Positions 1 through 64,000 of a stretch of 64,000 nt of DNA are shown one piece after another. Position 1 is the first letter of the stretch, and each line of letters starts with the position of its first letter. Below the pieces are notes generated by a model. That model saw only the letters and a list, made by a program, of their open reading frames with translations. It made no database searches and had not been told where the DNA came from. Location of the stretch: NCBI GenBank assembly GCA_019119995.1, contig DWVY01000049.1:1-64000 (forward strand), read 5' to 3'. This DNA is from Candidatus Mediterraneibacter faecavium. Its GTDB lineage: Bacteria > Bacillota > Clostridia > Lachnospirales > Lachnospiraceae. The position numbers and the translations under genes are program-made.

Positions 1-10
1 CCGACCCGCT

Positions 11-130
11 CTACCTCATCCCCTCGAATCCATGTAACGCGATATCAAAATGCTCGTCCATTGGAACTCGCATTTTAACATCACTAACATGGAGAACGAG
101 GTGTATTCGGAACGCTCCATGTCGATGCAC
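11..130 (-). other. Short coding-like stretch, possible gene remnant
   Basis: On the minus strand a GTG-initiated frame of 39 codons runs to a TAG. Its last half (MRVPMDEHFDIALHGFEGMR) has protein-like composition, but I recognise no family and there is no convincing ribosome binding site. A 64-codon frame in another register overlaps it. It may be the decayed end of a gene that lies outside the window. Treat it as a hint, not a gene. Confidence 0.15.
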
Positions 131-224
131 AGCTTATGTAGTATTCTCTTTTTCCGCTGTCTCATCCGATCGGTAGACTTTTCTTCTGCCGCAGCGTCAT
201 CCTTCAACAAACACTCATTAAAAG

Positions 225-619
225 GTGGAAGAAGTCGGAACTTTACAAACTAAGATTTCAGGTATTCCCCCTCTCGACTCGCTTTATCTAATTCGTGATT
301 GTCGAAAAGATACTTCCGATTGGCTGAACGAAGAAAATCAGCTGGATACAGCCCTGTTGATGAACCTTCCGGATCAGGCAGGATTGTAATGTGGACGGTG
401 ACTGTGGAAGGGAATTAGAGATAGTTCAAGCCCGTGGTGCGGCGTTAATCCGGGAAAGGATGTTGTCTGAACGAAGTGAGTTCTTCCTTTCCCGGATTGC
501 TTTTAGCCGTATCACGGGATTGTTACTATCTCTTATTCCCTGTAACCGGAGCCGGAAACATTACAATCCCGCCTGATCCGGTTACGCATATCGATCCGCT
601 GTATCCGGGTGATTTTTGA
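225..619 (+). pseudogene. Gene fragment interrupted by a palindromic element
   Basis: From a GTG at 225 a protein-like frame runs to a TAA at 387-389, directly inside the left end of the palindrome at 369-581. If 376-578 is taken out, GAT at 372-374 joins CCG at 578 and the frame continues through PVTHIDPLYPGDF to a TGA at 617-619. The intact C-terminus would then read LLMNLPDPVTHIDPLYPGDF. The upstream codon before the GTG is a stop, so the N-terminus is also missing or frameshifted. I do not recognise the family. The in-frame restoration is seen directly; that this was once a working gene is inference. Confidence 0.4.
369..581. repeat. ~200 bp imperfect palindromic element (MITE-like)
   Basis: The segment begins CCGGATCAGGC and ends GCCTGATCCGG. 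The arms match over nearly 90 bp with bulges: GGATTGTAATGT pairs with ACATTACAATCC, AGAGATAGT with ACTATCTCT, and AATCCGGGAAAGGA with TCCTTTCCCGGATT. The tip is TGTTGTCTGAACGAAGTGAGTTCT. GATC occurs at 372-375 and again at 575-578, compatible with a 4-bp target duplication, although GATC is itself part of the palindrome. There is no transposase, so the element would be non-autonomous. It could also be transcribed as a long structured RNA. Confidence 0.6.
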
Positions 620-662
620 ATCTTATCTCCAACGGCGTTCAATTCGACAAACACGAATTGAT

Positions 663-2384
663 CTACATATTGTAGTAGTGGGCGTAGATTCCGTTTTGCT
701 GCAGCAGTGATTCGTGTGTCCCGCGCTCTGCAATTCCGTCCTCTGTGATGACGATGATCTCGTCGGCGTTCCGGATGGTGGAGAGGCGGTGGGCGATGGT
801 GATGGTCGTCCGTCCTTCGGAGAGTTCTTCCAGGCTCTGTTGGATCCAGCGTTCGCTCTCGTTGTCAAGGGCGCTGGTGGCCTCGTCGAGAACGAGGATC
901 GGCGGATTTTTCAGGAAGACGCGGGCAATGGAGATGCGCTGCTTCTGGCCGCCGGAAAGGCGGGCACCGCGTTCTCCGACGAAGGTGCCATAGCCGTCCG
1001 GGAGTTCTTCGATGAAGTCGTGGATATTGGCACGTTTGGCAGCCTCGATGATCTCTTCCATGGATGCGCCGGGCTTTCCATAGGCGATATTTTCACGTAT
1101 GGTGCCTGAGAAGAGGTAGACGTCCTGCTGTACCATGCCGATCTGGCTTCTCAGGCTTTTCAAGGTCAGTGTGCGGACATCTTTTCCGTCGATCGTGATG
1201 CGTCCGCCGGTCACGTCATAGAATCTCGGCAGGAGGGAGCAGATGGTCGTTTTTCCGCTGCCGGACGGACCTACAAGGGCGATGGACTTTCCTGCCGGGA
1301 TCTCGAATGATACATGGGAGAGGACAGGGGTATCGTCGTCGCTGTAGTGGAAAGATACATCTTCGTAGCAGACACGGCCTTTCACATCGGTGAGCGGCTT
1401 TGCGTCCGGTGCGTCCACGATCTCCGGTTCGGTTTCCATCACATCCAGGAAGCGGCGGAAGCCGGCGAGACCTTTCTGCATCATCTCGATCAGCTCTACA
1501 AGGATCTGGATCGGGCTGATAAAGATGCCGATGTACAGGGCGTACATTGCCAGATCCGTTACATCCATGAGATCATGGGCGATGAGATATCCGCCGAATA
1601 CAAGTGTCACCAGGTACATCATTCCCTGGAAGAAAAGGTTCCATCCCATGAAATTCCCCATGCAGTTATAATTGTTCCGCTTGGAAATAAGGAAAGCATG
1701 GTTGCTTTTTCTGAACTTTTCGCGCTCAATCTCTTCGTTTGCAAAAGACTGGACGACACGGATGCCTGCCAGCGTATCCTGCAGGCTGGAGTTGACGTCG
1801 CCGATCTTTCTGCGGTTCTCCATAAAGGTCTCCTGCATCCGCTGGTTCTGGCGGAAAGAGAAGATGAACATACACAGAACAAGAACGACGAGGGGAAGCG
1901 CAAGCCGCCAGTTGATGAGGAAGAGGAAGATGAAAGAGCCGGCGATCTTTACCACGGAGATAAACAGATTTTCAGGCCCGTGGTGCGCAAACTCCGCGAT
2001 ATCGAACAGATCTGACACAAGTTTGCTCATCATCTGGCCGGAATTGTTCTGGCTGTAATACGAAAAGGACAGTTTCTCGTAATGGTCAAAGAGCTGCTGG
2101 CGCATATCCCGTTCCATATTGGCGCCCATCATGTGGCCCTGATAACTTACATAGTATTTGCAGAGGCTCTGGACGATATACATGACTAAGAGTCCGGCGG
2201 CGATCCAGGGCAGAGTGCCGAGGATCACGGAGCTGTCTCTTGTAAAGAGTGTGTTTGTCATGGTGCGCAGGATCTGCGGATAAGCAAGGTCTACGATACT
2301 GATGAAGGCTGCGCAGACAAGGTCGATAAAAAAGACCGCTTTATACGGCGCGTAATAATCTATGAATTTTCTGATCGTGTGCAT
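663..2384 (-). CDS. ABC transporter, fused permease and ATP-binding half-transporter
   Basis: A 573-residue exporter half of the MsbA/BmrA type. Residues 1-300 carry about six hydrophobic segments (ABC transmembrane type 1 domain). The nucleotide-binding domain follows, with Walker A GPSGSGKTT, signature LSGGQKQRIS, Walker B ILVLDEATSALD and the H-loop in TIAHRLST. It probably works as a homodimer in the membrane, exporting a lipid, peptide or drug; the substrate cannot be read from sequence. The start has the ribosome binding site AAGGAG 8 nt upstream. It is transcribed alone and divergently from the dihydrouridine synthase gene, with overlapping promoters. No partner half-transporter is adjacent, which favours a homodimer. 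Confidence 0.9.
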   Translation of the reverse strand: MHTIRKFIDYYAPYKAVFFIDLVCAAFISIVDLAYPQILRTMTNTLFTRDSSVILGTLPWIAAGLLVMYIVQSLCKYYVSYQGHMMGANMERDMRQQLFDHYEKLSFSYYSQNNSGQMMSKLVSDLFDIAEFAHHGPENLFISVVKIAGSFIFLFLINWRLALPLVVLVLCMFIFSFRQNQRMQETFMENRRKIGDVNSSLQDTLAGIRVVQSFANEEIEREKFRKSNHAFLISKRNNYNCMGNFMGWNLFFQGMMYLVTLVFGGYLIAHDLMDVTDLAMYALYIGIFISPIQILVELIEMMQKGLAGFRRFLDVMETEPEIVDAPDAKPLTDVKGRVCYEDVSFHYSDDDTPVLSHVSFEIPAGKSIALVGPSGSGKTTICSLLPRFYDVTGGRITIDGKDVRTLTLKSLRSQIGMVQQDVYLFSGTIRENIAYGKPGASMEEIIEAAKRANIHDFIEELPDGYGTFVGERGARLSGGQKQRISIARVFLKNPPILVLDEATSALDNESERWIQQSLEELSEGRTTITIAHRLSTIRNADEIIVITEDGIAERGTHESLLQQNGIYAHYYNM

Positions 2385-2420
2385 AGTATCACTCCTTGTT
2401 TCGAATTTATTCCGTTGACC

Positions 2421-2449
2421 ATCTTAGCATATCATTTTCTGCTTGACAA
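2421..2449 (-). promoter_or_regulatory. Promoter of the ABC exporter gene
   Basis: On the minus strand TTGTCA (2449-2444) and TAAGAT (2426-2421) are 17 bp apart, a good sigma-A match. Its -35 overlaps the -35 of the divergent promoter on the other strand. Confidence 0.55.
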
Positions 2450-2471
2450 GAAGTTCCCCCTGTAATAACGT
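2443..2471 (+). promoter_or_regulatory. Promoter of the dus gene
   Basis: TTGACA at 2443-2448, a 17-bp spacer, then TAACGT at 2466-2471 (weak -10). The -35 lies in the palindrome CTTGACAAG, which also supplies the -35 of the minus-strand promoter, so the two cannot both hold polymerase. Confidence 0.45.
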
Positions 2472-2526
2472 ATGGATGTATGTCTTTCATGATATGAACG
2501 TAGTCAGAAGGGAAAGCAAGTGTGAT

Positions 2527-3468
2527 ATGAGACTTTATTTAGCCCCGCTTGAGGGGATCACAGGGTGGATCTTCCGCAGCGCCGTCCATGAATGCTTCGG
2601 AGGATTTGATAAATATTTTGTGCCTTTTATACGGCCGAACCAGATGGGGCATTTCAGCGCCAGAGAGAAGAAGGATATCCTGCCGGAACACAACGAAGGG
2701 ATGTATACGGTCCCGCAGATCCTCACGAACCGGCCGGAGGACTTTATCCGGACTGCACATAAGCTCAGAGAATACGGATATGAAGAGATCAATCTGAACC
2801 TCGGATGCCCGTCAAAGACTGTCGTGACAAAGGGGAGAGGAGCCGGATTCCTTGCAGATCCGGACAGGTTGGATGCGTTTCTGGACGAAGTGTTTGAAAA
2901 GTGCGCGGTCCGCATCTCTGTCAAGACAAGGCTGGGGATGGACGAGCCGGAGGAATTCTGTTATCTTCTGGAGATATATAATAAATATCCTATGGAAGAA
3001 CTAATCATCCATCCCCGGGTGCAGAAAGATTTTTATAAAAATACGCCGGATCTGAAAGTATTTGCAGAGGCTCTGGCAAAGAGCAGAAATCCGGTCTGCT
3101 ATAACGGTGATATCTTTACCGTGGAGGATTATAGACGCTTTACACAGATGCAGCCGGATGTGGAATGTATTATGATGGGAAGAGGAGTTCTTGCCGATCC
3201 GGCTCTGGCGCGGAAGATCCGGGGAGGGGCGGGAGCCGATGCGGCGGAACTGAGGCGTTTCCATGATCTTCTGTATGCAGGATACTGCGAGGAGATGTCC
3301 GGCGACCGTACCATCCTTTATAAGATGAAGGAATTGTGGACCTATCTCGCTCCTGTTTTTACTAATTATAAGAAATATGCAAAGAAAATAAAAAAGGCGG
3401 AGAAGTGTGCGGTCTATGAAAAGATCATAGACGAGCTGTTTGAAAACGAAGAGATCAGCGTGCCCTGA
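2527..3468 (+). CDS. dus: tRNA-dihydrouridine synthase family protein
   Basis: A 313-residue FMN-dependent TIM-barrel enzyme that reduces uridines in the tRNA D-loop. It opens with the family's LAPLEGIT, has NLGCPSKTVVTKGRGAGF, which contains the conserved cysteine of the active-site loop, and ends the barrel with YNGDIFTVED and MMGRGVLADP. An upstream in-frame TTG at 2443 would add 28 residues, but that codon is the -35 box of the promoter. The ATG at 2527 places the family motif at residue 5 and has GAAGGG upstream. Which Dus subtype it is, and so which uridine it modifies, is not clear. It is monocistronic, followed at once by a terminator. Confidence 0.9.
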   Translation: MRLYLAPLEGITGWIFRSAVHECFGGFDKYFVPFIRPNQMGHFSAREKKDILPEHNEGMYTVPQILTNRPEDFIRTAHKLREYGYEEINLNLGCPSKTVVTKGRGAGFLADPDRLDAFLDEVFEKCAVRISVKTRLGMDEPEEFCYLLEIYNKYPMEELIIHPRVQKDFYKNTPDLKVFAEALAKSRNPVCYNGDIFTVEDYRRFTQMQPDVECIMMGRGVLADPALARKIRGGAGADAAELRRFHDLLYAGYCEEMSGDRTILYKMKELWTYLAPVFTNYKKYAKKIKKAEKCAVYEKIIDELFENEEISVP

Positions 3469-3492
3469 AATATGGGATACGCTGATCTCTTG
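3451..3492 (+). terminator. Terminator after dus
   Basis: GAGATCAGCGT (3451-3461) pairs with ACGCTGATCTC (3479-3489), with inner GTGCCC/GGGATAC pairing and a short T-rich tail. It overlaps the last codons of dus and separates it from the convergent pyrG. Confidence 0.6.
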
Positions 3493-3507
3493 TTTATACC
3501 GATCGTA

Positions 3508-3560
3508 TGATCCAGAACCTGATTCTGGTCCTGAACCTGCTTCTAATCCAGAACCTGATC
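3508..3560. repeat. Short degenerate tandem repeat beyond and at the pyrG stop
   Basis: Three imperfect copies of CCAGAACCTGAT / CCTGAACCTGCT spaced about 18 bp lie just beyond and over the end of pyrG. They resemble Gly/Ser coding repeats when read on the minus strand past the stop. No function is evident. Confidence 0.35.
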
Positions 3561-5174
3561 CTGGGCTGTCTCGTTCTGTTTTTTGAGAGCTGCCTCCACG
3601 AATCCTTTGAAGAGCGGATGTGGACGGTTCGGCCTGGATTTGAGCTCCGGATGTGCCTGTGTCGCAATGAACCACGGATGGGACGGGATCTCGATCATCT
3701 CGACGATGCGGCTGTCCGGCGAGAGTCCGCACAGAGACATCCCGTGTTCCTCCAGGACGTCGCGGTAATCGTTGTTTACTTCATAGCGGTGGCGGTGGCG
3801 TTCGCTGATCTCTCTTGTGCCGTACAGTTTCTCGGCGAGGGAGCCTTCTTTGAGCACGCACGGATATGCGCCGAGGCGGAGCGTGCCTCCGATGTCTTCC
3901 ACACCGATCTGATCCGGCATGATGTGGATGACCGGATGGGTGGTATCCGGTTTCAGCTCCATGCTGTGCGCGTCATTATAACCGACTACATTTCTGGCGA
4001 ACTCTACGATGGCGAGCTGCATGCCCAGGCACAGGCCGAGGAACGGGATTCCGTGGGTGCGGGCATATTTGATCGCTGTGATCTTGCCTTCGATCCCTCT
4101 GTGTCCGAAGCCGCCGGGGACAAGGATGCCGCTTACATCGGAGAAGATCTCTTCCGCATTTTCTTCGGTGACAGTCTCGGAATCGACCCATTTGATATTC
4201 ACGGTGGTGTGAGAGTAGATACCGCCGTGCTTCAGAGCCTCAACGACACTGATGTAGGCGTCGTGGAGCTGGATATATTTTCCGACAAGGGCTACGGTCA
4301 CTTCCTGCGTCGGGTGGCGCAGATTTTCCACCATCTCAGTCCAGTCTTTGAGGTCCGGTTCCGGGCAGTCCAGATGAAGACATTCACAGACTACCTGTGC
4401 AAGATGCTCTTTCTCCATTGCCAGGGGAGCCTCGTAGAGATACTCAACGTCCAGGTTCTGGAGCACATGGCTTGCCGGCAGGTTGCAGAAGAGAGAGATC
4501 TTGTCCTTCATGCCCTGATCGAGAGGATACTCGGAACGGCATACGATGATATCCGGCTGGATCCCCATTCCCTGCAGTTCTTTTACACTGGCCTGTGTCG
4601 GCTTGGTCTTCATTTCCTGGGAAGCGCGCAGATAAGGGATCAGCGTCACGTGGATGAGGATGACGTTTTCCGCGCCTTTCTCATGCTGGAACTGACGGAT
4701 GGATTCGAGGAAAGGCTGGCTCTCGATGTCTCCGACTGTGCCGCCCACTTCGATGATAGCGATCTCCGTATCAGCAGCAGCGGGATTGCGGTAGAACCTG
4801 CTCTTGATCTCATTGGTGATATGAGGGATGACCTGGACGGTCCCTCCGCCGAAGTCGCCGCGGCGCTCTTTCTGAAGAACAGACCAGTAGATCTTGCCGG
4901 TCGTGACGTTAGAGTTCTTGGTAAGGCTCTCGTCGATGAAACGCTCATAGTGTCCGAGATCCAGATCTGTTTCCGCGCCGTCATCTGTGACGAAGACTTC
5001 CCCGTGTTGGACCGGGTTCATCGTACCCGGGTCGATGTTGATATAAGGATCAAATTTCTGCATGGTCACGGTATACCCGCGGGCTTTTAACAGACGTCCG
5101 AGAGAGGCGGCTGTTATCCCTTTGCCCAGGCCGGATACAACGCCGCCGGTAACAAATACATACTTTACTGCCAT
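3543..5174 (-). CDS. pyrG: CTP synthase
   Basis: A 543-residue enzyme that converts UTP to CTP using glutamine and ATP. The N-terminal synthetase domain begins with the family's [15 protein letters not shown], then [33 protein letters not shown] within it. The C-terminal class I glutamine amidotransferase domain has [11 protein letters not shown] and the nucleophile cysteine in FLGLCLGMQ, with the catalytic His-Glu in HPELKSR. The ATG at 5174 has the ribosome binding site CAGGAGGG 9 nt upstream; a longer frame reaching 5285 has no such site and runs through the leader hairpin. The leader hairpin with a T-tract (5231-5301) may attenuate it. Confidence 0.97.
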
Positions 5175-5230
5175 AATAGATGCCCTCCTGTGATTGAAAA
5201 TAACTGATGAACGGTAAAACGGTTCCTTAA

Positions 5231-5301
5231 AAAAGAGTACAGTCTGACTATGGATGGGAAGCCACACCTTTGTGACCGGAACCATACATATAGTCAGACT
5301 G
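5231..5301 (-). terminator. Hairpin with U-tract in the pyrG leader: attenuator or upstream terminator
   Basis: On the minus strand CAGTCTGACTAT (5301-5290) pairs with ATAGTCAGACTG (5251-5240) and is followed by TACTCTTTTTT. It lies between the DUF1846 gene and pyrG, 57 nt before the pyrG start. GGTTCC in the loop can pair with GGAACC just after the T-tract, a possible alternative fold. It may simply end DUF1846 transcripts. A possible -10 (TATACT, complement of 5321-5326) upstream of the hairpin would instead make it a leader attenuator. The initially transcribed sequence lacks the GGG start of the Bacillus pyrG mechanism. Confidence 0.6.
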
Positions 5302-5357
5302 TCTGAAAAAATACTTATCTAGTATACAACAGAAATTTTAGAAAGTACAGTATTTTT

Positions 5358-6833
5358 TTACGAAAGCAGTATGTGTTCGTATACTGCTTCGCAGGTGAGC
5401 TGCACTCCGAGTTTCTTAAAGATCTTGATGTCCACATCCGAGAGCATGACTGAGGTGTGGGCCTGACATCCGTCCAGCTTCGGAAGCTGGGAGAGCGCAA
5501 GGCGTGCCTCTGCGCTGTCGGCTGCGCTGGCGGAGAGCGCGATCAGTACTTCATCTGTGTGCAGACGCGGGTTTTTGCTCTTTAGGTAATCTACCTTCAG
5601 CTTCTGGATCGGCTCGATGGACTGGGGCGAGATGATGTGCTTCTCGTGGTCGATGCCGGCGAGGACTTTCAGCACGTTCAAAAGCAGCGCCGCGGAGGCT
5701 CCGAGCAGATTGGTCGTCTTCCCGGTTATGATCCGTCCGTCTTCCAGTTCGAGGGCGGCAGCGGGACCGCCGGTCTCTTTTGCGCGCCTTTGTGCTTCGA
5801 CCGCTACTTTCCGGTCTGCAGCTGTAATGCCCGCCAGATTCATGAGCAGCTCGATCTTCTGAGCCTCCTTGTCCGAAGCTTCGCCCTTTACAAGTGCATT
5901 CAGAGCTGCATAATAGCGGCGGATGATCTCCTGCTTTGATGCCTCGCGGCAGACTTCGTCGTCACAGATACAGTTGCCGGCCATGTTGACGCCCATGTCT
6001 GTCGGGGACTTGTAAGGGCTTTCTCCGTAGATCTTTTCAAAGATCGTGTTCAGGACGGGGAAGATCTCTACGTCACGGTTATAGTTGACGGTTGTCTCTC
6101 CGTAAGCTTCCAGATGGAACGGGTCGATCATGTTCACGTCGTTCAGGTCGGCTGTCGCCGCTTCGTACGCCAGGTTGACCGGATGCTTCAGCGGCAGGTT
6201 CCAGATCGGAAATGTCTCGAATTTGGCATATCCGGCATGGATCCCCCGTTTGTGTTCGTGATAGAGCTGAGAGAGACATGTCGCCATCTTCCCGCTTCCC
6301 GGCCCCGGCGCTGTCACGATGACAAGCGGACGTGTCGTCTCGATATAATCGTTCTTCCCATAGCCTTCGTCACTGATGATGAGCGGGATATTGGACGGAT
6401 AACCGGGAATGATATAATGAAGATATACAGGGATGTCCATGCTCTCCAGCCTGTTTTTGAACAGAAGAGCGCTCTCCTGACCGGAAAACTGCGTGATCGC
6501 CACGCTCCCTACATAAAGTCCCTGATCCCGGTATGTCTGGATCAGGCGGAGAACGTCTGTATCATACGTGATGCCGAGATCACCGCGGATTTTGTTCTTT
6601 TCGATGTCCTTTGCACTGATGACTATGACGATCTCGGCCTGGCTGCTGAGCTCTTTGAGGAGCCGCAATTTACTGTCAGGAGCAAAGCCCGGCAGCACGC
6701 GGGAGGCGTGATAGTCGTCAAAAAGCTTTCCTCCGAATTCCAGATATAATTTGTTGTCGAACTTTCCGATCCGTTCCCGGATATGTTCGGACTGCATTTT
6801 CAGGTATTTCTCGTTGTCAAAACCGATTTTCAT
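5358..6833 (-). CDS. DUF1846 domain-containing protein (UPF0371)
   Basis: A 491-residue protein of the UPF0371/DUF1846 family. The family is widespread in Firmicutes, several crystal structures exist, and the function is unknown to me. The start MKIGFDNEKYLKMQSEHI is typical and has AAGGGGAAA just upstream. Inside, TAPGPGSGKMATCLSQLYHE resembles a P-loop (GPGSGK), suggesting nucleotide or phosphate binding. The segment HPVNLAYEAATADLNDVNMIDPFH is characteristic of the family. No transmembrane segment is seen, so it is probably cytoplasmic. It is the only gene between its own promoter region and the pyrG leader hairpin. Confidence 0.85.
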   Translation of the reverse strand: MKIGFDNEKYLKMQSEHIRERIGKFDNKLYLEFGGKLFDDYHASRVLPGFAPDSKLRLLKELSSQAEIVIVISAKDIEKNKIRGDLGITYDTDVLRLIQTYRDQGLYVGSVAITQFSGQESALLFKNRLESMDIPVYLHYIIPGYPSNIPLIISDEGYGKNDYIETTRPLVIVTAPGPGSGKMATCLSQLYHEHKRGIHAGYAKFETFPIWNLPLKHPVNLAYEAATADLNDVNMIDPFHLEAYGETTVNYNRDVEIFPVLNTIFEKIYGESPYKSPTDMGVNMAGNCICDDEVCREASKQEIIRRYYAALNALVKGEASDKEAQKIELLMNLAGITAADRKVAVEAQRRAKETGGPAAALELEDGRIITGKTTNLLGASAALLLNVLKVLAGIDHEKHIISPQSIEPIQKLKVDYLKSKNPRLHTDEVLIALSASAADSAEARLALSQLPKLDGCQAHTSVMLSDVDIKIFKKLGVQLTCEAVYEHILLS

Positions 6834-6978
6834 AGTTTCCCCTTTCCTTTTGTAGTTACTCTGTATCTTATCTATAGATGGATGGCGCTTTTTTGCGCGC
6901 CGGAAGATAACAGGACATATTTCGTACCCAGTATACTATAAAAAGTCATGGGTTTACAATATTTTCATAATGTTTTTG

Positions 6979-7007
6979 TTGATTTATGCAAAACCTGTCT
7001 TTATAAT
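6979..7007 (+). promoter_or_regulatory. Promoter of the ftsH operon
   Basis: TTGATT (6979-6984), 17-bp spacer, TATAAT (7002-7007). The ribosome binding site AGGAGG follows at 7024-7029, giving a short leader of about 20 nt. Confidence 0.7.
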
Positions 7008-7035
7008 GATAATAGCTGTTTTTAGGAGGAATAGA

Positions 7036-9093
7036 ATGGACAATAATAATAAAAATAAAGACCCGAATCACAACCGGCAGGGTTGGGGGATCATCCTCGC
7101 AACAACCCTGCTGGTCACTTTTATAGTGATGGGGTTGTACTCTATGATGCAGGGATCTGGTCCGGAAGAGATCAGTTACGATAAGTTCCTCTCCCTGATC
7201 GACGAAGGAAAAGTCCAGGAGGTAAGTCTTAACAGTGACCGGATCTATATAACGCTGACGGACGAGGCACGCCGGGAAGAACTTGAGGAAACCGGACGGA
7301 CCGGCAATCCGGGAAATGTGCTGAGCCAGCTGCAGGATCAGATGCAGGGGCAGATGCAGTCAGGCGGCGGTACGGAAGAGGAAAGCGAGAGAAGTCCGGA
7401 TTATTACACTGGATATGTCAATGACTACACCCTGACGGATAAACTTGAGAAAGCAGGAGTTAAATTCGGGAGCAAACCCGGCGATACGATGGCGCAGACA
7501 CTCCTCGAGCTGTTTCTGACCGTGATCCTCCCGATCGGCCTGATGGCGCTCATGCTTGTCTGGCTCATGCGGAAGATGACCAAAGGCGGGGGCGTGATGG
7601 GCATTGGAAAGAGCAATGCCAAGATGTATATGGAGAAAGAGACCGGCGTCACATTCCAGGATGTGGCAGGCGAGGATGAGGCGAAGGAATCCCTGCAGGA
7701 AGTAGTCGATTTCCTTCATAATCCGGGGAAATACAGCGGCATCGGCGCAAAGCTTCCCAAGGGGGCTCTGCTCGTAGGTCCTCCGGGAACCGGTAAGACA
7801 CTTCTCGCAAAAGCAGTGGCGGGCGAGGCAAAGGTACCGTTCTTCTCACTGTCGGGATCTGCATTTGTAGAGATGTATGTGGGCGTGGGCGCTTCCCGTG
7901 TCCGCGATCTCTTCAAGCAGGCACAGCAGCAGGCTCCATGTATCGTATTTATCGATGAGATCGATGCGATCGGAAAGACCCGTGATTCTTCCCTCGGCGG
8001 AAATGACGAGAGAGAACAGACGCTCAACCAGCTCCTTGCAGAGATGGACGGATTTGATACGAATAAGGGACTCCTGATCCTGGCGGCGACGAACCGTCCG
8101 GAGATCCTGGATCCGGCGCTCCTGCGCCCGGGACGTTTCGACCGTAGGATCATCGTGGACAAACCGGATCTGAAAGGCCGTGTGGAGATCCTGAAAGTAC
8201 ATGCAAAAGACGTGCGCATGGATGAGAGCGTGGATCTGGAAGCGATCGCGCTTGCAACCTCCGGCGCAGTCGGCTCAGACCTCGCGAATATGATCAACGA
8301 GGCCGCTATTAACGCGGTGAAACATGGCAGACAGGTGGTAAGCCAGAAAGACCTCTTTGAGGCGGTGGAAGTCGTCCTTGTCGGCAAAGAGAAGAAAGAC
8401 CGCATCATGAGCAAAGAGGAGAGAAGGATCGTTTCCTACCATGAAGTGGGACATGCGCTTGTCACAGCGCTTCAGAAGAATACGGAACCGGTGCAGAAGA
8501 TCACGATCGTGCCGAGGACGATGGGCGCGCTCGGTTATGTGATGCAGACGCCGGAGGAAGAAAAGTTCCTGAATACGAAGAAAGAGCTGGAGGCGATGAT
8601 CGTCGTGGCTCTCGGCGGACGCGCTGCGGAGGAACTTGTCTTTGACACAGTGACGACCGGGGCGGCCAATGATATCGAGCAGGCGACGAAGATCGCCCGT
8701 GCGATGATCACGCAGTACGGCATGTCCGATCGTTTCGGCCTGATGGGGCTTGAGTCCATCCAGAACCGATATCTGGACGGAAGAGCTGTATTAAACTGCG
8801 GCGATGCCACAGCCGGCGAGATCGACGTGGAAGTCATGAAGATGCTGAAAGCCGCATATGAAGAGGCGAAGAAGCTCCTTGCCGAGAACAGGGAGGCACT
8901 GGATAAGATCGCTGCGTTCCTGATCGAGAAAGAGACGATCACAGGCAAGGAATTCATGAAGATATTCCGGGAAGTAAAAGGAATACCGGAACCGTCTGAG
9001 ACGGAGGAAGGCGCTCCGGCTGAACGGGAAGGTCGGATAACCATGAAATCAGAACCGGCAGAAGAAAGCCAGATAACGGCAGGCGGTGAGTAA
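7036..9093 (+). CDS. ftsH: ATP-dependent zinc metalloprotease FtsH
   Basis: A 685-residue membrane-anchored AAA+ protease that degrades membrane and regulatory proteins. There is an N-terminal membrane segment (about residues 15-35), an extracytoplasmic domain of about 110 residues, a second membrane segment (about 155-175), then the AAA module with Walker A GPPGTGKT (248-255), Walker [12 protein letters not shown] and the second region of homology ending [18 protein letters not shown]. The zinc site HEVGH is at 469-473. The ATG at 7036 has AGGAGG 6 nt upstream; the in-frame ATG at 6970 lies before the promoter and is rejected. First gene of the ftsH-uvrC-hprK-glucokinase cluster. Confidence 0.97.
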
Positions 9094-9098
9094 AGTTC

Positions 9099-10949
9099 AT
9101 GGAAAACGATAATTTTAATATCCAGGAAGAATTGAAAAAGCTGCCCGGCAGACCCGGCGTGTACATTATGCATGACGAGAAAGACCATATCATCTATGTC
9201 GGCAAGGCGGTCAGCCTGAAGAACCGGGTGCGTCAGTATTTCCAGAGCAGCAGGAACAAGGGCGTCAAGATCGAACAGATGGTGACGCATATCCGGCGGT
9301 TTGAGTATATTGTCACAGACTCTGAGCTGGAGGCGCTTGTCCTGGAATGCAACCTGATCAAAGAGCATCACCCGAAATATAATACGATGCTCATGGATGA
9401 CAAGACCTATCCGTTTATAAAAGTGACGACCAACGAAGCGTTTCCCAGGGTAGTGCTGTCGCGAAAGATGCTGAAAGATAAGGCCCGGTATTTCGGGCCT
9501 TATACAAGTTCTCAGGCTGTCAGGGACACGATAGATCTGATCCACAAGCTGTATCACTTAAGGAGCTGCAGCCGCAGCCTCCCCAGAGATATCGGGAAAG
9601 AGCGGCCTTGCCTGAACTATCATATCAAGCAGTGTGAAGCTCCCTGTCAGGGGTATATTTCCCAGGAAGAATACGGAAAGGCGGTAAATGAAGTCCTTCG
9701 GTTCCTGAACGGGAATTATGATACAGTCCTTGGAGAACTGGAAGAGAAGATGAATGCTGCTTCCGAAGCGCTGGAATTCGAGCGCGCGATCGAGTACCGG
9801 GAACTGATCAGCAGTGTGAAGAAGGTTGCCCAGAAGCAGAAGATCACGGATTCAAGCGGCGAGGACAGGGATGTCCTGGCGGTCGCTTCGCAGGAAGAAG
9901 ACGCGGTCGTCCAGGTCTTCTTTATCAGAGGAGGACGTCTGATCGGAAGAGACCACTTTTACCTGCGGATCGCAAAAGACGAGAGCGCTTCGGAGATACT
10001 GAACAGCTTTATCCTGCAGTATTATGCGGGGACGCCCTTTATCCCCGGCGAACTGATGCTCCAGGACGAGGTGGAAGATCAGGAGCTCCTGGAGACATGG
10101 CTTTCTTCCAAGCGGGGACAGAAAGTGACGCTGCGGGTGCCGAAGAAAGGGACAAAAGAGAAACTGGTGGAGTTGGCACAGGAAAATGCCAGGATGGTGC
10201 TCGCAAAGGACAAGGAACGTCTGAAGCGTGAAGAGGGGCGGACGATCGGAGCGGTAAAGGAGATCGCAGCTCTGCTCGGACTGGATGAGATCGTCCGGAT
10301 GGAAGCCTATGATATCTCAAATACAAATGGATTTGAGTCGGTGGGATCCATGGTCGTGTATGAACGCGGGCGGCCGAAACGGAATGACTACCGCAAATTC
10401 AAGATCAAGGGGATCAAAGGGGCTGACGATTACGGCAGTATGCGGGAAGTGCTGACCCGGCGCTTCACGCACGGGTTAAAAGAGCGGCAGGAAAATGCAG
10501 AACTCGGGAAGTTTACCGCATTTCCGGATCTGATCCTGATGGACGGCGGGAAAGGCCAGGTCAATGTGGCGCTCCAGGTGCTCGATGAACTGCACCTTGA
10601 TATCCCGGTGTGCGGCATGGTGAAAGACGATCATCACCGTACAAGAGGGTTATATTATCACAATGAAGAGATACCGATTGACAGGGCATCGGAAGCTTTC
10701 CGGCTGATCACCAGGATCCAGGATGAGGCGCACAGGTTCGCGATCGAATATCACCGCCAGCTGCGCGGAAAAGGACAGGTGCATTCCATACTTGATGACA
10801 TCGAGGGGATCGGTCCGGCGCGGAGAAAGGCGCTGATGCGGGAATATCTCAGCCTGGACGACATCAAGAAGGCTTCCGTGGAAGAACTGGCAAAAATACC
10901 GTCCATGAATGAAAAAGCGGCGGAATCTGTGTACAAGTTCTTTCACTAG
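9099..10949 (+). CDS. uvrC: Excinuclease ABC subunit C
   Basis: A 616-residue nuclease subunit that makes both incisions in nucleotide excision repair after UvrAB mark the lesion. The GIY-YIG domain is at the N-terminus ([19 protein letters not shown], then LKNRVRQYF), a UvrB-binding UVR motif is near residues 200-235, the RNase H-like domain has AYDISNTNG and [11 protein letters not shown], and two helix-hairpin-helix motifs close the protein ([26 protein letters not shown]). It starts 5 nt after ftsH with a weak ribosome binding site, which suggests coupling to ftsH translation. Confidence 0.97.
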
Positions 10950-10993
10950 TGTTATGATAAAAAGAACAGGAGAAAGTGAGGAGAGAATCTATT

Positions 10994-11926
10994 ATGGGAC
11001 AAGGGATAACATTAAGCGAGATCGCAGAAAAAATGAATCTGAAAAATCTCACACCAGAGGTTGATATGGTGGAAAAGGTGGTCAATGTACCGGATGTCAA
11101 CCGTCCGGCGCTGCAGCTTGCAGGGTTTTATGACCGTTTTGACTCAAACAGGGTACAGATCATCGGAAATGTGGAAAACAGATATGTTCAGACTCTGAGC
11201 GAAGAGCAGCGGATGGAAACATACGAAAAACTTCTGCAGCATCCGATCCCGTGCATTGTATTCTGCAGGGATGTCGTGCCGGAGGAGAGCTTCCTTAAGA
11301 CCGCTGTCAAGTATGGCGTGCCGATCTTCAATACTGTGAAACAGACTTCAGACTTTATGGCGGAGATCATCCGCTGGATGAATGTCCGTCTGGCTCCGTG
11401 CATCTCTATCCATGGTGTCCTTGTGGATGTGTACGGCGTAGGCGTGCTGATCATGGGAGAGAGCGGCATCGGCAAGAGCGAGGCTGCGCTTGAGCTGATC
11501 AAGAGAGGACACCGTCTTGTGACGGATGACGTGGTTGAGATCCGGAAGGTGAGCGACGAGACGCTTGTAGGTACTGCTCCGGAGATCACAAAGCACTTTA
11601 TCGAACTGCGGGGGATCGGCATCGTGGACGTCAGATCTATGTTCGGTGTCCAGAGCATAAGGGAAACGCAGAATATCGACCTTGTGATCACCCTGGAAGA
11701 CTGGAGCAGGGACAAAGAATACGACAGGCTCGGCCTTGAGGAAGAGTACACGGAATTTCTTGGAAATAAAGTGGTATGTCACCGCATCCCGATCCGTCCG
11801 GGAAGGAATCTTGCGATCATCGTAGAGTCTGCCGCTGTCAACCACAGACAGAAACAGATGGGCTACAATGCGGCTGCCGAGCTCTATAAGAGAGTTCAGG
11901 AAAATATTGCAAAGAAGAGACAATAG
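10994..11926 (+). CDS. hprK: HPr kinase/phosphorylase
   Basis: A 310-residue bifunctional enzyme that phosphorylates HPr on Ser46 and removes that phosphate, the master signal for carbon catabolite control in Firmicutes. The P-loop GESGIGKS is at 155-162, followed by the VTDDVVEIRK segment, and the family signature ELRGIGIVDVRSMFG lies near 203-217. ATG at 10994 has GAGGAG about 10 nt upstream; a GTG at 10976 would add six residues and is less likely. Being next to a glucokinase gene fits a carbon-control cluster. Confidence 0.96.
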   Translation: MGQGITLSEIAEKMNLKNLTPEVDMVEKVVNVPDVNRPALQLAGFYDRFDSNRVQIIGNVENRYVQTLSEEQRMETYEKLLQHPIPCIVFCRDVVPEESFLKTAVKYGVPIFNTVKQTSDFMAEIIRWMNVRLAPCISIHGVLVDVYGVGVLIMGESGIGKSEAALELIKRGHRLVTDDVVEIRKVSDETLVGTAPEITKHFIELRGIGIVDVRSMFGVQSIRETQNIDLVITLEDWSRDKEYDRLGLEEEYTEFLGNKVVCHRIPIRPGRNLAIIVESAAVNHRQKQMGYNAAAELYKRVQENIAKKRQ

Positions 11927-11952
11927 GAATAAGAGAAAAGGAGAGCAAAGCC

Positions 11953-12894
11953 ATGAAGTATTGTTTTGGAGTAGACATCGGAGGAACCACGGTAAAGATG
12001 GGCCTTTTTGAGGAGTCGGGCACGATCCTTGACAAATGGGAGATCACAACGGACACCTCTGAGGAGGGGAAAGCAGTCCTGCCGAATATCGCAGCATCGA
12101 TCGAGAAGAAGATCGAGGAACATAAGCTGGATAAAAATGATATCGCCGGGATCGGCGCAGGGGTGCCGGCTCCTGTGACTGCGGAAGGCATCGTAAACGG
12201 AAGTGCGAATCTGGGCTGGAAGTACAAGGAAGTTAAGAAAGAACTCGAAGAGCTGACAGGGCTTACTTCTTATATCGCAAATGATGCCAATGTGGCTGCG
12301 CTCGGTGAAATGTGGAAAGGCGGCGGAGAAGGCGAGAAGAATATGATCATGGTAACGCTGGGGACCGGTGTCGGAGGAGGCATCATCATTGACGGCAAGA
12401 TGCTCGTCGGAGCGAATGGCGCGGGCGGAGAGATCGGACATCTGTGCGTGAACTATGATGAGACAGACCGGTGCGGCTGCGGCAACAGAGGATGCCTGGA
12501 GCAGTATGCTTCCGCAACGGGGATCGTACGTCTGGCAAAACAGAAACTTGGACAGGAGATGCGCACGACGATCCTGAATAAAGAGGATGTGACGGCGAAA
12601 GATGTCTTTGATGCAGTGAAAGCCGGAGATGAGGTGGCAAAGGAGATCGCCACTACATTTGGAAGATATTTAGGATATGGACTGGCTAATCTCGCAGCAG
12701 TGACAGATCCGGCTGTCTTTGTCATCGGCGGCGGAGTGTCGAAGGCGGGAGAAGTGCTCATCCCGTACATAAGGGAACCTTACATGGAGCGGGCGTTCTT
12801 CGCAGATAAGAATGTCAGGTTCGTACTTGCGAAACTTGGGAACGACGCCGGGATCTGCGGCGCGGCAAAACTGGTGTTGGATAACGAACAGTAA
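11953..12894 (+). CDS. glcK: ROK-family glucokinase
   Basis: A 313-residue sugar kinase that phosphorylates glucose at C6 with ATP. The phosphate-binding GVDIGGTTVKMG opens the protein, GAGVPAPV and NDANVAALGE follow, the second ATP site is GTGVGGGIIIDGK, and the ROK zinc motif CGCGNRGCLEQYAS carries three cysteines. GEIGHL supplies the zinc histidine. Ribosome binding site AAAGGAGAG upstream. It closes the ftsH-hprK cluster and ends at the bidirectional terminator. Substrate preference for glucose over another hexose is from family similarity. Confidence 0.92.
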   Translation: MKYCFGVDIGGTTVKMGLFEESGTILDKWEITTDTSEEGKAVLPNIAASIEKKIEEHKLDKNDIAGIGAGVPAPVTAEGIVNGSANLGWKYKEVKKELEELTGLTSYIANDANVAALGEMWKGGGEGEKNMIMVTLGTGVGGGIIIDGKMLVGANGAGGEIGHLCVNYDETDRCGCGNRGCLEQYASATGIVRLAKQKLGQEMRTTILNKEDVTAKDVFDAVKAGDEVAKEIATTFGRYLGYGLANLAAVTDPAVFVIGGGVSKAGEVLIPYIREPYMERAFFADKNVRFVLAKLGNDAGICGAAKLVLDNEQ

Positions 12895-12920
12895 GATAAA
12901 AAGAGAGATAAAAACGAAAT

Positions 12921-12967
12921 AAAAAATTCCTTTCCGAAGTCGATCGACCCGGAAAGGAATTTTTTAT
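12921..12967. terminator. Bidirectional terminator between glcK and the PBP gene
   Basis: AAAAAATTCCTTTCC (12921-12935) pairs perfectly with GGAAAGGAATTTTTT (12951-12965). A-tract and T-tract flank the stem, so it works for both convergent genes. Confidence 0.9.
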
Positions 12968-12975
12968 TTCAGTTT

Positions 12976-15624
12976 TTACTGGGCGGGTGTTTCGCCGCCA
13001 GTGCCGGTGTCACCGCCGCCACCGGTCTCGCCGCCGGTGCCGGTGTCACCACCGCCGCCGGTTTCGCCGCCGGTGCCGGTATTTCCGCCGCCACCGGTCT
13101 CGCCGCCGGTGTTTCCACCGCCGCCGGTCTCGCCGCCGGTACCGGTATTTCCACCGCCGCCGGTCTCACCGCCGGTGCCGGTATTTCCGCCGCCACCGGT
13201 ATTATTGCCAGTGCCGGTATTTGCATCGTCTGTATGATTTCCGTCAGCAGGTTCGTCAGTATTTTCATCATCACGGTCAGGCGCTTCCTCCCGGACGTGG
13301 CCCGGACAGCTTTCTGTAGGCAGTGTATCCTTGGCAAAATAATCTGTTCTTGCCGGACAGCCGCTGACTGCCAGAAGTCCGGTTTCCGTACAGATGGATT
13401 TCTGTACGACAGAAGTCGGAACTTCAAAATCTTTGTATTCAAGATCCTGATGGATCCGTTCCATGATAGCGTTCCAGATGGACAGATGCCAGGAACCATA
13501 GCCCGACATGGATTTGTTCGCATCATAACCGCCCCAGATACCGGCAGTATAGTAGGGGGTGTAGCCAACAAACCAACGGTCTACATAATCATCCGTCGAA
13601 CCGGTCTTTCCGGCTGTAGCCATATTGCTTAACCCGGCGCCGTATCCGGTACCGCTGTCAACGACATCCTCCATCGCGCTTGTCAGCAGATAAGCGGTGG
13701 AATCCTTGACTGCCTCGTGGGTTGTCGGGGCAGAGTTGTCGATCAGGACATTTCCATCATGGTCAAGGATCTCTGTGTAGAGGATCGGCTCTGTATATGT
13801 GCCGCTGTTTGCAAGAGAAGCAAATGCAGCAGTCAGCTCGAGGTTGTAGACGCCTTTCGTAATACCGCCAAGGGCTGTCGCCTGGGCGATGTCGTCCTCC
13901 ACGATCGTTGAAAAATCAAAATTATCTTTCAGATAGTCGTATCCGGTCCTGAGTCCCACATCGTCGGTAAGCGTCTGTACAGCGATCGTGTTGCAGGAGA
14001 TCTTGATCGCATCGCGGACTGTCATAGTCCCGCGGTATCCGCTGTAGGAGTTGGGGACGTTCTGGCCGCTTTCATACTTGTACGGCTCATCTACCTTTGT
14101 TGTTGCAAGTGTGATCTTACCTTCGTTCAGCCCTGGAGCGTAAGTTGACAGGATCTTGAATACGGAACCGGGCTGCTGCGGATCGTCTGTGGCGCGGTTG
14201 AACGTAAGGTTGCCTGACTTCTCCCCGCGGCCGCCGACGATGGCTTTTACCTGGCCTGTATACTGGTCCATGACAACGAAAGAGACCTGTGGCTGCAGTG
14301 TGATCGTGTATCTCTCGTCAACGGTATCTCCTGCCTCTGTATTGATATTCAGCGTCGATTTGTAGGCTTCGATCATCTGCAGCGCTTCATCTTCGGAAGA
14401 GAAGACGAGCGGGTTCTCACTGTCATAATTCTCGCTGATAAATGTCCGGAGATTCTCCTTGCTGTAGTTCTCGGCGGAACCATCTGCCCGGTGTATCGTC
14501 ATAGCATATTCCAGGCCGTACTCTGTCGCCGGATAATAGCTCTCGTCAGATACTACATCATCGCAGATCGCCTGGATCGATGTATCCTGTGTGGATTTGA
14601 TGGTAAGTCCGCCGCTGTAGATCAGGTTGTAAGCCTGTGTTTCAGTATAGCCTTTCTCATCCATCAGATCCTGTACAACATCTTCGATCAGTGCATCTGT
14701 AAAATAAGAGTAAGGAGTTGTGTCTTCTGTCACGGCAGCGGTCTCAAGGATCCGGTCGTATACCGGGTCTGCCATGGCCTCGTCATACTCTGTCTGGTCA
14801 ATGTATCCCTGATCCAGCATGTTGCCGAGGACTTTCTCGCGGCGGGTCGCGTTCTTATCAGGATTTGTCACCGGATCATAGATGGTCGGGTTCTGGGTGA
14901 TCGCCGCAATGACCGCACATTCAGAAAGAGTCAGGTCAGCCGCATCTTTGTTGAAATAGCGGGTCGATGCTGTCTGCACTCCGAGACATCCCTGGCCGAG
15001 ATTGATCGTATTCATATAGGCTTCCAGGATCTCTTCCTTGCTCATCTCTTTTTCGATCTGGAGGGCAAGGTACTGCTCCTGCAGTTTTCGCTCGACTCTG
15101 TCGAAAAAGGTTTCTTCATTGACAAAGTTGGGGAATACATTATTTTTGATCAGCTGCTGGGTCAGTGTGCTGGCGCCTTCGGTAAAATGGAAACCGTTGG
15201 TGATGCCCACGATGCCGGCCCTTATGATACCCTGGAGATCGATCCCGTTGTGCTCATAAAAACGCTCGTCCTCGATCGCTACAAATGCATGGGGCAGATA
15301 CTCGGAATTTGCCGTGATCTCCTCATATGTTTTATAGACACGGTTGGAATCGGAGTCTTTCAGAGTTTCGAGTACGTTCCCGCTCTGATCCGTAATGTTC
15401 GTCGTATATCCCTGGGGGAGTATGTCGTCTGCCGAGACGGCGGGAGTATTGTCTATGATCTTCTTGGCGAAGACCGCGCCGCCTATGAGACATATGACTC
15501 CCAGAAGGAGTATACATATGACAAGAGCCTTAAAGAACCGTACGCCTACCCGTTTCTTTTTCATTCTCTTTTTCGAAGAAATACTCTTTTTTCTTCTGGA
15601 AAGGTTTCTTTTTCCGTAATTCAC
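12976..15624 (-). CDS. Class A penicillin-binding protein (PBP1 type) with Gly-rich tail
   Basis: An 882-residue peptidoglycan synthase with a basic cytoplasmic head, a signal-anchor segment (about residues 30-50), a glycosyltransferase domain (EDERFYEHNGID, GASTLTQQLIKN, RKLQEQYLALQIE) and a transpeptidase domain with SxxK at S487 (GSVFK), SCN and KTG in AGKTGST. The tail is Thr/Gly-rich and ends in PAQ (repeat at 12988-13197). The start chosen is the GTG at 15624, since AAAGGAGG lies 10 nt before it. The nearby ATG and TTG overlap that site. It acts outside the membrane in cell wall growth. The tail may sit in the wall. Confidence 0.93.
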   Translation of the reverse strand: MNYGKRNLSRRKKSISSKKRMKKKRVGVRFFKALVICILLLGVICLIGGAVFAKKIIDNTPAVSADDILPQGYTTNITDQSGNVLETLKDSDSNRVYKTYEEITANSEYLPHAFVAIEDERFYEHNGIDLQGIIRAGIVGITNGFHFTEGASTLTQQLIKNNVFPNFVNEETFFDRVERKLQEQYLALQIEKEMSKEEILEAYMNTINLGQGCLGVQTASTRYFNKDAADLTLSECAVIAAITQNPTIYDPVTNPDKNATRREKVLGNMLDQGYIDQTEYDEAMADPVYDRILETAAVTEDTTPYSYFTDALIEDVVQDLMDEKGYTETQAYNLIYSGGLTIKSTQDTSIQAICDDVVSDESYYPATEYGLEYAMTIHRADGSAENYSKENLRTFISENYDSENPLVFSSEDEALQMIEAYKSTLNINTEAGDTVDERYTITLQPQVSFVVMDQYTGQVKAIVGGRGEKSGNLTFNRATDDPQQPGSVFKILSTYAPGLNEGKITLATTKVDEPYKYESGQNVPNSYSGYRGTMTVRDAIKISCNTIAVQTLTDDVGLRTGYDYLKDNFDFSTIVEDDIAQATALGGITKGVYNLELTAAFASLANSGTYTEPILYTEILDHDGNVLIDNSAPTTHEAVKDSTAYLLTSAMEDVVDSGTGYGAGLSNMATAGKTGSTDDYVDRWFVGYTPYYTAGIWGGYDANKSMSGYGSWHLSIWNAIMERIHQDLEYKDFEVPTSVVQKSICTETGLLAVSGCPARTDYFAKDTLPTESCPGHVREEAPDRDDENTDEPADGNHTDDANTGTGNNTGGGGNTGTGGETGGGGNTGTGGETGGGGNTGGETGGGGNTGTGGETGGGGDTGTGGETGGGGDTGTGGETPAQ
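12988..13197 (-). repeat. Tandem repeat coding for the Gly/Thr tail of the PBP
   Basis: Six units of the 12-residue motif GGGGNTGTGGET (36 bp). The third unit (in protein order) lacks GT (6 bp), and the last two have D for N. Near-identical nucleotide copies point to recent slippage, so copy number probably varies between strains. Confidence 0.85.
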
Positions 15625-15819
15625 GAATAACATCCTCCTTTTCAACTTCCCTGATTATATCAAATATGTCCCTATAAATAAAGTTAAAAATAAAATCTTC
15701 ATATTTTCTATATTTTTTGATAATATATCAGATGTGGGACAGCTCCCGCCTCTATGGGCAGAGCGGCAGAGCAGCAGAGCAACTGATCGGATACGTTTTC
15801 CGGATGGAAGGAGGGCCTG

Positions 15820-16473
15820 ATGGACAGATATGATACCGTATACAGGGGCGGCACAGGAGAGTACACGGAGAAAAAATCCCGGTTTATCGCAGAGGTCTTT
15901 CCTGTCGTCTCCGAGGAAGAGGCGTTTGTACATCTTGAAGAGGTGAAAAAGCGGTACTGGGACGCCAGACATCACTGCTGGGCGTATGTGACCGGCCGCA
16001 ATCCGGCATCGGAACGGATGAGCGATGACGGGGAGCCTGCCGGGACTGCGGGCAAACCGATCCTTGAAGTGATACGCGGGCGGAATGTGACAGATGTGTT
16101 TGTGGTCGTGACGAGATATTTCGGCGGTACGCTCCTCGGGACAGGCGGGCTGGTGCGCGCATATACGGCAGCCGCAGCCGCAGCCCTTTCGGATTCTGTG
16201 ATCATTACCAGGATCTTCGGATTTAAACTGGATATCCATACCGATTATACCGGTCTTGGGAAGATACAGTATCTGATCGCCCGGAGAGACCTGTATATCC
16301 TGGACACGGATTATACGGACAAAGTAGTTATTTCCTTGCTTGTCCCGGAGGAGGAAGAGGGGGCTTTCGCAAAAGAAGTGCTTGAAGGGACGAACGGCCA
16401 GGCTGTTATGGAGAAGAAAGCCAAGTGCTGGTTTGCCCGGACTAAAAGCGGAGCGGAAGTCTGGGAGATATAA
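15820..16473 (+). CDS. YigZ/IMPACT family protein
   Basis: A 217-residue protein of the YigZ (UPF0029/IMPACT) family. The N-terminal IMPACT domain contains EKKSRFIAEVFPV, ARHHCWAY, SDDGEPAGTAGKP and VVVTRYFGGTLLGTGGLVRAY, all typical of the family. The C-terminal DUF1949-like ferredoxin-fold part follows (IHTDYTGLGKIQYL). Its biochemical role is not settled; the eukaryotic relative regulates translation through GCN1/GCN2. Ribosome binding site GGAAGGAGGG 5 nt before the ATG. It stands alone between divergent and convergent neighbours. Confidence 0.9.
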   Translation: MDRYDTVYRGGTGEYTEKKSRFIAEVFPVVSEEEAFVHLEEVKKRYWDARHHCWAYVTGRNPASERMSDDGEPAGTAGKPILEVIRGRNVTDVFVVVTRYFGGTLLGTGGLVRAYTAAAAAALSDSVIITRIFGFKLDIHTDYTGLGKIQYLIARRDLYILDTDYTDKVVISLLVPEEEEGAFAKEVLEGTNGQAVMEKKAKCWFARTKSGAEVWEI

Positions 16474-16546
16474 ACAGAGACCGCCGGCGGAAACGGACTT
16501 CATGGATCTCTCATGAAATACCGTTCCCGCCGGCGGTCTCTGTTTT
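16472..16546. terminator. Very strong bidirectional terminator between yigZ and hpf
   Basis: AAACAGAGACCGCCGGCGG (16472-16490) pairs with CCGCCGGCGGTCTCTGTTT (16527-16545); AACGG pairs with CCGTT inside. It begins within the yigZ stop codon and serves the convergent hpf gene too. Confidence 0.9.
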
Positions 16547-16554
16547 AACCTGGA

Positions 16555-17112
16555 TTATGAGAATTCAGGTTCGATCAGTCCGAAGGAACCGTCTTTCCTC
16601 TTATAAACTACATTGACTTCGTCTGTCTCTGCGTTGGAGAATACGAAGAAGCTGTGTCCCAGAAGCTCCATCTGGAGGCAGGCGTCTTCCGGATACATTG
16701 GTTTGATGCCGAATTTTTTCGTGCGCACGATGCGGATCTCGTCATCTTCGGGAGACTCTTCCTCAGAATCAATGAATTCCTTCCGGATGCTTCCGGTCGG
16801 CGCCGCCGAAGTGGGATGTCCCTGATTCTTCGCCACCAGCTTGTTCTTGTATTTGCGGAGCTGGCGCTCGATGATCTCTTCTACGAGATCGATGGATACA
16901 TACATGTCATTGCTCGTCTGCTCTGAGCGGATGATGTTTCCTTTGACCGGGATCGTTACCTCGATCTTCTGGCGTCCTTTCTCTACGCTCAAGGTTACGA
17001 TGATTTCTGTTTCAGGAGTGAAGTACCTCTCAAGCTTTCCCAATTTCTGTTCGATCGCGTCTCTGAGTCCCTGAGTTACTTCGATGTTTTTTCCACTGAT
17101 GATAAAATTCAT
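16555..17112 (-). CDS. hpf: Ribosome hibernation promoting factor, long form
   Basis: A 185-residue long-type HPF that dimerises 70S ribosomes into inactive 100S particles when growth slows. The N-terminal S30AE domain (MNFIISGKNIEVTQGLRDAI, EIIVTLSVEKGRQKIEVTI) is joined by an acidic linker to the C-terminal dimerisation domain (about 130-185: IVRTKKFGIKPMYPEDAC, LLGHSFFVFSNAET, VVYKRKDGSFGLIEPE). The ATG at 17112 has AAAGGAG 8 nt upstream; an ATG eight codons earlier lies before that site and lacks its own. An extended -10, TGTTATAAT, lies upstream (complement of 17182-17190). Confidence 0.96.
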   Translation of the reverse strand: MNFIISGKNIEVTQGLRDAIEQKLGKLERYFTPETEIIVTLSVEKGRQKIEVTIPVKGNIIRSEQTSNDMYVSIDLVEEIIERQLRKYKNKLVAKNQGHPTSAAPTGSIRKEFIDSEEESPEDDEIRIVRTKKFGIKPMYPEDACLQMELLGHSFFVFSNAETDEVNVVYKRKDGSFGLIEPEFS

Positions 17113-17252
17113 ACTGTTCAACTCCTTTTTGTTCATATTCTACATAAACATGTGTTAAATATGTGTATGTATTATGTAAATATTATAACATGGAACAGCA
17201 TTAATGTATAGAACGAATCACTTCGATCCGCGTGATTTTTCTGCTCTTATAT

Positions 17253-19079
17253 TTATTTCATATTTGCTCTTTTGCGCATCCTGGAGTCTAGGATCTTCTT
17301 GCGGATGCGCAGAGATTTCGGGGTTACTTCGAGCAGTTCGTCCGTATCAATGAAGTCAAGCGCCTGTTCCAGGCTGAGGATGCGCGGCGGAGTGAGCCGG
17401 AGCGCCTCGTCAGCACTGGAGGAACGTGTGTTGGTCAGATGTTTTGTCTTGCAGACGTTGAGCTCGATATCCTCGGCTTTTCCGTTCTGGCCGATGACCA
17501 TACCCGCATATACTTTCTCGCCGGGACCTATGAACAGTGTACCACGCTCCTGGGCGCTGTATAATCCGTAAGTGACCGATTCGCCTGTCTCGAAAGCGAT
17601 GAGCGAGCCCTGCTTGCGGTACTGGATATCCCCCTTGTACGGCGCATAACCGTCGAAACTTGTGTTCAGGATCCCGTTTCCTTTCGTGTCGGTCAGGAAT
17701 TCTCCGCGGTAGCCGATAAGCCCTCTGGACGGGATCGAGAACTCCAGGCGGGTGTAACCGCCTCCTGTAGTGCCCATGTTCCGGAGTTCCCCTTTCCTCT
17801 GCCCCAGTTTTTCGATCACGACGCCGGTGAATTCATCCGGGACATCAATATAAGCCAGCTCCATGGGCTCCAGTTTCTTTCCGTTTTCGTCTGTTTTGTA
17901 GAGCACCTCCGCTTTGCTGACAGCAAATTCGTATCCTTCCCTGCGCATGTTCTCGATCAGAACGGAGAGGTGGAGTTCCCCGCGCCCGGATACTTTGAAA
18001 CTGTCTGTATTTTCCATTTCCTCCACGCGCAGGCTGACATCGGTGTTGAGCTCCCGGAAGAGACGGTCGCGCAGGTGGCGGGAGGTCACATATTTGCCTT
18101 CCTGCCCTGCAAAGGGACTGTCATTTACGATGAACTGCATAGCGATCGTCGGCTCCGAGATCTTCTGGAACGGGATCGGTTCCGGTTTCTCGGGAGAGCA
18201 GAGGGTGTCACCGATGGAAATGTCGGAGATGCCGGAGATCGCCACGATCGAACCGATCGTCGCTTCCTTTACCTCTACTTTATTCAGACCGTCGAACTCA
18301 TAGAGACGGCTGATCTTCACTTTCTCCTGCTTATCCGGGTCGTGATGGTTGACAAGGACCATTTCCTGATTGACGGCGATGGTCCCGTTGTCCACTTTTC
18401 CGATCCCGATGCGTCCGACATATTCATTGTAGTCGATGGTGCTGATGAGCACCTGTGTCGGGGCGTCCGGATCTCCCTCGGGAGCCGGGATATAGCTGAG
18501 GATCGTCTCGAAGAGCGGTTTCATATCACGCTCTTCGTCCGTGAGGTCCAGAACGGCTACGCCGGCTTTGGCGGAAGCGTAGACGAACGGACATTCCAGC
18601 TGTTCGTCGGATGCGCCAAGGTCGATAAAGAGCTCGAGCACTTCGTCGATCACTTCCTCCGGGCGCGCTTCCGGCCGGTCGATCTTATTGATACATACAA
18701 TGACTGGAAGATTTAAGTCCAGCGCCTTTCTGAGCACGAATTTTGTCTGGGGCATAGCTCCCTCAAAGGCGTCCACCACGAGGATAACGCCGTTTACCAT
18801 CTTGAGGACACGCTCTACCTCGCCGCCGAAATCGGCATGGCCGGGAGTGTCGATGATATTGATCTTTACCCCTTTGTAGTGTACTGCGGTATTTTTGGAC
18901 AGAATGGTAATTCCACGTTCGCGCTCAATGTCGTTGGAATCCATGACGCGCTCCGCCACTTCCTGGTTCTCGCGGAATACACCGCTCTGTTTTAAAAGCT
19001 CATCGACCAGTGTCGTCTTGCCGTGGTCAACATGAGCGATAATTGCGATATTTCTTACATCTTCACGTTTTGTCTTCAT
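17253..19079 (-). CDS. typA: Translational GTPase TypA/BipA
   Basis: A 608-residue ribosome-associated GTPase of the elongation factor superfamily, linked to stress, cold and late 50S assembly. G1 is AHVDHGKT, switch I carries RERGITI, G3 is [17 protein letters not shown]4 NKID. Domain II and two EF-G-like domains ([32 protein letters not shown]) follow, then the BipA C-terminal domain. A longer frame to 19205 passes through the promoter; the ATG at 19079 has GGAAAGAG upstream and gives the family's N-terminus. Confidence 0.96.
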
Positions 19080-19134
19080 ATTTGTCAACACTCTTTCCTT
19101 ATATAATGTCATAAATTGTAACTGTAACTTCCTT

Positions 19135-19162
19135 ATTCTATCACAAAATCGGCATTTTACAA
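19135..19162 (-). promoter_or_regulatory. Promoter of typA
   Basis: Minus strand TTGTAA (19162-19157), 16-bp spacer, TAGAAT (19140-19135), about 55 nt before the start codon. Confidence 0.5.
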
Positions 19163-19293
19163 GTAACAGTTCAGCCATCGGGGAGAAAGGTGTCGAACGA
19201 ATCATTGGAAAATGAGTTCTAAATATGGCAGGCCGCTCATAAATTTAGTATTGACTCAAAAATACCAGAAAGAGGAAGGGAGAACTACAGATT

Positions 19294-19923
19294 ATGTCAG
19301 ATAAGATCATTGAGAACAATCAGGTAACAGTCATAGGAACAGTGGTGTCAGAGTTTACATACAGCCACGAGGTGTTCGGAGAGGGATTTTACATGGTGGA
19401 TATCCTTGTCAGGAGACTGAGCAGCTCGAATGACAAGATCCCGGTCATGGTGTCGGAGCGGCTGGTCGACGTATCGCAGGATTACCGGAACCGCTGCATC
19501 ATGGTGACAGGGCAGTTCCGTTCCTATAACCGTCATGAAGAACAGCGCAACCGGCTCGTTCTCTCGGTATTTGCGCGGGAGATCGAGTTCGTGGAAGAAG
19601 AGCCGGACGGAGCGAGGACGAATCACATCCTGCTCGAAGGATACATGTGCAAGCGGCCGGTGTACCGCAAGACGCCGCTTGGCAGGGAGATCGCAGACCT
19701 GCTGCTGGCGGTAAACAGACCTTATGGAAAATCGGATTACATCCCGTGTATCTGCTGGGGAAGAAATGCGAGGTATGCGTCGGGCTTTGAGGTGGGGGAG
19801 CATGTAAGGATCCTCGGCCGTATCCAGAGCCGGGAATATGTAAAGAAACTTTCAGAGACAGAGGCTGAGACGCGCACAGCATATGAAGTTTCCGTGAGCA
19901 AACTGGAGTGCATAGAAGAGTAG
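19294..19923 (+). CDS. Single-stranded DNA-binding-like protein with two OB folds
   Basis: A 209-residue protein in which two stretches each have the strand pattern of an OB fold: about 7-95 (NQVTVIGTVVSEFTYSHEV ... RCIMVTGQFRSY) and about 104-205 (HILLEGYMCKRPVYRKTPLG ... CICWGRNARYA ... EHVRILGRIQSREY). The second resembles bacterial SSB, where strands end with a WGR-type turn. There is no acidic DDDIPF-like tail, so it is not the main SSB. A role in binding single-stranded DNA is inferred from the fold. It has its own ribosome binding site (GAGGAAGGG) and ends at a terminator. Confidence 0.7.
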   Translation: MSDKIIENNQVTVIGTVVSEFTYSHEVFGEGFYMVDILVRRLSSSNDKIPVMVSERLVDVSQDYRNRCIMVTGQFRSYNRHEEQRNRLVLSVFAREIEFVEEEPDGARTNHILLEGYMCKRPVYRKTPLGREIADLLLAVNRPYGKSDYIPCICWGRNARYASGFEVGEHVRILGRIQSREYVKKLSETEAETRTAYEVSVSKLECIEE

Positions 19924-19949
19924 TACAGGAGAGCAGTGTTGATTGTTAA

Positions 19950-19997
19950 AAGGATATCATATATTGAGATTAACTCTCAGATATGATATCCTTATTT
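19950..19997 (+). terminator. Terminator after the OB-fold gene
   Basis: AAGGATATCATAT (19950-19962) pairs with ATATGATATCCTT (19981-19993), followed by ATTTAT. The stem is AT-rich but perfect. Confidence 0.65.
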
Positions 19998-20079
19998 ATA
20001 TGCGATGACAGACAAGATCACCTGACAGCAGGTTTTTTTGTGCCAGTATATAATAAACAGACACGGGAGGATAAAGATA

Positions 20080-20838
20080 ATGGTAAGATTTATGCTGCAT
20101 GGATGCAATGGTAAGATGGGAAGAATGATCACTGAGATCGTAAAAGGAGAGGAGAATGCAGTCATTGCCGCAGGTGTTGATGCTTTCACGGGAGTTCCGA
20201 ACGATTATCCGGTATTTGACTCCATTGAAAAATGTGATACAGACGTGGATGTTGTCATTGATTTCTCCAATGCGAAGGCGGTCGACGGCCTCCTCGGCTA
20301 TTGTGTGGAGAGAAAACTCCCGGTGGTGCTCTGTACCACCGGACTTTCAGAGGAACAGCTCAAAAAGGTAGAGGAGGCGTCAAAAGAGATCGCGATCCTC
20401 AAATCAGCAAATATGTCGCTGGGGATCAATCTGTTCCTTAAGCTGCTCCAGAGTGCGGCGAAAGTACTCGCGCCCGCCGGATACGATATGGAGATCGTGG
20501 AACGCCACCACAATCAGAAGCTGGATGCCCCGAGCGGAACAGCGCTTGCACTTGCAGATTCCCTGAACGATGCACTGGATCAGGAGTATCACTATGTATA
20601 TGACAGAAGCCAGGTAAGGCAGAAGAGAGAGAAGAAAGAGATCGGGATCTCGGCTGTGCGCGGAGGAACGATCGTCGGTGATCACGAGGTGATCTTCGCG
20701 GGAACAGATGAGGTGATCGAATTTAAGCACTCGGCATATTCCAGAAGCGTATTTGCAAAAGGCGCCGTGGAAGCGGGGAAATATCTGGCGGGAAAAGAGG
20801 CCGGCATGTACGACATGGGAGATGTGGTCGGCCTGTAG
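20080..20838 (+). CDS. dapB: 4-hydroxy-tetrahydrodipicolinate reductase
   Basis: A 252-residue NAD(P)H-dependent reductase in the diaminopimelate/lysine pathway. The Rossmann motif GCNGKMGRM is at the N-terminus. The catalytic region contains ERHHNQKLDAPSGTALAL with the conserved His-His and Lys, and VRGGTIVGDHEVIF completes the substrate domain. The ATG at 20080 has GGGAGG 9 nt upstream; an ATG-like start 14 codons earlier is in the promoter region. It supplies DAP for the cell wall and, in spore formers, dipicolinate precursors. The rest of the pathway is not in the window. Confidence 0.96.
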   Translation: MVRFMLHGCNGKMGRMITEIVKGEENAVIAAGVDAFTGVPNDYPVFDSIEKCDTDVDVVIDFSNAKAVDGLLGYCVERKLPVVLCTTGLSEEQLKKVEEASKEIAILKSANMSLGINLFLKLLQSAAKVLAPAGYDMEIVERHHNQKLDAPSGTALALADSLNDALDQEYHYVYDRSQVRQKREKKEIGISAVRGGTIVGDHEVIFAGTDEVIEFKHSAYSRSVFAKGAVEAGKYLAGKEAGMYDMGDVVGL

Positions 20839-20908
20839 GACGATGTTTGGATGTTAGAAAGAAACAGCCTCTTAATGCATGACTGCGAAGAGAGTCAGGG
20901 AGGAATAC

Positions 20909-22861
20909 ATGAAAAATCTTGAAACCAGGTATCTGGAGCGGCTGTCTGATCTGTATCCTACGATCGCGGCAGCGTCAACAGAGATCATTAATCTGCAGGC
21001 AATACTGAATCTGCCGAAGGGAACGGAACATTTTCTGACCGATGTGCATGGGGAATACGAGGCTTTTTCCCATGTGCTGAAGAATGGATCCGGCTCTGTC
21101 CGCCGTAAGATCGACGATGTGTTCGGAAATACGATGAGTATCCGCGATAAACGGTCGCTTGCGACGCTGATCTATTATCCGAAGCAGAAAATGGATCTGA
21201 TCAAAAAGACGGAGACGAACATGGACGACTGGTACCGGGTCCATCTCTATCTCCTGATCGAAGTGAGCAAGCGGGCGGCGAGCAAGTATACCCGGTCGAA
21301 AGTGAGAAAGGCTCTTCCGAAAGATTTTGCCTACGTGATCGAGGAACTGATCACTGAGAAAGCAGAAGTAAGCGATAAAGAGTCTTACTATAACGAGATC
21401 ATCTCCACGATCATAAGGATCGGCAGGGCGGAAGACTTTATCGTGGCGATCTCGGAGCTGATCCAGCGGCTGGTCGTAGATCATCTCCACATCGTGGGGG
21501 ATATCTATGACAGAGGGCCGGGCCCGCATATCATAATGGACAAGCTCATGACATACCATTCACTTGACATCCAGTGGGGGAATCATGATGTCCTTTGGAT
21601 GGGAGCGGCAGCCGGACAAAGAGGATGCATCGCCAATGTGATCCGGATCTGCGCGAGATACGGCAACCTGGATATCCTGGAAGAAGGATATGGGATCAAC
21701 CTGCTCCCGCTGGCAACATTCGCCCTCAAGGTATATAAAGACGATCCGTGCACCTGCTTCAAACTGAAAGTGCCGGGCCGGACGGATACCGATGAGATGC
21801 AGATGAATCTCAGGATCCACAAAGCAGTCTCCATTATACAGTTTAAAGTCGAGGGACAGATCATCAAGAGACAGAAGTCTTTCCATCTCGAGGACCGGGC
21901 GCTGCTGCACAGGATCGATCATGAGAATGGAACGATAGAGCTGGACGGGAAAAAATACCAGCTCCTGGATACAAATTTCCCGACGATAGACCCGGAAGAT
22001 CCGTACCGGCTGACGGAAGAAGAGGAAGACATCATGGAGCGCCTGGAGAAAGCGTTTGTCAACTGCGGGAAACTCCAGCAGCATATGCGTTTCCTGCTGG
22101 CGAAGGGCGGCCTGTATAAGGTATATAACGATAATCTCCTTTATCATGGCTGCGTCCCTCTTGACCGGGACGGAGACCTGAAAGAGACAGAAGTCTACGG
22201 GAAGAAATACCGGGGCAGAGAGCTCTATGATGCCCTGGATGCTTATGTGAGAAAGGGATTTTTCGCTCTTGATAAAAAGGAGCGGGAGGACGGCAGGGAT
22301 ATCATGTGGTATATCTGGCTCCATCCGGACTCCCCGCTGTTCGGTAAAAATAAGATGGCGACGTTTGAACGGTATTTCATAGCCGAAAAGGAAACGCATA
22401 TAGAGAAGAAGAACCCGTATTATTCATACATAGAAAATGAAGATGTGATCGACAATATCATGAGAGAGTTCGGACTCGACCCGGCAGAAGGGCATATCGT
22501 CAACGGACATGTGCCGGTCAAAAGAAAAGACGGAGAGAGTCCGGTGAAATGCGGCGGCAAGGTCCTGGTCATCGACGGAGGTTTTTCAAAGGCGTATCAG
22601 AAGCAGACCGGGATCGCAGGATATACGCTCATCTACAATTCCTACGGACTCCTCCTGGTGGCACATGAGCCGTTCGAGTCAACGGAGGATGCGATCGAAA
22701 AAGAAAATGACATCCACTCTGAGCTCACAGTCGTCCAGAGAGTCCATGACCGCATCCTGGTCGGCGATACGGACAATGGCAGGGAGCTTAAGGAGCAGGT
22801 AAAAGATCTGGAGCGGCTGCTTGCAGCTTACAGAAACGGCGAGATTATTGAAAAACTATAG
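20909..22861 (+). CDS. fbp: Fructose-1,6-bisphosphatase, class III
   Basis: A 650-residue gluconeogenic phosphatase of the Firmicutes class III (FBPase_2, Bacillus subtilis Fbp type), which removes the C1 phosphate from fructose 1,6-bisphosphate. It has calcineurin-like metal motifs: [12 protein letters not shown] near residue 45, [23 protein letters not shown], and INGHVPVK-like VNGHVPVKR near the end. The class is unrelated to the E. coli enzyme and is usually manganese-dependent. The ATG at 20909 has AGGGAGG 5 nt upstream. It is followed 17 nt later by a sigma factor gene and probably transcribed with it. Confidence 0.95.
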
Positions 22862-22878
22862 AAAAGGTGCAATTGATC

Positions 22879-23712
22879 ATGGAAAAAGAACAGCTGACCC
22901 CTGAAGAAAAAATGTCAGAACCCCTGCAGATCTATCTGAATGAGATCGGGCAGATCCCGCTGCTGAGCGAGGAAGAAGAGCGCAGTCTCGGGGAGAAGAG
23001 TGCGAAAGGCGACGCGGATGCCAGAAAGAAACTTTCGGAGGGCAATTTAAGACTGGTAGTCTCTCTGGCGAAGCATTATACCGGCAGAGGGATCCCGATC
23101 ATGGATCTGATCCAGGAAGGAAATATGGGGCTGATGCGCGCAGCCGAAAAATATGATTATACGAAAGAAAACCGGTTCTCTACTTACGCGTCCTGGTGGA
23201 TCAAAGAGGCGATGCAAAGAGCAATCGACCAGCAGTCCCGGGAGATAAGAGTCCCGGTACATGTGGCTGAGAATATGAAGCGCGTGCAGAAGACAGCCAG
23301 GGAGCTCCAGCAGTCGCTGGGCCGCGACGCAACTCCGAAAGAGATCGCGGAGAAACTGGGCGATAAGACGGAAGAGGATGTAAAAAATATCATCAATTAT
23401 CTGCAGAGCCCGGTGTCCCTGGAAACACCTGTTGGCGACGACGGGGAGAACAATCTGGGAGATATGGTGGAGGACAGGACCGAGCCGACCCCGGAGGAAG
23501 CGATGAATGCCCTGGTGCAGCAGGAGGAAGTGAGAGAACTCCTGGAGACACTGGGAGACAGAGAACGACAGGTCATCCGCCTGAGATACGGGCTTGAGGA
23601 TGAAAAGCCGCACACACTGGAGGAGATCGGCGAGATCCTCGGCGTCACCAGAGAGCGGGTGCGGCAGATCGAAGCGAGGGCATTGGAAAAGCTCAGAAAA
23701 AATGCAGAATAG
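22879..23712 (+). CDS. RNA polymerase sigma factor, RpoD-like, without region 1.1
   Basis: A 277-residue sigma-70 protein. Region 1.2 ([15 protein letters not shown]), region 2 with [24 protein letters not shown] and [17 protein letters not shown], region 3 (IREPVH-like [11 protein letters not shown]) and region 4.2 ([24 protein letters not shown]) are all intact and very close to SigA. Region 1.1 is absent, so it looks like a group 2 (non-essential, SigA-like) factor, and it should recognise SigA-type promoters. The ATG at 22879 has AAAAGG upstream; a GTG at 22867 would add four residues. Neighbourhood gives no clue to the signal that calls for it. Confidence 0.88.
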
Positions 23713-23804
23713 TTTTTGAGAAAAAGTTCCCTTTCATGTATAAATATTGAAAATGTGCAGATAGTAGAAGTACAACAATATTTATGGAAAGGGAGACAGC
23801 TTTT

Positions 23805-24158
23805 ATGAAAAGAATGAAAAAGCTTCTGCTGCTTGTGACGTGTACATTCGTACTTTTGGGGACTACTGCCTGCGGCAGCAGGGATAATGCAGACAACGGC
23901 GCTGACCAGTCCGAGACAGATGCACAAAGAAACGACGATACCGGTGTGGACAGCGGCAATGATGATACTGCGGATGACAGAACGATGAATGATGCGACAG
24001 AAGGAGACGGGATCCTGGACGACGCCGTGCACGATGTGACGGACGGAGTGGACGATGTTACCGATGATGTGACAGACGGGATCGATAAAGCAGCGGATGA
24101 GATGACGGACGATAACGGCGCTCAGGATGATGTCAGAGATGATGCAGATAACCGATGA
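23805..24158 (+). CDS. Asp-rich putative lipoprotein
   Basis: A 117-residue protein with a basic start (MKRMKKLLLLVTC), a hydrophobic core and a lipobox-like GTTAC, after which almost all residues are D, N, T, G, A and V. Several degenerate copies of VTDGVDDVTDD occur at 75-105. It should be lipid-anchored on the outer face of the membrane and strongly negative. A role in binding cations or wall polymers is a guess. I do not recognise a family. Ribosome binding site AAAGGGAG 10 nt upstream. Confidence 0.65.
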   Translation: MKRMKKLLLLVTCTFVLLGTTACGSRDNADNGADQSETDAQRNDDTGVDSGNDDTADDRTMNDATEGDGILDDAVHDVTDGVDDVTDDVTDGIDKAADEMTDDNGAQDDVRDDADNR

Positions 24159-24191
24159 TCTGTTACAGTGAATATCTGAAAGAAAAGCAGA

Positions 24192-24226
24192 ACTGCCGCA
24201 GGAGGATCCTGTCTTCCTGCGGCAGT
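24192..24226. terminator. GC-rich hairpin before hisA
   Basis: ACTGCCGCAGGA (24192-24203) pairs perfectly with TCCTGCGGCAGT (24215-24226). There is no T-tract on the plus strand, so it is a weak terminator candidate or an mRNA-stabilising hairpin after the lipoprotein gene. Confidence 0.4.
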
Positions 24227-24313
24227 ACCGCGCATCGGACAGGAAAACTGGTTCCCTCTGTGCGGTCAATACGGGGCGTAGAAAGGCAGCAATACACAGA
24301 AAGAGAGAAAAAG

Positions 24314-25084
24314 ATGAGATTCAGACCATGTATCGATATACATAACGGAAAGGTAAAACAGATCGTGGGAGGCAGCCTGAGGGATGAAGGAGATCAGGCC
24401 AGCACGAACTTCGCTTCAGAGCTTGACGCTTCATTTTATGCGGAACTTTACAGGAAGGACGGGCTCCGAGGGGGGCATATCATATTGCTGAACCCGGTTG
24501 GATCACGGTATTATGAGGCGACGAAGGCTCAGGCGGTGAAAGCGCTTTTTGCTTATCCGGGAGGGATGCAGATCGGGGGAGGCATTACCGCAGAAAATGC
24601 CGGCGGATTTCTGGATGCCGGCGCAAGCCACGTGATCGTAACTTCCTATGTGTTTCGGGACGGCGTATTCCAAAGAGAGAATCTGGAAAGACTGGTTTCC
24701 GCTGTCGGGAAGGAACACCTTGTGCTGGACTTGAGCTGTAGAAAGAAAGACGACGGCTATTATGTGGTGACAGACCGCTGGCAGAAGTTTACGGATATGC
24801 GGCTGACGGAAGAGGTGCTGACAGAGCTGGAGGACAGCTGCGATGAGTTCCTGATTCACGGTGTAGATGTGGAAGGAAAACGTTCCGGGATGGAGGAAGA
24901 GCTTGTACATATGCTGGGAGAGTGGCGGGGGATACCGGTCACATATGCCGGCGGTATCAGCTCTATGGAAGATCTGGAGCAATTTGCAGCAGCGGGCGGC
25001 GGAAGCGTTGACTTCACCGTTGGGAGCGCCCTGGATCTGTTCGGGGGAGCTCTGCCATATGATAAAGTGAAAAGATATAGATGA
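24314..25084 (+). CDS. hisA: Phosphoribosylformimino-AICAR isomerase HisA, eukaryote-type
   Basis: A 256-residue TIM barrel that isomerises ProFAR to PRFAR in histidine synthesis. The text matches yeast HIS6 better than bacterial HisA: RPCIDIHNGKVKQIVGGSL at the start, MQIGGGITAENA, VLDLSCRKKDDGYYVVTDRW, FLIHGVDVEGKRSG and VDFTVGSALDLFGG. The catalytic Asp in CIDIHNG and Asp in HGVDVEG are kept. It stands alone with no other his gene nearby. The ATG at 24314 is preceded by GAAAGAGAG; the longer frame to 24155 runs through the hairpin and is rejected. Confidence 0.88.
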   Translation: MRFRPCIDIHNGKVKQIVGGSLRDEGDQASTNFASELDASFYAELYRKDGLRGGHIILLNPVGSRYYEATKAQAVKALFAYPGGMQIGGGITAENAGGFLDAGASHVIVTSYVFRDGVFQRENLERLVSAVGKEHLVLDLSCRKKDDGYYVVTDRWQKFTDMRLTEEVLTELEDSCDEFLIHGVDVEGKRSGMEEELVHMLGEWRGIPVTYAGGISSMEDLEQFAAAGGGSVDFTVGSALDLFGGALPYDKVKRYR

Positions 25085-25169
25085 CTGTCGCTCAGCCCGC
25101 GCCATTCGCAAAGCCGCACTGACGTGCTTATTGCGGCTGCCGCCGCTTCTTTGCTCATAAACCGGCGCT

Positions 25170-25244
25170 CAGTTCATCTGATTGTCAGGAGACGGATTCT
25201 TATGCGAGCATAAATCCGTCTCCTGACATCAGATGGCTGAACTG
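25170..25244. repeat. Long inverted repeat upstream of secA
   Basis: CAGTTCATCTGAT-GTCAGGAGACGGATT (25170-25199) pairs with AATCCGTCTCCTGAC-ATCAGATG-GCTGAACTG (25213-25244) with only a few bulges; the loop is about 13 nt. No T-tract follows. It may be a terminator for hisA without a U-run, an RNA element, or a small palindromic repeat. Confidence 0.6.
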
Positions 25245-25269
25245 TAAATGTAAACAAGTTATGAACTTG

Positions 25270-25298
25270 TTGAATTAGCTTTTCGTTAGTGCTAAAAT
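25270..25298 (+). promoter_or_regulatory. Promoter of secA
   Basis: TTGAAT (25270-25275), 17-bp spacer, TAAAAT (25293-25298). Confidence 0.6.
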
Positions 25299-25365
25299 GG
25301 AAAACGTAAGTGCATCGGAGCTGTGCGCCGGTGCAAGTCTATTTATAAGGAGTTAATTGGGTAAT

Positions 25366-27945
25366 ATGGGTATTATAGAGAAGATTTTCGGCACCCACAG
25401 CGAGAACGAACTGAAGCGGATCTACCCGATCGTTGACAGGATCGAGTCCATGGAGCCTGAGATGAAAGCCCTCTCTGATGAGGAACTGAAAGGAAAGACC
25501 AGAGAGTTCAAGGAACGCCTGGGCGAGGGGGAGACCCTGGACGATATCCTTCCGGAAGCATATGCAGTCGTGAGAGAAGCTGCATTTCGAGTGCTCGGGA
25601 TGCGCCACTACAGAGTGCAGCTCATCGGCGGGATCATCCTTCACCAGGGACGTATCGCTGAGATGAAGACCGGTGAAGGTAAGACACTTGTATCCACGCT
25701 TCCGGCATATCTGAATGCACTGGAAGGAAAAGGCGTCAATATCGTTACAGTCAACGACTATCTGGCAAAACGCGACGCCGAGTGGATGGGAAAGGTCCAT
25801 GAATTCCTCGGACTTACAGTGGGCGTTGTGTTAAACGGCATGGATAATAAGGAGCGCCGGGAAGCATATAACTGCGACATCACGTATGTGACGAACAATG
25901 AGCTCGGGTTTGATTATCTGCGTGACAATATGGTCATCTATAAAGAACAGCTGGTGCAGAGAGGACTTCACTTTGCGATCATCGATGAGGTCGACTCTGT
26001 CCTGATCGACGAGGCGAGGACGCCGCTTATCATTTCCGGACAGAGCGGGAAATCAACGAAGCTGTATGAGGCGTGCGATATACTTGCGCGCCAGCTTGAG
26101 CGGGGCGAAGCCAGCGGTGAATTCTCGAAGATCAACGCCATCATGGGCGAGGAGATCGAGGAGACCGGAGACTTCATTGTCAATGAGAAAGAGAAGACGG
26201 TTAATCTTACGGAAGACGGCGTGAAGAAGGTGGAGAAGTTCTTCCACATAGAGAACCTTGCAGATCCGGAGAACCTTGAGATTCAGCATAATATCATTCT
26301 GGCACTGCGCGCACATAACCTGATGTTTAAAGACCAGGATTATGTCGTGACATCAGAAGGGGAAGTTATGATCGTCGATGAATTTACCGGACGTATCATG
26401 CCGGGACGCCGGTATTCCGACGGACTGCATCAGGCGATCGAGGCGAAGGAGCATGTGAAAGTCCGCCGGGAGAGCAAGACGCTGGCGACGATCACATTCC
26501 AGAACCTGTTCAATAAATTCGACAAGAAGAGCGGTATGACAGGTACGGCGCTGACCGAGGAAAAAGAATTCCGTGATATCTACGGTATGGACGTTATCGA
26601 GATCCCGACCAATAAGCCGGTACAGCGTGTGGATCTTGATGATGCTGTATACAAGACAAAGAAAGAGAAATACAGGGCAGTTATCGAGGAAGTGGAGAGA
26701 GCTCATGCGAAAGGGCAGCCGGTGCTTGTCGGTACGATCACGATCGAGGTCTCCGAGCTGTTGAGCGGGATGCTGAAAAAGGAAGGCATCAAGCACAATG
26801 TCTTGAATGCCAAGTACCATGAGCAGGAGGCTGAGATCGTAGCTGACGCCGGTGTCCACGGAGCCGTGACCATTGCCACCAATATGGCGGGCCGTGGAAC
26901 CGATATCAAGCTGGACGACGAGGCAAGGGCAGCAGGCGGATTGAAGATCATCGGTACGGAGCGGCATGAGTCAAGACGTATCGACAACCAGCTCCGCGGC
27001 CGAAGCGGACGTCAGGGAGACCCGGGAGAATCCCGTTTCTATATTTCCCTGGAGGACGATCTGCTCAGGCTGTTCGGCTCAGAAAAACTGATGGGCGTAT
27101 TTAACGCATTGGGCGTGCAGGAGGGTGAGCAGATCGAGCACAAGATGCTCTCCAATGCCATCGAGTCTGCACAGAAGAAACTGGAGATCAATAACTTCGG
27201 TATCCGCAAGAACCTGCTTGAGTATGACCAGGTCATGAACGAGCAGAGAGAGATCATCTACGGCGAGAGACGCAGGGTGCTCGACGGCGAGAGCATGCGG
27301 GATACGATCTACAATATGATCACCGAGTACGTGGAGAATATCACAGACCGTTTTGCTTCTCCGGAGGCGGACTCAGAAGACTGGGATATCAAAGGACTTG
27401 ACGTCAATCTCCACAATGTGATCCCTCAGATGGAACTGCCGGATGCAAAAGAGTGCCGTGATATGCGCCAGAAAGAGTTCAAACATCTGTTAAAAGAACG
27501 TGCGGTCAAGGCATATGAGGCGAAAGAAGCGGAGTTCCCGGAGGCGGAACAGATCCGTGAGATCGAGCGTGTCGTCCTTTTGAAAGTCATCGATGCAAGA
27601 TGGATGGATCATATCGACGATATGGATCAGCTCCGCCAGGGCATCGGGCTTCAGGCATACGGACAGAGAGATCCGCTCGTGGAGTACAAGATGACAGGCT
27701 ACAATATGTTCGGCGAGATGACGAACATGATCGCGGAGACGACGATCCGCACGCTCTTCCATATCCGCGTGGAGCAGAAAGTAGAGCGTGAAGAGGTCGC
27801 AAAAGTGACCGGCACGAACAAGGACGATACTTCTGTCCGCGCGCCGAAGAAACGCGCGGAGAAGAAGATCTATCCGAACGATCCGTGCCCGTGCGGAAGC
27901 GGAAAGAAGTACAAACAGTGCTGCGGCCGAAAGAAAGTCGGCTGA
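25366..27945 (+). CDS. secA: Preprotein translocase ATPase SecA
   Basis: An 859-residue motor that drives preproteins through SecYEG. It has DEAD-type Walker A MKTGEGKT near residue 102, [19 protein letters not shown] as Walker B, the preprotein cross-linking domain, [44 protein letters not shown] in the second helicase domain, and a C-terminal SecB/zinc motif [19 protein letters not shown] precedes both an in-frame TTG at 25357 (4 nt away) and the ATG at 25366 (13 nt). I prefer the ATG, which gives [13 protein letters not shown]. The gene leads into prfB. Confidence 0.96.
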
Positions 27946-27991
27946 GACTGCCGGATATTTTAAAATGAATTTTAAGAAAGAGGTGAATAAG

Positions 27992-29111
27992 GTGGTTTTA
28001 TTAGATGAATTAAAGTCAAGACTGACTGCATATGAAGAACCGCTGAAAGATCTGAGGGATTCACTTTGACTTAGCGTCAAAGAAACTCAGGATCGAAGAA
28101 TTGCAGAAAAGGCTGGAGGAACCCGGGTTCTGGGATGACCCTGAAGTCTCCCAGCAGGTGATGAAAGAACTGAAGAATCTTCAGGATTCTGTCAAACAGA
28201 TCGAGCAGTTATACTCGGATTATGAGGACATGAAGCTGCTGATCGAGATGAGTGAAGAAGAACCGGACGAGGATACTTCAAAAGAGATCGAGGAGGAGCT
28301 GGAAGCGTTTGAGACGACGTTTGAAGAGCTTCGGATCAGCACGCTCCTGACAGGTCCTTATGACAAAGACAATGCCATCGTGACGCTCCATGCGGGAGCC
28401 GGCGGCACGGAGTCCTGCGACTGGGCGGGCATGCTGTACCGCATGTACACAAGATGGGCGGAGAAAAAGGGATACGATGTAGAGGAACTGGATTATCTGG
28501 AGGGCGATGTGGCCGGTATCAAGGGAGTTACCTTTGAGGTAAAAGGCGAGAATGCCTACGGCTATCTGCGCTCGGAGAAAGGCGTGCACCGTCTCGTGCG
28601 CATCTCCCCGTTCAATGCGGCGGGCAAAAGACAGACGTCCTTTGCCTCCTGCGATGTGATCCCGGATATAGAGGAAGATATCGACATTGAGATCAATGAC
28701 GATGATCTGAAGATCGACACTTACCGGTCCAGCGGCGCGGGCGGCCAGCATATCAATAAGACTTCCTCCGCGGTGAGGATCACCCATCTGCCGACCGGTA
28801 TCGTAGTTCAGTGCCAGAATGAACGTTCCCAGCATATGAACAAAGACAAGGCGATGCAGATGTTGAAATCCAAGCTCTATCTGATGAAGCAGCAGGAGCA
28901 GGCGGAGAAAATGTCGGATATCAGGGGCGAGGTGCGGGATATCAACTTCGGGAACCAGATCCGTTCCTATGTCATGCAGCCCTATACCCTTGTGAAAGAC
29001 CACAGGACCAACACGGAGGTCAGCAATGTAAACGCCGTGATGGACGGCAACATCGATCCGTTCATCAACGCATACTTAAGTGCAGAGACAGGGCCGGCGG
29101 CGGAAGAGTAG
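27992..29111 (+). CDS. prfB: Peptide chain release factor 2 (programmed +1 frameshift)
   Basis: A 372-residue release factor that reads UGA and UAA. The first 25 codons from GTG 27992 end in CTT then in-frame TGA at 28067-28069 followed by C. Ribosomes must slip +1 there; an internal Shine-Dalgarno-like GAGGG lies just before. After the shift the frame runs DLASKKLRIEELQKRLEEPGFW to 29111. The RF2 anticodon tripeptide SPF (RISPFNAAGKRQTS) and the hydrolytic GGQ (SGAGGQHINKT) are present. AGAAAGAGGTGA precedes the GTG by about 7 nt; an in-frame ATG at 27965 lacks such a site. Autoregulation by RF2 level is well established for this arrangement. Confidence 0.95.
28055..28070 (+). promoter_or_regulatory. 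prfB recoding site
   Basis: AGGG followed by ATTCA, then CTT-TGA-C. The CTT anticodon can re-pair with TTT in the +1 frame while the UGA waits for RF2. Confidence 0.9.
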
Positions 29112-29167
29112 TCCGGCCTGCGGTTTGTGCAGGCAGCAAATCAAAGAGTACAGATAAGGAGAAAACG

Positions 29168-30385
29168 ATGGTAAATATAGCAGTAATGGGATACGGCACC
29201 GTGGGATCCGGAGTCGTAGAAGTGATCAATACGAACTGCGATGTGATCAATCAGCGTGCAGCCAATGAAATCAATATTAAGTATGTGCTCGATCTCAGGG
29301 ATTTTCCCGGAGATCCGATCCAGGAGAAGATCGTTCATGACGTAGATGTGATCATCAATGATCCGGAGATCCGGATCGTAGTCGAGGTGATGGGCGGCAT
29401 CGAGCCTGCATATACATTTGTGAAACGCTGCCTTGAGGCAGGAAAGAGCGTTGTTACGTCCAATAAAGCGCTGGTCGCAAAGCACGGGGCAGAGCTGCTT
29501 TCGATCGCCCGCGACCGGGAGCTTAACTTCCTGTTTGAGGCGAGCGTGGGCGGCGGCATTCCGATCATCCGTGCGCTGAACTCCTGCCTGACAGCAGATA
29601 AGATCGAGGAGATCACGGGAATCCTGAACGGAACGACCAACTATATGCTCAGCAAGATGTTCTATGAGGGGGCTGACTATGATGAAGTCCTGAAAGAGGC
29701 TCAGGACAACGGCTATGCGGAGCGCAATCCGGAAGCGGATGTGGAAGGATATGATGCATGCCGCAAGATCGCGATCCTTTCCTCCCTCATTTCCGGACAG
29801 CAGGTTGATTTTGAGGATATTTATACAGAGGGCATCACAAAGATCACGAAGAAAGATATGCTCTATGCGAAGAAGATGGGGATGACGATCAAGCTGATCG
29901 CGTCCAGCAAACGCCATGAGGATCATGTGCATGCGATCGTGGCGCCCATGCTTTTGAATAAAGAGCACCCGCTCTACAGTGTGGATGATGTATTCAACGC
30001 TGTGTTCGTACACGGAAATATGCTTGGAGACGCGATGTTCTACGGCAGCGGCGCGGGCAAGCTCCCGACAGCCAGCGCGGTAGTGGCGGATGTTGTGGAC
30101 GAGGCAAAGCATCTGCACAGAAATATCATGACGATGTGGAAGAATGAGAAACTGACGCTCCTGCCGATCGAGGATACAGAGAAAAGATTCTTCGTCCGGA
30201 TCAGCGGCAGTGCGGATGAGCGCATCGAAGAGATCGAAAATGTATTCGGACCGGTCCGGAAGGTTACGGTCGACGAATTGGATGATGAGTTCGGTATCGT
30301 GACAGAAGTGATGACAGAAGGCGAATATCAGAAGAAATCTTCTCAGATCAACGGGATCCTTCACATGATCCGTATTGAAGACTAA
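29168..30385 (+). CDS. hom: Homoserine dehydrogenase
   Basis: A 405-residue NAD(P)H enzyme that reduces aspartate semialdehyde to homoserine, the branch point to threonine and methionine. The Rossmann motif GYGTVGSGV is at residues 8-16. The catalytic domain has VTSNKALVAKHG, FEASVGGGIPIIRAL, GILNGTTNYML and NPEADVEGYDACRKI. The last ~80 residues form an ACT-like domain (FFVRISGSADERIEEIENVFG), so feedback inhibition by threonine is likely. AAGGAG upstream. It is followed 30 nt later by the mutase-like gene, which I read as the next step of the pathway. Confidence 0.96.
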   Translation: MVNIAVMGYGTVGSGVVEVINTNCDVINQRAANEINIKYVLDLRDFPGDPIQEKIVHDVDVIINDPEIRIVVEVMGGIEPAYTFVKRCLEAGKSVVTSNKALVAKHGAELLSIARDRELNFLFEASVGGGIPIIRALNSCLTADKIEEITGILNGTTNYMLSKMFYEGADYDEVLKEAQDNGYAERNPEADVEGYDACRKIAILSSLISGQQVDFEDIYTEGITKITKKDMLYAKKMGMTIKLIASSKRHEDHVHAIVAPMLLNKEHPLYSVDDVFNAVFVHGNMLGDAMFYGSGAGKLPTASAVVADVVDEAKHLHRNIMTMWKNEKLTLLPIEDTEKRFFVRISGSADERIEEIENVFGPVRKVTVDELDDEFGIVTEVMTEGEYQKKSSQINGILHMIRIED

Positions 30386-30415
30386 GATGCAGCAGGCTGA
30401 TAACAGGAGGAAGAA

Positions 30416-31648
30416 ATGAAATATATTGTGATCTTATGTGACGGGATGGCTGATGAACCGCTTGACAGACTGGACGGGAAAACTCCGCTGGAAGCCGCCC
30501 GCACTCCGAATATGGACCGCCTTGCGAAGTCCGCGGAGATCGGAATGGCGCGTACAGTGCCGGAAGGGATGGCGCCGGGGAGCGACACGGCGAATCTGTC
30601 TGTGATCGGGTATGATCCGGAAAAGTATTATTCCGGGCGTTCGCCGCTTGAAGCGTTGAGCATCGGCGCGGACATGGGGAAAGATGATGTGTCTTTCCGG
30701 TGTAATCTTGTCACTTTGTCAGAAGAGGAAGACCGGTACGAAGACCGTACGATATTAGATCACAGTTCCGGGGAGATCAGCACGGAGGATGCTGCCGTCC
30801 TGATCGAGGCTCTGAAGAATGAATTTGCGCAGGGCAATGTGTCCGAACGTCCCTGCTATGCCCCAGGATACAGCTTTTATGTGGGGACGAGCTACCGTCA
30901 TCTGCTGATCCAGGATAACGGGAGAGTAGTGGATCTCACGGCTCCCCATGATATATTGACAAAACGGATCGGAGACTGTCTGCCGTCGGATCCGGTGCTG
31001 CGGGACATGATGGTCAGAAGCTACGATATCCTTAAAAGTCATCCGGTCAATGTGAAGCGCCGCGCCGAGGGAAAGAATCCGGCGAACTCCGCATGGTTCT
31101 GGGGAGCGGGAACACGGCCTGCACTGACCTCATTTGAGGAGAAAAACGGTGTGAAAGGGGCTATGATCTCCGCGGTCGACCTGCTGAAAGGGATCGCAGT
31201 GGGAGCCGGGATGCACAATATCATCGTTGAGGGCGCCAACGGCGGCCTGCATACGAATTACCGGGGGAAAGGGCAGGCGGCAGTAAAAGCGCTGACAGAA
31301 GACGGCTATGATTTCGTCTATGTACATATCGAGGCGCCCGACGAGATGGGACATCAGGGCAGTGCGGAAGATAAGATCAGCGCCATCGAGTATATCGACG
31401 ATCAGGTGATCGGCCCGGTGGCAGAGGCTCTTGAGAAGTCCGGGACGGATTTCCGCATGCTCGTCATGCCGGATCATCCCACGCCGGTGCGCGTGCGCAC
31501 CCATACATCAGATCCCGTGCCGTATATGATCTATGACAGTACAAAGCCGGTTCAGGGAAAAGACAGTTACAGTGAGAAGACCGGCCGGGAGACAGGCGTC
31601 TTTGTCGAAAAAGGATATACCCTGATCGATCATCTGCTTGAAAAATAG
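30416..31648 (+). CDS. Phosphoglycerate-mutase-like enzyme, putative homoserine kinase
   Basis: A 410-residue member of the alkaline phosphatase superfamily, archaeal-type cofactor-independent phosphoglycerate mutase branch. Metal ligands are seen in ILCDGMADEP at the N-terminus, the phospho-serine in APGSDTANLSVIGYDP, and late metal sites in HIEAPDEMGHQG and VMPDHPTPVRVRTHTSDPVPY. Members next to hom have been proposed (TIGR02535-type family) to act as homoserine kinase, replacing ThrB. Its position right after hom, and no ThrB in the window, support that reading. The alternative is glycolytic mutase activity. GGAGGAAG precedes the ATG. Confidence 0.8.
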   Translation: MKYIVILCDGMADEPLDRLDGKTPLEAARTPNMDRLAKSAEIGMARTVPEGMAPGSDTANLSVIGYDPEKYYSGRSPLEALSIGADMGKDDVSFRCNLVTLSEEEDRYEDRTILDHSSGEISTEDAAVLIEALKNEFAQGNVSERPCYAPGYSFYVGTSYRHLLIQDNGRVVDLTAPHDILTKRIGDCLPSDPVLRDMMVRSYDILKSHPVNVKRRAEGKNPANSAWFWGAGTRPALTSFEEKNGVKGAMISAVDLLKGIAVGAGMHNIIVEGANGGLHTNYRGKGQAAVKALTEDGYDFVYVHIEAPDEMGHQGSAEDKISAIEYIDDQVIGPVAEALEKSGTDFRMLVMPDHPTPVRVRTHTSDPVPYMIYDSTKPVQGKDSYSEKTGRETGVFVEKGYTLIDHLLEK

Positions 31649-31684
31649 AACACTCGGAAAATAGAAGATCATGAAAAATAATTT

Positions 31685-31740
31685 CAGCCGGAATACAAGT
31701 GAGCGACTTCTGTACGCTTGCTTGTATTCCGGCTGCTTTT
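31685..31740 (+). terminator. Terminator of the secA-prfB-hom cluster
   Basis: CAGCCGGAATACAAG (31685-31699) pairs perfectly with CTTGTATTCCGGCTG (31721-31735), extended by GAGCG/CGCTT, followed by CTTTT. Confidence 0.9.
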
Positions 31741-31773
31741 CATAAAAGAGCCTTTAGAAAATCTTTGGAATTG

Positions 31774-31802
31774 TTGATAAGAATGGAAAAATAGGATAGT
31801 AT
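31774..31802 (+). promoter_or_regulatory. Promoter of the GNAT gene
   Basis: TTGATA (31774-31779), 17-bp spacer, TAGTAT (31797-31802). Confidence 0.5.
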
Positions 31803-31834
31803 AAGACCATATCTGTAACTGGAGGTAAGGATAA

Positions 31835-32281
31835 ATGATACGGAAATTAACAGAAAACCACAGGGACTTATATATAAGGATGGCGGAAGAATTCTACAGT
31901 TCGGACGCAGTACTCCATCCGATCCCCCGGGCGTATATTGAGCGGACGGCGGACGAGGCGCTCCAGTCTGACGCATACGCGGAAATCTATCTGCTGGAGT
32001 GTGAAGGGGAGCCTGCAGGGTACGGGCTGACCGCCAGGACATTCTCTCAGGAGGCCGGGGGATCGGTGCTCTGGATCGAGGAACTCTACATCAGGGAGCA
32101 GTTCCGCTCCAGAGGACTGGGCAGGGAGTTCTTCTCTTATATAGAAGAGAAGAATAAGGACAGGACCGCCCGGATCAGACTCGAAGTGGAAGAGGAAAAT
32201 ACAAGGGCTGCTTCTTTATATGAAAGACTTGGATATGAGAAGCTGGATTATAAACAGATGATCAAGGATCTTGTGGACTAA
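31835..32281 (+). CDS. GNAT family N-acetyltransferase
   Basis: A 148-residue acetyl-CoA-dependent transferase. The acetyl-CoA loop is QFRSRGLGREFF (motif A, Q/RxxGxG/A form), preceded by the strand LWIEELYI and followed by RLEVEEENTRAASLYERLGYE, the typical motif B. The substrate is unknown; it could acetylate a small amine or a protein N-terminus. Ribosome binding site TGGAGGTAAGG 6 nt before the ATG. It has its own promoter and no operon partner. Confidence 0.85.
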   Translation: MIRKLTENHRDLYIRMAEEFYSSDAVLHPIPRAYIERTADEALQSDAYAEIYLLECEGEPAGYGLTARTFSQEAGGSVLWIEELYIREQFRSRGLGREFFSYIEEKNKDRTARIRLEVEEENTRAASLYERLGYEKLDYKQMIKDLVD

Positions 32282-32331
32282 GAGGGGGGAATACATGTAT
32301 ACAATCCGACATAAATTCTTTGAATCCCCCA

Positions 32332-32361
32332 TTGCATGTTACCGTACAACAATGCTATAAT
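32332..32361 (+). promoter_or_regulatory. Promoter of the DUF5717 operon
   Basis: TTGCAT (32332-32337), 18-bp spacer, TATAAT (32356-32361) with TG one base before it (extended -10). Start of transcription should be near 32368. Confidence 0.65.
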
Positions 32362-32419
32362 TCATAGTAGCGTATTTTGCCATTCGGGGCAGAAGTAGAA
32401 TTGTGAGTAGGTGACTGAT

Positions 32420-35400
32420 TTGAAGAATAAGATCAAACGTTTTGCCAAAGGAGATTTCCATATCCCGCAGCCGGAGATCATTTTCCCGGAGACAAGGATC
32501 ATCATGCGAGTCGGCGAGGGTGAAAAATACAGAGGGAGTTTCTCCCTGCAGAATCAGGGGGAAGGCACGATCCGCGGGCTCGTGTATCCCTCTTCTTATC
32601 GTGTGCATTGTGATGAACAGGGGTTTGATTCTAATCCGGTCAATATTTATTATACATACGACGGGACCGGGCTTGTCCCGGGCCATGTAGAGCACGGCAA
32701 GTTTACCATCGTCTGCAACGGCGGGGAGTTTGACATTGCCTTTACGGCGATCATAGAGAAGCCGTATGTGATGACGAGTTACGGCAAGGTACAGAGCCTG
32801 GATGATTTCAAAAAGCTCTCTTTCCGGGATGCGGCGGAGGCGGTCAAGCTGTTCCGTTCAAGGGATTTTTATGAGATCCTGAAATATGAAGACAAAAGGA
32901 TACAGGCGCTCTATGACAATATGCGCCGGTGGGAGCTGGATCAGCAGGCCCTGGAGGAGTTCCTTGTCGGATGCAAGCAGAAGGAGAAGATCTTCCTGAC
33001 GCTCGAGGAGGAGAGCAGGGCGTTTATTTCTCTTACAGAGCCTAGAAAAGAGACATTTGCGATCAAGAAAAATACATGGGGATACCTTGAGATCGACGTG
33101 AAGACAGAGGGAGACTTCCTGTACGTTGAGCATACCCGCATTACTACAGAAGAATTTATAGGGAATTCCTATCGTCTTGAGTACTTCCTGGATACAGAAA
33201 AGCTGCATAAGGGAAGCAACTTCGGGCGGATCATACTGGAGTCGCCTTATGAGACTCTGACTTACGAAGTGGTAGTCGAGAAAGATATTGCCCGCGATGA
33301 GGATCACAGGGCGAATGACCGTGAGTTTGCCGGGATACTCAAAAACTATCTGAAATATGAAGGCGGGAAGATGCAGCTCGACGACTGGGTGGAAGAGGCC
33401 ATACGGCGGATCAGTCATCTCCGCGAGATGGATGAGAGCAATGAATATTATCTTCTTGCCCACGCCCACATCTGTCTGATCGGAAAGCGGACGGACGAGG
33501 CAAAATGGCTGCTGGAGTCTTATAATTACAACAGATTCGCGATCGGAAAAGATATTGAATTAAGTTCTTACTATCTTTATCTGACGACGCTTTTGTCCAA
33601 TGATACGATCGGACAGCGCAAAGTTGCGGAAGAACTTTCGAAGTCTTTCATGAAGCATCCGGACAGCTGGAAGATCCTCTGCATGCTTGTGGAGGTGGAT
33701 TCGGAATATAAGATATACAGCGAGAGACTCAGGGCTCTTGAAAAGCAGTTCTACGAGGACAAGTCCCACAGTATCTGGTTCTACCTGCAGGCATTCCGGT
33801 GCTTCCGGGATAAGAGCTCTTCTCTGAAGAAGCTGGGGATGTTCGAAGTCCAGGTGCTGCTCTTTGCGGTGAAGTATAAGCTGATGACAAGGGAACTGGC
33901 ATTGTATACAGCCAATCTTGCCAGCCAGATGAAGGTGTTTGACCGTCACCTCTATGATGTGCTTGTAAAGGCGTACGATATGTACAATGAATCCATGATC
34001 CTGACTGCGATCTGTACGCTTCTTATCAAAGGCAACTGCATGGACAGCTGTTATTTTAAATGGTATGAAAAAGCTGTGGAAAACGAGCTGAAGATCGCCC
34101 AGCTCTATGAATATTACATGGCAACTGTCCGCCCGGAACAGTTCCACAAGCCGCTGCCCAGATCCGTATATCTGTATTTTATGCACGGGAATAATCTGGA
34201 TTTCAATAAGTGTGCATTCCTTTATTCCAATCTCATCACCTACGAGGACGAATCCAGTGAGATCTATGCCCATTACCGGGATGAGATGGAAGCCTTTGCA
34301 TGGAATCAGCTGGACCGCCGGAATATCAATGAACAGCTCAGGATCATCTACAAGAGATTTGTCGTAGAATCAGCTATGAATCCGGAACGCGTAAAAGCGT
34401 TATATGATGTCTGCCACGCATACTGGATCACCACAAAGGTCCGGAATATGAAGTATGTCCATGTGATCGCAGAAGACGGCACGATCACGCAGAAAGCTCC
34501 TTATACGGAAAAAGGCGCGCGGGTATTCCTGTATTCCAAGACAGACAGACTTGTCTGGGAAGCGAAGGACGGAAGGCATTATACGGACTCTATCCCGTAT
34601 GAGAGCAAGAGGCTGTTCTACGAACTCCGGTATATGGATATGTGCAGGAAATATATCAACGGACTGCGCAGGAACCGGTCGGAAGAACAGGCTCAGGAGC
34701 TTACGTTGGAAGTCGTCCGTGAAAACGGGCTTGAAAATTATGCGGAGGAAGAGATCTTCGCGCTCTGCAGCAAGACGATCCGTGAAAATAATTATGAGAA
34801 TGACGATTTTCTTACCTATGTCTGTTTTGAACTGTTTAAGAAGCAGCAGTATGACAAAGTGATCCTGACGTATCTTGCCAATTATTACTGCGGCGCCACT
34901 TCGGATATGAAGCTGCTCTGGCGCGAGGCGAGAGACTATGAGATCCATACCCATAAACTTGCCGAGCGGATCCTGACCCAGATGCTTTTCTCGGAGGAAT
35001 TGTTCCAGGAGGCGCAGATCTTTGAACAGTATTACGCGGAGGGGGCTTATTTCAGGCTCCAGCAGGCATATCTGACCTATGTCTCGAGAGAGTATGTAGT
35101 GGAAGAACGGAAGATCGGACGCAGTGTGATCGATATTATCTGCCGGGAATATGAAAAGGGAGAAGACACGGGGGATATCTGCAAGATCGCCGTGCTGAAA
35201 TATTATTCTCAGAGGGAGTACAATACACAGACTCGCAGGACGTTAAAGAAATTCCTTCAGGAACTCTGCGGAAAACAGATTTATTTCCCGTTCTTCCTCT
35301 CCTATGAGAAGGAATGGCTGATCGAACTGCAGCTCTGGGACAAGACACTGATCGAATATAAAGGACAGAAGGGCAGCAGGGTCATGCTCTATTACCAGCT

Positions 35401-35713
35401 GCAAAAAGGCGGCGAGGAGCAGGCTGAATATTCGACGGAGGTGCTGACTCCGATGTATGAGAATCTTTATGTGAAGAAGTTTGTCCTGTTTGCCGACGAG
35501 AAACTGAAGTACTACTTTAAAGAGACGATAGACGGGAATTCTTACCGCAGCGACAAGGAGACATGTGTCAGGACGTCTGAGCCGGGCGAGCAGGGAAGAT
35601 ACGGCCGCCTGAACGATATCCTGATGGAGAAAGACCAGAAGGCAAGAAAGAGAAAAATGCAGGCATATGCGCTGGAAGATGCAGTGGCAGTGCATATGTT
35701 CGCACAGGAATAA
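32420..35713 (+). CDS. DUF5717 family protein, large beta-sandwich and helical-repeat protein
   Basis: A 1097-residue cytoplasmic protein (no signal or membrane segment) that I match to the clostridial DUF5717 family; function unknown. Residues 1-130 look like an Ig/ASH-like beta domain (PEIIFPETRIIMRV, YRGSFSLQNQGEGTIRGLVY). A helical part follows, then a second beta domain at about 210-290. From about 320 to 960 there are helical TPR-like repeats (LAHAHICLIGKRTDEAKWLLES), and a final beta domain lies near 980-1060. The TTG at 32420 is preferred because AGGTGA lies 5 nt before it; GTG 32411 has no site. First gene of a three-gene operon with a Hsp70-like and a TPR protein. Confidence 0.8.
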   Translation: MKNKIKRFAKGDFHIPQPEIIFPETRIIMRVGEGEKYRGSFSLQNQGEGTIRGLVYPSSYRVHCDEQGFDSNPVNIYYTYDGTGLVPGHVEHGKFTIVCNGGEFDIAFTAIIEKPYVMTSYGKVQSLDDFKKLSFRDAAEAVKLFRSRDFYEILKYEDKRIQALYDNMRRWELDQQALEEFLVGCKQKEKIFLTLEEESRAFISLTEPRKETFAIKKNTWGYLEIDVKTEGDFLYVEHTRITTEEFIGNSYRLEYFLDTEKLHKGSNFGRIILESPYETLTYEVVVEKDIARDEDHRANDREFAGILKNYLKYEGGKMQLDDWVEEAIRRISHLREMDESNEYYLLAHAHICLIGKRTDEAKWLLESYNYNRFAIGKDIELSSYYLYLTTLLSNDTIGQRKVAEELSKSFMKHPDSWKILCMLVEVDSEYKIYSERLRALEKQFYEDKSHSIWFYLQAFRCFRDKSSSLKKLGMFEVQVLLFAVKYKLMTRELALYTANLASQMKVFDRHLYDVLVKAYDMYNESMILTAICTLLIKGNCMDSCYFKWYEKAVENELKIAQLYEYYMATVRPEQFHKPLPRSVYLYFMHGNNLDFNKCAFLYSNLITYEDESSEIYAHYRDEMEAFAWNQLDRRNINEQLRIIYKRFVVESAMNPERVKALYDVCHAYWITTKVRNMKYVHVIAEDGTITQKAPYTEKGARVFLYSKTDRLVWEAKDGRHYTDSIPYESKRLFYELRYMDMCRKYINGLRRNRSEEQAQELTLEVVRENGLENYAEEEIFALCSKTIRENNYENDDFLTYVCFELFKKQQYDKVILTYLANYYCGATSDMKLLWREARDYEIHTHKLAERILTQMLFSEELFQEAQIFEQYYAEGAYFRLQQAYLTYVSREYVVEERKIGRSVIDIICREYEKGEDTGDICKIAVLKYYSQREYNTQTRRTLKKFLQELCGKQIYFPFFLSYEKEWLIELQLWDKTLIEYKGQKGSRVMLYYQLQKGGEEQAEYSTEVLTPMYENLYVKKFVLFADEKLKYYFKETIDGNSYRSDKETCVRTSEPGEQGRYGRLNDILMEKDQKARKRKMQAYALEDAVAVHMFAQE

Positions 35714-35729
35714 GGAGGTTGTCTTTTAC

Positions 35730-37013
35730 ATGGGACAAGGCAGTATCATTGGTTATGAGATAAATGAAAAGACATGTCAGATCAGTTTTTACAATGACGA
35801 AGAACTGGAGCCGGATACCCTGGAGGTGGATTCCGATAATTATCAGATCCCTCTGATCATCGGAAAACTCAGGGATACATGGGCGTATGGCAAAGAGGCA
35901 AAACGGCTTGTCAGCATCAAGGAAGGCTTTACAGTGACCAGACTGCTCAGCAAAAGCCTTGCAGGTGACAAGATAGAGTTCGGGGAAGAAACCTATGATG
36001 CGGTCTGGCTGCTCTCTCAGTTCATCCAGATGTCACTGCAGCCGTTTCCGGTGATCGACGGCATCGTATTTACGGTTCCGGCGCTTACAGAAGAACTGGC
36101 CCAGATGCTGCGCGGGATCGCTGCCCGGATGAATATTGATAAAAGACATGTTTTTATACAGGACTATAAGGAAAGCTTCTGTAATTACCTGTTTTACCAG
36201 CCGAAAGAGCTCTGGCAGTATGACGCGGCGCTCTTCTGCTGCGACAGAAACGAGATCAGGGCATACATGCTCCGGCGGCTCCGTCCGGGACTGGGCGGCG
36301 GAAAGACCACATTTGTGACAGTGGATGAAGTGGCCAGCGCCCACATGAAAGAACTGGCAATGGTATATCCGGTGCTCAATGAAGACAAAGCAAAAGAAGC
36401 AGATGCCATGTTCTGCAGATTTATTGAGAGCGTGTTCGACAAGAGGATCGTATCTTCCGTATTTCTGACGGGGGAAGGGTTCGAGAATAACTGGTATCCG
36501 AAAGCGCTCCGTGTTTTGTGCAACGGAAGGCGTGCTTTCATCGGAAATAACCTTTACAGTAAAGGCGCATGCTATACTGCTTACAGGAAACTTTACATGC
36601 ATATCGAGAATCCGGTCTATCTTTCGGAGGATAAGCTGACCGACCAGATCACGGTAAATATGCGCGTGGACGGCCAGGAGATGTGGTATCCGATCGTATC
36701 CTGGGGGGCTCACTGGTATGAATCCAATAACCAGTGGGAGGTGCTCTGTGAGGATATGGATGAGATCGAGTTCCATATCGAGTCTCTGATCCAGGGGAAT
36801 ATGAGGACAGAGAAGATCTCGCTTGCCCGGCTGCCGAAGCGTTCGGAATATTCTGTGCGCCTGCAGCTTGAGACGGTTTTTCTCGACAATAAGACATGCA
36901 GGATCACTGTAAGAGATGCAGGGTTTGGAGATTTCTTCCCGGCGACTGATTTTCACGCCGAGAAGACGATACACTTAGGAGGCAATGATGGGAAATTTAA
37001 TTCTTTGTCATGA
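35730..37013 (+). CDS. DUF5716 family protein, degenerate Hsp70/actin-fold
   Basis: A 427-residue protein matching the DUF5716 family. Its order of motifs mirrors an Hsp70 ATPase domain: IIGYEINEKTCQISFYND where Hsp70 has IGIDLGTTNS; GIVFTVPALTEELAQMLRGI where Hsp70 has VPAYF; VFIQDYKESFCNYLFY where Hsp70 has NEPTAAALAY; AALFCCDRNEIRAYML for DLGGGTFDVS; VFLTGEGFENNWYPKAL for the adenosine site. The glycines and threonines that bind ATP phosphates are mostly lost, so ATP binding is doubtful. No peptide-binding domain follows. Its AAGGAGG overlaps the DUF5717 stop codon, so the two are coupled. Confidence 0.75.
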   Translation: MGQGSIIGYEINEKTCQISFYNDEELEPDTLEVDSDNYQIPLIIGKLRDTWAYGKEAKRLVSIKEGFTVTRLLSKSLAGDKIEFGEETYDAVWLLSQFIQMSLQPFPVIDGIVFTVPALTEELAQMLRGIAARMNIDKRHVFIQDYKESFCNYLFYQPKELWQYDAALFCCDRNEIRAYMLRRLRPGLGGGKTTFVTVDEVASAHMKELAMVYPVLNEDKAKEADAMFCRFIESVFDKRIVSSVFLTGEGFENNWYPKALRVLCNGRRAFIGNNLYSKGACYTAYRKLYMHIENPVYLSEDKLTDQITVNMRVDGQEMWYPIVSWGAHWYESNNQWEVLCEDMDEIEFHIESLIQGNMRTEKISLARLPKRSEYSVRLQLETVFLDNKTCRITVRDAGFGDFFPATDFHAEKTIHLGGNDGKFNSLS

Positions 37014-37755
37014 CAGACATGCGACACATCCCTATGAGATCACGAGGATACACTGCCGTATCTTTACGATCGAAGAGCTGTGCTACTATCTTTGCAATAA
37101 TCTCTATCTGATCGACTATACGATCATGAACGCCCAGCTCTGCGACTGGCTTGACGAAGAGCTGGGGATGGATAAACTGGCGTCTGATCTGAAAGATGTG
37201 CTCCGCCTTCACGGATCGGTGGAAAAATTCGTCCTCACGATCCTGAAAGCATCAAAGATCTACCGGGAGCCGGAGATGATCCGCATCCAGAATGTGCTGG
37301 AACATCTGAAGAATCAGAAAGACATCGAGCGGCAGAAGTACAAAGGCGATAACCTTCTGGAGAGCGGAGAGGTGGAAGAGGCGATCCTCGTCTACCAGGC
37401 AATCCTCAACCAGGAAAAAGATGAGTCTGTAGATGAGAAATTTTACGGCAAGATCTATGCCGGACTTGGAGCGGCATACGGACGCCTGTTCCTGTATCAG
37501 GAGGCTGCCCGGATGTACGACAGGGCTTATCAGATCTGTCAGGACAAAGCGCTGATCAAGCCATATCTGTATGCGTCGTATAAATATATGTCGCTTGAAG
37601 AATACCATATCCTGATCACGAAACAGGATGACTACATGGAGATCAATGCGCAGATGCGCCGCGAGATCGACGAAATACGAGAGAATATGTCTGAAGAGAC
37701 GGATCCTGATCTCATAGAGAAATGGAAACGCCAACACAGGAGAAATCATTCATAA
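36988..37755 (+). CDS. TPR-containing protein, third gene of the DUF5717 operon
   Basis: A 255-residue protein. The first ~110 residues (ILCHDRHATHPYEI, IEELCYYLCNNLYLIDYTIM) have no family that I know. Residues 110-200 contain TPR-like pairs: KYKGDNLLESGEVEEAILVYQAIL and KIYAGLGAAYGRLFLYQEAARMYDRAYQ. The gene starts 26 bp inside the DUF5716 gene, with AGGAGG at 36978-36982 region just before two in-frame ATGs (36985, 36988), a sign of tight coupling and stoichiometric production. It is probably a partner or adaptor for the Hsp70-like protein, as TPR proteins often are; that is inference. Confidence 0.75.
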   Translation: MGNLILCHDRHATHPYEITRIHCRIFTIEELCYYLCNNLYLIDYTIMNAQLCDWLDEELGMDKLASDLKDVLRLHGSVEKFVLTILKASKIYREPEMIRIQNVLEHLKNQKDIERQKYKGDNLLESGEVEEAILVYQAILNQEKDESVDEKFYGKIYAGLGAAYGRLFLYQEAARMYDRAYQICQDKALIKPYLYASYKYMSLEEYHILITKQDDYMEINAQMRREIDEIRENMSEETDPDLIEKWKRQHRRNHS

Positions 37756-37762
37756 ACCGGCA

Positions 37763-37800
37763 GTATCCCCCTGACAAAGTACTATTTGACAGGGGGATAC
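37763..37800. terminator. Hairpin after the DUF5717 operon, overlapping the next promoter
   Basis: GTATCCCCCTG (37763-37773) pairs with CAGGGGGATAC (37790-37800). There is no T-tract. The right arm contains most of the -35 and the spacer of the downstream promoter, so it could be a terminator, an operator, or both. Confidence 0.5.
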
Positions 37801-37814
37801 CATTATGATAGAAT
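37786..37814 (+). promoter_or_regulatory. Promoter of the amino acid ABC transporter operon
   Basis: Perfect TTGACA (37786-37791), 17-bp spacer, TAGAAT (37809-37814). Confidence 0.8.
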
Positions 37815-37897
37815 ACAACGGTAACTTTACCATGGTACAGTGACTCATTGGTAGAGAAAAGAAGTAAAATCGGTGATATCCGGAGATGGAGGTAATT

Positions 37898-38698
37898 ATG
37901 AAAAGAAGAGTATTGAGTGTATTGCTTTGTGCGGGTATGGCAGTCTCCCTGCTAGCGGGCTGCGGATCCGGAAACAGCGGCAAGGACAGTGAGAGCGATA
38001 AAGCGTATGTGCAGGATAAGGGGACCCTTGTCGTGGGCATTACCAATTTTGAGCCTATGGATTACAAAGACGAGAGCGGAGAGTGGATCGGATTTGACGC
38101 GGATCTCGCGAAGAAATTTGCCGAGAGCCTTGGCGTGGAAGCTGAGTTCGTGGAGATCGACTGGGACAACAAGATCATGGAACTTGACGGCAAGACGATC
38201 GACTGCGTGTGGAACGGCATGACTCTGACTCCGGAGGTGACCAGTTCCATGGACTGTACAGACGCATACCTTAACAATGCACAGGTCGTGGTCGTGCCGA
38301 AAGAAGTGGCGGATCAGTATCAGGATGAGGAAAGCCTTGCGGATCTGAACTTCGCGGCAGAGGCCGGAAGCGCAGGGGAAGAGGAACTTGAGGCGAGAGG
38401 GCTGAACGTGACGCCGGTGACTGCGCAGGCGGACGCACTTATGGAGGTCGCTGCCGGGACTTCTGACGCGGCTGTGATCGACCTGCTCATGGCGGCTGCC
38501 ATGATCGGCGACGGGACAAACTATGCCGACCTTACATATACGGTCCACTTAAACAATGAAGAGTACGGCGTCGGTTTCCGCCAGGGATCTGACCTGCCAG
38601 ACGAACTGAACAGCTTCTTCGCATCCTGCTATGAGGACGGCAGCATCCAGGAGCTGGCAGAGACATACGGAGTACAGGCTGCTCTTGTTGAAGAGTAA
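37898..38698 (+). CDS. Amino acid ABC transporter, substrate-binding lipoprotein
   Basis: A 266-residue family 3 solute-binding protein. A signal peptide ends in the lipobox LLAGC at residues 16-20, then the mature part begins with KGTLVVGITNFEPMDYKDESGEWIGFDADLAKKFAESLG, the usual start of polar amino acid binders. It should sit on the outer membrane face and deliver a polar amino acid to the permease encoded next. Specificity cannot be decided; cystine, glutamine or lysine binders look alike here. Ribosome binding site GGAGGTAA 6 nt before the ATG. First gene of a binder-permease-ATPase operon. Confidence 0.92.
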   Translation: MKRRVLSVLLCAGMAVSLLAGCGSGNSGKDSESDKAYVQDKGTLVVGITNFEPMDYKDESGEWIGFDADLAKKFAESLGVEAEFVEIDWDNKIMELDGKTIDCVWNGMTLTPEVTSSMDCTDAYLNNAQVVVVPKEVADQYQDEESLADLNFAAEAGSAGEEELEARGLNVTPVTAQADALMEVAAGTSDAAVIDLLMAAAMIGDGTNYADLTYTVHLNNEEYGVGFRQGSDLPDELNSFFASCYEDGSIQELAETYGVQAALVEE

Positions 38699-38728
38699 AG
38701 AAAACAAGAATACGGACGGGGTTATCTT

Positions 38729-39412
38729 ATGACATTTTCAGAACAGTTTCCTATTGTTGTCAACGCGTTGAACGGAGGGTTTCTGCAGACGCTGAAGCTT
38801 TTCTTCGTGACGCTGATCGGAGCGATCCCGCTGGGGCTGATCATCTCTTTCGGATCGATGTCCCGGTTTAAACCGCTCAGTTACTTTACAAAGATCGTCG
38901 TCTGGATCATCAGAGGAACACCTCTGATGATCCAGCTTTTGATCATTTATTTTATGCCCGGACTGGTCGGGGAGTACAATATATGGGGCGGAGGCGAGAG
39001 CGGACGGTTCGCCGCGGCGTCCGTTGCGTTTATCTTTAACTATTCCTGTTATTTTTCGGAGATCTACCGCGGTGGGATCCAGGGAGTGCCGAAAGGGCAG
39101 GAAGAGGCGGGGCTCGTGCTCGGCATGACCAAGAGCCAGATCTTCTTTAAGGTCAAGCTGCTGCAGATGATCAAGAGGATCGTGCCGCCTATGTCCAACG
39201 AGATCATTACACTGGTGAAGGATACATCGCTTTCCCGTATCATCGCGCTTCAGGAAGTCATCTGGGCGGGCCAGTCATTTATGAAAGGCAATATGGGGAT
39301 CGCCGGCGTGATCTGGCCGCTGTTTTTCACGGCAGTTTACTATCTGATCTTTAACGGCATCCTGACGGTCCTTCTCGGCCGTCTTGAGAGAAAACTGGAA
39401 TATTTCAGGTAG
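38729..39412 (+). CDS. Amino acid ABC transporter, permease
   Basis: A 227-residue HisM/GlnP-type permease with about five membrane segments. It starts with the family's [22 protein letters not shown] and has the EAA loop that contacts the ATPase, [36 protein letters not shown] is a signature of the polar amino acid permeases. Only one permease gene is present, so it should form a homodimer. Confidence 0.93.
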
Positions 39413-39425
39413 GAGGCGGAAAGCT

Positions 39426-40211
39426 ATGGCAATATTGGAAGTACAGCATATAAGTAAAAGTTTTGGAAATACAGAAGTGTTAAAGGATATCAGCTTTTCA
39501 CTGGAAAAGGGGAAAGTGCTCTCCATGATCGGCTCTTCCGGAAGCGGAAAGACGACGCTGCTGCGCTGCCTGAATTTTCTGGAACAGCCGGACGGCGGGG
39601 TGATCCGTGTGAACGGAGAAACGCTGTTTGACGCTGCGGATCCGCAGACACGCCAGGAGAGCGAGATCCGGAAGAAACGCCTTCATTTCGGACTCGTATT
39701 TCAGTCTTTTAACCTGTTCCCGCAGTATACGGCTCTTCAGAACGTGATGCTGGCAAAGGAGCTTCTTGAGAAGGAGAAACCGGACTATAAGGCGAGAAAA
39801 AAAGAGATCCATGAGCAGATCGAACAGGAGGCAAAAATGCTCCTGGACCAGATGGGGCTTTCCGACAGGGTCAGCAATTATCCCCATCAGCTTTCGGGCG
39901 GGCAGTGCCAGCGCGTTGCGATCGCCAGGGCACTCGCGTTAAAGCCGGATATCCTCTGTTTTGATGAGCCTACATCCGCGCTCGACCCGGAGCTTACGGG
40001 AGAAGTCCTCAAAGTGATCAAGGGACTTGCAGACCAGGAGACGACAATGATCATCGTCACCCATGAGATGGCATTTGCAAGGGATGTCTCAAGCCAGGTG
40101 ATCTTCATGGATGACGGCTGTATCATGGAGCAGGGAACGCCGGAAGAAGTGTTTGGAAATCCGAAGGAAGAACGGACGAAGCAATTTTTGTCACGTTATA
40201 CAAAAGGCTGA
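39426..40211 (+). CDS. Amino acid ABC transporter, ATP-binding protein
   Basis: A 261-residue ATPase with Walker [10 protein letters not shown] near residue 38, signature [15 protein letters not shown], Walker [13 protein letters not shown] and H-loop [17 protein letters not shown] lies 11 nt before the ATG at 39426. An insertion ([24 protein letters not shown]) between the Q-loop and signature is longer than in GlnQ. It energises the adjacent permease. No terminator hairpin with T-tract follows directly. Confidence 0.94.
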
Positions 40212-40437
40212 TGTACAGTGCCGGGTTTATATGCAAAATCGATAAATCACAGCGAATATATTAGGCAGACTTATAAAAAGTCCGGAAATAAAATAATGAG
40301 CCGGAGTGATACAGGGCAGGGGGGAATGTTGATTTTCCACCTGCCTTATATTATAATCGAGGTTGCAGATCGGCATTTTATAAGCTGATCCGTATGAAAC
40401 AGATTACCTGAAGAGACTAGTAAGGAGCAGGATTTAG
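40212..40437 (+). promoter_or_regulatory. purF upstream region with promoter
   Basis: A 226-bp gap. GGCAGGGGG (40315-40323) can pair with CCACCTGCC (40337-40345). The promoter TTGATT (40329-40334), 17-bp spacer, TATAAT (40352-40357) overlaps this hairpin. The leader of about 75 nt does not show a purine riboswitch or PurBox that I recognise. Confidence 0.7.
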
Positions 40438-41865
40438 ATGACAGAATTCAGCAGGGTATCTACCGGGCTCGGCGAGGAATGCGGAGTCTTCGGGGCTTAT
40501 GATATGGACGGGCACGATGTGGCGCCGTCGATCTATTATGGATTGTTTGCACTGCAGCACAGGGGACAGGAGAGCTGTGGGATCGCAGTGACAGATACAA
40601 ACGGACAGAGGAAAGTCCTTTCAAAGAAAGGGCTTGGCCATGTAAATGATGTGTTTGACGAGGAAACTCTACAGGAATTGAAAGGAAATCTCGGCGTGGG
40701 ACATGTCCGTTATTCTACGGCGGGAGGCACCCGGGTCGAGAATGCGCAGCCGCTTGTGATCAATTATGTAAAGGGAACACTGGCGATCGCGCACAACGGA
40801 AATATTGTCAATGCGGTCGAGCTGCGCAGAGAACTCGAGTATACCGGGGCGATCTTCCAGACGACGATCGATTCGGAGGTGATCGCGTATCATATCGCAA
40901 GAGAACGGCTGAATACGGGGACGGCCGAAGAAGCGGTGAAGAGCGCGATGAAAAAGATAAAGGGCGCCTATGCTCTTGTTGTCAACAGTCCCCGGAAGAT
41001 GATCGGGGCGAGAGATCCTTTCGGCCTCAAGCCGCTGTGCATCGGGAAACGCGACAACACCTATTTCCTCGCATCTGAGAGCTGTGCGATCACAGCGGTG
41101 GATGCAGAGTTCGTGCGCGATGTGCAGCCGGGGGAGATCGTAACGATTACACGGAAAGGGATCGCCTCGGATATGAGCATGGCTGTTCCGGAGGAGAAGC
41201 GTGCACGGTGCATCTTTGAGTATATTTATTTTGCGCGTACAGACAGCAGGATCGACGGAGTTGACGTCTATCATTCCAGGATCCTGGCAGGGAAAGCCCT
41301 GGCGGAGTCCTATCCGGTGGAAGCGGATCTTGTGGTCGGCGTTCCGGATTCGGGACTGGTGGCGGCGAAAGGATATTCCGAATATTCGGGGATCCCGTAT
41401 GGCATGGCGTTTCACAAGAACAGTTATGTGGGAAGGACGTTTATCAAGCCAAAGCAGAGCGACCGGGAGTCCAGCGTGAAGATCAAACTGAATGTGATCC
41501 CGGAAGTTGTGAGAGGAAAGCGGATCGTCATGGTCGATGATTCCATCGTGCGGGGAACGACCTGCGCGAATATCATAAAGATGCTGAAAAACGCAGGGGC
41601 ATCGGAAGTACATGTACGTATCAGCTCGCCGCCGTTTCTGCATCCCTGCTATTTCGGAACGGACGTTCCGTCCGATGACCAGCTGATCGCCCATACACAC
41701 ACACCGGAGCAGATCCGGCAGATGATCGGGGCGGATTCACTGGGATATATGGAGATCAGTAAGCTGAAGGATATGGTCGGAGACTTAAAGTACTGCGACG
41801 CATGCTTCACAGGAAATTATCCCATGGAAGTCCCGGGAAAGGACATCAGCCACGCGTTTGAATGA
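40438..41865 (+). CDS. purF: Amidophosphoribosyltransferase
   Basis: A 475-residue enzyme for the first step of purine synthesis (PRPP plus glutamine to phosphoribosylamine). The 14-residue leader MTEFSRVSTGLGEE is presumably cleaved before the catalytic Cys15 (ECGVFGAYD). The Ntn glutaminase domain has LQHRGQESCGIA and RYSTAGG. The phosphoribosyltransferase domain has the PRPP loop IVMVDDSIVRGTTCANI. Cysteines (C250-type region CIFEYIYFARTDS; CYFGTD; YCDACFTGNYP) fit the [4Fe-4S] form found in Bacillus PurF. Ribosome binding site AAGGAGCAGG upstream. Together with purB it forms a small purine pair. Confidence 0.96.
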   Translation: MTEFSRVSTGLGEECGVFGAYDMDGHDVAPSIYYGLFALQHRGQESCGIAVTDTNGQRKVLSKKGLGHVNDVFDEETLQELKGNLGVGHVRYSTAGGTRVENAQPLVINYVKGTLAIAHNGNIVNAVELRRELEYTGAIFQTTIDSEVIAYHIARERLNTGTAEEAVKSAMKKIKGAYALVVNSPRKMIGARDPFGLKPLCIGKRDNTYFLASESCAITAVDAEFVRDVQPGEIVTITRKGIASDMSMAVPEEKRARCIFEYIYFARTDSRIDGVDVYHSRILAGKALAESYPVEADLVVGVPDSGLVAAKGYSEYSGIPYGMAFHKNSYVGRTFIKPKQSDRESSVKIKLNVIPEVVRGKRIVMVDDSIVRGTTCANIIKMLKNAGASEVHVRISSPPFLHPCYFGTDVPSDDQLIAHTHTPEQIRQMIGADSLGYMEISKLKDMVGDLKYCDACFTGNYPMEVPGKDISHAFE

Positions 41866-41917
41866 TACGGCCTGTCCGTGTAATATATAATAAAAAATGA
41901 AAAAGGAGATCACGATT

Positions 41918-43351
41918 ATGTCAAATGACCGCTATGTAAGCCCGCTTTCTGAGCGCTACGCAAGTAAGGAGATGCAGTACATTTTTTCGCCGGACAAGAA
42001 GTTCCGCACATGGAGAAGACTCTGGATCGCGCTCGCCGAGACAGAGAAAGAGCTGGGGCTCAATATTACAGACGAGCAGATCGAAGAGCTGAAAAGCCAT
42101 GCGGACGACATCAACTATGACGTGGCAAAAGAGAGAGAGAAAGTTGTACGCCATGACGTTATGTCCCATGTCTATGCATATGGAGTACAGTGCCCGAAAG
42201 CGAAGGGGATCATCCATCTCGGGGCTACTTCCTGCTATGTGGGAGACAATACAGACATCATCGTTATGTCTGAGGCGTTGAAACTGGTGAGAAAGAAACT
42301 GATCAATGTGATCGCAGAACTTGCAAAATTCGCGGATGCACAGAAGAGCCAGCCGACACTTGCTTTCACGCATTTTCAGCCGGCGCAGCCTACAACAGTA
42401 GGAAAACGTGCCACTCTGTGGATGCAGGAATTTGAAATGGATCTGGAGGATCTGGACTATGTACTGGGAAGCCTGAAACTGCTCGGCTCCAAAGGAACGA
42501 CGGGAACGCAGGCAAGTTTCCTTGAACTTTTCGACGGAGATCAGGAGACGATCGACAAGATCGATCCGATGATCGCCCAGAAGATGGGCTTCAAAGCATG
42601 CTATCCGGTATCCGGACAGACGTATTCCAGAAAAGTGGATACAAGGGTGCTCAATGTGCTGGCGGGGATCGCGGCAAGCGCCCACAAGTTCTCTAACGAT
42701 ATCCGTCTCCTTCAGCATTTAAAGGAGATCGAGGAACCGTTTGAGAAGACGCAGATCGGTTCTTCCGCTATGGCGTATAAGAGAAATCCGATGCGGAGCG
42801 AGCGTATCGCTTCTCTATCACGCTATGTGATGATCGACGCCCTGAATCCGGCGATCACATCGGCAACGCAGTGGTTTGAGCGTACACTGGATGACTCTGC
42901 CAACAAGCGGCTGAGCGTTCCGGAGGGATTCCTTGCCATCGACGGCATCCTGGATCTGTGCCTGAACGTAGTGGACGGCCTTGTGGTATATCCGAAAGTG
43001 ATCGAGAAGCGCCTGATGTCCGAGCTGCCGTTTATGGCGACAGAAAATATCATGATGGATGCAGTAAAAGCAGGCGGGGACAGACAGGAACTGCACGAGA
43101 AGATCCGCGAGCTTTCTATGGAAGCTGGAAAAAATGTAAAAGAAAAAGGACTGGATAATAACCTGCTCGAACTCATCGCAGCGGATCCGGCGTTCAACTT
43201 AAGCCTTGAGGATCTGCAGAAGACGATGGATCCGTCAAAATATGTGGGACGTGCCAGAGAACAGGTGGAAGCATATCTGAAAAATGTGATCGATCCGCTC
43301 CTTGAAGAGAACAAAGAAGTGCTTGGGATGACAGCAGAGATCAATGTCTGA
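41918..43351 (+). CDS. purB: Adenylosuccinate lyase
   Basis: A 477-residue lyase used twice in purine synthesis (SAICAR to AICAR, adenylosuccinate to AMP). The fumarase/aspartase signature is GSSAMAYKRNPMRSE, which contains the flexible catalytic loop; HLGATSCYVGDNTDI and TLAFTHFQPAQPTTVGKRA are the other conserved regions. It is longer than the B. subtilis enzyme (about 430) and closer to the eukaryote-like clostridial form. AAAAGGAG is 10 nt before the ATG at 41918. It ends before a T-tract terminator. Confidence 0.95.
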   Translation: MSNDRYVSPLSERYASKEMQYIFSPDKKFRTWRRLWIALAETEKELGLNITDEQIEELKSHADDINYDVAKEREKVVRHDVMSHVYAYGVQCPKAKGIIHLGATSCYVGDNTDIIVMSEALKLVRKKLINVIAELAKFADAQKSQPTLAFTHFQPAQPTTVGKRATLWMQEFEMDLEDLDYVLGSLKLLGSKGTTGTQASFLELFDGDQETIDKIDPMIAQKMGFKACYPVSGQTYSRKVDTRVLNVLAGIAASAHKFSNDIRLLQHLKEIEEPFEKTQIGSSAMAYKRNPMRSERIASLSRYVMIDALNPAITSATQWFERTLDDSANKRLSVPEGFLAIDGILDLCLNVVDGLVVYPKVIEKRLMSELPFMATENIMMDAVKAGGDRQELHEKIRELSMEAGKNVKEKGLDNNLLELIAADPAFNLSLEDLQKTMDPSKYVGRAREQVEAYLKNVIDPLLEENKEVLGMTAEINV

Positions 43352-43391
43352 TCTATGAAGCTTTCTGACAGATCAGTATAGAGAAAACCGC

Positions 43392-43428
43392 AAAGGAATG
43401 TTGCGAATGATTGCGACATTCCTTTTTC
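43392..43428 (+). terminator. Terminator after purB
   Basis: AAAGGAATGT (43392-43401) pairs with ACATTCCTTT (43416-43425), with GC closing pairs inside and a T-run. Confidence 0.85.
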
Positions 43429-43453
43429 TCTGATATCTTATTTCTTGGAGAAG

Positions 43454-43476
43454 CATATGGAAAATAGTTCCATATG
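43454..43476. promoter_or_regulatory. Perfect inverted repeat before the surface protein gene (possible operator)
   Basis: CATATGGAA (43454-43462), five bases, TTCCATATG (43468-43476). It lies 32 nt before the start codon. The form suggests a dimeric repressor site, but it could also be a leader hairpin. Confidence 0.4.
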
Positions 43477-43507
43477 ACTGTTGTGGTGATGAAAGGAAAG
43501 GAAAACA

Positions 43508-44671
43508 ATGGAATTATACGAGAGACTTTATGAAGAGCGGTTTTCTTCAGCTGTACTGTTAAGGATCACAAAGATGATACTGGTACTCCTGGCAGTCTGT
43601 ATGCTGACAGCGAATGTGTGTTCCGGCAATCCGGCTGCAAGGAAGGATATAGTATCTGACGCTGAGACGGCTCTGCCGTCAGGTGCAGAGCCGGTGAGTC
43701 ATGCCGGACCGGGCGCCTCTGAAGCAGCCGTTCCGGAGAAGATCGCAGCGGTCTTCCCGCAGGATCCGGCTGAAGTACTGAAAGCGTCTGCGGCTGCCGT
43801 ACCGGAAGACACTTTAGCGGCAGTGCCGGACAGACCAGCGCCGGCAGTCCCGGAAAATCCTGCTGTGGCAGTGCCGGATGGACCAGCGGCGGCAGTGCCG
43901 GGAAATCCAGCGGCGGCAGTGCCGGATGTACCTGCGGTGACAGTGCCGGGAAATCCTGCGGCGGCAGTGCCGGATGTACCTGCGGTGACAGTCCCGAAAG
44001 TCCCTGCGGGATCTGTGTCGGATAAACCGGCAGGATCTTTGCCGGATAAACCGGTCGGGTCTGTGCCGGATGACCCGGCAGCTGTGATGCCGCAGGAACC
44101 TGAAGCGATCGTGCCGGAAGATCCTTCTGTTTCCGTGCCGGATGTGCCGGCAGCAACGGTTCCGCCTGAGGATACAGCGCCTGGCACGGCGACGGGTGTG
44201 ACCGCCGGATTCCTTGTCAATGAATCCGGTATCATTTACGGGATCTCGGATCCTGAGCTGGTTGTAAACGACGGGTATCTGGAATTCCCGGACGAGGGAT
44301 GCATGGGGATCGCTGCGGGAACATTCGGCGGCGGGCTTCCCTCTGTGCGCGAGATCTTTATCCCGGATAATATTACATACATTGAAGAGGGCGCTTTTTC
44401 AGGGCTTACGGATATGGAATGGTTTGAGATGGAACCGGCCGGCGCTTATTATACGGAAGAAGGCGTACTCTTCTCGGAAGGCGGAGCCTGTCTTCTGGCA
44501 TTTCCTGCCGGACGGACCGGTAATTATAAAGTGCCGTCCCATGTCGGGCGGTTTGCAGCCGGAGCGTTTGACTGTGCCCGGATCGAGGTGCTCGATGCGA
44601 CTGCATGTACGCTCACGGATAGTTCCGGCGTCCCGGAAAATATCAGCCTGCTCGTCAGAGAAACGCCGTAG
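43508..44671 (+). CDS. Membrane-anchored repeat protein with BspA-type leucine-rich domain
   Basis: A 387-residue protein. Residues 20-38 form a membrane segment or signal (ITKMILVLLAVCMLTA). Residues 105-216 are 14 exact-length units of eight residues of the form AVPDVPAV, a Pro/Val/Ala stalk. The C-terminal 150 residues look like BspA-type (LRR_5) repeats: VREIFIPDNITYIEEGAFSGLTDMEWFEM. The stalk probably spans the wall and displays the domain outside, perhaps for adhesion; that is inference. No LPXTG sorting signal is present. AAAGGAAAGG precedes the ATG. Confidence 0.75.
   Translation: MELYERLYEERFSSAVLLRITKMILVLLAVCMLTANVCSGNPAARKDIVSDAETALPSGAEPVSHAGPGASEAAVPEKIAAVFPQDPAEVLKASAAAVPEDTLAAVPDRPAPAVPENPAVAVPDGPAAAVPGNPAAAVPDVPAVTVPGNPAAAVPDVPAVTVPKVPAGSVSDKPAGSLPDKPVGSVPDDPAAVMPQEPEAIVPEDPSVSVPDVPAATVPPEDTAPGTATGVTAGFLVNESGIIYGISDPELVVNDGYLEFPDEGCMGIAAGTFGGGLPSVREIFIPDNITYIEEGAFSGLTDMEWFEMEPAGAYYTEEGVLFSEGGACLLAFPAGRTGNYKVPSHVGRFAAGAFDCARIEVLDATACTLTDSSGVPENISLLVRETP
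43820..44155 (+). repeat. 24-bp tandem repeat coding for the Pro/Val stalk
   Basis: Fourteen 24-bp units coding for AVPxxPAx. Units 4-5 and 6-7 are nearly identical over 48 bp, so this part duplicated recently. No indel breaks the register. Confidence 0.85.
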
Positions 44672-44676
44672 TATTG

Positions 44677-44705
44677 TTGAAGAATCCTCTGAATTGTTTT
44701 ATAAT
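44677..44705 (+). promoter_or_regulatory. Promoter of the sirtuin-gltX-helicase operon
   Basis: TTGAAG (44677-44682), 17-bp spacer, TATAAT (44700-44705). Confidence 0.65.
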
Positions 44706-44767
44706 ATCTGATATATTACAGAAACATGACCTGCTGATGCAGCGACCAGCAGAAAGGAGGGATCTTT

Positions 44768-45520
44768 ATGAGAGAGAAAAACATACTTCAGATCTTAAAG
44801 GACAGCAGCTATACTGTAGTCCTAAGCGGCGCCGGCCTGATGGCTGAGAGCGGGTATCCGCTTTTGCGCGATGGAAAAGAATCTTATGAAATAGAAGAAA
44901 AATATGGATACTCTTTTGAAGAGATATTCAGCAGCGCTTTCTATTCGGCAAGAAAAGACCTGTTTTTCCGCTTTTATAAAGAATTCATCCTGAAGGCAAC
45001 GGAAGTCCCGCCCGGGAAAGGCTTTTATGCCCTGAAGACCCTGCAGGACTACGGACTGATCGACTCGATCATCACCCGGCGGATCGCAGGGCTTGAGGAC
45101 CGGGCAGGGTGCAGGAATGTCCTGAATATGAAAGGCACGATCTTTGATAATGTGTGCCCGTCCTGCGGGAGAAAATACCCTGTTGAATATATGAAAGAGG
45201 CGAAAGGAGTGCCGATCTGCGAGAATTGTATGACGGCTATCCGGCCGCAGGTATGTCTGTTCGGGGAGATGATCAACAACGCGCTCGTCACAAGGGCGGC
45301 GGAAGAGGTGGGGAAAGCAGATACTCTGCTGGTGCTCGGCGCCAACCTGACCACGCCTCTGTGCAGTCAGTTCCTGCAGTATTATACCGGGCCGGATCTG
45401 ATCCTCGTCACAGAGAAAGAGCATTATTCGGATCAGAGGGCGGATATCATTATCCGCGGAAGATGCGATGAATTCCTTGCCGGCATGGTATCTGAATATG
45501 AAAAGCAAAATAAAGACTGA
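44768..45520 (+). CDS. Sir2-like protein with altered active site
   Basis: A 250-residue sirtuin-fold protein. The NAD-binding GAGLMAESGYPLLRD is kept in form (G21-A22-G23), and the zinc cysteines are intact (CPSC and CENC), as is IRPQVCLFGEMI. Where active sirtuins have TQN and a catalytic His in LHG, this protein has T103-R104-R105 and MKG, with Lys122 in the His position. Deacetylation by the usual mechanism is therefore unlikely. It may bind NAD or ADP-ribose, or have another activity. Ribosome binding site AAAGGAGGG 7 nt upstream. First of an operon with gltX and a helicase. Confidence 0.75.
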   Translation: MREKNILQILKDSSYTVVLSGAGLMAESGYPLLRDGKESYEIEEKYGYSFEEIFSSAFYSARKDLFFRFYKEFILKATEVPPGKGFYALKTLQDYGLIDSIITRRIAGLEDRAGCRNVLNMKGTIFDNVCPSCGRKYPVEYMKEAKGVPICENCMTAIRPQVCLFGEMINNALVTRAAEEVGKADTLLVLGANLTTPLCSQFLQYYTGPDLILVTEKEHYSDQRADIIIRGRCDEFLAGMVSEYEKQNKD

Positions 45521-45535
45521 AATTGGAGAGAAGAA

Positions 45536-46999
45536 ATGAGTAACCGAGTAAGAACAAGATTTGCACCCAGCCCGACAGGCAGGATGCACGTGGGCAACTT
45601 AAGGACAGCACTTTATGCGTACCTGATCGCAAAACATGAGGGAGGAGATTTCATCCTCCGCGTGGAAGATACGGATCAGGAGCGCTATGTGGAGGGCGCC
45701 ACGGATATTATATACAGGACACTTGCAAAGACGGGACTGATCCACGACGAAGGGCCGGACAAGGACGGCGGATACGGACCGTATATCCAGAGCGAGAGAC
45801 AGGCAGCCGGACTGTATCTGAAATATGCAAAGCAGCTTGTGGAACAGGGAGACGCATACTACTGTTTCTGCGATAAAGAGCGCCTTGAGTCACTGAGGAC
45901 ATCCGTATCCGAGGACGGTACGGATATCGTCGTATATGACAAGCACTGCCTCGGCTTGAGCCGTGAGGAAGTGGAGGCGAATCTGGCGGCGGGGAAACCG
46001 TGGGTGATCCGCCTGAATGTGCCGAATGAAGGAGAGACTACGTTCCACGATGAGATATACGGTGACATTACGGTCCCGAACTCAGAACTTGACGATATGA
46101 TCCTGATCAAATCCGACGGTTTCCCGACGTATAATTTTGCCAATGTGGTGGACGACCATCTGATGGAGATCACCCATGTGGTGAGGGGAAATGAATATCT
46201 GGCGTCGGCGCCGAAGTACAACAGGCTCTACGAGGCGTTTGGCTGGGAGATCCCCGTATATGTACACTGTCCGCTGATCACGGATGAAAACCACAAGAAG
46301 CTGAGCAAGCGCAGCGGACATTCTTCTTATGAAGATCTCATTGACCAGGGATTCGTCTCAGAAGCCGTTGTCAATTATGTGGCTCTTCTTGGGTGGTGTC
46401 CGTCTGACAACAGAGAGATCTTCTCGCTGGAAGAGCTGGTAAAAGAATTTGACTACCGGCATATGAGCAAGTCTCCGGCGGTGTTTGACACAACAAAATT
46501 GAAATGGATGAACGGGGAATATCTGAAGGCGATGGACTTTGACAAGTTCTATGAGATGGCGGAACCATATATCAGGAAGACGGTTACAAAGGATTACGAT
46601 CTCAGGAAGATCGCCGCGCTTGTAAAGACCAGGATCGAGATCTTCCCGGATATCAACGATCAGATCGATTTTATCGAGGAGCTTCCGGACTATGACTGCG
46701 AGCTCTACAGACACAAGAAAATGAAGACGGATCCGGAAAAAGGTCTGGCTCTTCTGGAAGAAGTGCTCCCCCTTCTGGAAGCTCAGGAGGATTACAGCAA
46801 TGATGCGCTGTTCGAGATGCTCAAAGGATTTGCAGGCGAAAAAGGATACAAGATCGGATACGTGATGTGGCCGCTGCGTACGGCTGTTTCCGGAAAGCAG
46901 AGCACGCCGGGGGGCGCCACGGAGCTGATGGAAGTATTTGGAAAAGAGGAATCTCTGCGCAGGATCCGCAGAGGTATAGAGAAGTTACATGAAGTTTAA
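45536..46999 (+). CDS. gltX: Glutamate--tRNA ligase
   Basis: A 487-residue class I synthetase that charges tRNA-Glu (and tRNA-Gln where GatCAB is used). HIGH motif is HVGN in [25 protein letters not shown] motif is KLSKR (KKLSKRSGH). [10 protein letters not shown] and the [23 protein letters not shown] segment are typical. The anticodon-binding helical domain follows. It starts 15 nt after the sirtuin-like gene and overlaps the helicase start by 11 bp. Confidence 0.96.
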
Positions 47000-48821
47000 T
47001 GACATGCAGCACAAAGCGGTCGTTCACAGAACCGGGCCCTGTCAGGTATTGGCAGGGCCCGGTTCGGGTAAGACGCTCACGGTCGTAAACCGGATCCGGT
47101 ACCTGATCGAGGAGTGTAATGTAAGGCCGGAGGAGATCCTGGTCGTTACATTTACCCGGTATGCGGCTGCCGAGATGAGATCAAGACTGGCTGCCCTGAT
47201 GGGCAGGAAAAATATTCCCGTGACAGCGGGCACTTTTCACGGGATCTATTACGGGATACTGAAATGGGCGTACAAGTTCGACAGCCGGAATATCCTTTCG
47301 GAAGAAGAAAAGTATCAGATCCTCAGATCTGTCATATCCGGACAGGATCTGGAGGTGTTTGACGAGGAGGACTTTCTTAAGGATATCGCGGAAGAGATCG
47401 GCAGGATCAAAAACAACAGGCTGCCGCTGGAAGAATTTGTGTCTGCGAAGGTGGACGCAGGAGCATTTCGGGAGATATACCGTGCGTATGAAGAAAGACG
47501 GAAGTCTCTCAGGAAGATCGATTTTGACGATATGCTCGTGGTGTGTTATGAACTGTTCCGGTCCAGACCGGATATACTTGCCATGTGGCAGAAGAAGTTC
47601 CGGTATATCCTGGTGGATGAGTTCCAGGATATCAACCGCGTGCAGTATGATGTGATCCGTATGCTCGCCCTTCCGGAAAACAATCTCTATGTCGTAGGGG
47701 ACGACGACCAGGCGATCTACGGTTTCAGGGGCGCCGACTCCGAGCTGATGTTCCAGTTCCTTAAGGACTACCCGGACGCAGAGCAGATCGTGCTGGGGAC
47801 AAATTACCGCTCTACGGGGAATATCGTGAAAAATTCCCTGAAAGTGATCAGTCATAATAAGAGACGTTTTCAGAAAAAGCTGACCGCAGTAAAAGACAGA
47901 GGGAAATGCCTGCACGTCCAGGAACTGAAAGATCCGGCCGAAGAAGCTGAGTACGTGGCGGATCAGATCGAACAGTATATCGACGCCGGAAATGCTGCGG
48001 AGGAGACTGCTGTCCTGTTCCGGATCCATACAGATGCCCGCCCTCTTGTGGAGGAACTTATCAAACGGCATATCCCGTTCCAGATCAAAGAGCATCTTCC
48101 CAATCTTTATGATCATTTTATCGCAAAAGATATACAGGCTTATCTGCGTCTTGCGATAGGCGGAAGGGAACGGAGGGATTTCCTCCAGGTCATGAACCGG
48201 CCGAAACGCTATATCGGGCGTGACAGTCTTCCGGGAGCGGCGGTTTCGTTCGAGGATATGAGGAAATTTTACTGTGACAAGGACTGGATGATGGACCGGA
48301 TCGACCAGTTTGAGTGGGATGTGAAGATGCTGGCGAAGATGGCGCCCTATGCGGCGATCCAGTACATCCGTAAGCGGATCGGATATGACGATTTTATCAG
48401 GGATCATGCCTATTCTCATAAGGTGGACCGTGCGGATCTGAACGACGTCCTTGCCGAGCTGGAGGAGTCGGCAAAGCCCTGTTCATCTATTGAAGAATGG
48501 TTCCGTCATATTGAGGAGTACACCGAGACCCTGCGACTCAAAGAACGGCAGAAAAGCATGGACCAGGAGGGGGTGCGGCTGATGACTCTGCACGCCGCCA
48601 AAGGTCTTGAGTTTGATGCTGTCTGGCTCATCGAAGCCGTGGAAGGCCAGATCCCTTATAAAAAAGCAAAGACGGACAGGGAGACAGAAGAAGAGAGACG
48701 GCTGTTCTATGTGGGGATGACAAGAGCGAGAGAGCAGCTTACGGTCTGCTATACAAAATCAAAAAACGGGAAAGCTGCAGAACCTTCCCGTTTTGTAGAT
48801 GAATTACTGGAAGACGGATAA
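46989..48821 (+). CDS. UvrD/PcrA-like superfamily 1 DNA helicase
   Basis: A 610-residue 3'-5' helicase. Motif I GPGSGKT, motif Ia [15 protein letters not shown], motif [12 protein letters not shown], motif [19 protein letters not shown], motif [12 protein letters not shown], motif [18 protein letters not shown] and motif [15 protein letters not shown] are all present. It is shorter than PcrA (about 740) and belongs to a smaller clostridial group. No nuclease domain is attached. It starts inside the gltX end (ATG 46989), so translation is coupled. Likely role: repair or unwinding of structured DNA. Confidence 0.9.
48763..48796. terminator. Bidirectional terminator overlapping the helicase 3' end
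   Basis: AAAACGGGAA (48763-48772) pairs with TTCCCGTTTT (48785-48794). On the minus strand the run extends to six T, so it serves the convergent DUF1292 gene as well. It lies inside the last codons of the helicase. Confidence 0.6.
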
Positions 48822-48826
48822 ATCGC

Positions 48827-49132
48827 TTACTCGATGTCATCCAGGTCGATATCGCCGAAATCCTGTTCCTCCATCCATTCATTAAATGCTTCGGACACCC
48901 GGTCAAACTCTTCATCGTCCAGGATGTTTTCCAGTCCGGGTTCCTCCTCTTCCCCATTGTCGGTCAGGCGGTAGAGATAGATCTGGCCGTCCTCGCTTTC
49001 CCCGTCATCATTTAACGGGAGCAGTGCGATGTACTGCTGTCCGTCGACTTCGAAGATGGTGAGGACATCGCATTCCAGTTCCTCATCATTTTCCAGTGTC
49101 AGAGTTACAGTGAGTGATTCATTTTCATTCAT
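48827..49132 (-). CDS. DUF1292 domain-containing protein (YrzB-like)
   Basis: A 101-residue acidic protein. The DUF1292 core is LTLENDEELECDVLTIFEVDGQQYIALLPL followed by an acidic tail rich in D and E. The family is common in Firmicutes, often beside ireB and ruvX, but here it stands alone. Function unknown. The ATG at 49132 has AAAGGAGAAAG upstream; a longer frame to 49378 would run across the divergent promoters. Confidence 0.88.
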   Translation of the reverse strand: MNENESLTVTLTLENDEELECDVLTIFEVDGQQYIALLPLNDDGESEDGQIYLYRLTDNGEEEEPGLENILDDEEFDRVSEAFNEWMEEQDFGDIDLDDIE

Positions 49133-49184
49133 ATGGTCTTTCTCCTTTGATATGCCGCTGGTCGTACGGCATTTATGTACCATG

Positions 49185-49213
49185 ATAGTATCAGACCGCA
49201 GGGGAAAAAGCAA
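49185..49213 (-). promoter_or_regulatory. Promoter of the DUF1292 gene
   Basis: Minus strand TTGCTT (49213-49208), 17-bp spacer, TACTAT (49190-49185). Confidence 0.5.
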
Positions 49214-49224
49214 GCTGCAATCTA

Positions 49225-49252
49225 TTGACATTCCCCTGAAACACGGTAGAAT
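49225..49252 (+). promoter_or_regulatory. Promoter of the sugar-binding lipoprotein gene
   Basis: TTGACA (49225-49230), 16-bp spacer, TAGAAT (49247-49252). Confidence 0.65.
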
Positions 49253-49295
49253 GAAAGGGTAGAACACGAGAAAACCGGACCAGGAGGAATACGGG

Positions 49296-50285
49296 ATGAA
49301 GAAAAGAAAAATGCTGCTTGTCCTGATGGCTTTATCTTCGGTACTTTTTATTTCGGGATGTAAACAGAACGTAGGCACTCCTGAGGATAATGCTGTAGTA
49401 GAAGAAACGGAGGAAGAAGAGGACCAGACGGGCGGCCACGTCTATGGATTCTGCGCTCCGGATCTGTCAGATCCATTTTATGAAGTGCTGAAAGAATCGG
49501 CGGGGACCGCTGCCGGCGAAGAGGGGAGCCGTATGCTCGTGCGCGATGCGGACGGCGATGCAGAACTGCAGATCAGCCAGATCCGGGAACTGATCGGCGA
49601 GGACGTAGAGGCGGTCTTTCTCTGCCCGGTGGATCCGTCCGCCGTCACGCCTGCCCTGGAGGAACTCCAGGAAGCGGACATCCCGGTGGTGAATCTGGAT
49701 GTGCGGGTGGACGAGACCGGGCTGACCGAAGCGTTTGTGGGTTCGGATGATTATAATGCGGGAAAACTCTGCGGCGAGGATCTTACCGCCAGAAAGCCGG
49801 ACGGAGGCTCGGTGGTCATCGTTGACTGCCTGGATTCTGCGGCGGTCAACGAGCGCATCACAGGCTTTGAAGAGGCGATCACCAATGTTGGATTTGAGGT
49901 TACGAGGATCGATACAGGAGATGATTACAGTACGATCCCGGGACAGCTCAGAGAGGTGCTTTTCGGTGGGACACAGCCGGATGCTATCATGTGCGCGGAC
50001 GACCATATGGCTGAGCAGGTGCTGCAGACCCTCGGCGAAGAGGAGAGAAATGATATTCCTGTATACAGTGTAGGGGGATCTCCGGCGGTAAAAAGCGCGC
50101 TGGCGGATCTCGCAGGCCCGATGACGGGCGTCGGGGCGAAGTCCCCGATCAATATGGGGAAGACAGCCGTAAAGACAGCGGCTGCGATCCTGGAAAACGG
50201 TGTCTATGAACCGGAGATCTATGTTGAGACGTTCTTTATCGATAAGGATAATGTAGACATATATGGAACAGATGGCTGGCAGTGA
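49296..50285 (+). CDS. Sugar-type ABC substrate-binding lipoprotein, orphan
   Basis: A 329-residue periplasmic-binding protein of the ribose/galactose type (Peripla_BP_4). Lipobox ISGC at residues 19-22, an acidic linker (VVEETEEEEDQ), then the fold: HVYGFCAPDLSDPFYEVLKES, LIGEDVEAVFLCPVDPSAV, IPVVNLDVRVDE, FVGSDDYNAGKLCGEDL, PDAIMCADDHMAEQVL. No permease or ATPase gene is next to it, so it either lends itself to a remote transporter or acts as a sensor input. It is followed closely by the isoamylase-like gene, which fits a saccharide theme. Confidence 0.88.
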   Translation: MKKRKMLLVLMALSSVLFISGCKQNVGTPEDNAVVEETEEEEDQTGGHVYGFCAPDLSDPFYEVLKESAGTAAGEEGSRMLVRDADGDAELQISQIRELIGEDVEAVFLCPVDPSAVTPALEELQEADIPVVNLDVRVDETGLTEAFVGSDDYNAGKLCGEDLTARKPDGGSVVIVDCLDSAAVNERITGFEEAITNVGFEVTRIDTGDDYSTIPGQLREVLFGGTQPDAIMCADDHMAEQVLQTLGEEERNDIPVYSVGGSPAVKSALADLAGPMTGVGAKSPINMGKTAVKTAAAILENGVYEPEIYVETFFIDKDNVDIYGTDGWQ

Positions 50286-50299
50286 GAAAGGAACGGAAT

Positions 50300-52102
50300 A
50301 TGAAGAAGATAACAGGAAGACCACAGCCCTTTGGCACGGTAGTTGAAGGGACGAAAGTAAATTTTGCATTGTGTGTTCCTGCGGGAAAGGAATGTAAGCT
50401 TTTCCTGTACAGAGAGGGAAATACAAAGCCGGAGTGCACGTTTGACATGCCGGAGGCGGAGGGAGTCGGAGAAGTGCGCTTCCTGGCGGTGGACGGCATT
50501 GATGCCGGACGGTATGAATATAATTTCTGTATAGACGGAAACGTGTGCCTCGATCCTTATGTGAGAGAGGTCGCGGGCAAAAAAGCTTTTGGAAAGAAGA
50601 GGGATCTTCAGAAACATGAGATCCGCGGAAAGATCGTTTCACCGGAGTATGACTGGGAAAACGACCGGAGACTCCACCTCCCGTGGAATGAAGTCGTGGC
50701 ATACAGCCTCCATGTAAGAGGCTTTACGAAACACAGCTCGTCAAAAGTCCCGCACAAGGGGACTTATTTAGGGATCATTGAAAAAATCCCTTACCTGCAG
50801 CAGCTCGGCATCAATCAGATCCAGTGCATGCCGGTCTATGAATTTGAAGAATGCGGGAAGACAAAGATCAATTACTGGGGATACGGGCGGGCTCATTATT
50901 TTGCGCCGAAAGAAGCGTATGCGGCGGGAAATTCGGCAGTCCATGAGCTCAAAGACCTGGTAAAAGAGTGCCACCGGGCAGGGATCGAGGTCGTCCTGGA
51001 AATGCCGTTTGCAGAGGGAGTCCCTGCGCAGACCGCTCTGGAGTGCCTGAGGTTCTATATGCTCGAGTACCATGTGGACGGTTTTGTCGTAAACCCGTAC
51101 TGCGTACCATGGGGGATGCTCTGCGAGGATCCGCTGTTAAAGGATATCAAGCTGATGCGCAAAGATGATGCATTCCAGAATATCATGCGCCGGTTCCTGA
51201 AAGGCGATGAGAATATGGTAAATGACGTGATGTGGGCGCTGCCGCACCATTCCGCGTCAGACGGGAAATGCAATTATATCACTACACAGACAGGATTTAC
51301 CCTGTGGGACCTTGTCTCCTATGACTGTAAGCACAACGAAGCCAACGGGGAGAACAATACGGACGGGCCTGACTACAATTACAGCTGGAACTGCGGGGCG
51401 GAAGGCCCGAGCCGGAAGCGCGCTGTGATGACGCTCAGGAAAAATCAGGTGAGAAATGCATTCGCGCTTTTGCTCCTGGCACAGGGAACGCCCTGTATCC
51501 TGGCGGGAGACGAATTCTATAACAGCCAGAAAGGAAACAATAATGTCTATTGTCAGGACAATGAGACCGGCTGGGTTGACTGGAGCAGATTAAAGACTGA
51601 CGATACGCTTTTTCATTATGTCAGGGAGCTGATCGCATTCCGGAAGAAACATCCCTGCCTGCACCGCGCAGAAGAGCTCAAAGGTCTTGACCGGACGGCG
51701 TGCGGAGTGCCGGATGTGTCCTGGCACGGCGAGAATGCATGGCAGGTAAGATCGGAAGTATACAGCAGGCAGCTCGGGGTGCTCTATGCAGGCGAGGACC
51801 TGGGAGATACAGAATGTTTTATCGCCTATAACATGCACTGGCTGCCCCACGATTTTGCATTGCCGTCCCCGGGAAAAGAGAAGAGATGGTGTCTTGCGGC
51901 TGACACAGAGAAAGGATTTGTATCTGCGCCGGTCCCGCTGGAAGACCAGAAGAAGATCAGTCTTCCGGAGAGGAGCATCGCTGTCCTTGTGAGCGAAAAG
52001 CAGCCGAAAAAGGAAAAGAAGCCCTCCTCCCGGACAAAGGCAGGAAAGACAGAAAAGACAGGAAAGGCAGCGGCAAAAGCCGGAGAGCAGGAGAAACAAT
52101 GA
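50300..52102 (+). CDS. Isoamylase/GlgX-family protein without catalytic residues
   Basis: A 600-residue protein with the layout of GH13_11 debranching enzymes: CBM48-like N-terminus (RPQPFGTVVEGTKVNFALCV), barrel, KHNEANGENN and SWNCGAEGPS, LLLAQGTPCILAGDEF. The catalytic regions are changed. Region I reads EMPFAEG instead of DVVYNHT; the nucleophile Asp of GFRFD is N265 in GFVVNPYC; the acid/base Glu segment is not found; HDG is Q330-T331-G. It should not cut glycosidic bonds. The C-terminus is a Lys/Ala-rich tail of about 45 residues. It may bind glycogen or regulate. ATG 50300 has AAAGGA upstream. Confidence 0.85.
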   Translation: MKKITGRPQPFGTVVEGTKVNFALCVPAGKECKLFLYREGNTKPECTFDMPEAEGVGEVRFLAVDGIDAGRYEYNFCIDGNVCLDPYVREVAGKKAFGKKRDLQKHEIRGKIVSPEYDWENDRRLHLPWNEVVAYSLHVRGFTKHSSSKVPHKGTYLGIIEKIPYLQQLGINQIQCMPVYEFEECGKTKINYWGYGRAHYFAPKEAYAAGNSAVHELKDLVKECHRAGIEVVLEMPFAEGVPAQTALECLRFYMLEYHVDGFVVNPYCVPWGMLCEDPLLKDIKLMRKDDAFQNIMRRFLKGDENMVNDVMWALPHHSASDGKCNYITTQTGFTLWDLVSYDCKHNEANGENNTDGPDYNYSWNCGAEGPSRKRAVMTLRKNQVRNAFALLLLAQGTPCILAGDEFYNSQKGNNNVYCQDNETGWVDWSRLKTDDTLFHYVRELIAFRKKHPCLHRAEELKGLDRTACGVPDVSWHGENAWQVRSEVYSRQLGVLYAGEDLGDTECFIAYNMHWLPHDFALPSPGKEKRWCLAADTEKGFVSAPVPLEDQKKISLPERSIAVLVSEKQPKKEKKPSSRTKAGKTEKTGKAAAKAGEQEKQ

Positions 52103-52632
52103 ACAAAGCACTGGCTCATTTTCACACGATCACGAAGCATAAGATCCTGGTCATGAAAGAATGCTTCCGGGTGGGGCTGTACCGGCAGGGGCTGCTCCAC
52201 GATCTTTCCAAATACAGTCCCACAGAGTTCCGGGTGGGATGCAGATATTACCAGGGGACCAGGAGTCCGAACAATGCGGAGAGGGAAGATAAGGGATATT
52301 CCTCGGCATGGCTTCATCACAAAGGAAGAAACAAACATCACTATGAATACTGGATCGATTACAGCCTGGACGGAAAGCATCTGCTCGCAGGTATGCAGAT
52401 GCCGGTCCGGTATGTGGTGGAGATGTTCCTGGACAGGATCGCCGCAAGCAAGGTCTATAAAGGCGATCAGTACAAAGACAGCGATCCCGTTGAGTATTAT
52501 ACGAATGGAAAGGCGGGGGAGCTGATGCACCCGGAGACCCGCGCTCTGCTGGAAAAACTGCTGCATATGCTGGCGGATAAGGGGGAAGAAGAGACTTACC
52601 GCTATATTAAGAAAGAAGTCCTGAAAAAATAA
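52099..52632 (+). CDS. DUF5662 family protein
   Basis: A 177-residue protein matching the DUF5662 family found in gut Firmicutes. The motifs GLLHDLSKYSPTEF and AWLHHKGRNKHHYEYW suggest an HD-like metal site made of His and Asp residues, so a phosphohydrolase activity is conceivable, though not proven. The start overlaps the stop of the isoamylase-like gene (ATGA), and GCAGGAG precedes it, so the two are coupled. No membrane segment. Confidence 0.8.
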   Translation: MNKALAHFHTITKHKILVMKECFRVGLYRQGLLHDLSKYSPTEFRVGCRYYQGTRSPNNAEREDKGYSSAWLHHKGRNKHHYEYWIDYSLDGKHLLAGMQMPVRYVVEMFLDRIAASKVYKGDQYKDSDPVEYYTNGKAGELMHPETRALLEKLLHMLADKGEEETYRYIKKEVLKK

Positions 52633-52635
52633 GAT

Positions 52636-52697
52636 AAGCCCCGGGCGGGTGCTGACAACGGCGGAACAGCCGGTACAGTACCGTCCGGGGCTTTATA
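52636..52697. terminator. Bidirectional terminator after the DUF5662 gene
   Basis: AAGCCCCGGGCGG (52636-52648) pairs with CCGTCCGGGGCTT (52681-52693) with one mismatch. It lies between convergent DUF5662 and luxS genes. Confidence 0.8.
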
Positions 52698-52730
52698 TGT
52701 CCGGAGAAGGTCATTGCGTGACAGGGAAGG

Positions 52731-53210
52731 TCACTCGGGATAATAGAGACGGGAATCCTGAATATCCGTGAGGACTTCTGAGAGGAATCTGCGGGCCATA
52801 TATTTTGCCATGGGCAGGTTCATGTCCAGATAGTTGCCGCAGTCCTTTGCGGATGCACCCGGGATCTCGCCCTCGTAGTCAGCTATAAATGCGAACATCT
52901 CTTTCATGAGCGGGACGATATCATGGGAGGAGTGATCCCCTGCGAGGAGCAGATAGAATCCGGTCCGGCAGCCCATAGGACCGAAATAGAGCACCTGGTC
53001 CTGCCAGTCCTTGTGGTTCCTCAGGAAAGTAGCTCCAAGATGTTCGATCGTGTGGACCTCTGCGGTGTTCATCACCGGCTCGTCGTTCGGGCTTGTCATA
53101 CGGATATCAAAAGTAGTGATGACAGAGCTGTTCACATGATCCTTTCTGGAGACATAGATGCCCGGTTTCAGGCGGATATGGTCAATGGTAAAACTTGTGA
53201 TCTTCTTCAT
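52731..53210 (-). CDS. luxS: S-ribosylhomocysteine lyase
   Basis: A 159-residue iron enzyme that splits S-ribosylhomocysteine into homocysteine and DPD, the precursor of autoinducer 2. The metal motif HTIEH and the catalytic cysteine in GPMGCRTGFYLLL are present. The start MKKITSFTIDHIRLKPGIYVSRKD is standard; AAAGGA lies 10 nt upstream. An upstream ATG-like extension to 53375 covers the promoter and is rejected. It is transcribed alone; the Pfs nucleosidase gene that should feed it is not in the window. Confidence 0.97.
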   Translation of the reverse strand: MKKITSFTIDHIRLKPGIYVSRKDHVNSSVITTFDIRMTSPNDEPVMNTAEVHTIEHLGATFLRNHKDWQDQVLYFGPMGCRTGFYLLLAGDHSSHDIVPLMKEMFAFIADYEGEIPGASAKDCGNYLDMNLPMAKYMARRFLSEVLTDIQDSRLYYPE

Positions 53211-53246
53211 GATAGACGCTTCCTTTCTCTGTGATCTGTCTGAACT

Positions 53247-53275
53247 ATTATAGCTGTCCGGGCGGCAAAAAACAA
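53247..53275 (-). promoter_or_regulatory. Promoter of luxS
   Basis: Minus strand TTGTTT (53275-53270), 17-bp spacer, TATAAT (53252-53247). Confidence 0.65.
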
Positions 53276-53290
53276 GGACTGTGTCTTGAA

Positions 53291-53335
53291 ATGATTTGTA
53301 AATGATTTGCAAATGTACCGGACAGAGGGTATACT
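53291..53335 (+). promoter_or_regulatory. Promoter of the histidine phosphatase gene with 11-bp direct repeats
   Basis: TTGCAA (53307-53312), 17-bp spacer, TATACT (53330-53335). The -35 lies in the second of two tandem copies of ATGATTTGYAA (53291-53301, 53302-53312), a candidate regulator site. Confidence 0.55.
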
Positions 53336-53395
53336 TATCTTCGCAGGAACAGACCGGTCCTGTCTGCCTGATCAAAAACAGTGGGAGGGATTACA

Positions 53396-54040
53396 GTGAT
53401 ATTATATATCGTCCGCCATGGCGAGACAGATTGGAATAAAATGCATAAAGTACAGGGGCAGACCGATATCCCCCTGAATGATTACGGGCGCCGCCTTGCA
53501 GAGGAGACGGCGCAGGGGATGAAAAAGATCCCTGTGGATCTCGGCTTCACAAGCCCTCTGCTGCGCGCAAAGGAGACGGCTCAGATCATCCTTGCGGGAC
53601 GCAGTGTTCCGCTTTACGATGAGGAGAGGATCCAGGAGATCAGTTTCGGAAGATACGAAGGGCTGTACTGCGGCGGGGAGGACCGTGACCCGGACAGCGA
53701 GGCGTTTAACCGGTTCTTCAATGACACGGGAAATTACATCCCGCCTGAGGACGCCGAGACGATCCCGCAGCTTTACGAGCGGACAGGCAGCTTTCTCAGG
53801 GAGATATCGTCAAGGGAGGATCTGGCGGATAAGAATATCCTTGTATCGACCCACGGCGCAGCCATGACGTCACTTCTGAACCGGATCCGCGGAAATCTGT
53901 CTGTAGAGCATTTCTGGAAAGATGAGGTCCCGCCGAACTGCTCGGTCACTATGGTGGAGATAAAAGACGGAAAAGCACGGATTTTAAAAGAAGGCATGAT
54001 CTTTTACAAAGAGAAGGTAAAAAAGTGGAAGACAGTGTGA
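53396..54040 (+). CDS. Histidine phosphatase family protein (phosphoglycerate mutase-like)
   Basis: A 214-residue enzyme of the branch 1 histidine phosphatase family. The phospho-histidine motif is YIVRHGETDWN, FTSPLLRAKETA gives the second Arg, and VSTHGAAMTSLL gives the second His. It resembles broad-specificity or metabolite phosphatases more than glycolytic mutases. The GTG at 53396 has GGGAGGG 8 nt upstream; GTG 53381 overlaps that region and is less likely. The substrate is not known. It may share transcripts with the downstream metallo-beta-lactamase gene. Confidence 0.88.
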   Translation: MILYIVRHGETDWNKMHKVQGQTDIPLNDYGRRLAEETAQGMKKIPVDLGFTSPLLRAKETAQIILAGRSVPLYDEERIQEISFGRYEGLYCGGEDRDPDSEAFNRFFNDTGNYIPPEDAETIPQLYERTGSFLREISSREDLADKNILVSTHGAAMTSLLNRIRGNLSVEHFWKDEVPPNCSVTMVEIKDGKARILKEGMIFYKEKVKKWKTV

Positions 54041-54081
54041 TACAATAGAAGAATAGAAAAAGAAAAAAGGCTGGTGAGACT

Positions 54082-55692
54082 ATGAAACTGACGTTTATCG
54101 GAGCGGCCCATGAGGTGACGGGAAGCTGTCATTTCCTTCAGGCAGCAGGAAAGAATATCCTGATCGATTATGGCATGGAGCAGGGACCGGATCTGTATGA
54201 GAATCCCGGTCTGCCCATTCCGGCACCGGATATCGATTATGTATTTCTGACCCATGCCCATATCGACCACTCGGGAATGCTCCCGCGACTTGTAAAAGAC
54301 GGGTTTAAAGGACAGATATTCGCGACATTTGCCACTGTGGATCTGTGTAATATCATGCTCCGTGACAGTGCGCACATTCAGGAATTTGAGGCAGAATGGC
54401 GCAACCGTAAGGGAAAAAGAGCCGGGAAACCGGAGTATGAACCGGTGTATGTGATGCAGGATGCCCTGGATGCCATCGAACTCCTTGTGCCCTGCCAGTA
54501 TGGTGAGCGGATCTCAATCTGTGACGGCATAGATATCCGGTTTACAGATGTGGGACACCTGCTCGGATCGGCAAGCATTGAGGTGTGGGCAACGGAAGGT
54601 GATGTGACAAAGAAGATCGTTTTTTCCGGAGATGTAGGCAATACAGATCAGCCCATCATCAAAGATCCGACTTACACTGCGGCAGCAGATTATGTGGTCA
54701 TGGAGTCTACCTACGGCGACCGTATCCACACAGCAGAGAAACCGGATTATATCGGTGAATTTACGAGGATCATAAAGGAGACCTTCGACCGGGGCGGAAA
54801 TGTCGTGATCCCGTCGTTTGCCGTCGGCAGGACGCAGGAAATGCTGTATTTTATCCGTGAGATCAAGGAGAAAAAACTTCTGCCGGAGTATGCAGATTTT
54901 GAGGTATATCTGGACAGTCCCCTCGCCATCGAGGCAACCAAAGTTTTCACTATGAATATGAGAGACTGCTTTGACAAAGAAGCTATGGAACTTGTCAATT
55001 CAGGAATAAATCCTCTCGTTTTTCCGGGACTGCACACATCGACGACGAGCGATGATTCCAAGATGATCAATTTCATCGAGAAACCGAAGGTGATCATATC
55101 TGCATCAGGAATGTGCGATGCTGGCCGCATCCGCCATCACCTCAAACATAATCTCTGGCGTCCGGAGTGTACGATCCTGTTTGTAGGGTATCAGGCCAAC
55201 GGCACCCTGGGGCGGAGACTGCTGGAAGGAGAGAGGAATGTAAAACTCTTCGGGGAACCCATCGAAGTCCATGCGCGGATCGAGAGTCTGCACGGCGTCA
55301 GCGGGCATGCGGATATGAACGGCCTTCTGAAATGGGTGGGAGCATTCCGCACGCCTCTTCAGAGAGTTTTCGTTGTGCACGGCGAAGACACGGTGACAGA
55401 GAAATTTGCCGACACGGTCCATGAACAGTTCGGTTACAGTACCTGGGCGCCATATCCGTGCTGTGAAGTGGATCTTCTCACGAATGAGATCATAAGTGAA
55501 GGTGTCCGGATACCGGTGAAAGCAAAGAAACCGGCGCAGCGCAGGGCAGATTCCGCGTTCGAGCGTCTGGTGGCGGCAGGCAAGAGGCTGCTTGATGTGA
55601 TCTACAAAAATGAAGGACTGTCGAACAAGGATAAGGCGAAATTCGAGACGCAGATCAATAATCTGTCGGACAAATGGGATATGGATGACTGA
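54082..55692 (+). CDS. Beta-CASP metallo-beta-lactamase-fold RNA nuclease-like protein
   Basis: A 536-residue protein with the metal motifs HAHIDHSG (motif 2), DVGHLLGSAS (motif 3), FSGDVGNTD (motif 4), and beta-CASP motifs FAVGRTQEMLYFI, SASGMCDAGRIRHH and HGVSGHAD. A C-terminal RMMBL domain follows (VFVVHGE). Members process RNA ends (CPSF73/YSH1-like, RNase J relatives); a shorter bacterial group like this has poorly known targets. It ends in a Lys-rich tail that could touch RNA. Confidence 0.9.
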   Translation: MKLTFIGAAHEVTGSCHFLQAAGKNILIDYGMEQGPDLYENPGLPIPAPDIDYVFLTHAHIDHSGMLPRLVKDGFKGQIFATFATVDLCNIMLRDSAHIQEFEAEWRNRKGKRAGKPEYEPVYVMQDALDAIELLVPCQYGERISICDGIDIRFTDVGHLLGSASIEVWATEGDVTKKIVFSGDVGNTDQPIIKDPTYTAAADYVVMESTYGDRIHTAEKPDYIGEFTRIIKETFDRGGNVVIPSFAVGRTQEMLYFIREIKEKKLLPEYADFEVYLDSPLAIEATKVFTMNMRDCFDKEAMELVNSGINPLVFPGLHTSTTSDDSKMINFIEKPKVIISASGMCDAGRIRHHLKHNLWRPECTILFVGYQANGTLGRRLLEGERNVKLFGEPIEVHARIESLHGVSGHADMNGLLKWVGAFRTPLQRVFVVHGEDTVTEKFADTVHEQFGYSTWAPYPCCEVDLLTNEIISEGVRIPVKAKKPAQRRADSAFERLVAAGKRLLDVIYKNEGLSNKDKAKFETQINNLSDKWDMDD

Positions 55693-55795
55693 TCTGTCAA
55701 GGGCTAAAAGTTTATAAAATTTTCTGACTTCCGGAATATCTTATCTGTCAGGTGAGAATCATTCTAAATAGAAATTGCTTAGGAGGATTCTTGCT

Positions 55796-56578
55796 ATGAT
55801 GGTGAACAAGGTTGAACTGTGCGGAGTGAATACGTCAAAACTGCCGCTATTGAAGGAGGAGGAGAAGACAGAACTTTTTGAACGGATCCAGGCCGGGGAT
55901 GAAGAGGCGAGGGAGAAGTACATCAAAGGCAACCTGCGGCTTGTTCTGAGCGTGATCAAGCGCTTTGAAGGCAGCAGCGAGAATGCAGATGATCTGTTCC
56001 AGATCGGCTGTGTGGGACTTATGAAAGCCGTGGATCATTTTGATCCGGCCAGAATGGTGAAGTTCTCTACTTATGCGGTCCCTATGATCATAGGGGAGAT
56101 CCGCCGGTATCTCCGGGACAACAGTCCGATCCGTGTGAGCCGGTCGCTGCGTGACACGGCGTATAAGGCAATCTATGCTAAAGAAGGGTATATCCGCCGG
56201 CATATGAAAGAACCGACTGTACAGGAGATCGCGGATGAGATCGGCATATCGAAAGAGGATGTCGTGTTCGCCCTTGATGCGATCCAGAGTCCGATGAGCC
56301 TGCAGGAGCCGGTGTACAGTGACGGCGGGGATACTCTTTATGTTATGGATCAGGTCAGCGACAAGAAGAACAAAGAAGAAAACTGGGTAGAGGAGCTCTC
56401 CCTTGAGGCGGCTATGGAGCGGCTGAACGAGAGGGAGAGGTATATTATTACACTGCGTTTTTTTGAAGGAAAGACACAGATGGAAGTAGCGGACCAGGTC
56501 AATATTTCCCAGGCTCAGGTCAGCCGTCTGGAAAAAAACGCGCTGAAGACCATGCGGAGATATCTCCTGGGAGAATAG
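55796..56578 (+). CDS. sigG: Sporulation sigma factor SigG
   Basis: A 260-residue sigma factor for late forespore genes. The start MMVNKVELCGVNTSKLPLLK is the sigma-G hallmark (NKVEICGVDTSKLPVL in Bacillus). Region 2 LVLSVIKRFEGSSENADDLFQIGCVGLMKAVDHFD, 2.4 FSTYAVPMIIGEIRRYLRD, and region 4 GKTQMEVADQVNISQAQVSRLEKNALK follow. Its AGGAGG is 9 nt before the ATG. In Bacillus it follows spoIIGA-sigE; here it does not, and its upstream neighbour is the beta-CASP gene. It shows that the organism can sporulate or descends from spore formers. Confidence 0.95.
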   Translation: MMVNKVELCGVNTSKLPLLKEEEKTELFERIQAGDEEAREKYIKGNLRLVLSVIKRFEGSSENADDLFQIGCVGLMKAVDHFDPARMVKFSTYAVPMIIGEIRRYLRDNSPIRVSRSLRDTAYKAIYAKEGYIRRHMKEPTVQEIADEIGISKEDVVFALDAIQSPMSLQEPVYSDGGDTLYVMDQVSDKKNKEENWVEELSLEAAMERLNERERYIITLRFFEGKTQMEVADQVNISQAQVSRLEKNALKTMRRYLLGE

Positions 56579-56623
56579 ACAAAGACCGCAGCAGAACACA
56601 AATGAGAGAGGATGAAGAAAGTT

Positions 56624-57298
56624 ATGTACAGAGCCTGTATATTTGATCTTGACGGAACACTGACTGATACTCTGGAGTCTCTGACCTATTCGGTAAATGA
56701 GACGATGAAAGAGATCGGGCTTCCTGGGATCACTTCCGGACAGTGCCGTGAGTTTGTCGGAAACGGTGCAAAGGTACTGATAGAAAAGACTCTGAAGGCA
56801 TCAGGGGATGAAGAACTGGCCAGGTTTGACGAGGCATTTGCCGCTTACCAGCGTATATTTGACAAGTGTTGTACCTACCGGGTGAAACCTTATCCCGGCA
56901 TTTCGGAGATGCTCAGAGAAATGAAAGAACGGGGACTGCGTCTCGGCGTACTGTCCAACAAGCCGGACCGCCAGGCAGTCCATGTGGTGGAAGAAATTTT
57001 CGGAAAAGGAGTGTTTGACCATATTCAGGGGCAGAAAGACGGTGTCCCGAGAAAACCGGATCCGACGGCAGTACTTTCCATAGCCGGAGAATTTGGAGCC
57101 TCACCGTCAGAAACGCTCTATATCGGAGATTCGGAAGTGGACGGCGCTACAGGAAAAGCTGCCGGAATGGATACGATACTGGTGTCCTGGGGATTCCGTT
57201 CCCGTGACGTGCTGGAGGCGGCAGAGCCGCTTTGCATAGCGGATACAACAGATGAAATATTGCAGATCATAAGAGAAAAGGATCAGAGATATGAGTGA
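56624..57298 (+). CDS. HAD-family phosphatase (phosphoglycolate phosphatase-like)
   Basis: A 224-residue HAD hydrolase. Motif I FDLDGTLTDT, motif II LSNKP, motif III Lys in PRKPDP and motif IV YIGDSEVDG are all present with the helical cap between I and II. It resembles Gph and pyrophosphatase PpaX; substrate undetermined. GAGAGG sits directly before an ATG at 56612 and 12 nt before the ATG at 56624; I chose the latter because motif I then starts at residue 7, but four more residues are possible. Its stop overlaps the next gene by 8 bp. Confidence 0.88.
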   Translation: MYRACIFDLDGTLTDTLESLTYSVNETMKEIGLPGITSGQCREFVGNGAKVLIEKTLKASGDEELARFDEAFAAYQRIFDKCCTYRVKPYPGISEMLREMKERGLRLGVLSNKPDRQAVHVVEEIFGKGVFDHIQGQKDGVPRKPDPTAVLSIAGEFGASPSETLYIGDSEVDGATGKAAGMDTILVSWGFRSRDVLEAAEPLCIADTTDEILQIIREKDQRYE

Positions 57299-57554
57299 TT
57301 ACAGTGAAGTATGTTTAAAGACGTTTTTAAGAGACCAGGGGAAACTCTTTGATGAACCGGTAGCCGGGAACATCGAGGAGGCGGAAGCATTCCTGGAAGA
57401 CTGCATGGCAGTTGTCGTGGATTCCATTGATGAAGTGAGAGGATATTTCGAGGAAGAGGGCGTGGATGTGGACGGCATGGGGCCGGATGAACTGGAAGAA
57501 GCATCCGAGGTCTTCCCGCTTCCCGACGGGAAATATCTGATCGTAGAGGGATAG
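57291..57554 (+). CDS. Small acidic hypothetical protein
   Basis: An 87-residue acidic protein (about 30 percent D and E) with no membrane segment. The text MSDYSEVCLKTFLRDQGKLF, FLEDCMAVVVDSIDEVRGYFEE and EEASEVFPLPDGKYLIVEG looks well ordered, and I recall similar short conserved proteins in Lachnospiraceae, sometimes labelled glyoxalase without real support. It overlaps the HAD phosphatase by 8 bp, so they are co-translated and perhaps linked in function. I cannot assign one. Confidence 0.75.
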   Translation: MSDYSEVCLKTFLRDQGKLFDEPVAGNIEEAEAFLEDCMAVVVDSIDEVRGYFEEEGVDVDGMGPDELEEASEVFPLPDGKYLIVEG

Positions 57555-57593
57555 GAAGAACGGCAGGATATATCCGCAGTTTCTAAGCAGCAC

Positions 57594-57657
57594 AAAGCCG
57601 CAGAGGTCAGATCCCCCGGTGCTTATGCCGGGGGATCTGACCTGACTGTGGCTTTTT
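57594..57657. terminator. Bidirectional terminator
   Basis: GGTCAGATCCCCCGG (57605-57619) pairs with CCGGGGGATCTGACC (57628-57642), with outer AAAGCC/GGCTTT and a T-tract. It lies between the small acidic protein and the convergent FMN_bind-like gene, overlapping the latter's 3' end. Confidence 0.88.
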
Positions 57658-58072
57658 CAACGGCTTTACGTATCGCGTCCAGTATGATCTGGGATGTATA
57701 AGGTGCATCTTCCGGCAGGGTGATGTCGTCGAGAGACTGGGTCTTACAGATCTGTTCGGCAATGTCCTCTATAGCCGGCTGTATGAGAGGGAACATGGTC
57801 GTTACTGTCTCGTCAAGGTTTGAAAAGCGTATCGAGTTGATCCGGGAATCGTCGACGGAGACTTCTACCTCGAGATTTGTATTGTTCAGTGTAAGGGCGG
57901 AGGTATAAATGCCGGGAGTGTAGCGTTTCCCGGTATCTGCCGGATCTGTCCTGCCGTCCGGACGGAACATGATGACAAGAAGGATGATCAGGACGATCGC
58001 CAGTGCGGCAAAGACCGCGGTATAGATGATCTCCTTCATATGCAGGACAACGATTTTAGTTCTGGAACCCAT
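57623..58072 (-). CDS. Membrane-anchored FMN_bind-like protein, degenerate
   Basis: A 149-residue protein with one N-terminal membrane segment (EIIYTAVFAALAIVLIILLV) and an extracellular part. YTPGIYTSALTLNNTNLEVEVSVDDSRINSIRF followed by QSLDDITLPEDAPYTSQIILDAIRKAVEKA follows the pattern of FMN_bind domains. The flavinylated Thr of the SGAT motif is replaced (EDAPYTS), so covalent FMN is unlikely. GGGAGGTAA lies 5 nt before the ATG at 58072. Function unknown; perhaps a structural relative of flavinylated electron carriers. Confidence 0.65.
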   Translation of the reverse strand: MGSRTKIVVLHMKEIIYTAVFAALAIVLIILLVIMFRPDGRTDPADTGKRYTPGIYTSALTLNNTNLEVEVSVDDSRINSIRFSNLDETVTTMFPLIQPAIEDIAEQICKTQSLDDITLPEDAPYTSQIILDAIRKAVEKATVRSDPPA

Positions 58073-58168
58073 AGAGTTACCTCCCGATTGATTTGGCTGC
58101 CGGTGTACGGCGGTCTGCTTTTTTATTAAGTGTATGACTGAAAAGAGGAAAATATTCACTGCTTTTGC

Positions 58169-58197
58169 GTGACAAAGGAGACCGGATACGGTAAAAT
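58169..58197 (+). promoter_or_regulatory. Promoter of pth
   Basis: GTGACA (58169-58174), 17-bp spacer, TAAAAT (58192-58197). Confidence 0.5.
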
Positions 58198-58284
58198 AGC
58201 TTTTGCGGCGGACGCTCTGACGCAAAAAGGAGAGAGGATATCCGCCCGTTGATATGCAGACACATGACATGGAGGATGAAAGAC

Positions 58285-58869
58285 ATGTTTATAATAGCAG
58301 GGCTGGGGAACCCGGACAGGCAGTACGAAGGAACAAGGCATAATGTGGGATTTGATGTAATAGACAGGCTGGCGGATAAATACAATATAGCAGTAGACAT
58401 GAAAAAGCACAGGGCACTGCTGGGCAAAGGCGTTATAGAAGGGCAGAAAGTGATCCTGGCAAAGCCGCAGACGTATATGAATCTGAGCGGCGAGAGCATC
58501 CGCAGCCTTGTGGATTATTACAAGATTGACGGAGAGCATGAGCTTCTTGTCATTTATGACGACATCAATCTGGAAGTCGGGCAGCTGCGGATCCGTGAGA
58601 AGGGAAGCGCCGGCGGACATAACGGGATCAAGAATATCATCGCCCATCTCGGCACGCAGGTGTTCCCGAGGATACGGGTGGGAGTCGGCGAAAAGCCGTC
58701 CCGGTATGACCTGGCTGACTATGTGCTCGGACATTTTTCCAAGGCGGAGAAAGCGCTGATGGATGAGGGGTACGACCACGCCGTGGATGCGGCGGGGATG
58801 ATCCTCTCCGGACGGATTAAAGATGCGATGAGCGAGTATAACAGGAAGAGGAAAGAGCCGCGCTCATAG
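58285..58869 (+). CDS. pth: Peptidyl-tRNA hydrolase
   Basis: A 194-residue esterase that recycles peptidyl-tRNA released from stalled ribosomes. The N-terminus FIIAGLGNPDRQYEGTRHNVGFDVID has the catalytic His (RHNVG), LAKPQTYMNLSGES is the second signature, and IYDDINLEVGQLRIREKGSAGGHNGIKNI the third. ATG 58285 has GGAGG 9 nt upstream. It is followed 31 nt later by mfd, the same order as in Bacillus, where pth and mfd are also neighbours. Confidence 0.97.
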   Translation: MFIIAGLGNPDRQYEGTRHNVGFDVIDRLADKYNIAVDMKKHRALLGKGVIEGQKVILAKPQTYMNLSGESIRSLVDYYKIDGEHELLVIYDDINLEVGQLRIREKGSAGGHNGIKNIIAHLGTQVFPRIRVGVGEKPSRYDLADYVLGHFSKAEKALMDEGYDHAVDAAGMILSGRIKDAMSEYNRKRKEPRS

Positions 58870-58900
58870 CACGGCGAAGTGAAAAGGAGTCGGGATATCC

Positions 58901-61900
58901 ATGCAGGCTTTACTTGCTCCGCTGGGCGAACTTGCGGACTATCAGGAAATCTTAAAAGACAGGAAAAAGGGAGACGGGATCATACAGATCGCAGGCTGCG
59001 TCGGCTCACAGAAGACGCACCTGATGTATGCGCTGGGCGATGGCTTTGAATACAGGGTCATCGTTTTTTCCAGTGAGGAAAAGGCGAAGAAAGCCTTTGA
59101 TGAATACCGTATCTTTACAGATGATGTATATTTTTATCCTGCACGCGACCTGCTGTTTTATTATGCGGATATCAAAGGGAATCTGCTCACTGACAGCCGG
59201 ATGGGTGTGCTGCGCGCTCTGATCGAGAAAGAAACGGACAAAAGCATCACGGTCATTACTACGATGGAGGCGTTCCTGGACGGACTGGCGGGTCCCGCAG
59301 AACTGAAAAGCTGCAGGATCGAACTCGCGGGAGGCGATGTGGCAGATCTGACAGAACTTGAGAAAGAACTGGCAGAGATGGGATATCAGAGAGAAAGCCA
59401 GATCGAGGGCCCCGGACAGTTTGCCGTGCGCGGCGGTATCGTGGATATATTTCCCCTTACAGAAGAACTTCCTGTCAGGATCGAACTGTGGGGAGATGAG
59501 ATCGATTCGATCCGGAGCTTTGACACGGAAAGCCAGAGATCCGTGGAGAATCTGGATAAGGTCATCATTTATCCGGCTTCCGAGAGCTGGCGGGAAGGCT
59601 TGGAGACAGTCTCCTTTCTGGACTATTTTCCGAAGGAGAAGAGTCTCCTTTTCCTGGATGAGCCCCAGCGTCTCCAGGAAACAGCGGAATCTGTGGAACA
59701 GGAGTATTTCAGCAGCCGTGAGAACAGGATCGCTTTGGATCTGGAGGATGATGCCGGAGCGGAGCTTACAGTATATGAGACGAAAGATATCATCAGCGCA
59801 ATGAACCTCTACAGCGGGATCGCGACGACTACACTGGAGTCAAAGTGCGGCCTGTTCCGGGTCCGGGAGGTCTACAGTATACAGGCCAAAGGAGTCAATC
59901 CGTATAACAACAGCTTTGAACTCCTTACCCGCGACCTGAAGCGCTTAAAGAGGAACGGGTACAGAGTCGTCCTCTTATCCGGATCAAGAACAAGGGCAAA
60001 GCGCCTTGCCGAGGATTTGAGGGACTATGATCTGAGCAGCTTTTACAGTGAGGAAATGGAGCGGCAGGTAAACCCCGGAGAGATCATGGTCTCATACGGA
60101 TATGTGGCGGAGGGATACGAGTATCCGATGCTGAAATTTATGGTCATATCGGAGTCGGATATCTTCGGGCGAAAGAAAAAGAAGAAACGCAGAAAGAAAT
60201 ATGAGGGGCAGAAGATCCACGAGTTTGCCGAACTCAAGCCGGGCGATTACGTCGTCCACGAAAACCACGGGATCGGGATCTATAAAGGGATCGAGAAGAT
60301 CGAAGTGGAAAAAGTCGTCAAGGATTATATGAAGATCGCCTATGCAGACGGAGGCGTGCTCTATATCCCGGCGGCACAGATGGACCTGATCCAGAAATAT
60401 GCCGGAGCGGATGCGAGAAAGCCGAAGCTCAACAAACTGGGGACGATCCAGTGGGGAAGGACGAAGAATCAGGTAAAGAAAGCGGTCCAGGCAGTGGCGG
60501 AAGACCTGGTGGAGCTCTATGCTGCCAGGCAGCAGTCGGAGGGATTCGTCTACGGACCGGATACTGTGTGGCAGAAAGAGTTCGAGGAAATGTTCCCCTT
60601 TGAGGAGACCGAGGATCAGATCCAGGCGATCGAAGATACGAAGCATGATATGGAGAGCACGAAGATCATGGACCGTCTGATCTGCGGGGACGTGGGGTAC
60701 GGCAAGACGGAGATCGCGATCCGTGCGGCATTTAAGGCGGTGCAGGAGGGAAAGCAGGTCGTGTATCTCGTGCCTACGACGATCCTTGCCCAGCAGCATT
60801 ACAATACATTTGTCCAGAGATTAAAGGATTTTCCGGTCCGGATCGATCTTCTGTGCCGCTTCCGCTCCTCCTATCAGCAGAAAAAGACAGTGGAAGACCT
60901 GAAAAAAGGGATGGTGGATATCGTGATCGGGACACACCGCGTCCTGTCAAAGGACGTAGGGTTCAAGGACCTGGGGCTTTTGATCATCGACGAGGAACAG
61001 CGGTTCGGCGTGACACACAAAGAGAAGATCAAAAAGTTAAGAGAGAATATCGATGTCCTGACACTGACCGCTACGCCGATCCCGAGAACGCTGCATATGA
61101 GCCTGATCGGGATCCGCGATATGAGCGTGCTCGAGGAGGCCCCCCAGGACCGCATGCCGATTCAGACTTATGTGATGGAATACAATGACGAGATGGTGAG
61201 AGAGGCGATCGAGCGGGAACTTTCCCGCGGCGGGCAGGTGTATTATGTCTACAACAGAGTCAACGACATCGCGGACGTCGCCGGACATCTCCAACAGCTC
61301 CTCCCGGAAGCGAATATTTCCTTCGCCCACGGACAGATGCGGGAGCGTGAACTGGAAGACATTATGTATGATTTTATAAACGGAGATATCGATGTGCTCG
61401 TGTCAACGACCATCATCGAGACCGGACTGGATATACCGAATGCCAATACGATGATCATCCAGGACGCAGACCGGTTCGGCCTCTCCCAACTCTATCAGCT
61501 CAGAGGACGCGTGGGGCGCTCCAACCGGATGGCATACGCATTTCTCCTCTACCGAAGGGATAAGCTGTTAAAAGAGGTGGCTGAAAAGAGGTTGGCCGCG
61601 ATCCGTGAATTTACGGATCTGGGATCCGGCATCAAGATCGCCATGCGCGATCTTGAGATCCGGGGAGCCGGCAATCTGCTCGGAGAGGCCCAGAGCGGAC
61701 ACATGGAAGCAGTGGGATATGACATGTACTGCAAGATGCTCAATGAAGCGGTGCTCAAACTCAAAGGAGAAGGAGAAGAGGAAAGCTTTACAACGACGAT
61801 CGATCTGAATATCGACGCCTACATTCCGGATTCCTATATCAAAAATGAATACCAGAAGCTGGACATCTATAAGAGGATCGCGGCGATCGAAAATGAGGAA

Positions 61901-62254
61901 GAGATGGATGATATGACAGAGGAGCTGATCGACCGGTTCGGCGATATCCCGAAGAAAGTGCAGCAGCTTCTGCATATTGCGGCTCTGAAAGGCCTCGCGC
62001 ACTCTGCGTATGTGACGGCAGTCGAGCAGAAAGGCGCGGATATACGCTTTACCATGTACGAGAGGGCAAAGATCGATCCGCAGAAGATCCCCGCTATGCT
62101 CGCAGGCTATGGGAAGGACCTTGTATTCCGGACGGAGGAGCCGCCGTACTTCCTGTATCAGAAAAGGGGAAAGAGCGGGAAGGACACAGGAGAGAGCGTG
62201 CTCGACACAGTGCGGAGGGTGCTGGAGAGTATCAGGGACATCGCGATTTCGTGA
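58901..62254 (+). CDS. mfd: Transcription-repair coupling factor
   Basis: An 1117-residue ATP-driven translocase that removes RNA polymerase stalled at DNA damage and recruits UvrA. The UvrB-like N-terminal modules (RGGIVDIFPLTEELPVRIELWGDEIDSIRSFD) are followed by a CarD-like RNA polymerase-binding domain near 443 (LKPGDYVVHENHGIGIYKGI), the RecG-like motor with Walker A CGDVGYGKTEIA near 595, Walker B IIDEEQRFGV, and ETGLDIPNANTMII in motor lobe two. The TRCF C-terminal domain closes it. AAAAGGAG precedes the ATG. Pairs with uvrC in this window as part of repair. Confidence 0.97.
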   Translation: MQALLAPLGELADYQEILKDRKKGDGIIQIAGCVGSQKTHLMYALGDGFEYRVIVFSSEEKAKKAFDEYRIFTDDVYFYPARDLLFYYADIKGNLLTDSRMGVLRALIEKETDKSITVITTMEAFLDGLAGPAELKSCRIELAGGDVADLTELEKELAEMGYQRESQIEGPGQFAVRGGIVDIFPLTEELPVRIELWGDEIDSIRSFDTESQRSVENLDKVIIYPASESWREGLETVSFLDYFPKEKSLLFLDEPQRLQETAESVEQEYFSSRENRIALDLEDDAGAELTVYETKDIISAMNLYSGIATTTLESKCGLFRVREVYSIQAKGVNPYNNSFELLTRDLKRLKRNGYRVVLLSGSRTRAKRLAEDLRDYDLSSFYSEEMERQVNPGEIMVSYGYVAEGYEYPMLKFMVISESDIFGRKKKKKRRKKYEGQKIHEFAELKPGDYVVHENHGIGIYKGIEKIEVEKVVKDYMKIAYADGGVLYIPAAQMDLIQKYAGADARKPKLNKLGTIQWGRTKNQVKKAVQAVAEDLVELYAARQQSEGFVYGPDTVWQKEFEEMFPFEETEDQIQAIEDTKHDMESTKIMDRLICGDVGYGKTEIAIRAAFKAVQEGKQVVYLVPTTILAQQHYNTFVQRLKDFPVRIDLLCRFRSSYQQKKTVEDLKKGMVDIVIGTHRVLSKDVGFKDLGLLIIDEEQRFGVTHKEKIKKLRENIDVLTLTATPIPRTLHMSLIGIRDMSVLEEAPQDRMPIQTYVMEYNDEMVREAIERELSRGGQVYYVYNRVNDIADVAGHLQQLLPEANISFAHGQMRERELEDIMYDFINGDIDVLVSTTIIETGLDIPNANTMIIQDADRFGLSQLYQLRGRVGRSNRMAYAFLLYRRDKLLKEVAEKRLAAIREFTDLGSGIKIAMRDLEIRGAGNLLGEAQSGHMEAVGYDMYCKMLNEAVLKLKGEGEEESFTTTIDLNIDAYIPDSYIKNEYQKLDIYKRIAAIENEEEMDDMTEELIDRFGDIPKKVQQLLHIAALKGLAHSAYVTAVEQKGADIRFTMYERAKIDPQKIPAMLAGYGKDLVFRTEEPPYFLYQKRGKSGKDTGESVLDTVRRVLESIRDIAIS

Positions 62255-62272
62255 TATATTTGTGATTCCTAC

Positions 62273-62301
62273 TTGTTATGTTTTTTAAAACACGTTATAA
62301 T
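62273..62301 (+). promoter_or_regulatory. Promoter of the PrsA-like gene
   Basis: TTGTTA (62273-62278), 17-bp spacer, TATAAT (62296-62301). It starts 19 nt after the mfd stop codon. Confidence 0.7.
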
Positions 62302-62365
62302 GAACCAGTATGCGGGTATTGCATATATGCCGTATTTTATATACCCGGAAAAGAGGAGGATACTT

Positions 62366-63511
62366 ATGGTACGTTTCGGAAAAAAAGCTGCAGTACTGAC
62401 AGCGGCGGGAGTCCTTGCGGCGGCTGCTGTGACCGGATGCAGCGGTTCGATCAATACAGATGCAGTTGTCGCAACGGTGGGCGGTGACGAGATCACTCTC
62501 GGAGTGGCGAACTTCTATGCGAGGATGACACAGGGCCAGTACGAGACCTATTATGCAGGCATGATGGGGACTACCGCCGATGCAATGTGGACACAGGAAG
62601 CCGGCGAAGACCAGACCTATGAGGAGTCTGTGAAGGACGGTCTGCTGGAAAATCTGGAGAATATGTATCTCATATCCCAGCATGCGGCTGACTATGAAGT
62701 GGCGCTGACCGAGGAGGAAGAAGATGCCATCGCAGAGGCGGCGGCACAGTTTGATGAGGATAATACGGATGAAGCGAAAGAAACCGTATCCGGATACCGC
62801 AAGGATGTTGAAGAATTCCTCAGACTTGCCACGATCCAGACGAAGATGGACAGCAAGATGAAAGAGGGCGTGGACGAGGAAGTGTCCGACGAAGAAGCGG
62901 CGCAGAAAGCGATGAAATATGTCTTTTTCTCTTATACATCTACAGATGACTCGGGAAATTCCATGGAGCTTACCGATGAAGAGAAAGAGGATCTGAAGAC
63001 AGATGCCCAGTCACTCGTGGACAGAGCAAATGCAGGCGAAGATATCTCAACTGTTGCAGAGGAACTTGGACAGACGGCATACGACCTTACATTTGATTCG
63101 GAAAGCACAAGCCCGAACGAGGACCTGATCGCTGCGGTTGACGCTTTTGAGACGGAAGGCCAGGTGACGGATGTGATCGAGGCGGATACCGGGCTCTATG
63201 TAGGACAGCTTACGAGCCTACTGGACCGTGAAGCGACAGATCAGAAGAAAGCTTCGATCGTAGAGGAACGCAGGCAGGAACAGTACGATTCGCTTCTGGA
63301 AGAGTGGCGGGATGCTGCGGATATCGAAGTGGATGAGAAAGTCTGGGACAGAGTTGATTTTGAAGATACCGGAGTGACGATCATCACTTCCGAGACAGAG
63401 GAGGCTGCGACAGACGGAGAAAGCGCGGAAGATACGTCGGAAGGAAGCAGTGAGAGTACGGATGGCACCAGTGAAGATGCGTCTGCATCAGAAGACAGTG
63501 CATCCGAATAA
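62366..63511 (+). CDS. PrsA-like foldase lipoprotein (peptidyl-prolyl isomerase-related)
   Basis: A 381-residue lipoprotein: signal AAVLTAAGVLAAAAVTGC with lipobox VTGC, then a SurA/PrsA N-terminal helical domain (VATVGGDEITLGVANFYARM), a parvulin-like middle (KYVFFSYTSTDDSGNSMELT ... DAQSLVDRANAGEDISTVAEEL ... VTDVIEADTGLYVGQLTSLLD) and a Ser/Thr/Glu-rich tail of about 40 residues. It should help exported proteins fold at the membrane surface. The parvulin core is divergent, so isomerase activity is uncertain. GAGGAGG precedes the ATG at 62366. The longer frame begins in the promoter. Confidence 0.85.
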   Translation: MVRFGKKAAVLTAAGVLAAAAVTGCSGSINTDAVVATVGGDEITLGVANFYARMTQGQYETYYAGMMGTTADAMWTQEAGEDQTYEESVKDGLLENLENMYLISQHAADYEVALTEEEEDAIAEAAAQFDEDNTDEAKETVSGYRKDVEEFLRLATIQTKMDSKMKEGVDEEVSDEEAAQKAMKYVFFSYTSTDDSGNSMELTDEEKEDLKTDAQSLVDRANAGEDISTVAEELGQTAYDLTFDSESTSPNEDLIAAVDAFETEGQVTDVIEADTGLYVGQLTSLLDREATDQKKASIVEERRQEQYDSLLEEWRDAADIEVDEKVWDRVDFEDTGVTIITSETEEAATDGESAEDTSEGSSESTDGTSEDASASEDSASE

Positions 63512-63561
63512 ATGAGGATACTCATTCATAAAAGAGAATATATAAAGAGAATACACATTAA

Positions 63562-63597
63562 AAAAACAGTGACCGTCTTACAGTCACTGTTTTTGTT
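63562..63597 (+). terminator. Terminator after the PrsA-like gene
   Basis: AAAAACAGTGAC (63562-63573) pairs with GTCACTGTTTTT (63583-63594). It may also work for the convergent right-edge gene. Confidence 0.88.
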
Positions 63598-63656
63598 TGA
63601 CAGGAAACCTTTGTTCATACCAGAGGGTGCGGCACAGCTTTCCAACATGGGAAGGA

Positions 63657-64000
63657 TCAGATGTACTCACACTTCTCAAAATAATGCATCAGGATATCCG
63701 CACAGTTTTCCACGCCCAGTTCGGATGTATCGAGAATCATGTGGTAATCATTTACATCGCCCCAGGTCTTGCCTGTGTGTTCATAATAATAGGCAGCTCT
63801 TTCTTCATCAGTCGTCTCCACTTTTTCCTTTGCTTCGTCATAGCTCAAGTTTTCCTTGTCCATGATCCTGTGGATGCGGTCCTCCTTGTCTGCGCATACG
63901 AAGATGTTCAGGACATTCATCCTGTCCTTCAGGATATCAGAAGCGCAGCGTCCGAGGATGATACACGGCTTTTCCGCCAGTTTGCGTATAGCTTCCGCTT
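63657..64000 (-). CDS. Cytidylate kinase-like family protein, partial (5' end outside window)
   Basis: The C-terminal 113 codons of a protein that continues beyond the right edge; no start is in view. The text CIILGRCASDILKDRMNVLNIFVCADKEDRIHRIM, then TGKTWGDVNDYHMILDTSELGVENCADIL, matches the cytidylate kinase-like family (PF13189) common in clostridia. True CMP kinases have a similar order, but family members of this kind are of unknown substrate. The N-terminal P-loop would lie outside the window. Ends before the terminator at 63562-63597. Confidence 0.8.
   Translation of the reverse strand, partial: AEAIRKLAEKPCIILGRCASDILKDRMNVLNIFVCADKEDRIHRIMDKENLSYDEAKEKVETTDEERAAYYYEHTGKTWGDVNDYHMILDTSELGVENCADILMHYFEKCEYI

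Follow-up and report, generated by a model that had tools for sequence, protein, structure and literature searches.

Ssz1 and Hsp110/Sse1 are proteins with an Hsp70 fold that serve as partners and not as classical foldases. Both occur in eukaryotes, where they work with a J protein or on Hsp70, and both retain nucleotide binding; for Ssz1, an atypical Hsp70 within the ribosome-associated complex (RAC), the partner is a J protein. In Hsp70 itself, sub-domain IIB clamps the nucleotide and is the site of GrpE binding. The GAP1-N2 systems described in PMC7159879 are bacterial gene clusters that join GTPases with HSP70, GrpE and FNIII- or TPR-type proteins, and the HSP70 theme of these GTPase systems occurs mainly in actinobacteria and firmicutes.

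The unit described here, A-B-C, consists of a DUF5717 protein (A), a DUF5716 protein (B) and a TPR protein (C). DUF5716_C and DUF5717 are described in Pfam as of unknown function only, and literature searches by the names DUF5716 and DUF5717 and by theme returned no functional paper. We now link B to Hsp70, and A-B-C looks like the reduced form of a longer operon with several Hsp70s: a system derived from Hsp70 that has lost its ATPases.

Gene layout and predicted structures

The window, by which we mean the whole stretch of 64,000 nt that was analysed, corresponds to positions 1–64,000 of the forward strand of contig DWVY01000049.1 (assembly GCA_019119995.1) of Candidatus Mediterraneibacter faecavium, a member of the Lachnospiraceae. 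All three genes lie on the forward strand. Gene A (32420..35713; 1097 aa) starts at TTG 32420 or possibly at GTG 32411. The ribosome-binding site of B (AAGGAGG, 35712..35718, forward strand) overlaps the stop codon of A (TAA, 35711–35713) and precedes the ATG start of B (35730..37013; 427 aa), while C (36988..37755; 255 aa) starts at ATG 36988 (or 36985), inside B. The tight packing described by the first-pass annotation thus holds. Its proposal of one promoter is plausible only: the putative promoter (32332..32361, forward strand) does contain an extended −10 element (TGCTATAAT, 32353–32361) behind a weak −35 element (TTGCAT, separated from TATAAT by an 18-base spacer), but the pattern is observed five times in the 64 kb against 1.3 expected and a consensus promoter scan did not list the site. 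On the 3′ side of C, a hairpin without a T run (37764..37799, forward strand; z = −6.2 against shuffles for the region 37745–37815) overlaps the promoter-like site of the next gene. That gene encodes a solute-binding protein (Pfam) and has this strong promoter-like site (37786–37814) of its own, so the A-B-C unit probably ends at C. A scan of positions 29000–45000 against Rfam found no families.

Protein B matches DUF5716_C (PF18980) with an E value of 9e-103 (343.8 bits against a cut-off of 34.7). Its AlphaFold2 model, built from a 74-sequence alignment, has a pLDDT of 89.0 and a pTM of 0.88; by our reading of this predicted model, it comprises a degenerate nucleotide-binding domain (residues about 1–295) and a lidless β substrate domain (about 296–416). 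A Foldseek search against the PDB gave 301 matches at E ≤ 0.001 (best E 2e-17), and 49 of the 50 listed titles are Hsp70s or Hsp70 complexes (DnaK, BiP, Hsc70, RAC and Sse1), the remaining one belonging to the ciliary central pair. A DnaK mutant without the lid matches best, and Ssz1 is among the top matches. TM scores normalised to B reach just 0.42–0.54, so the two domains are arranged differently from those of Hsp70; the α-helical lid is missing, the model stopping after the β domain. Judged from the predicted model, B is an Hsp70 by fold, which bears out the relationship that the first-pass annotation had read from the order of its motifs. In sequence searches, PF00012 (HSP70) gave no Pfam match to the B of the window at E up to 1, and a PDB search returned two weak matches with B and none with the B profile. 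NCBIfam gave only sub-cut-off matches for A, B and C.

Most ATP-site residues of B are gone. Not one of 80 copies keeps the first threonine of the phosphate-1 motif, its TT, the GGG of the phosphate-2 motif (first glycine, 0/80), the glutamate of EPxAAA or the second adenosine glycine, in agreement with the reported loss of the phosphate-binding glycines; residues that persist in many copies are the phosphate-1 aspartate (70/80), the phosphate-2 aspartate (46/80) and the first adenosine glycine (80/80), and motif loss of this kind would be no proof that B binds no nucleotide.

Protein A matches DUF5717_N (E 2e-214) and DUF5717 (E 2e-103) in Pfam (PF18984/PF18983), with 714.5 and 346.3 bits, respectively, against a cut-off of 25. 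Its AlphaFold2 model (37-sequence alignment; pLDDT 84.8, pTM 0.46) contains four β regions (about 26–124, 193–288, 667–731 and 975–1050) with two helical-repeat stretches (294–665 and 736–962) set between them, much as had been proposed when A was described as β domains around a helical solenoid. Foldseek matches to ciliary central-pair chains (E 2e-7) and SPD-2 domains (E 2e-5) are taken as β-sandwich matches, and proteins of the IFT-A, Ski and Paf1/Ctr9 complexes match the solenoid (E 4e-5 to 8e-4); TM scores normalised to A are at most 0.15. Such matches inform on the architecture of A and not on its function, and those of the solenoid are unspecific.

The TPR assignment of C stands on a TPR_12 match (E 8e-4) below the Pfam cut-off; an N-terminal part of about 100 aa is conserved. 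In five genera, B and C form a single open frame, each with matches to the B and C profiles. Such natural fusions support contact of B with C only; for the fixed-ratio complex proposed by the first-pass annotation they are indirect support.

Distribution and conservation of the unit

The family draw comprised 150 Lachnospiraceae genomes, one per genus, and 14 control genomes. DUF5716_C and DUF5717 were each found in 145 of the 150 genera and together in 144; in the control genomes, the count for the two families was 0/14. How often DUF5716 and DUF5717 genes stand apart had been set in advance as a test of the first-pass annotation: by hand reading of two tables, A and B lie on one contig in 141 of the 144 genomes with both, three being exceptions. 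The pair is single copy in nearly all genomes of this draw, one genome carrying it in two places. Both genes are absent from a genome that is 69% complete and from three that are each more than 90% complete, so the unit cannot be essential in every member.

Gene order was read in a named scan of the best 80 of 531 relatives, in which genes were called by a simple script and B or C had to be recovered by correction in three of the 80 loci. The order A-B-C stands in 78 of these 80 (best 80 of 531), the remaining two stopping at contig edges, and the arrangement is therefore not a matter of chance. Median gaps within the same best 80 of 531 are 18 bases between A and B (79 loci) and 17 bases between B and C (75 loci). 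Co-occurrence of the three genes is near-fixed.

In a class draw, DUF5716_C was found in nine of 245 genomes, all Lachnospiraceae and including that of the window, and the A profile in 12 of 291, namely ten Lachnospiraceae (again including the window genome) and two weak matches outside the family to short frames (323 and 338 aa), which we take as chance. A phylum draw with the A profile gave four of 299 genomes, all Lachnospiraceae. On these class and phylum profile draws we reject a spread of A beyond the order. Sequence conservation is low, with median identities on shared pairs of 0.43 for A, 0.45 for B and 0.35 for C against 0.88 for adenylosuccinate lyase; a unit that is near-universal yet fast-evolving is unusual for a housekeeping gene. 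Correlations of evolutionary distance after correction are 0.95 (A–B), 0.93 (B–C) and 0.89 (A–C). A control neighbour gives 0.93, and with controls equally high we dropped this measure as a sign of contact among the three proteins.

Many relatives carry a further gene, D (∼394 aa), directly after C. Among the best 80 of 531 relatives, the gene following C belongs to the D family in 60 of the 72 named loci with A and C, a gene of any kind follows C on the same strand within 60 bases in 57 of these 72, and the D profile matches 64 of the 80 loci. By hydropathy only, two hydrophobic segments are present in 57 of 61 copies of D; its coiled coils are our reading of the sequence. The description of the complex as cytoplasmic thus needs qualifying for the many relatives in which such a protein follows C. 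A search for D in 44 chosen genomes, many of them picked since D is not beside C and hence giving no frequency estimate, found it missing from the window genome and from 22 more of the 26 Lachnospiraceae examined, which rules it out as a core member; as the window genome lacks D, membrane tethering cannot be general. D is also present in three genomes in which A was not found.

A longer operon in related families and the descent of B

In an order draw, DUF5717_N was found in 94 of 196 genomes, of which 22 are Lachnospiraceae (the window genome included) and 72 belong to other families. In 19 of 20 examined from these 72, A is followed on the same strand by an Hsp70-type gene of 554–581 aa. One locus has a small called frame between the two. 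Fifteen loci were extended downstream, and 14 show the order A, H1, K, H2, H3; H4, an Hsp70 of ∼692 aa, comes next in 13 of the 15 (as two frames in the genome G395), and C is recognised by BLAST in ten (as a fragment in G395). Three further long operons have a gene of 308–386 aa in place of C. The A of the long operon is often split into genes of ∼400 and ∼900 aa, and the genome G571 has A without adjoining Hsp70s and an H3 orthologue on another contig. D lies after C in four long operons and elsewhere in the genome in seven others examined.

In Pfam, H1 (E 5e-76), H3 (E 2e-63) and H4 (E 2e-96, plus a VWA domain) match HSP70, and all three also match MreB_Mbl weakly; they are three intact lidless Hsp70s. 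When one representative each of H1–H4 was compared with NCBIfam, all four stayed below the cut-off for DnaK. In all three copies tested with Pfam, K has a GrpE domain at its end, and the C of the long operon has many TPR matches. An aminotransferase-type gene stands near A in both operon forms, mostly upstream and divergent (the cluster occurs in 21 of 41 loci; Pfam was run on one of each form), which supports synteny.

The two operon forms correspond protein by protein. Profiles of A match those of the long-operon A with an E value of 2e-76, and C matches its long-operon counterpart with 1e-22 over 181 columns from residue 1. For B, the best agreement is with H2 (E 5e-39 over 437 columns), followed by H3 (E 2e-18), while H1 reaches only 61% probability. 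In one long operon, H2 matches both DUF5716_C (E 3e-27) and HSP70 (E 7e-17) in Pfam and thereby links DUF5716 to HSP70 at the level of sequence. A tree of Hsp70s (60 rows) places B in a single clade (100/100) whose sister is the H2 of G395 (100/100), and the H3 of G395 in the H3 clade. B is the orthologue of H2. When the tree was rebuilt without flagged long rows, G395 was again sister to the Lachnospiraceae, and a separate tree of A agrees; the trees are unrooted and both Hsp70 trees carry long-branch warnings. G395 keeps the long operon. With the long-operon set retained there, one loss is the simpler reading, and on grounds of parsimony applied to unrooted trees the long operon probably came first.

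The four ATP-site residues lost from B are kept in H1 (14/14), H3 (14/14) and H4 (12/12). H2 is intermediate, with the first phosphate-1 threonine in six of 14 copies and the EPxAAA glutamate in two of 14. Compared with H2, B lacks some 80–90 residues between the phosphate-2 and adenosine motifs, a stretch that we take to be the region of sub-domain IIB. The earlier suggestion that an Hsp70 fold has here become structural or a sensor gains support from the loss of ATP-site residues in all 80 copies and from descent from a half-degenerate paralogue in an operon of several Hsp70s.

The active Hsp70s of the long operon were sought in the Lachnospiraceae. An H3 search of 60 genomes found no orthologue: the best of 98 matches has an E value of 1e-60, whereas true H3 proteins score 1e-289 or better. 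In such a search, H1 and H4 themselves would reach only about 1e-57 to 1e-61. We therefore opened 40 of the 98 matches, mostly those not of DnaK size, and found no H1, H3 or H4 among them: with the H1, H3 and H4 profiles they reach no more than 220, 215 and 327 bits, respectively, where true members have at least 934, 929 and 1218, and each of the 40 has its highest score with the DnaK of the window genome. A survival of H1 or H4 elsewhere in the Lachnospiraceae was rejected on these 40 of 98 matches. H3 occurs in three of 29 chosen genomes (G395, G426 and G571), all with A, and in none of 20 genomes of the order without A. In the class draw, the K profile gave GrpE-tail matches only (four of 245 genomes) and no match in the nine Lachnospiraceae. 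At 90% completeness, the window genome contains a single DnaK, no second full Hsp70 and one weak match in an MreB-sized frame. The origin of A-B-C from a larger Hsp70 operon is well supported, and we hold it to be very probable.

Proposed role and comparison with known systems

The best explanation, to which we give a fair measure of credence, is that the Lachnospiraceae retained the scaffold of a dedicated Hsp70 machine while its ATPase parts were lost, leaving B as a structural or peptide-holding pseudo-Hsp70. The ancestral operon would have consisted of A, H1, the GrpE-ended K, H2, H3, the Hsp70–VWA protein H4 and C. H2 would have begun to lose its nucleotide site while still inside this longer operon; a Lachnospiraceae ancestor would have lost H1, K, H3 and H4, B would additionally have lost the stretch expected to hold sub-domain IIB, and A, B and C would remain as a fast-evolving core unit. 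We infer the complex, its client and its function as follows: A, B and C may form a stable complex with A as the backbone and C touching B, in which the lidless β domain of B, or the solenoids, may hold a client peptide or an assembly partner without ATP cycling; the housekeeping DnaK may supply folding power, and D probably tethers the complex to the membrane in many members. That A-B-C is an ATP-independent scaffold or holdase has, in our estimate, about an even chance. The broader proposal, a core ATPase-free chaperone-derived machine across the Lachnospiraceae with the pseudo-Hsp70 B locked into a scaffold with A and C, could as readily prove wrong as right.

A co-chaperone that tunes the housekeeping DnaK, with B acting like Ssz1 or Hsp110 and A and C serving as client or ribosome adaptors, would also agree with the Ssz1/RAC and Sse1/Hsp110 chains found in the 50 top Foldseek matches of B, with the single DnaK of the window genome as an available partner and with the TPR character of C. 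We consider this unlikely: a J domain is not detected by Pfam in any of the three proteins, most nucleotide-binding residues are gone from B, and the long form encodes Hsp70s and a GrpE-type protein of its own, so that a partnership with DnaK is not required. A structural or cytoskeletal element, in which B is an actin-like block, A a long brace and D an anchor in many members, shaping or organising the envelope, seems to us decidedly unlikely. Hsp70 and MreB share the actin fold, and such an element would accommodate the weak MreB_Mbl matches of H1, H3 and H4, the ciliary central-pair chains and other large assemblies that are the best fold matches of A, and the paired hydrophobic segments seen in most copies of D (57 of 61); yet B retains the Hsp70 β substrate domain, which an actin-type filament does not need, several genomes, that of the window among them, do not have D, and the solenoid matches are unspecific. 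We reject B as an MreB-like actin on the listed Foldseek rows, which are of Hsp70 type and include the β substrate domain. A conflict or anti-phage system like the GTPase–HSP70–GrpE–TPR systems described in PMC7159879, suggested by a similar parts list (Hsp70, GrpE, β-rich and TPR proteins), by the fast evolution of A-B-C and by two phage-labelled faecal records that carry the genes, is very improbable, given that A, B and C have no PADLOC match at E up to 1, that the long-operon proteins (H3 left out) have only weak ones in the Hsp70 part of H4 and the TPR part of C, that the unit is near-universal and single copy, that relatives of B were confirmed in no viral contig and found in no plasmid, and that the operon proteins tested include no GTPase.

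The search of viral contigs for relatives of B gave 79 pattern matches with none confirmed; on this, the plasmid search and the PADLOC result for A, B and C we reject a mobile or defence gene. On the other side, four unannotated faecal records labelled 'Bacteriophage sp.' match A, and the two that were opened carry A-B-C-D, with D cut short in one; these records are probably DNA of bacterial origin that entered virome assemblies.

Lachnospiraceae count among the chief butyrate producers of the gut, and a near-universal single-copy unit of this family is now tied to a multi-Hsp70 operon of related families. The natural series from active Hsp70 through the half-degenerate H2 to the dead B bears on what an Hsp70 scaffold does without ATP. 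If the preferred reading, a scaffold kept after loss of the ATPase parts, is true, A-B-C would be a chaperone system that has kept a structural or peptide-holding task and not ATP-driven folding, and a unit kept after the loss of every active Hsp70 and of the exchange factor of the ancestral operon.

With DnaK/Hsp70 (PF00012), B shares the fold of the nucleotide-binding and β substrate domains and a line of descent through H2; it differs in its shortened nucleotide-binding domain, the loss of most ATP-site residues and the missing lid. Ssz1/RAC and Hsp110/Sse1 resemble B closely enough to be among its top Foldseek matches, whereas the J-domain partner of Ssz1/RAC is absent from A, B and C. Pfam detects no GTPase among A, B, C, H1, K, H2, H3 and H4. 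The GAP1-N2 systems of PMC7159879 likewise cluster HSP70, GrpE and TPR-type genes and are GTPase-centred, whereas A-B-C is a vertically inherited core unit; they are the nearest published theme and differ from A-B-C in both parts and distribution.

Variation in the DUF5717 and DUF5716 proteins and gene D

The DUF5717 protein of the window (A) has 1097 residues, compared with a median near 1190 in its relatives, and about 95 residues that are common to most of the relatives' copies are missing from it at residues about 748–762. Gene D, the neighbor of the TPR gene (C) in many relatives, is absent from the window genome and also from ten other genomes with a short-type A; some genomes with a long A likewise lack it, and in the order D also occurs in genomes without A. 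The product of D (L149 10137–11321 and 60 further loci) contains two hydrophobic segments between arms resembling coiled coils, and a Pfam search with three copies gave no match above the cut-off. The DUF5716 pseudo-Hsp70 (B) reaches 519 residues in one genome (G114; L251 895–2454), with an insertion of ∼118 residues in its first domain.

The four genes A-B-C-D were also found in two UNVERIFIED faecal records labelled 'Bacteriophage sp.' (MT835486.1, L253, and MT835988.1, L254), where they may represent either bacterial carry-over or real cargo.

The 3′ end of the unit and a downstream repeat array

A strong hairpin (z −6.2) lacking a T run lies 3′ of C at 37764–37799 of the window, and its 3′ arm contains the −35 element (TTGACA) of a promoter-like site belonging to the next gene. 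Elsewhere in the window, tandem repeats of 24/48 bases at 43817–44081 encode a proline-rich array within an open reading frame (43508–44671) for which a Pfam search returned no match.

Long-operon components and other Hsp70s

In G395, a sister genome to Lachnospiraceae that keeps the longer operon (L100 360–6853), the gene for the VWA-bearing Hsp70 H4 is split over two frames, as C probably is, and K, the GrpE-ended protein, has only 279 residues with the GrpE end present; the split frames and the short K may reflect decay or errors in the draft assembly. Directly upstream of A, seven of 20 loci opened from other families of the order encode a protein of 331–482 residues (e.g. L113 7683–8975), which has hydrophobic segments and weak Pfam matches of coiled-coil type.

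The VWA domain of H4 (L132 1000–3078) occupies the place where the lid of an Hsp70 would be expected. Many Lachnospiraceae genomes (L255–L273 and others) encode a second Hsp70 of about 490–650 residues, which differs from the intact long-operon Hsp70s H1, H3 and H4 and scores some 270–930 bits against the DnaK profile of the window genome.
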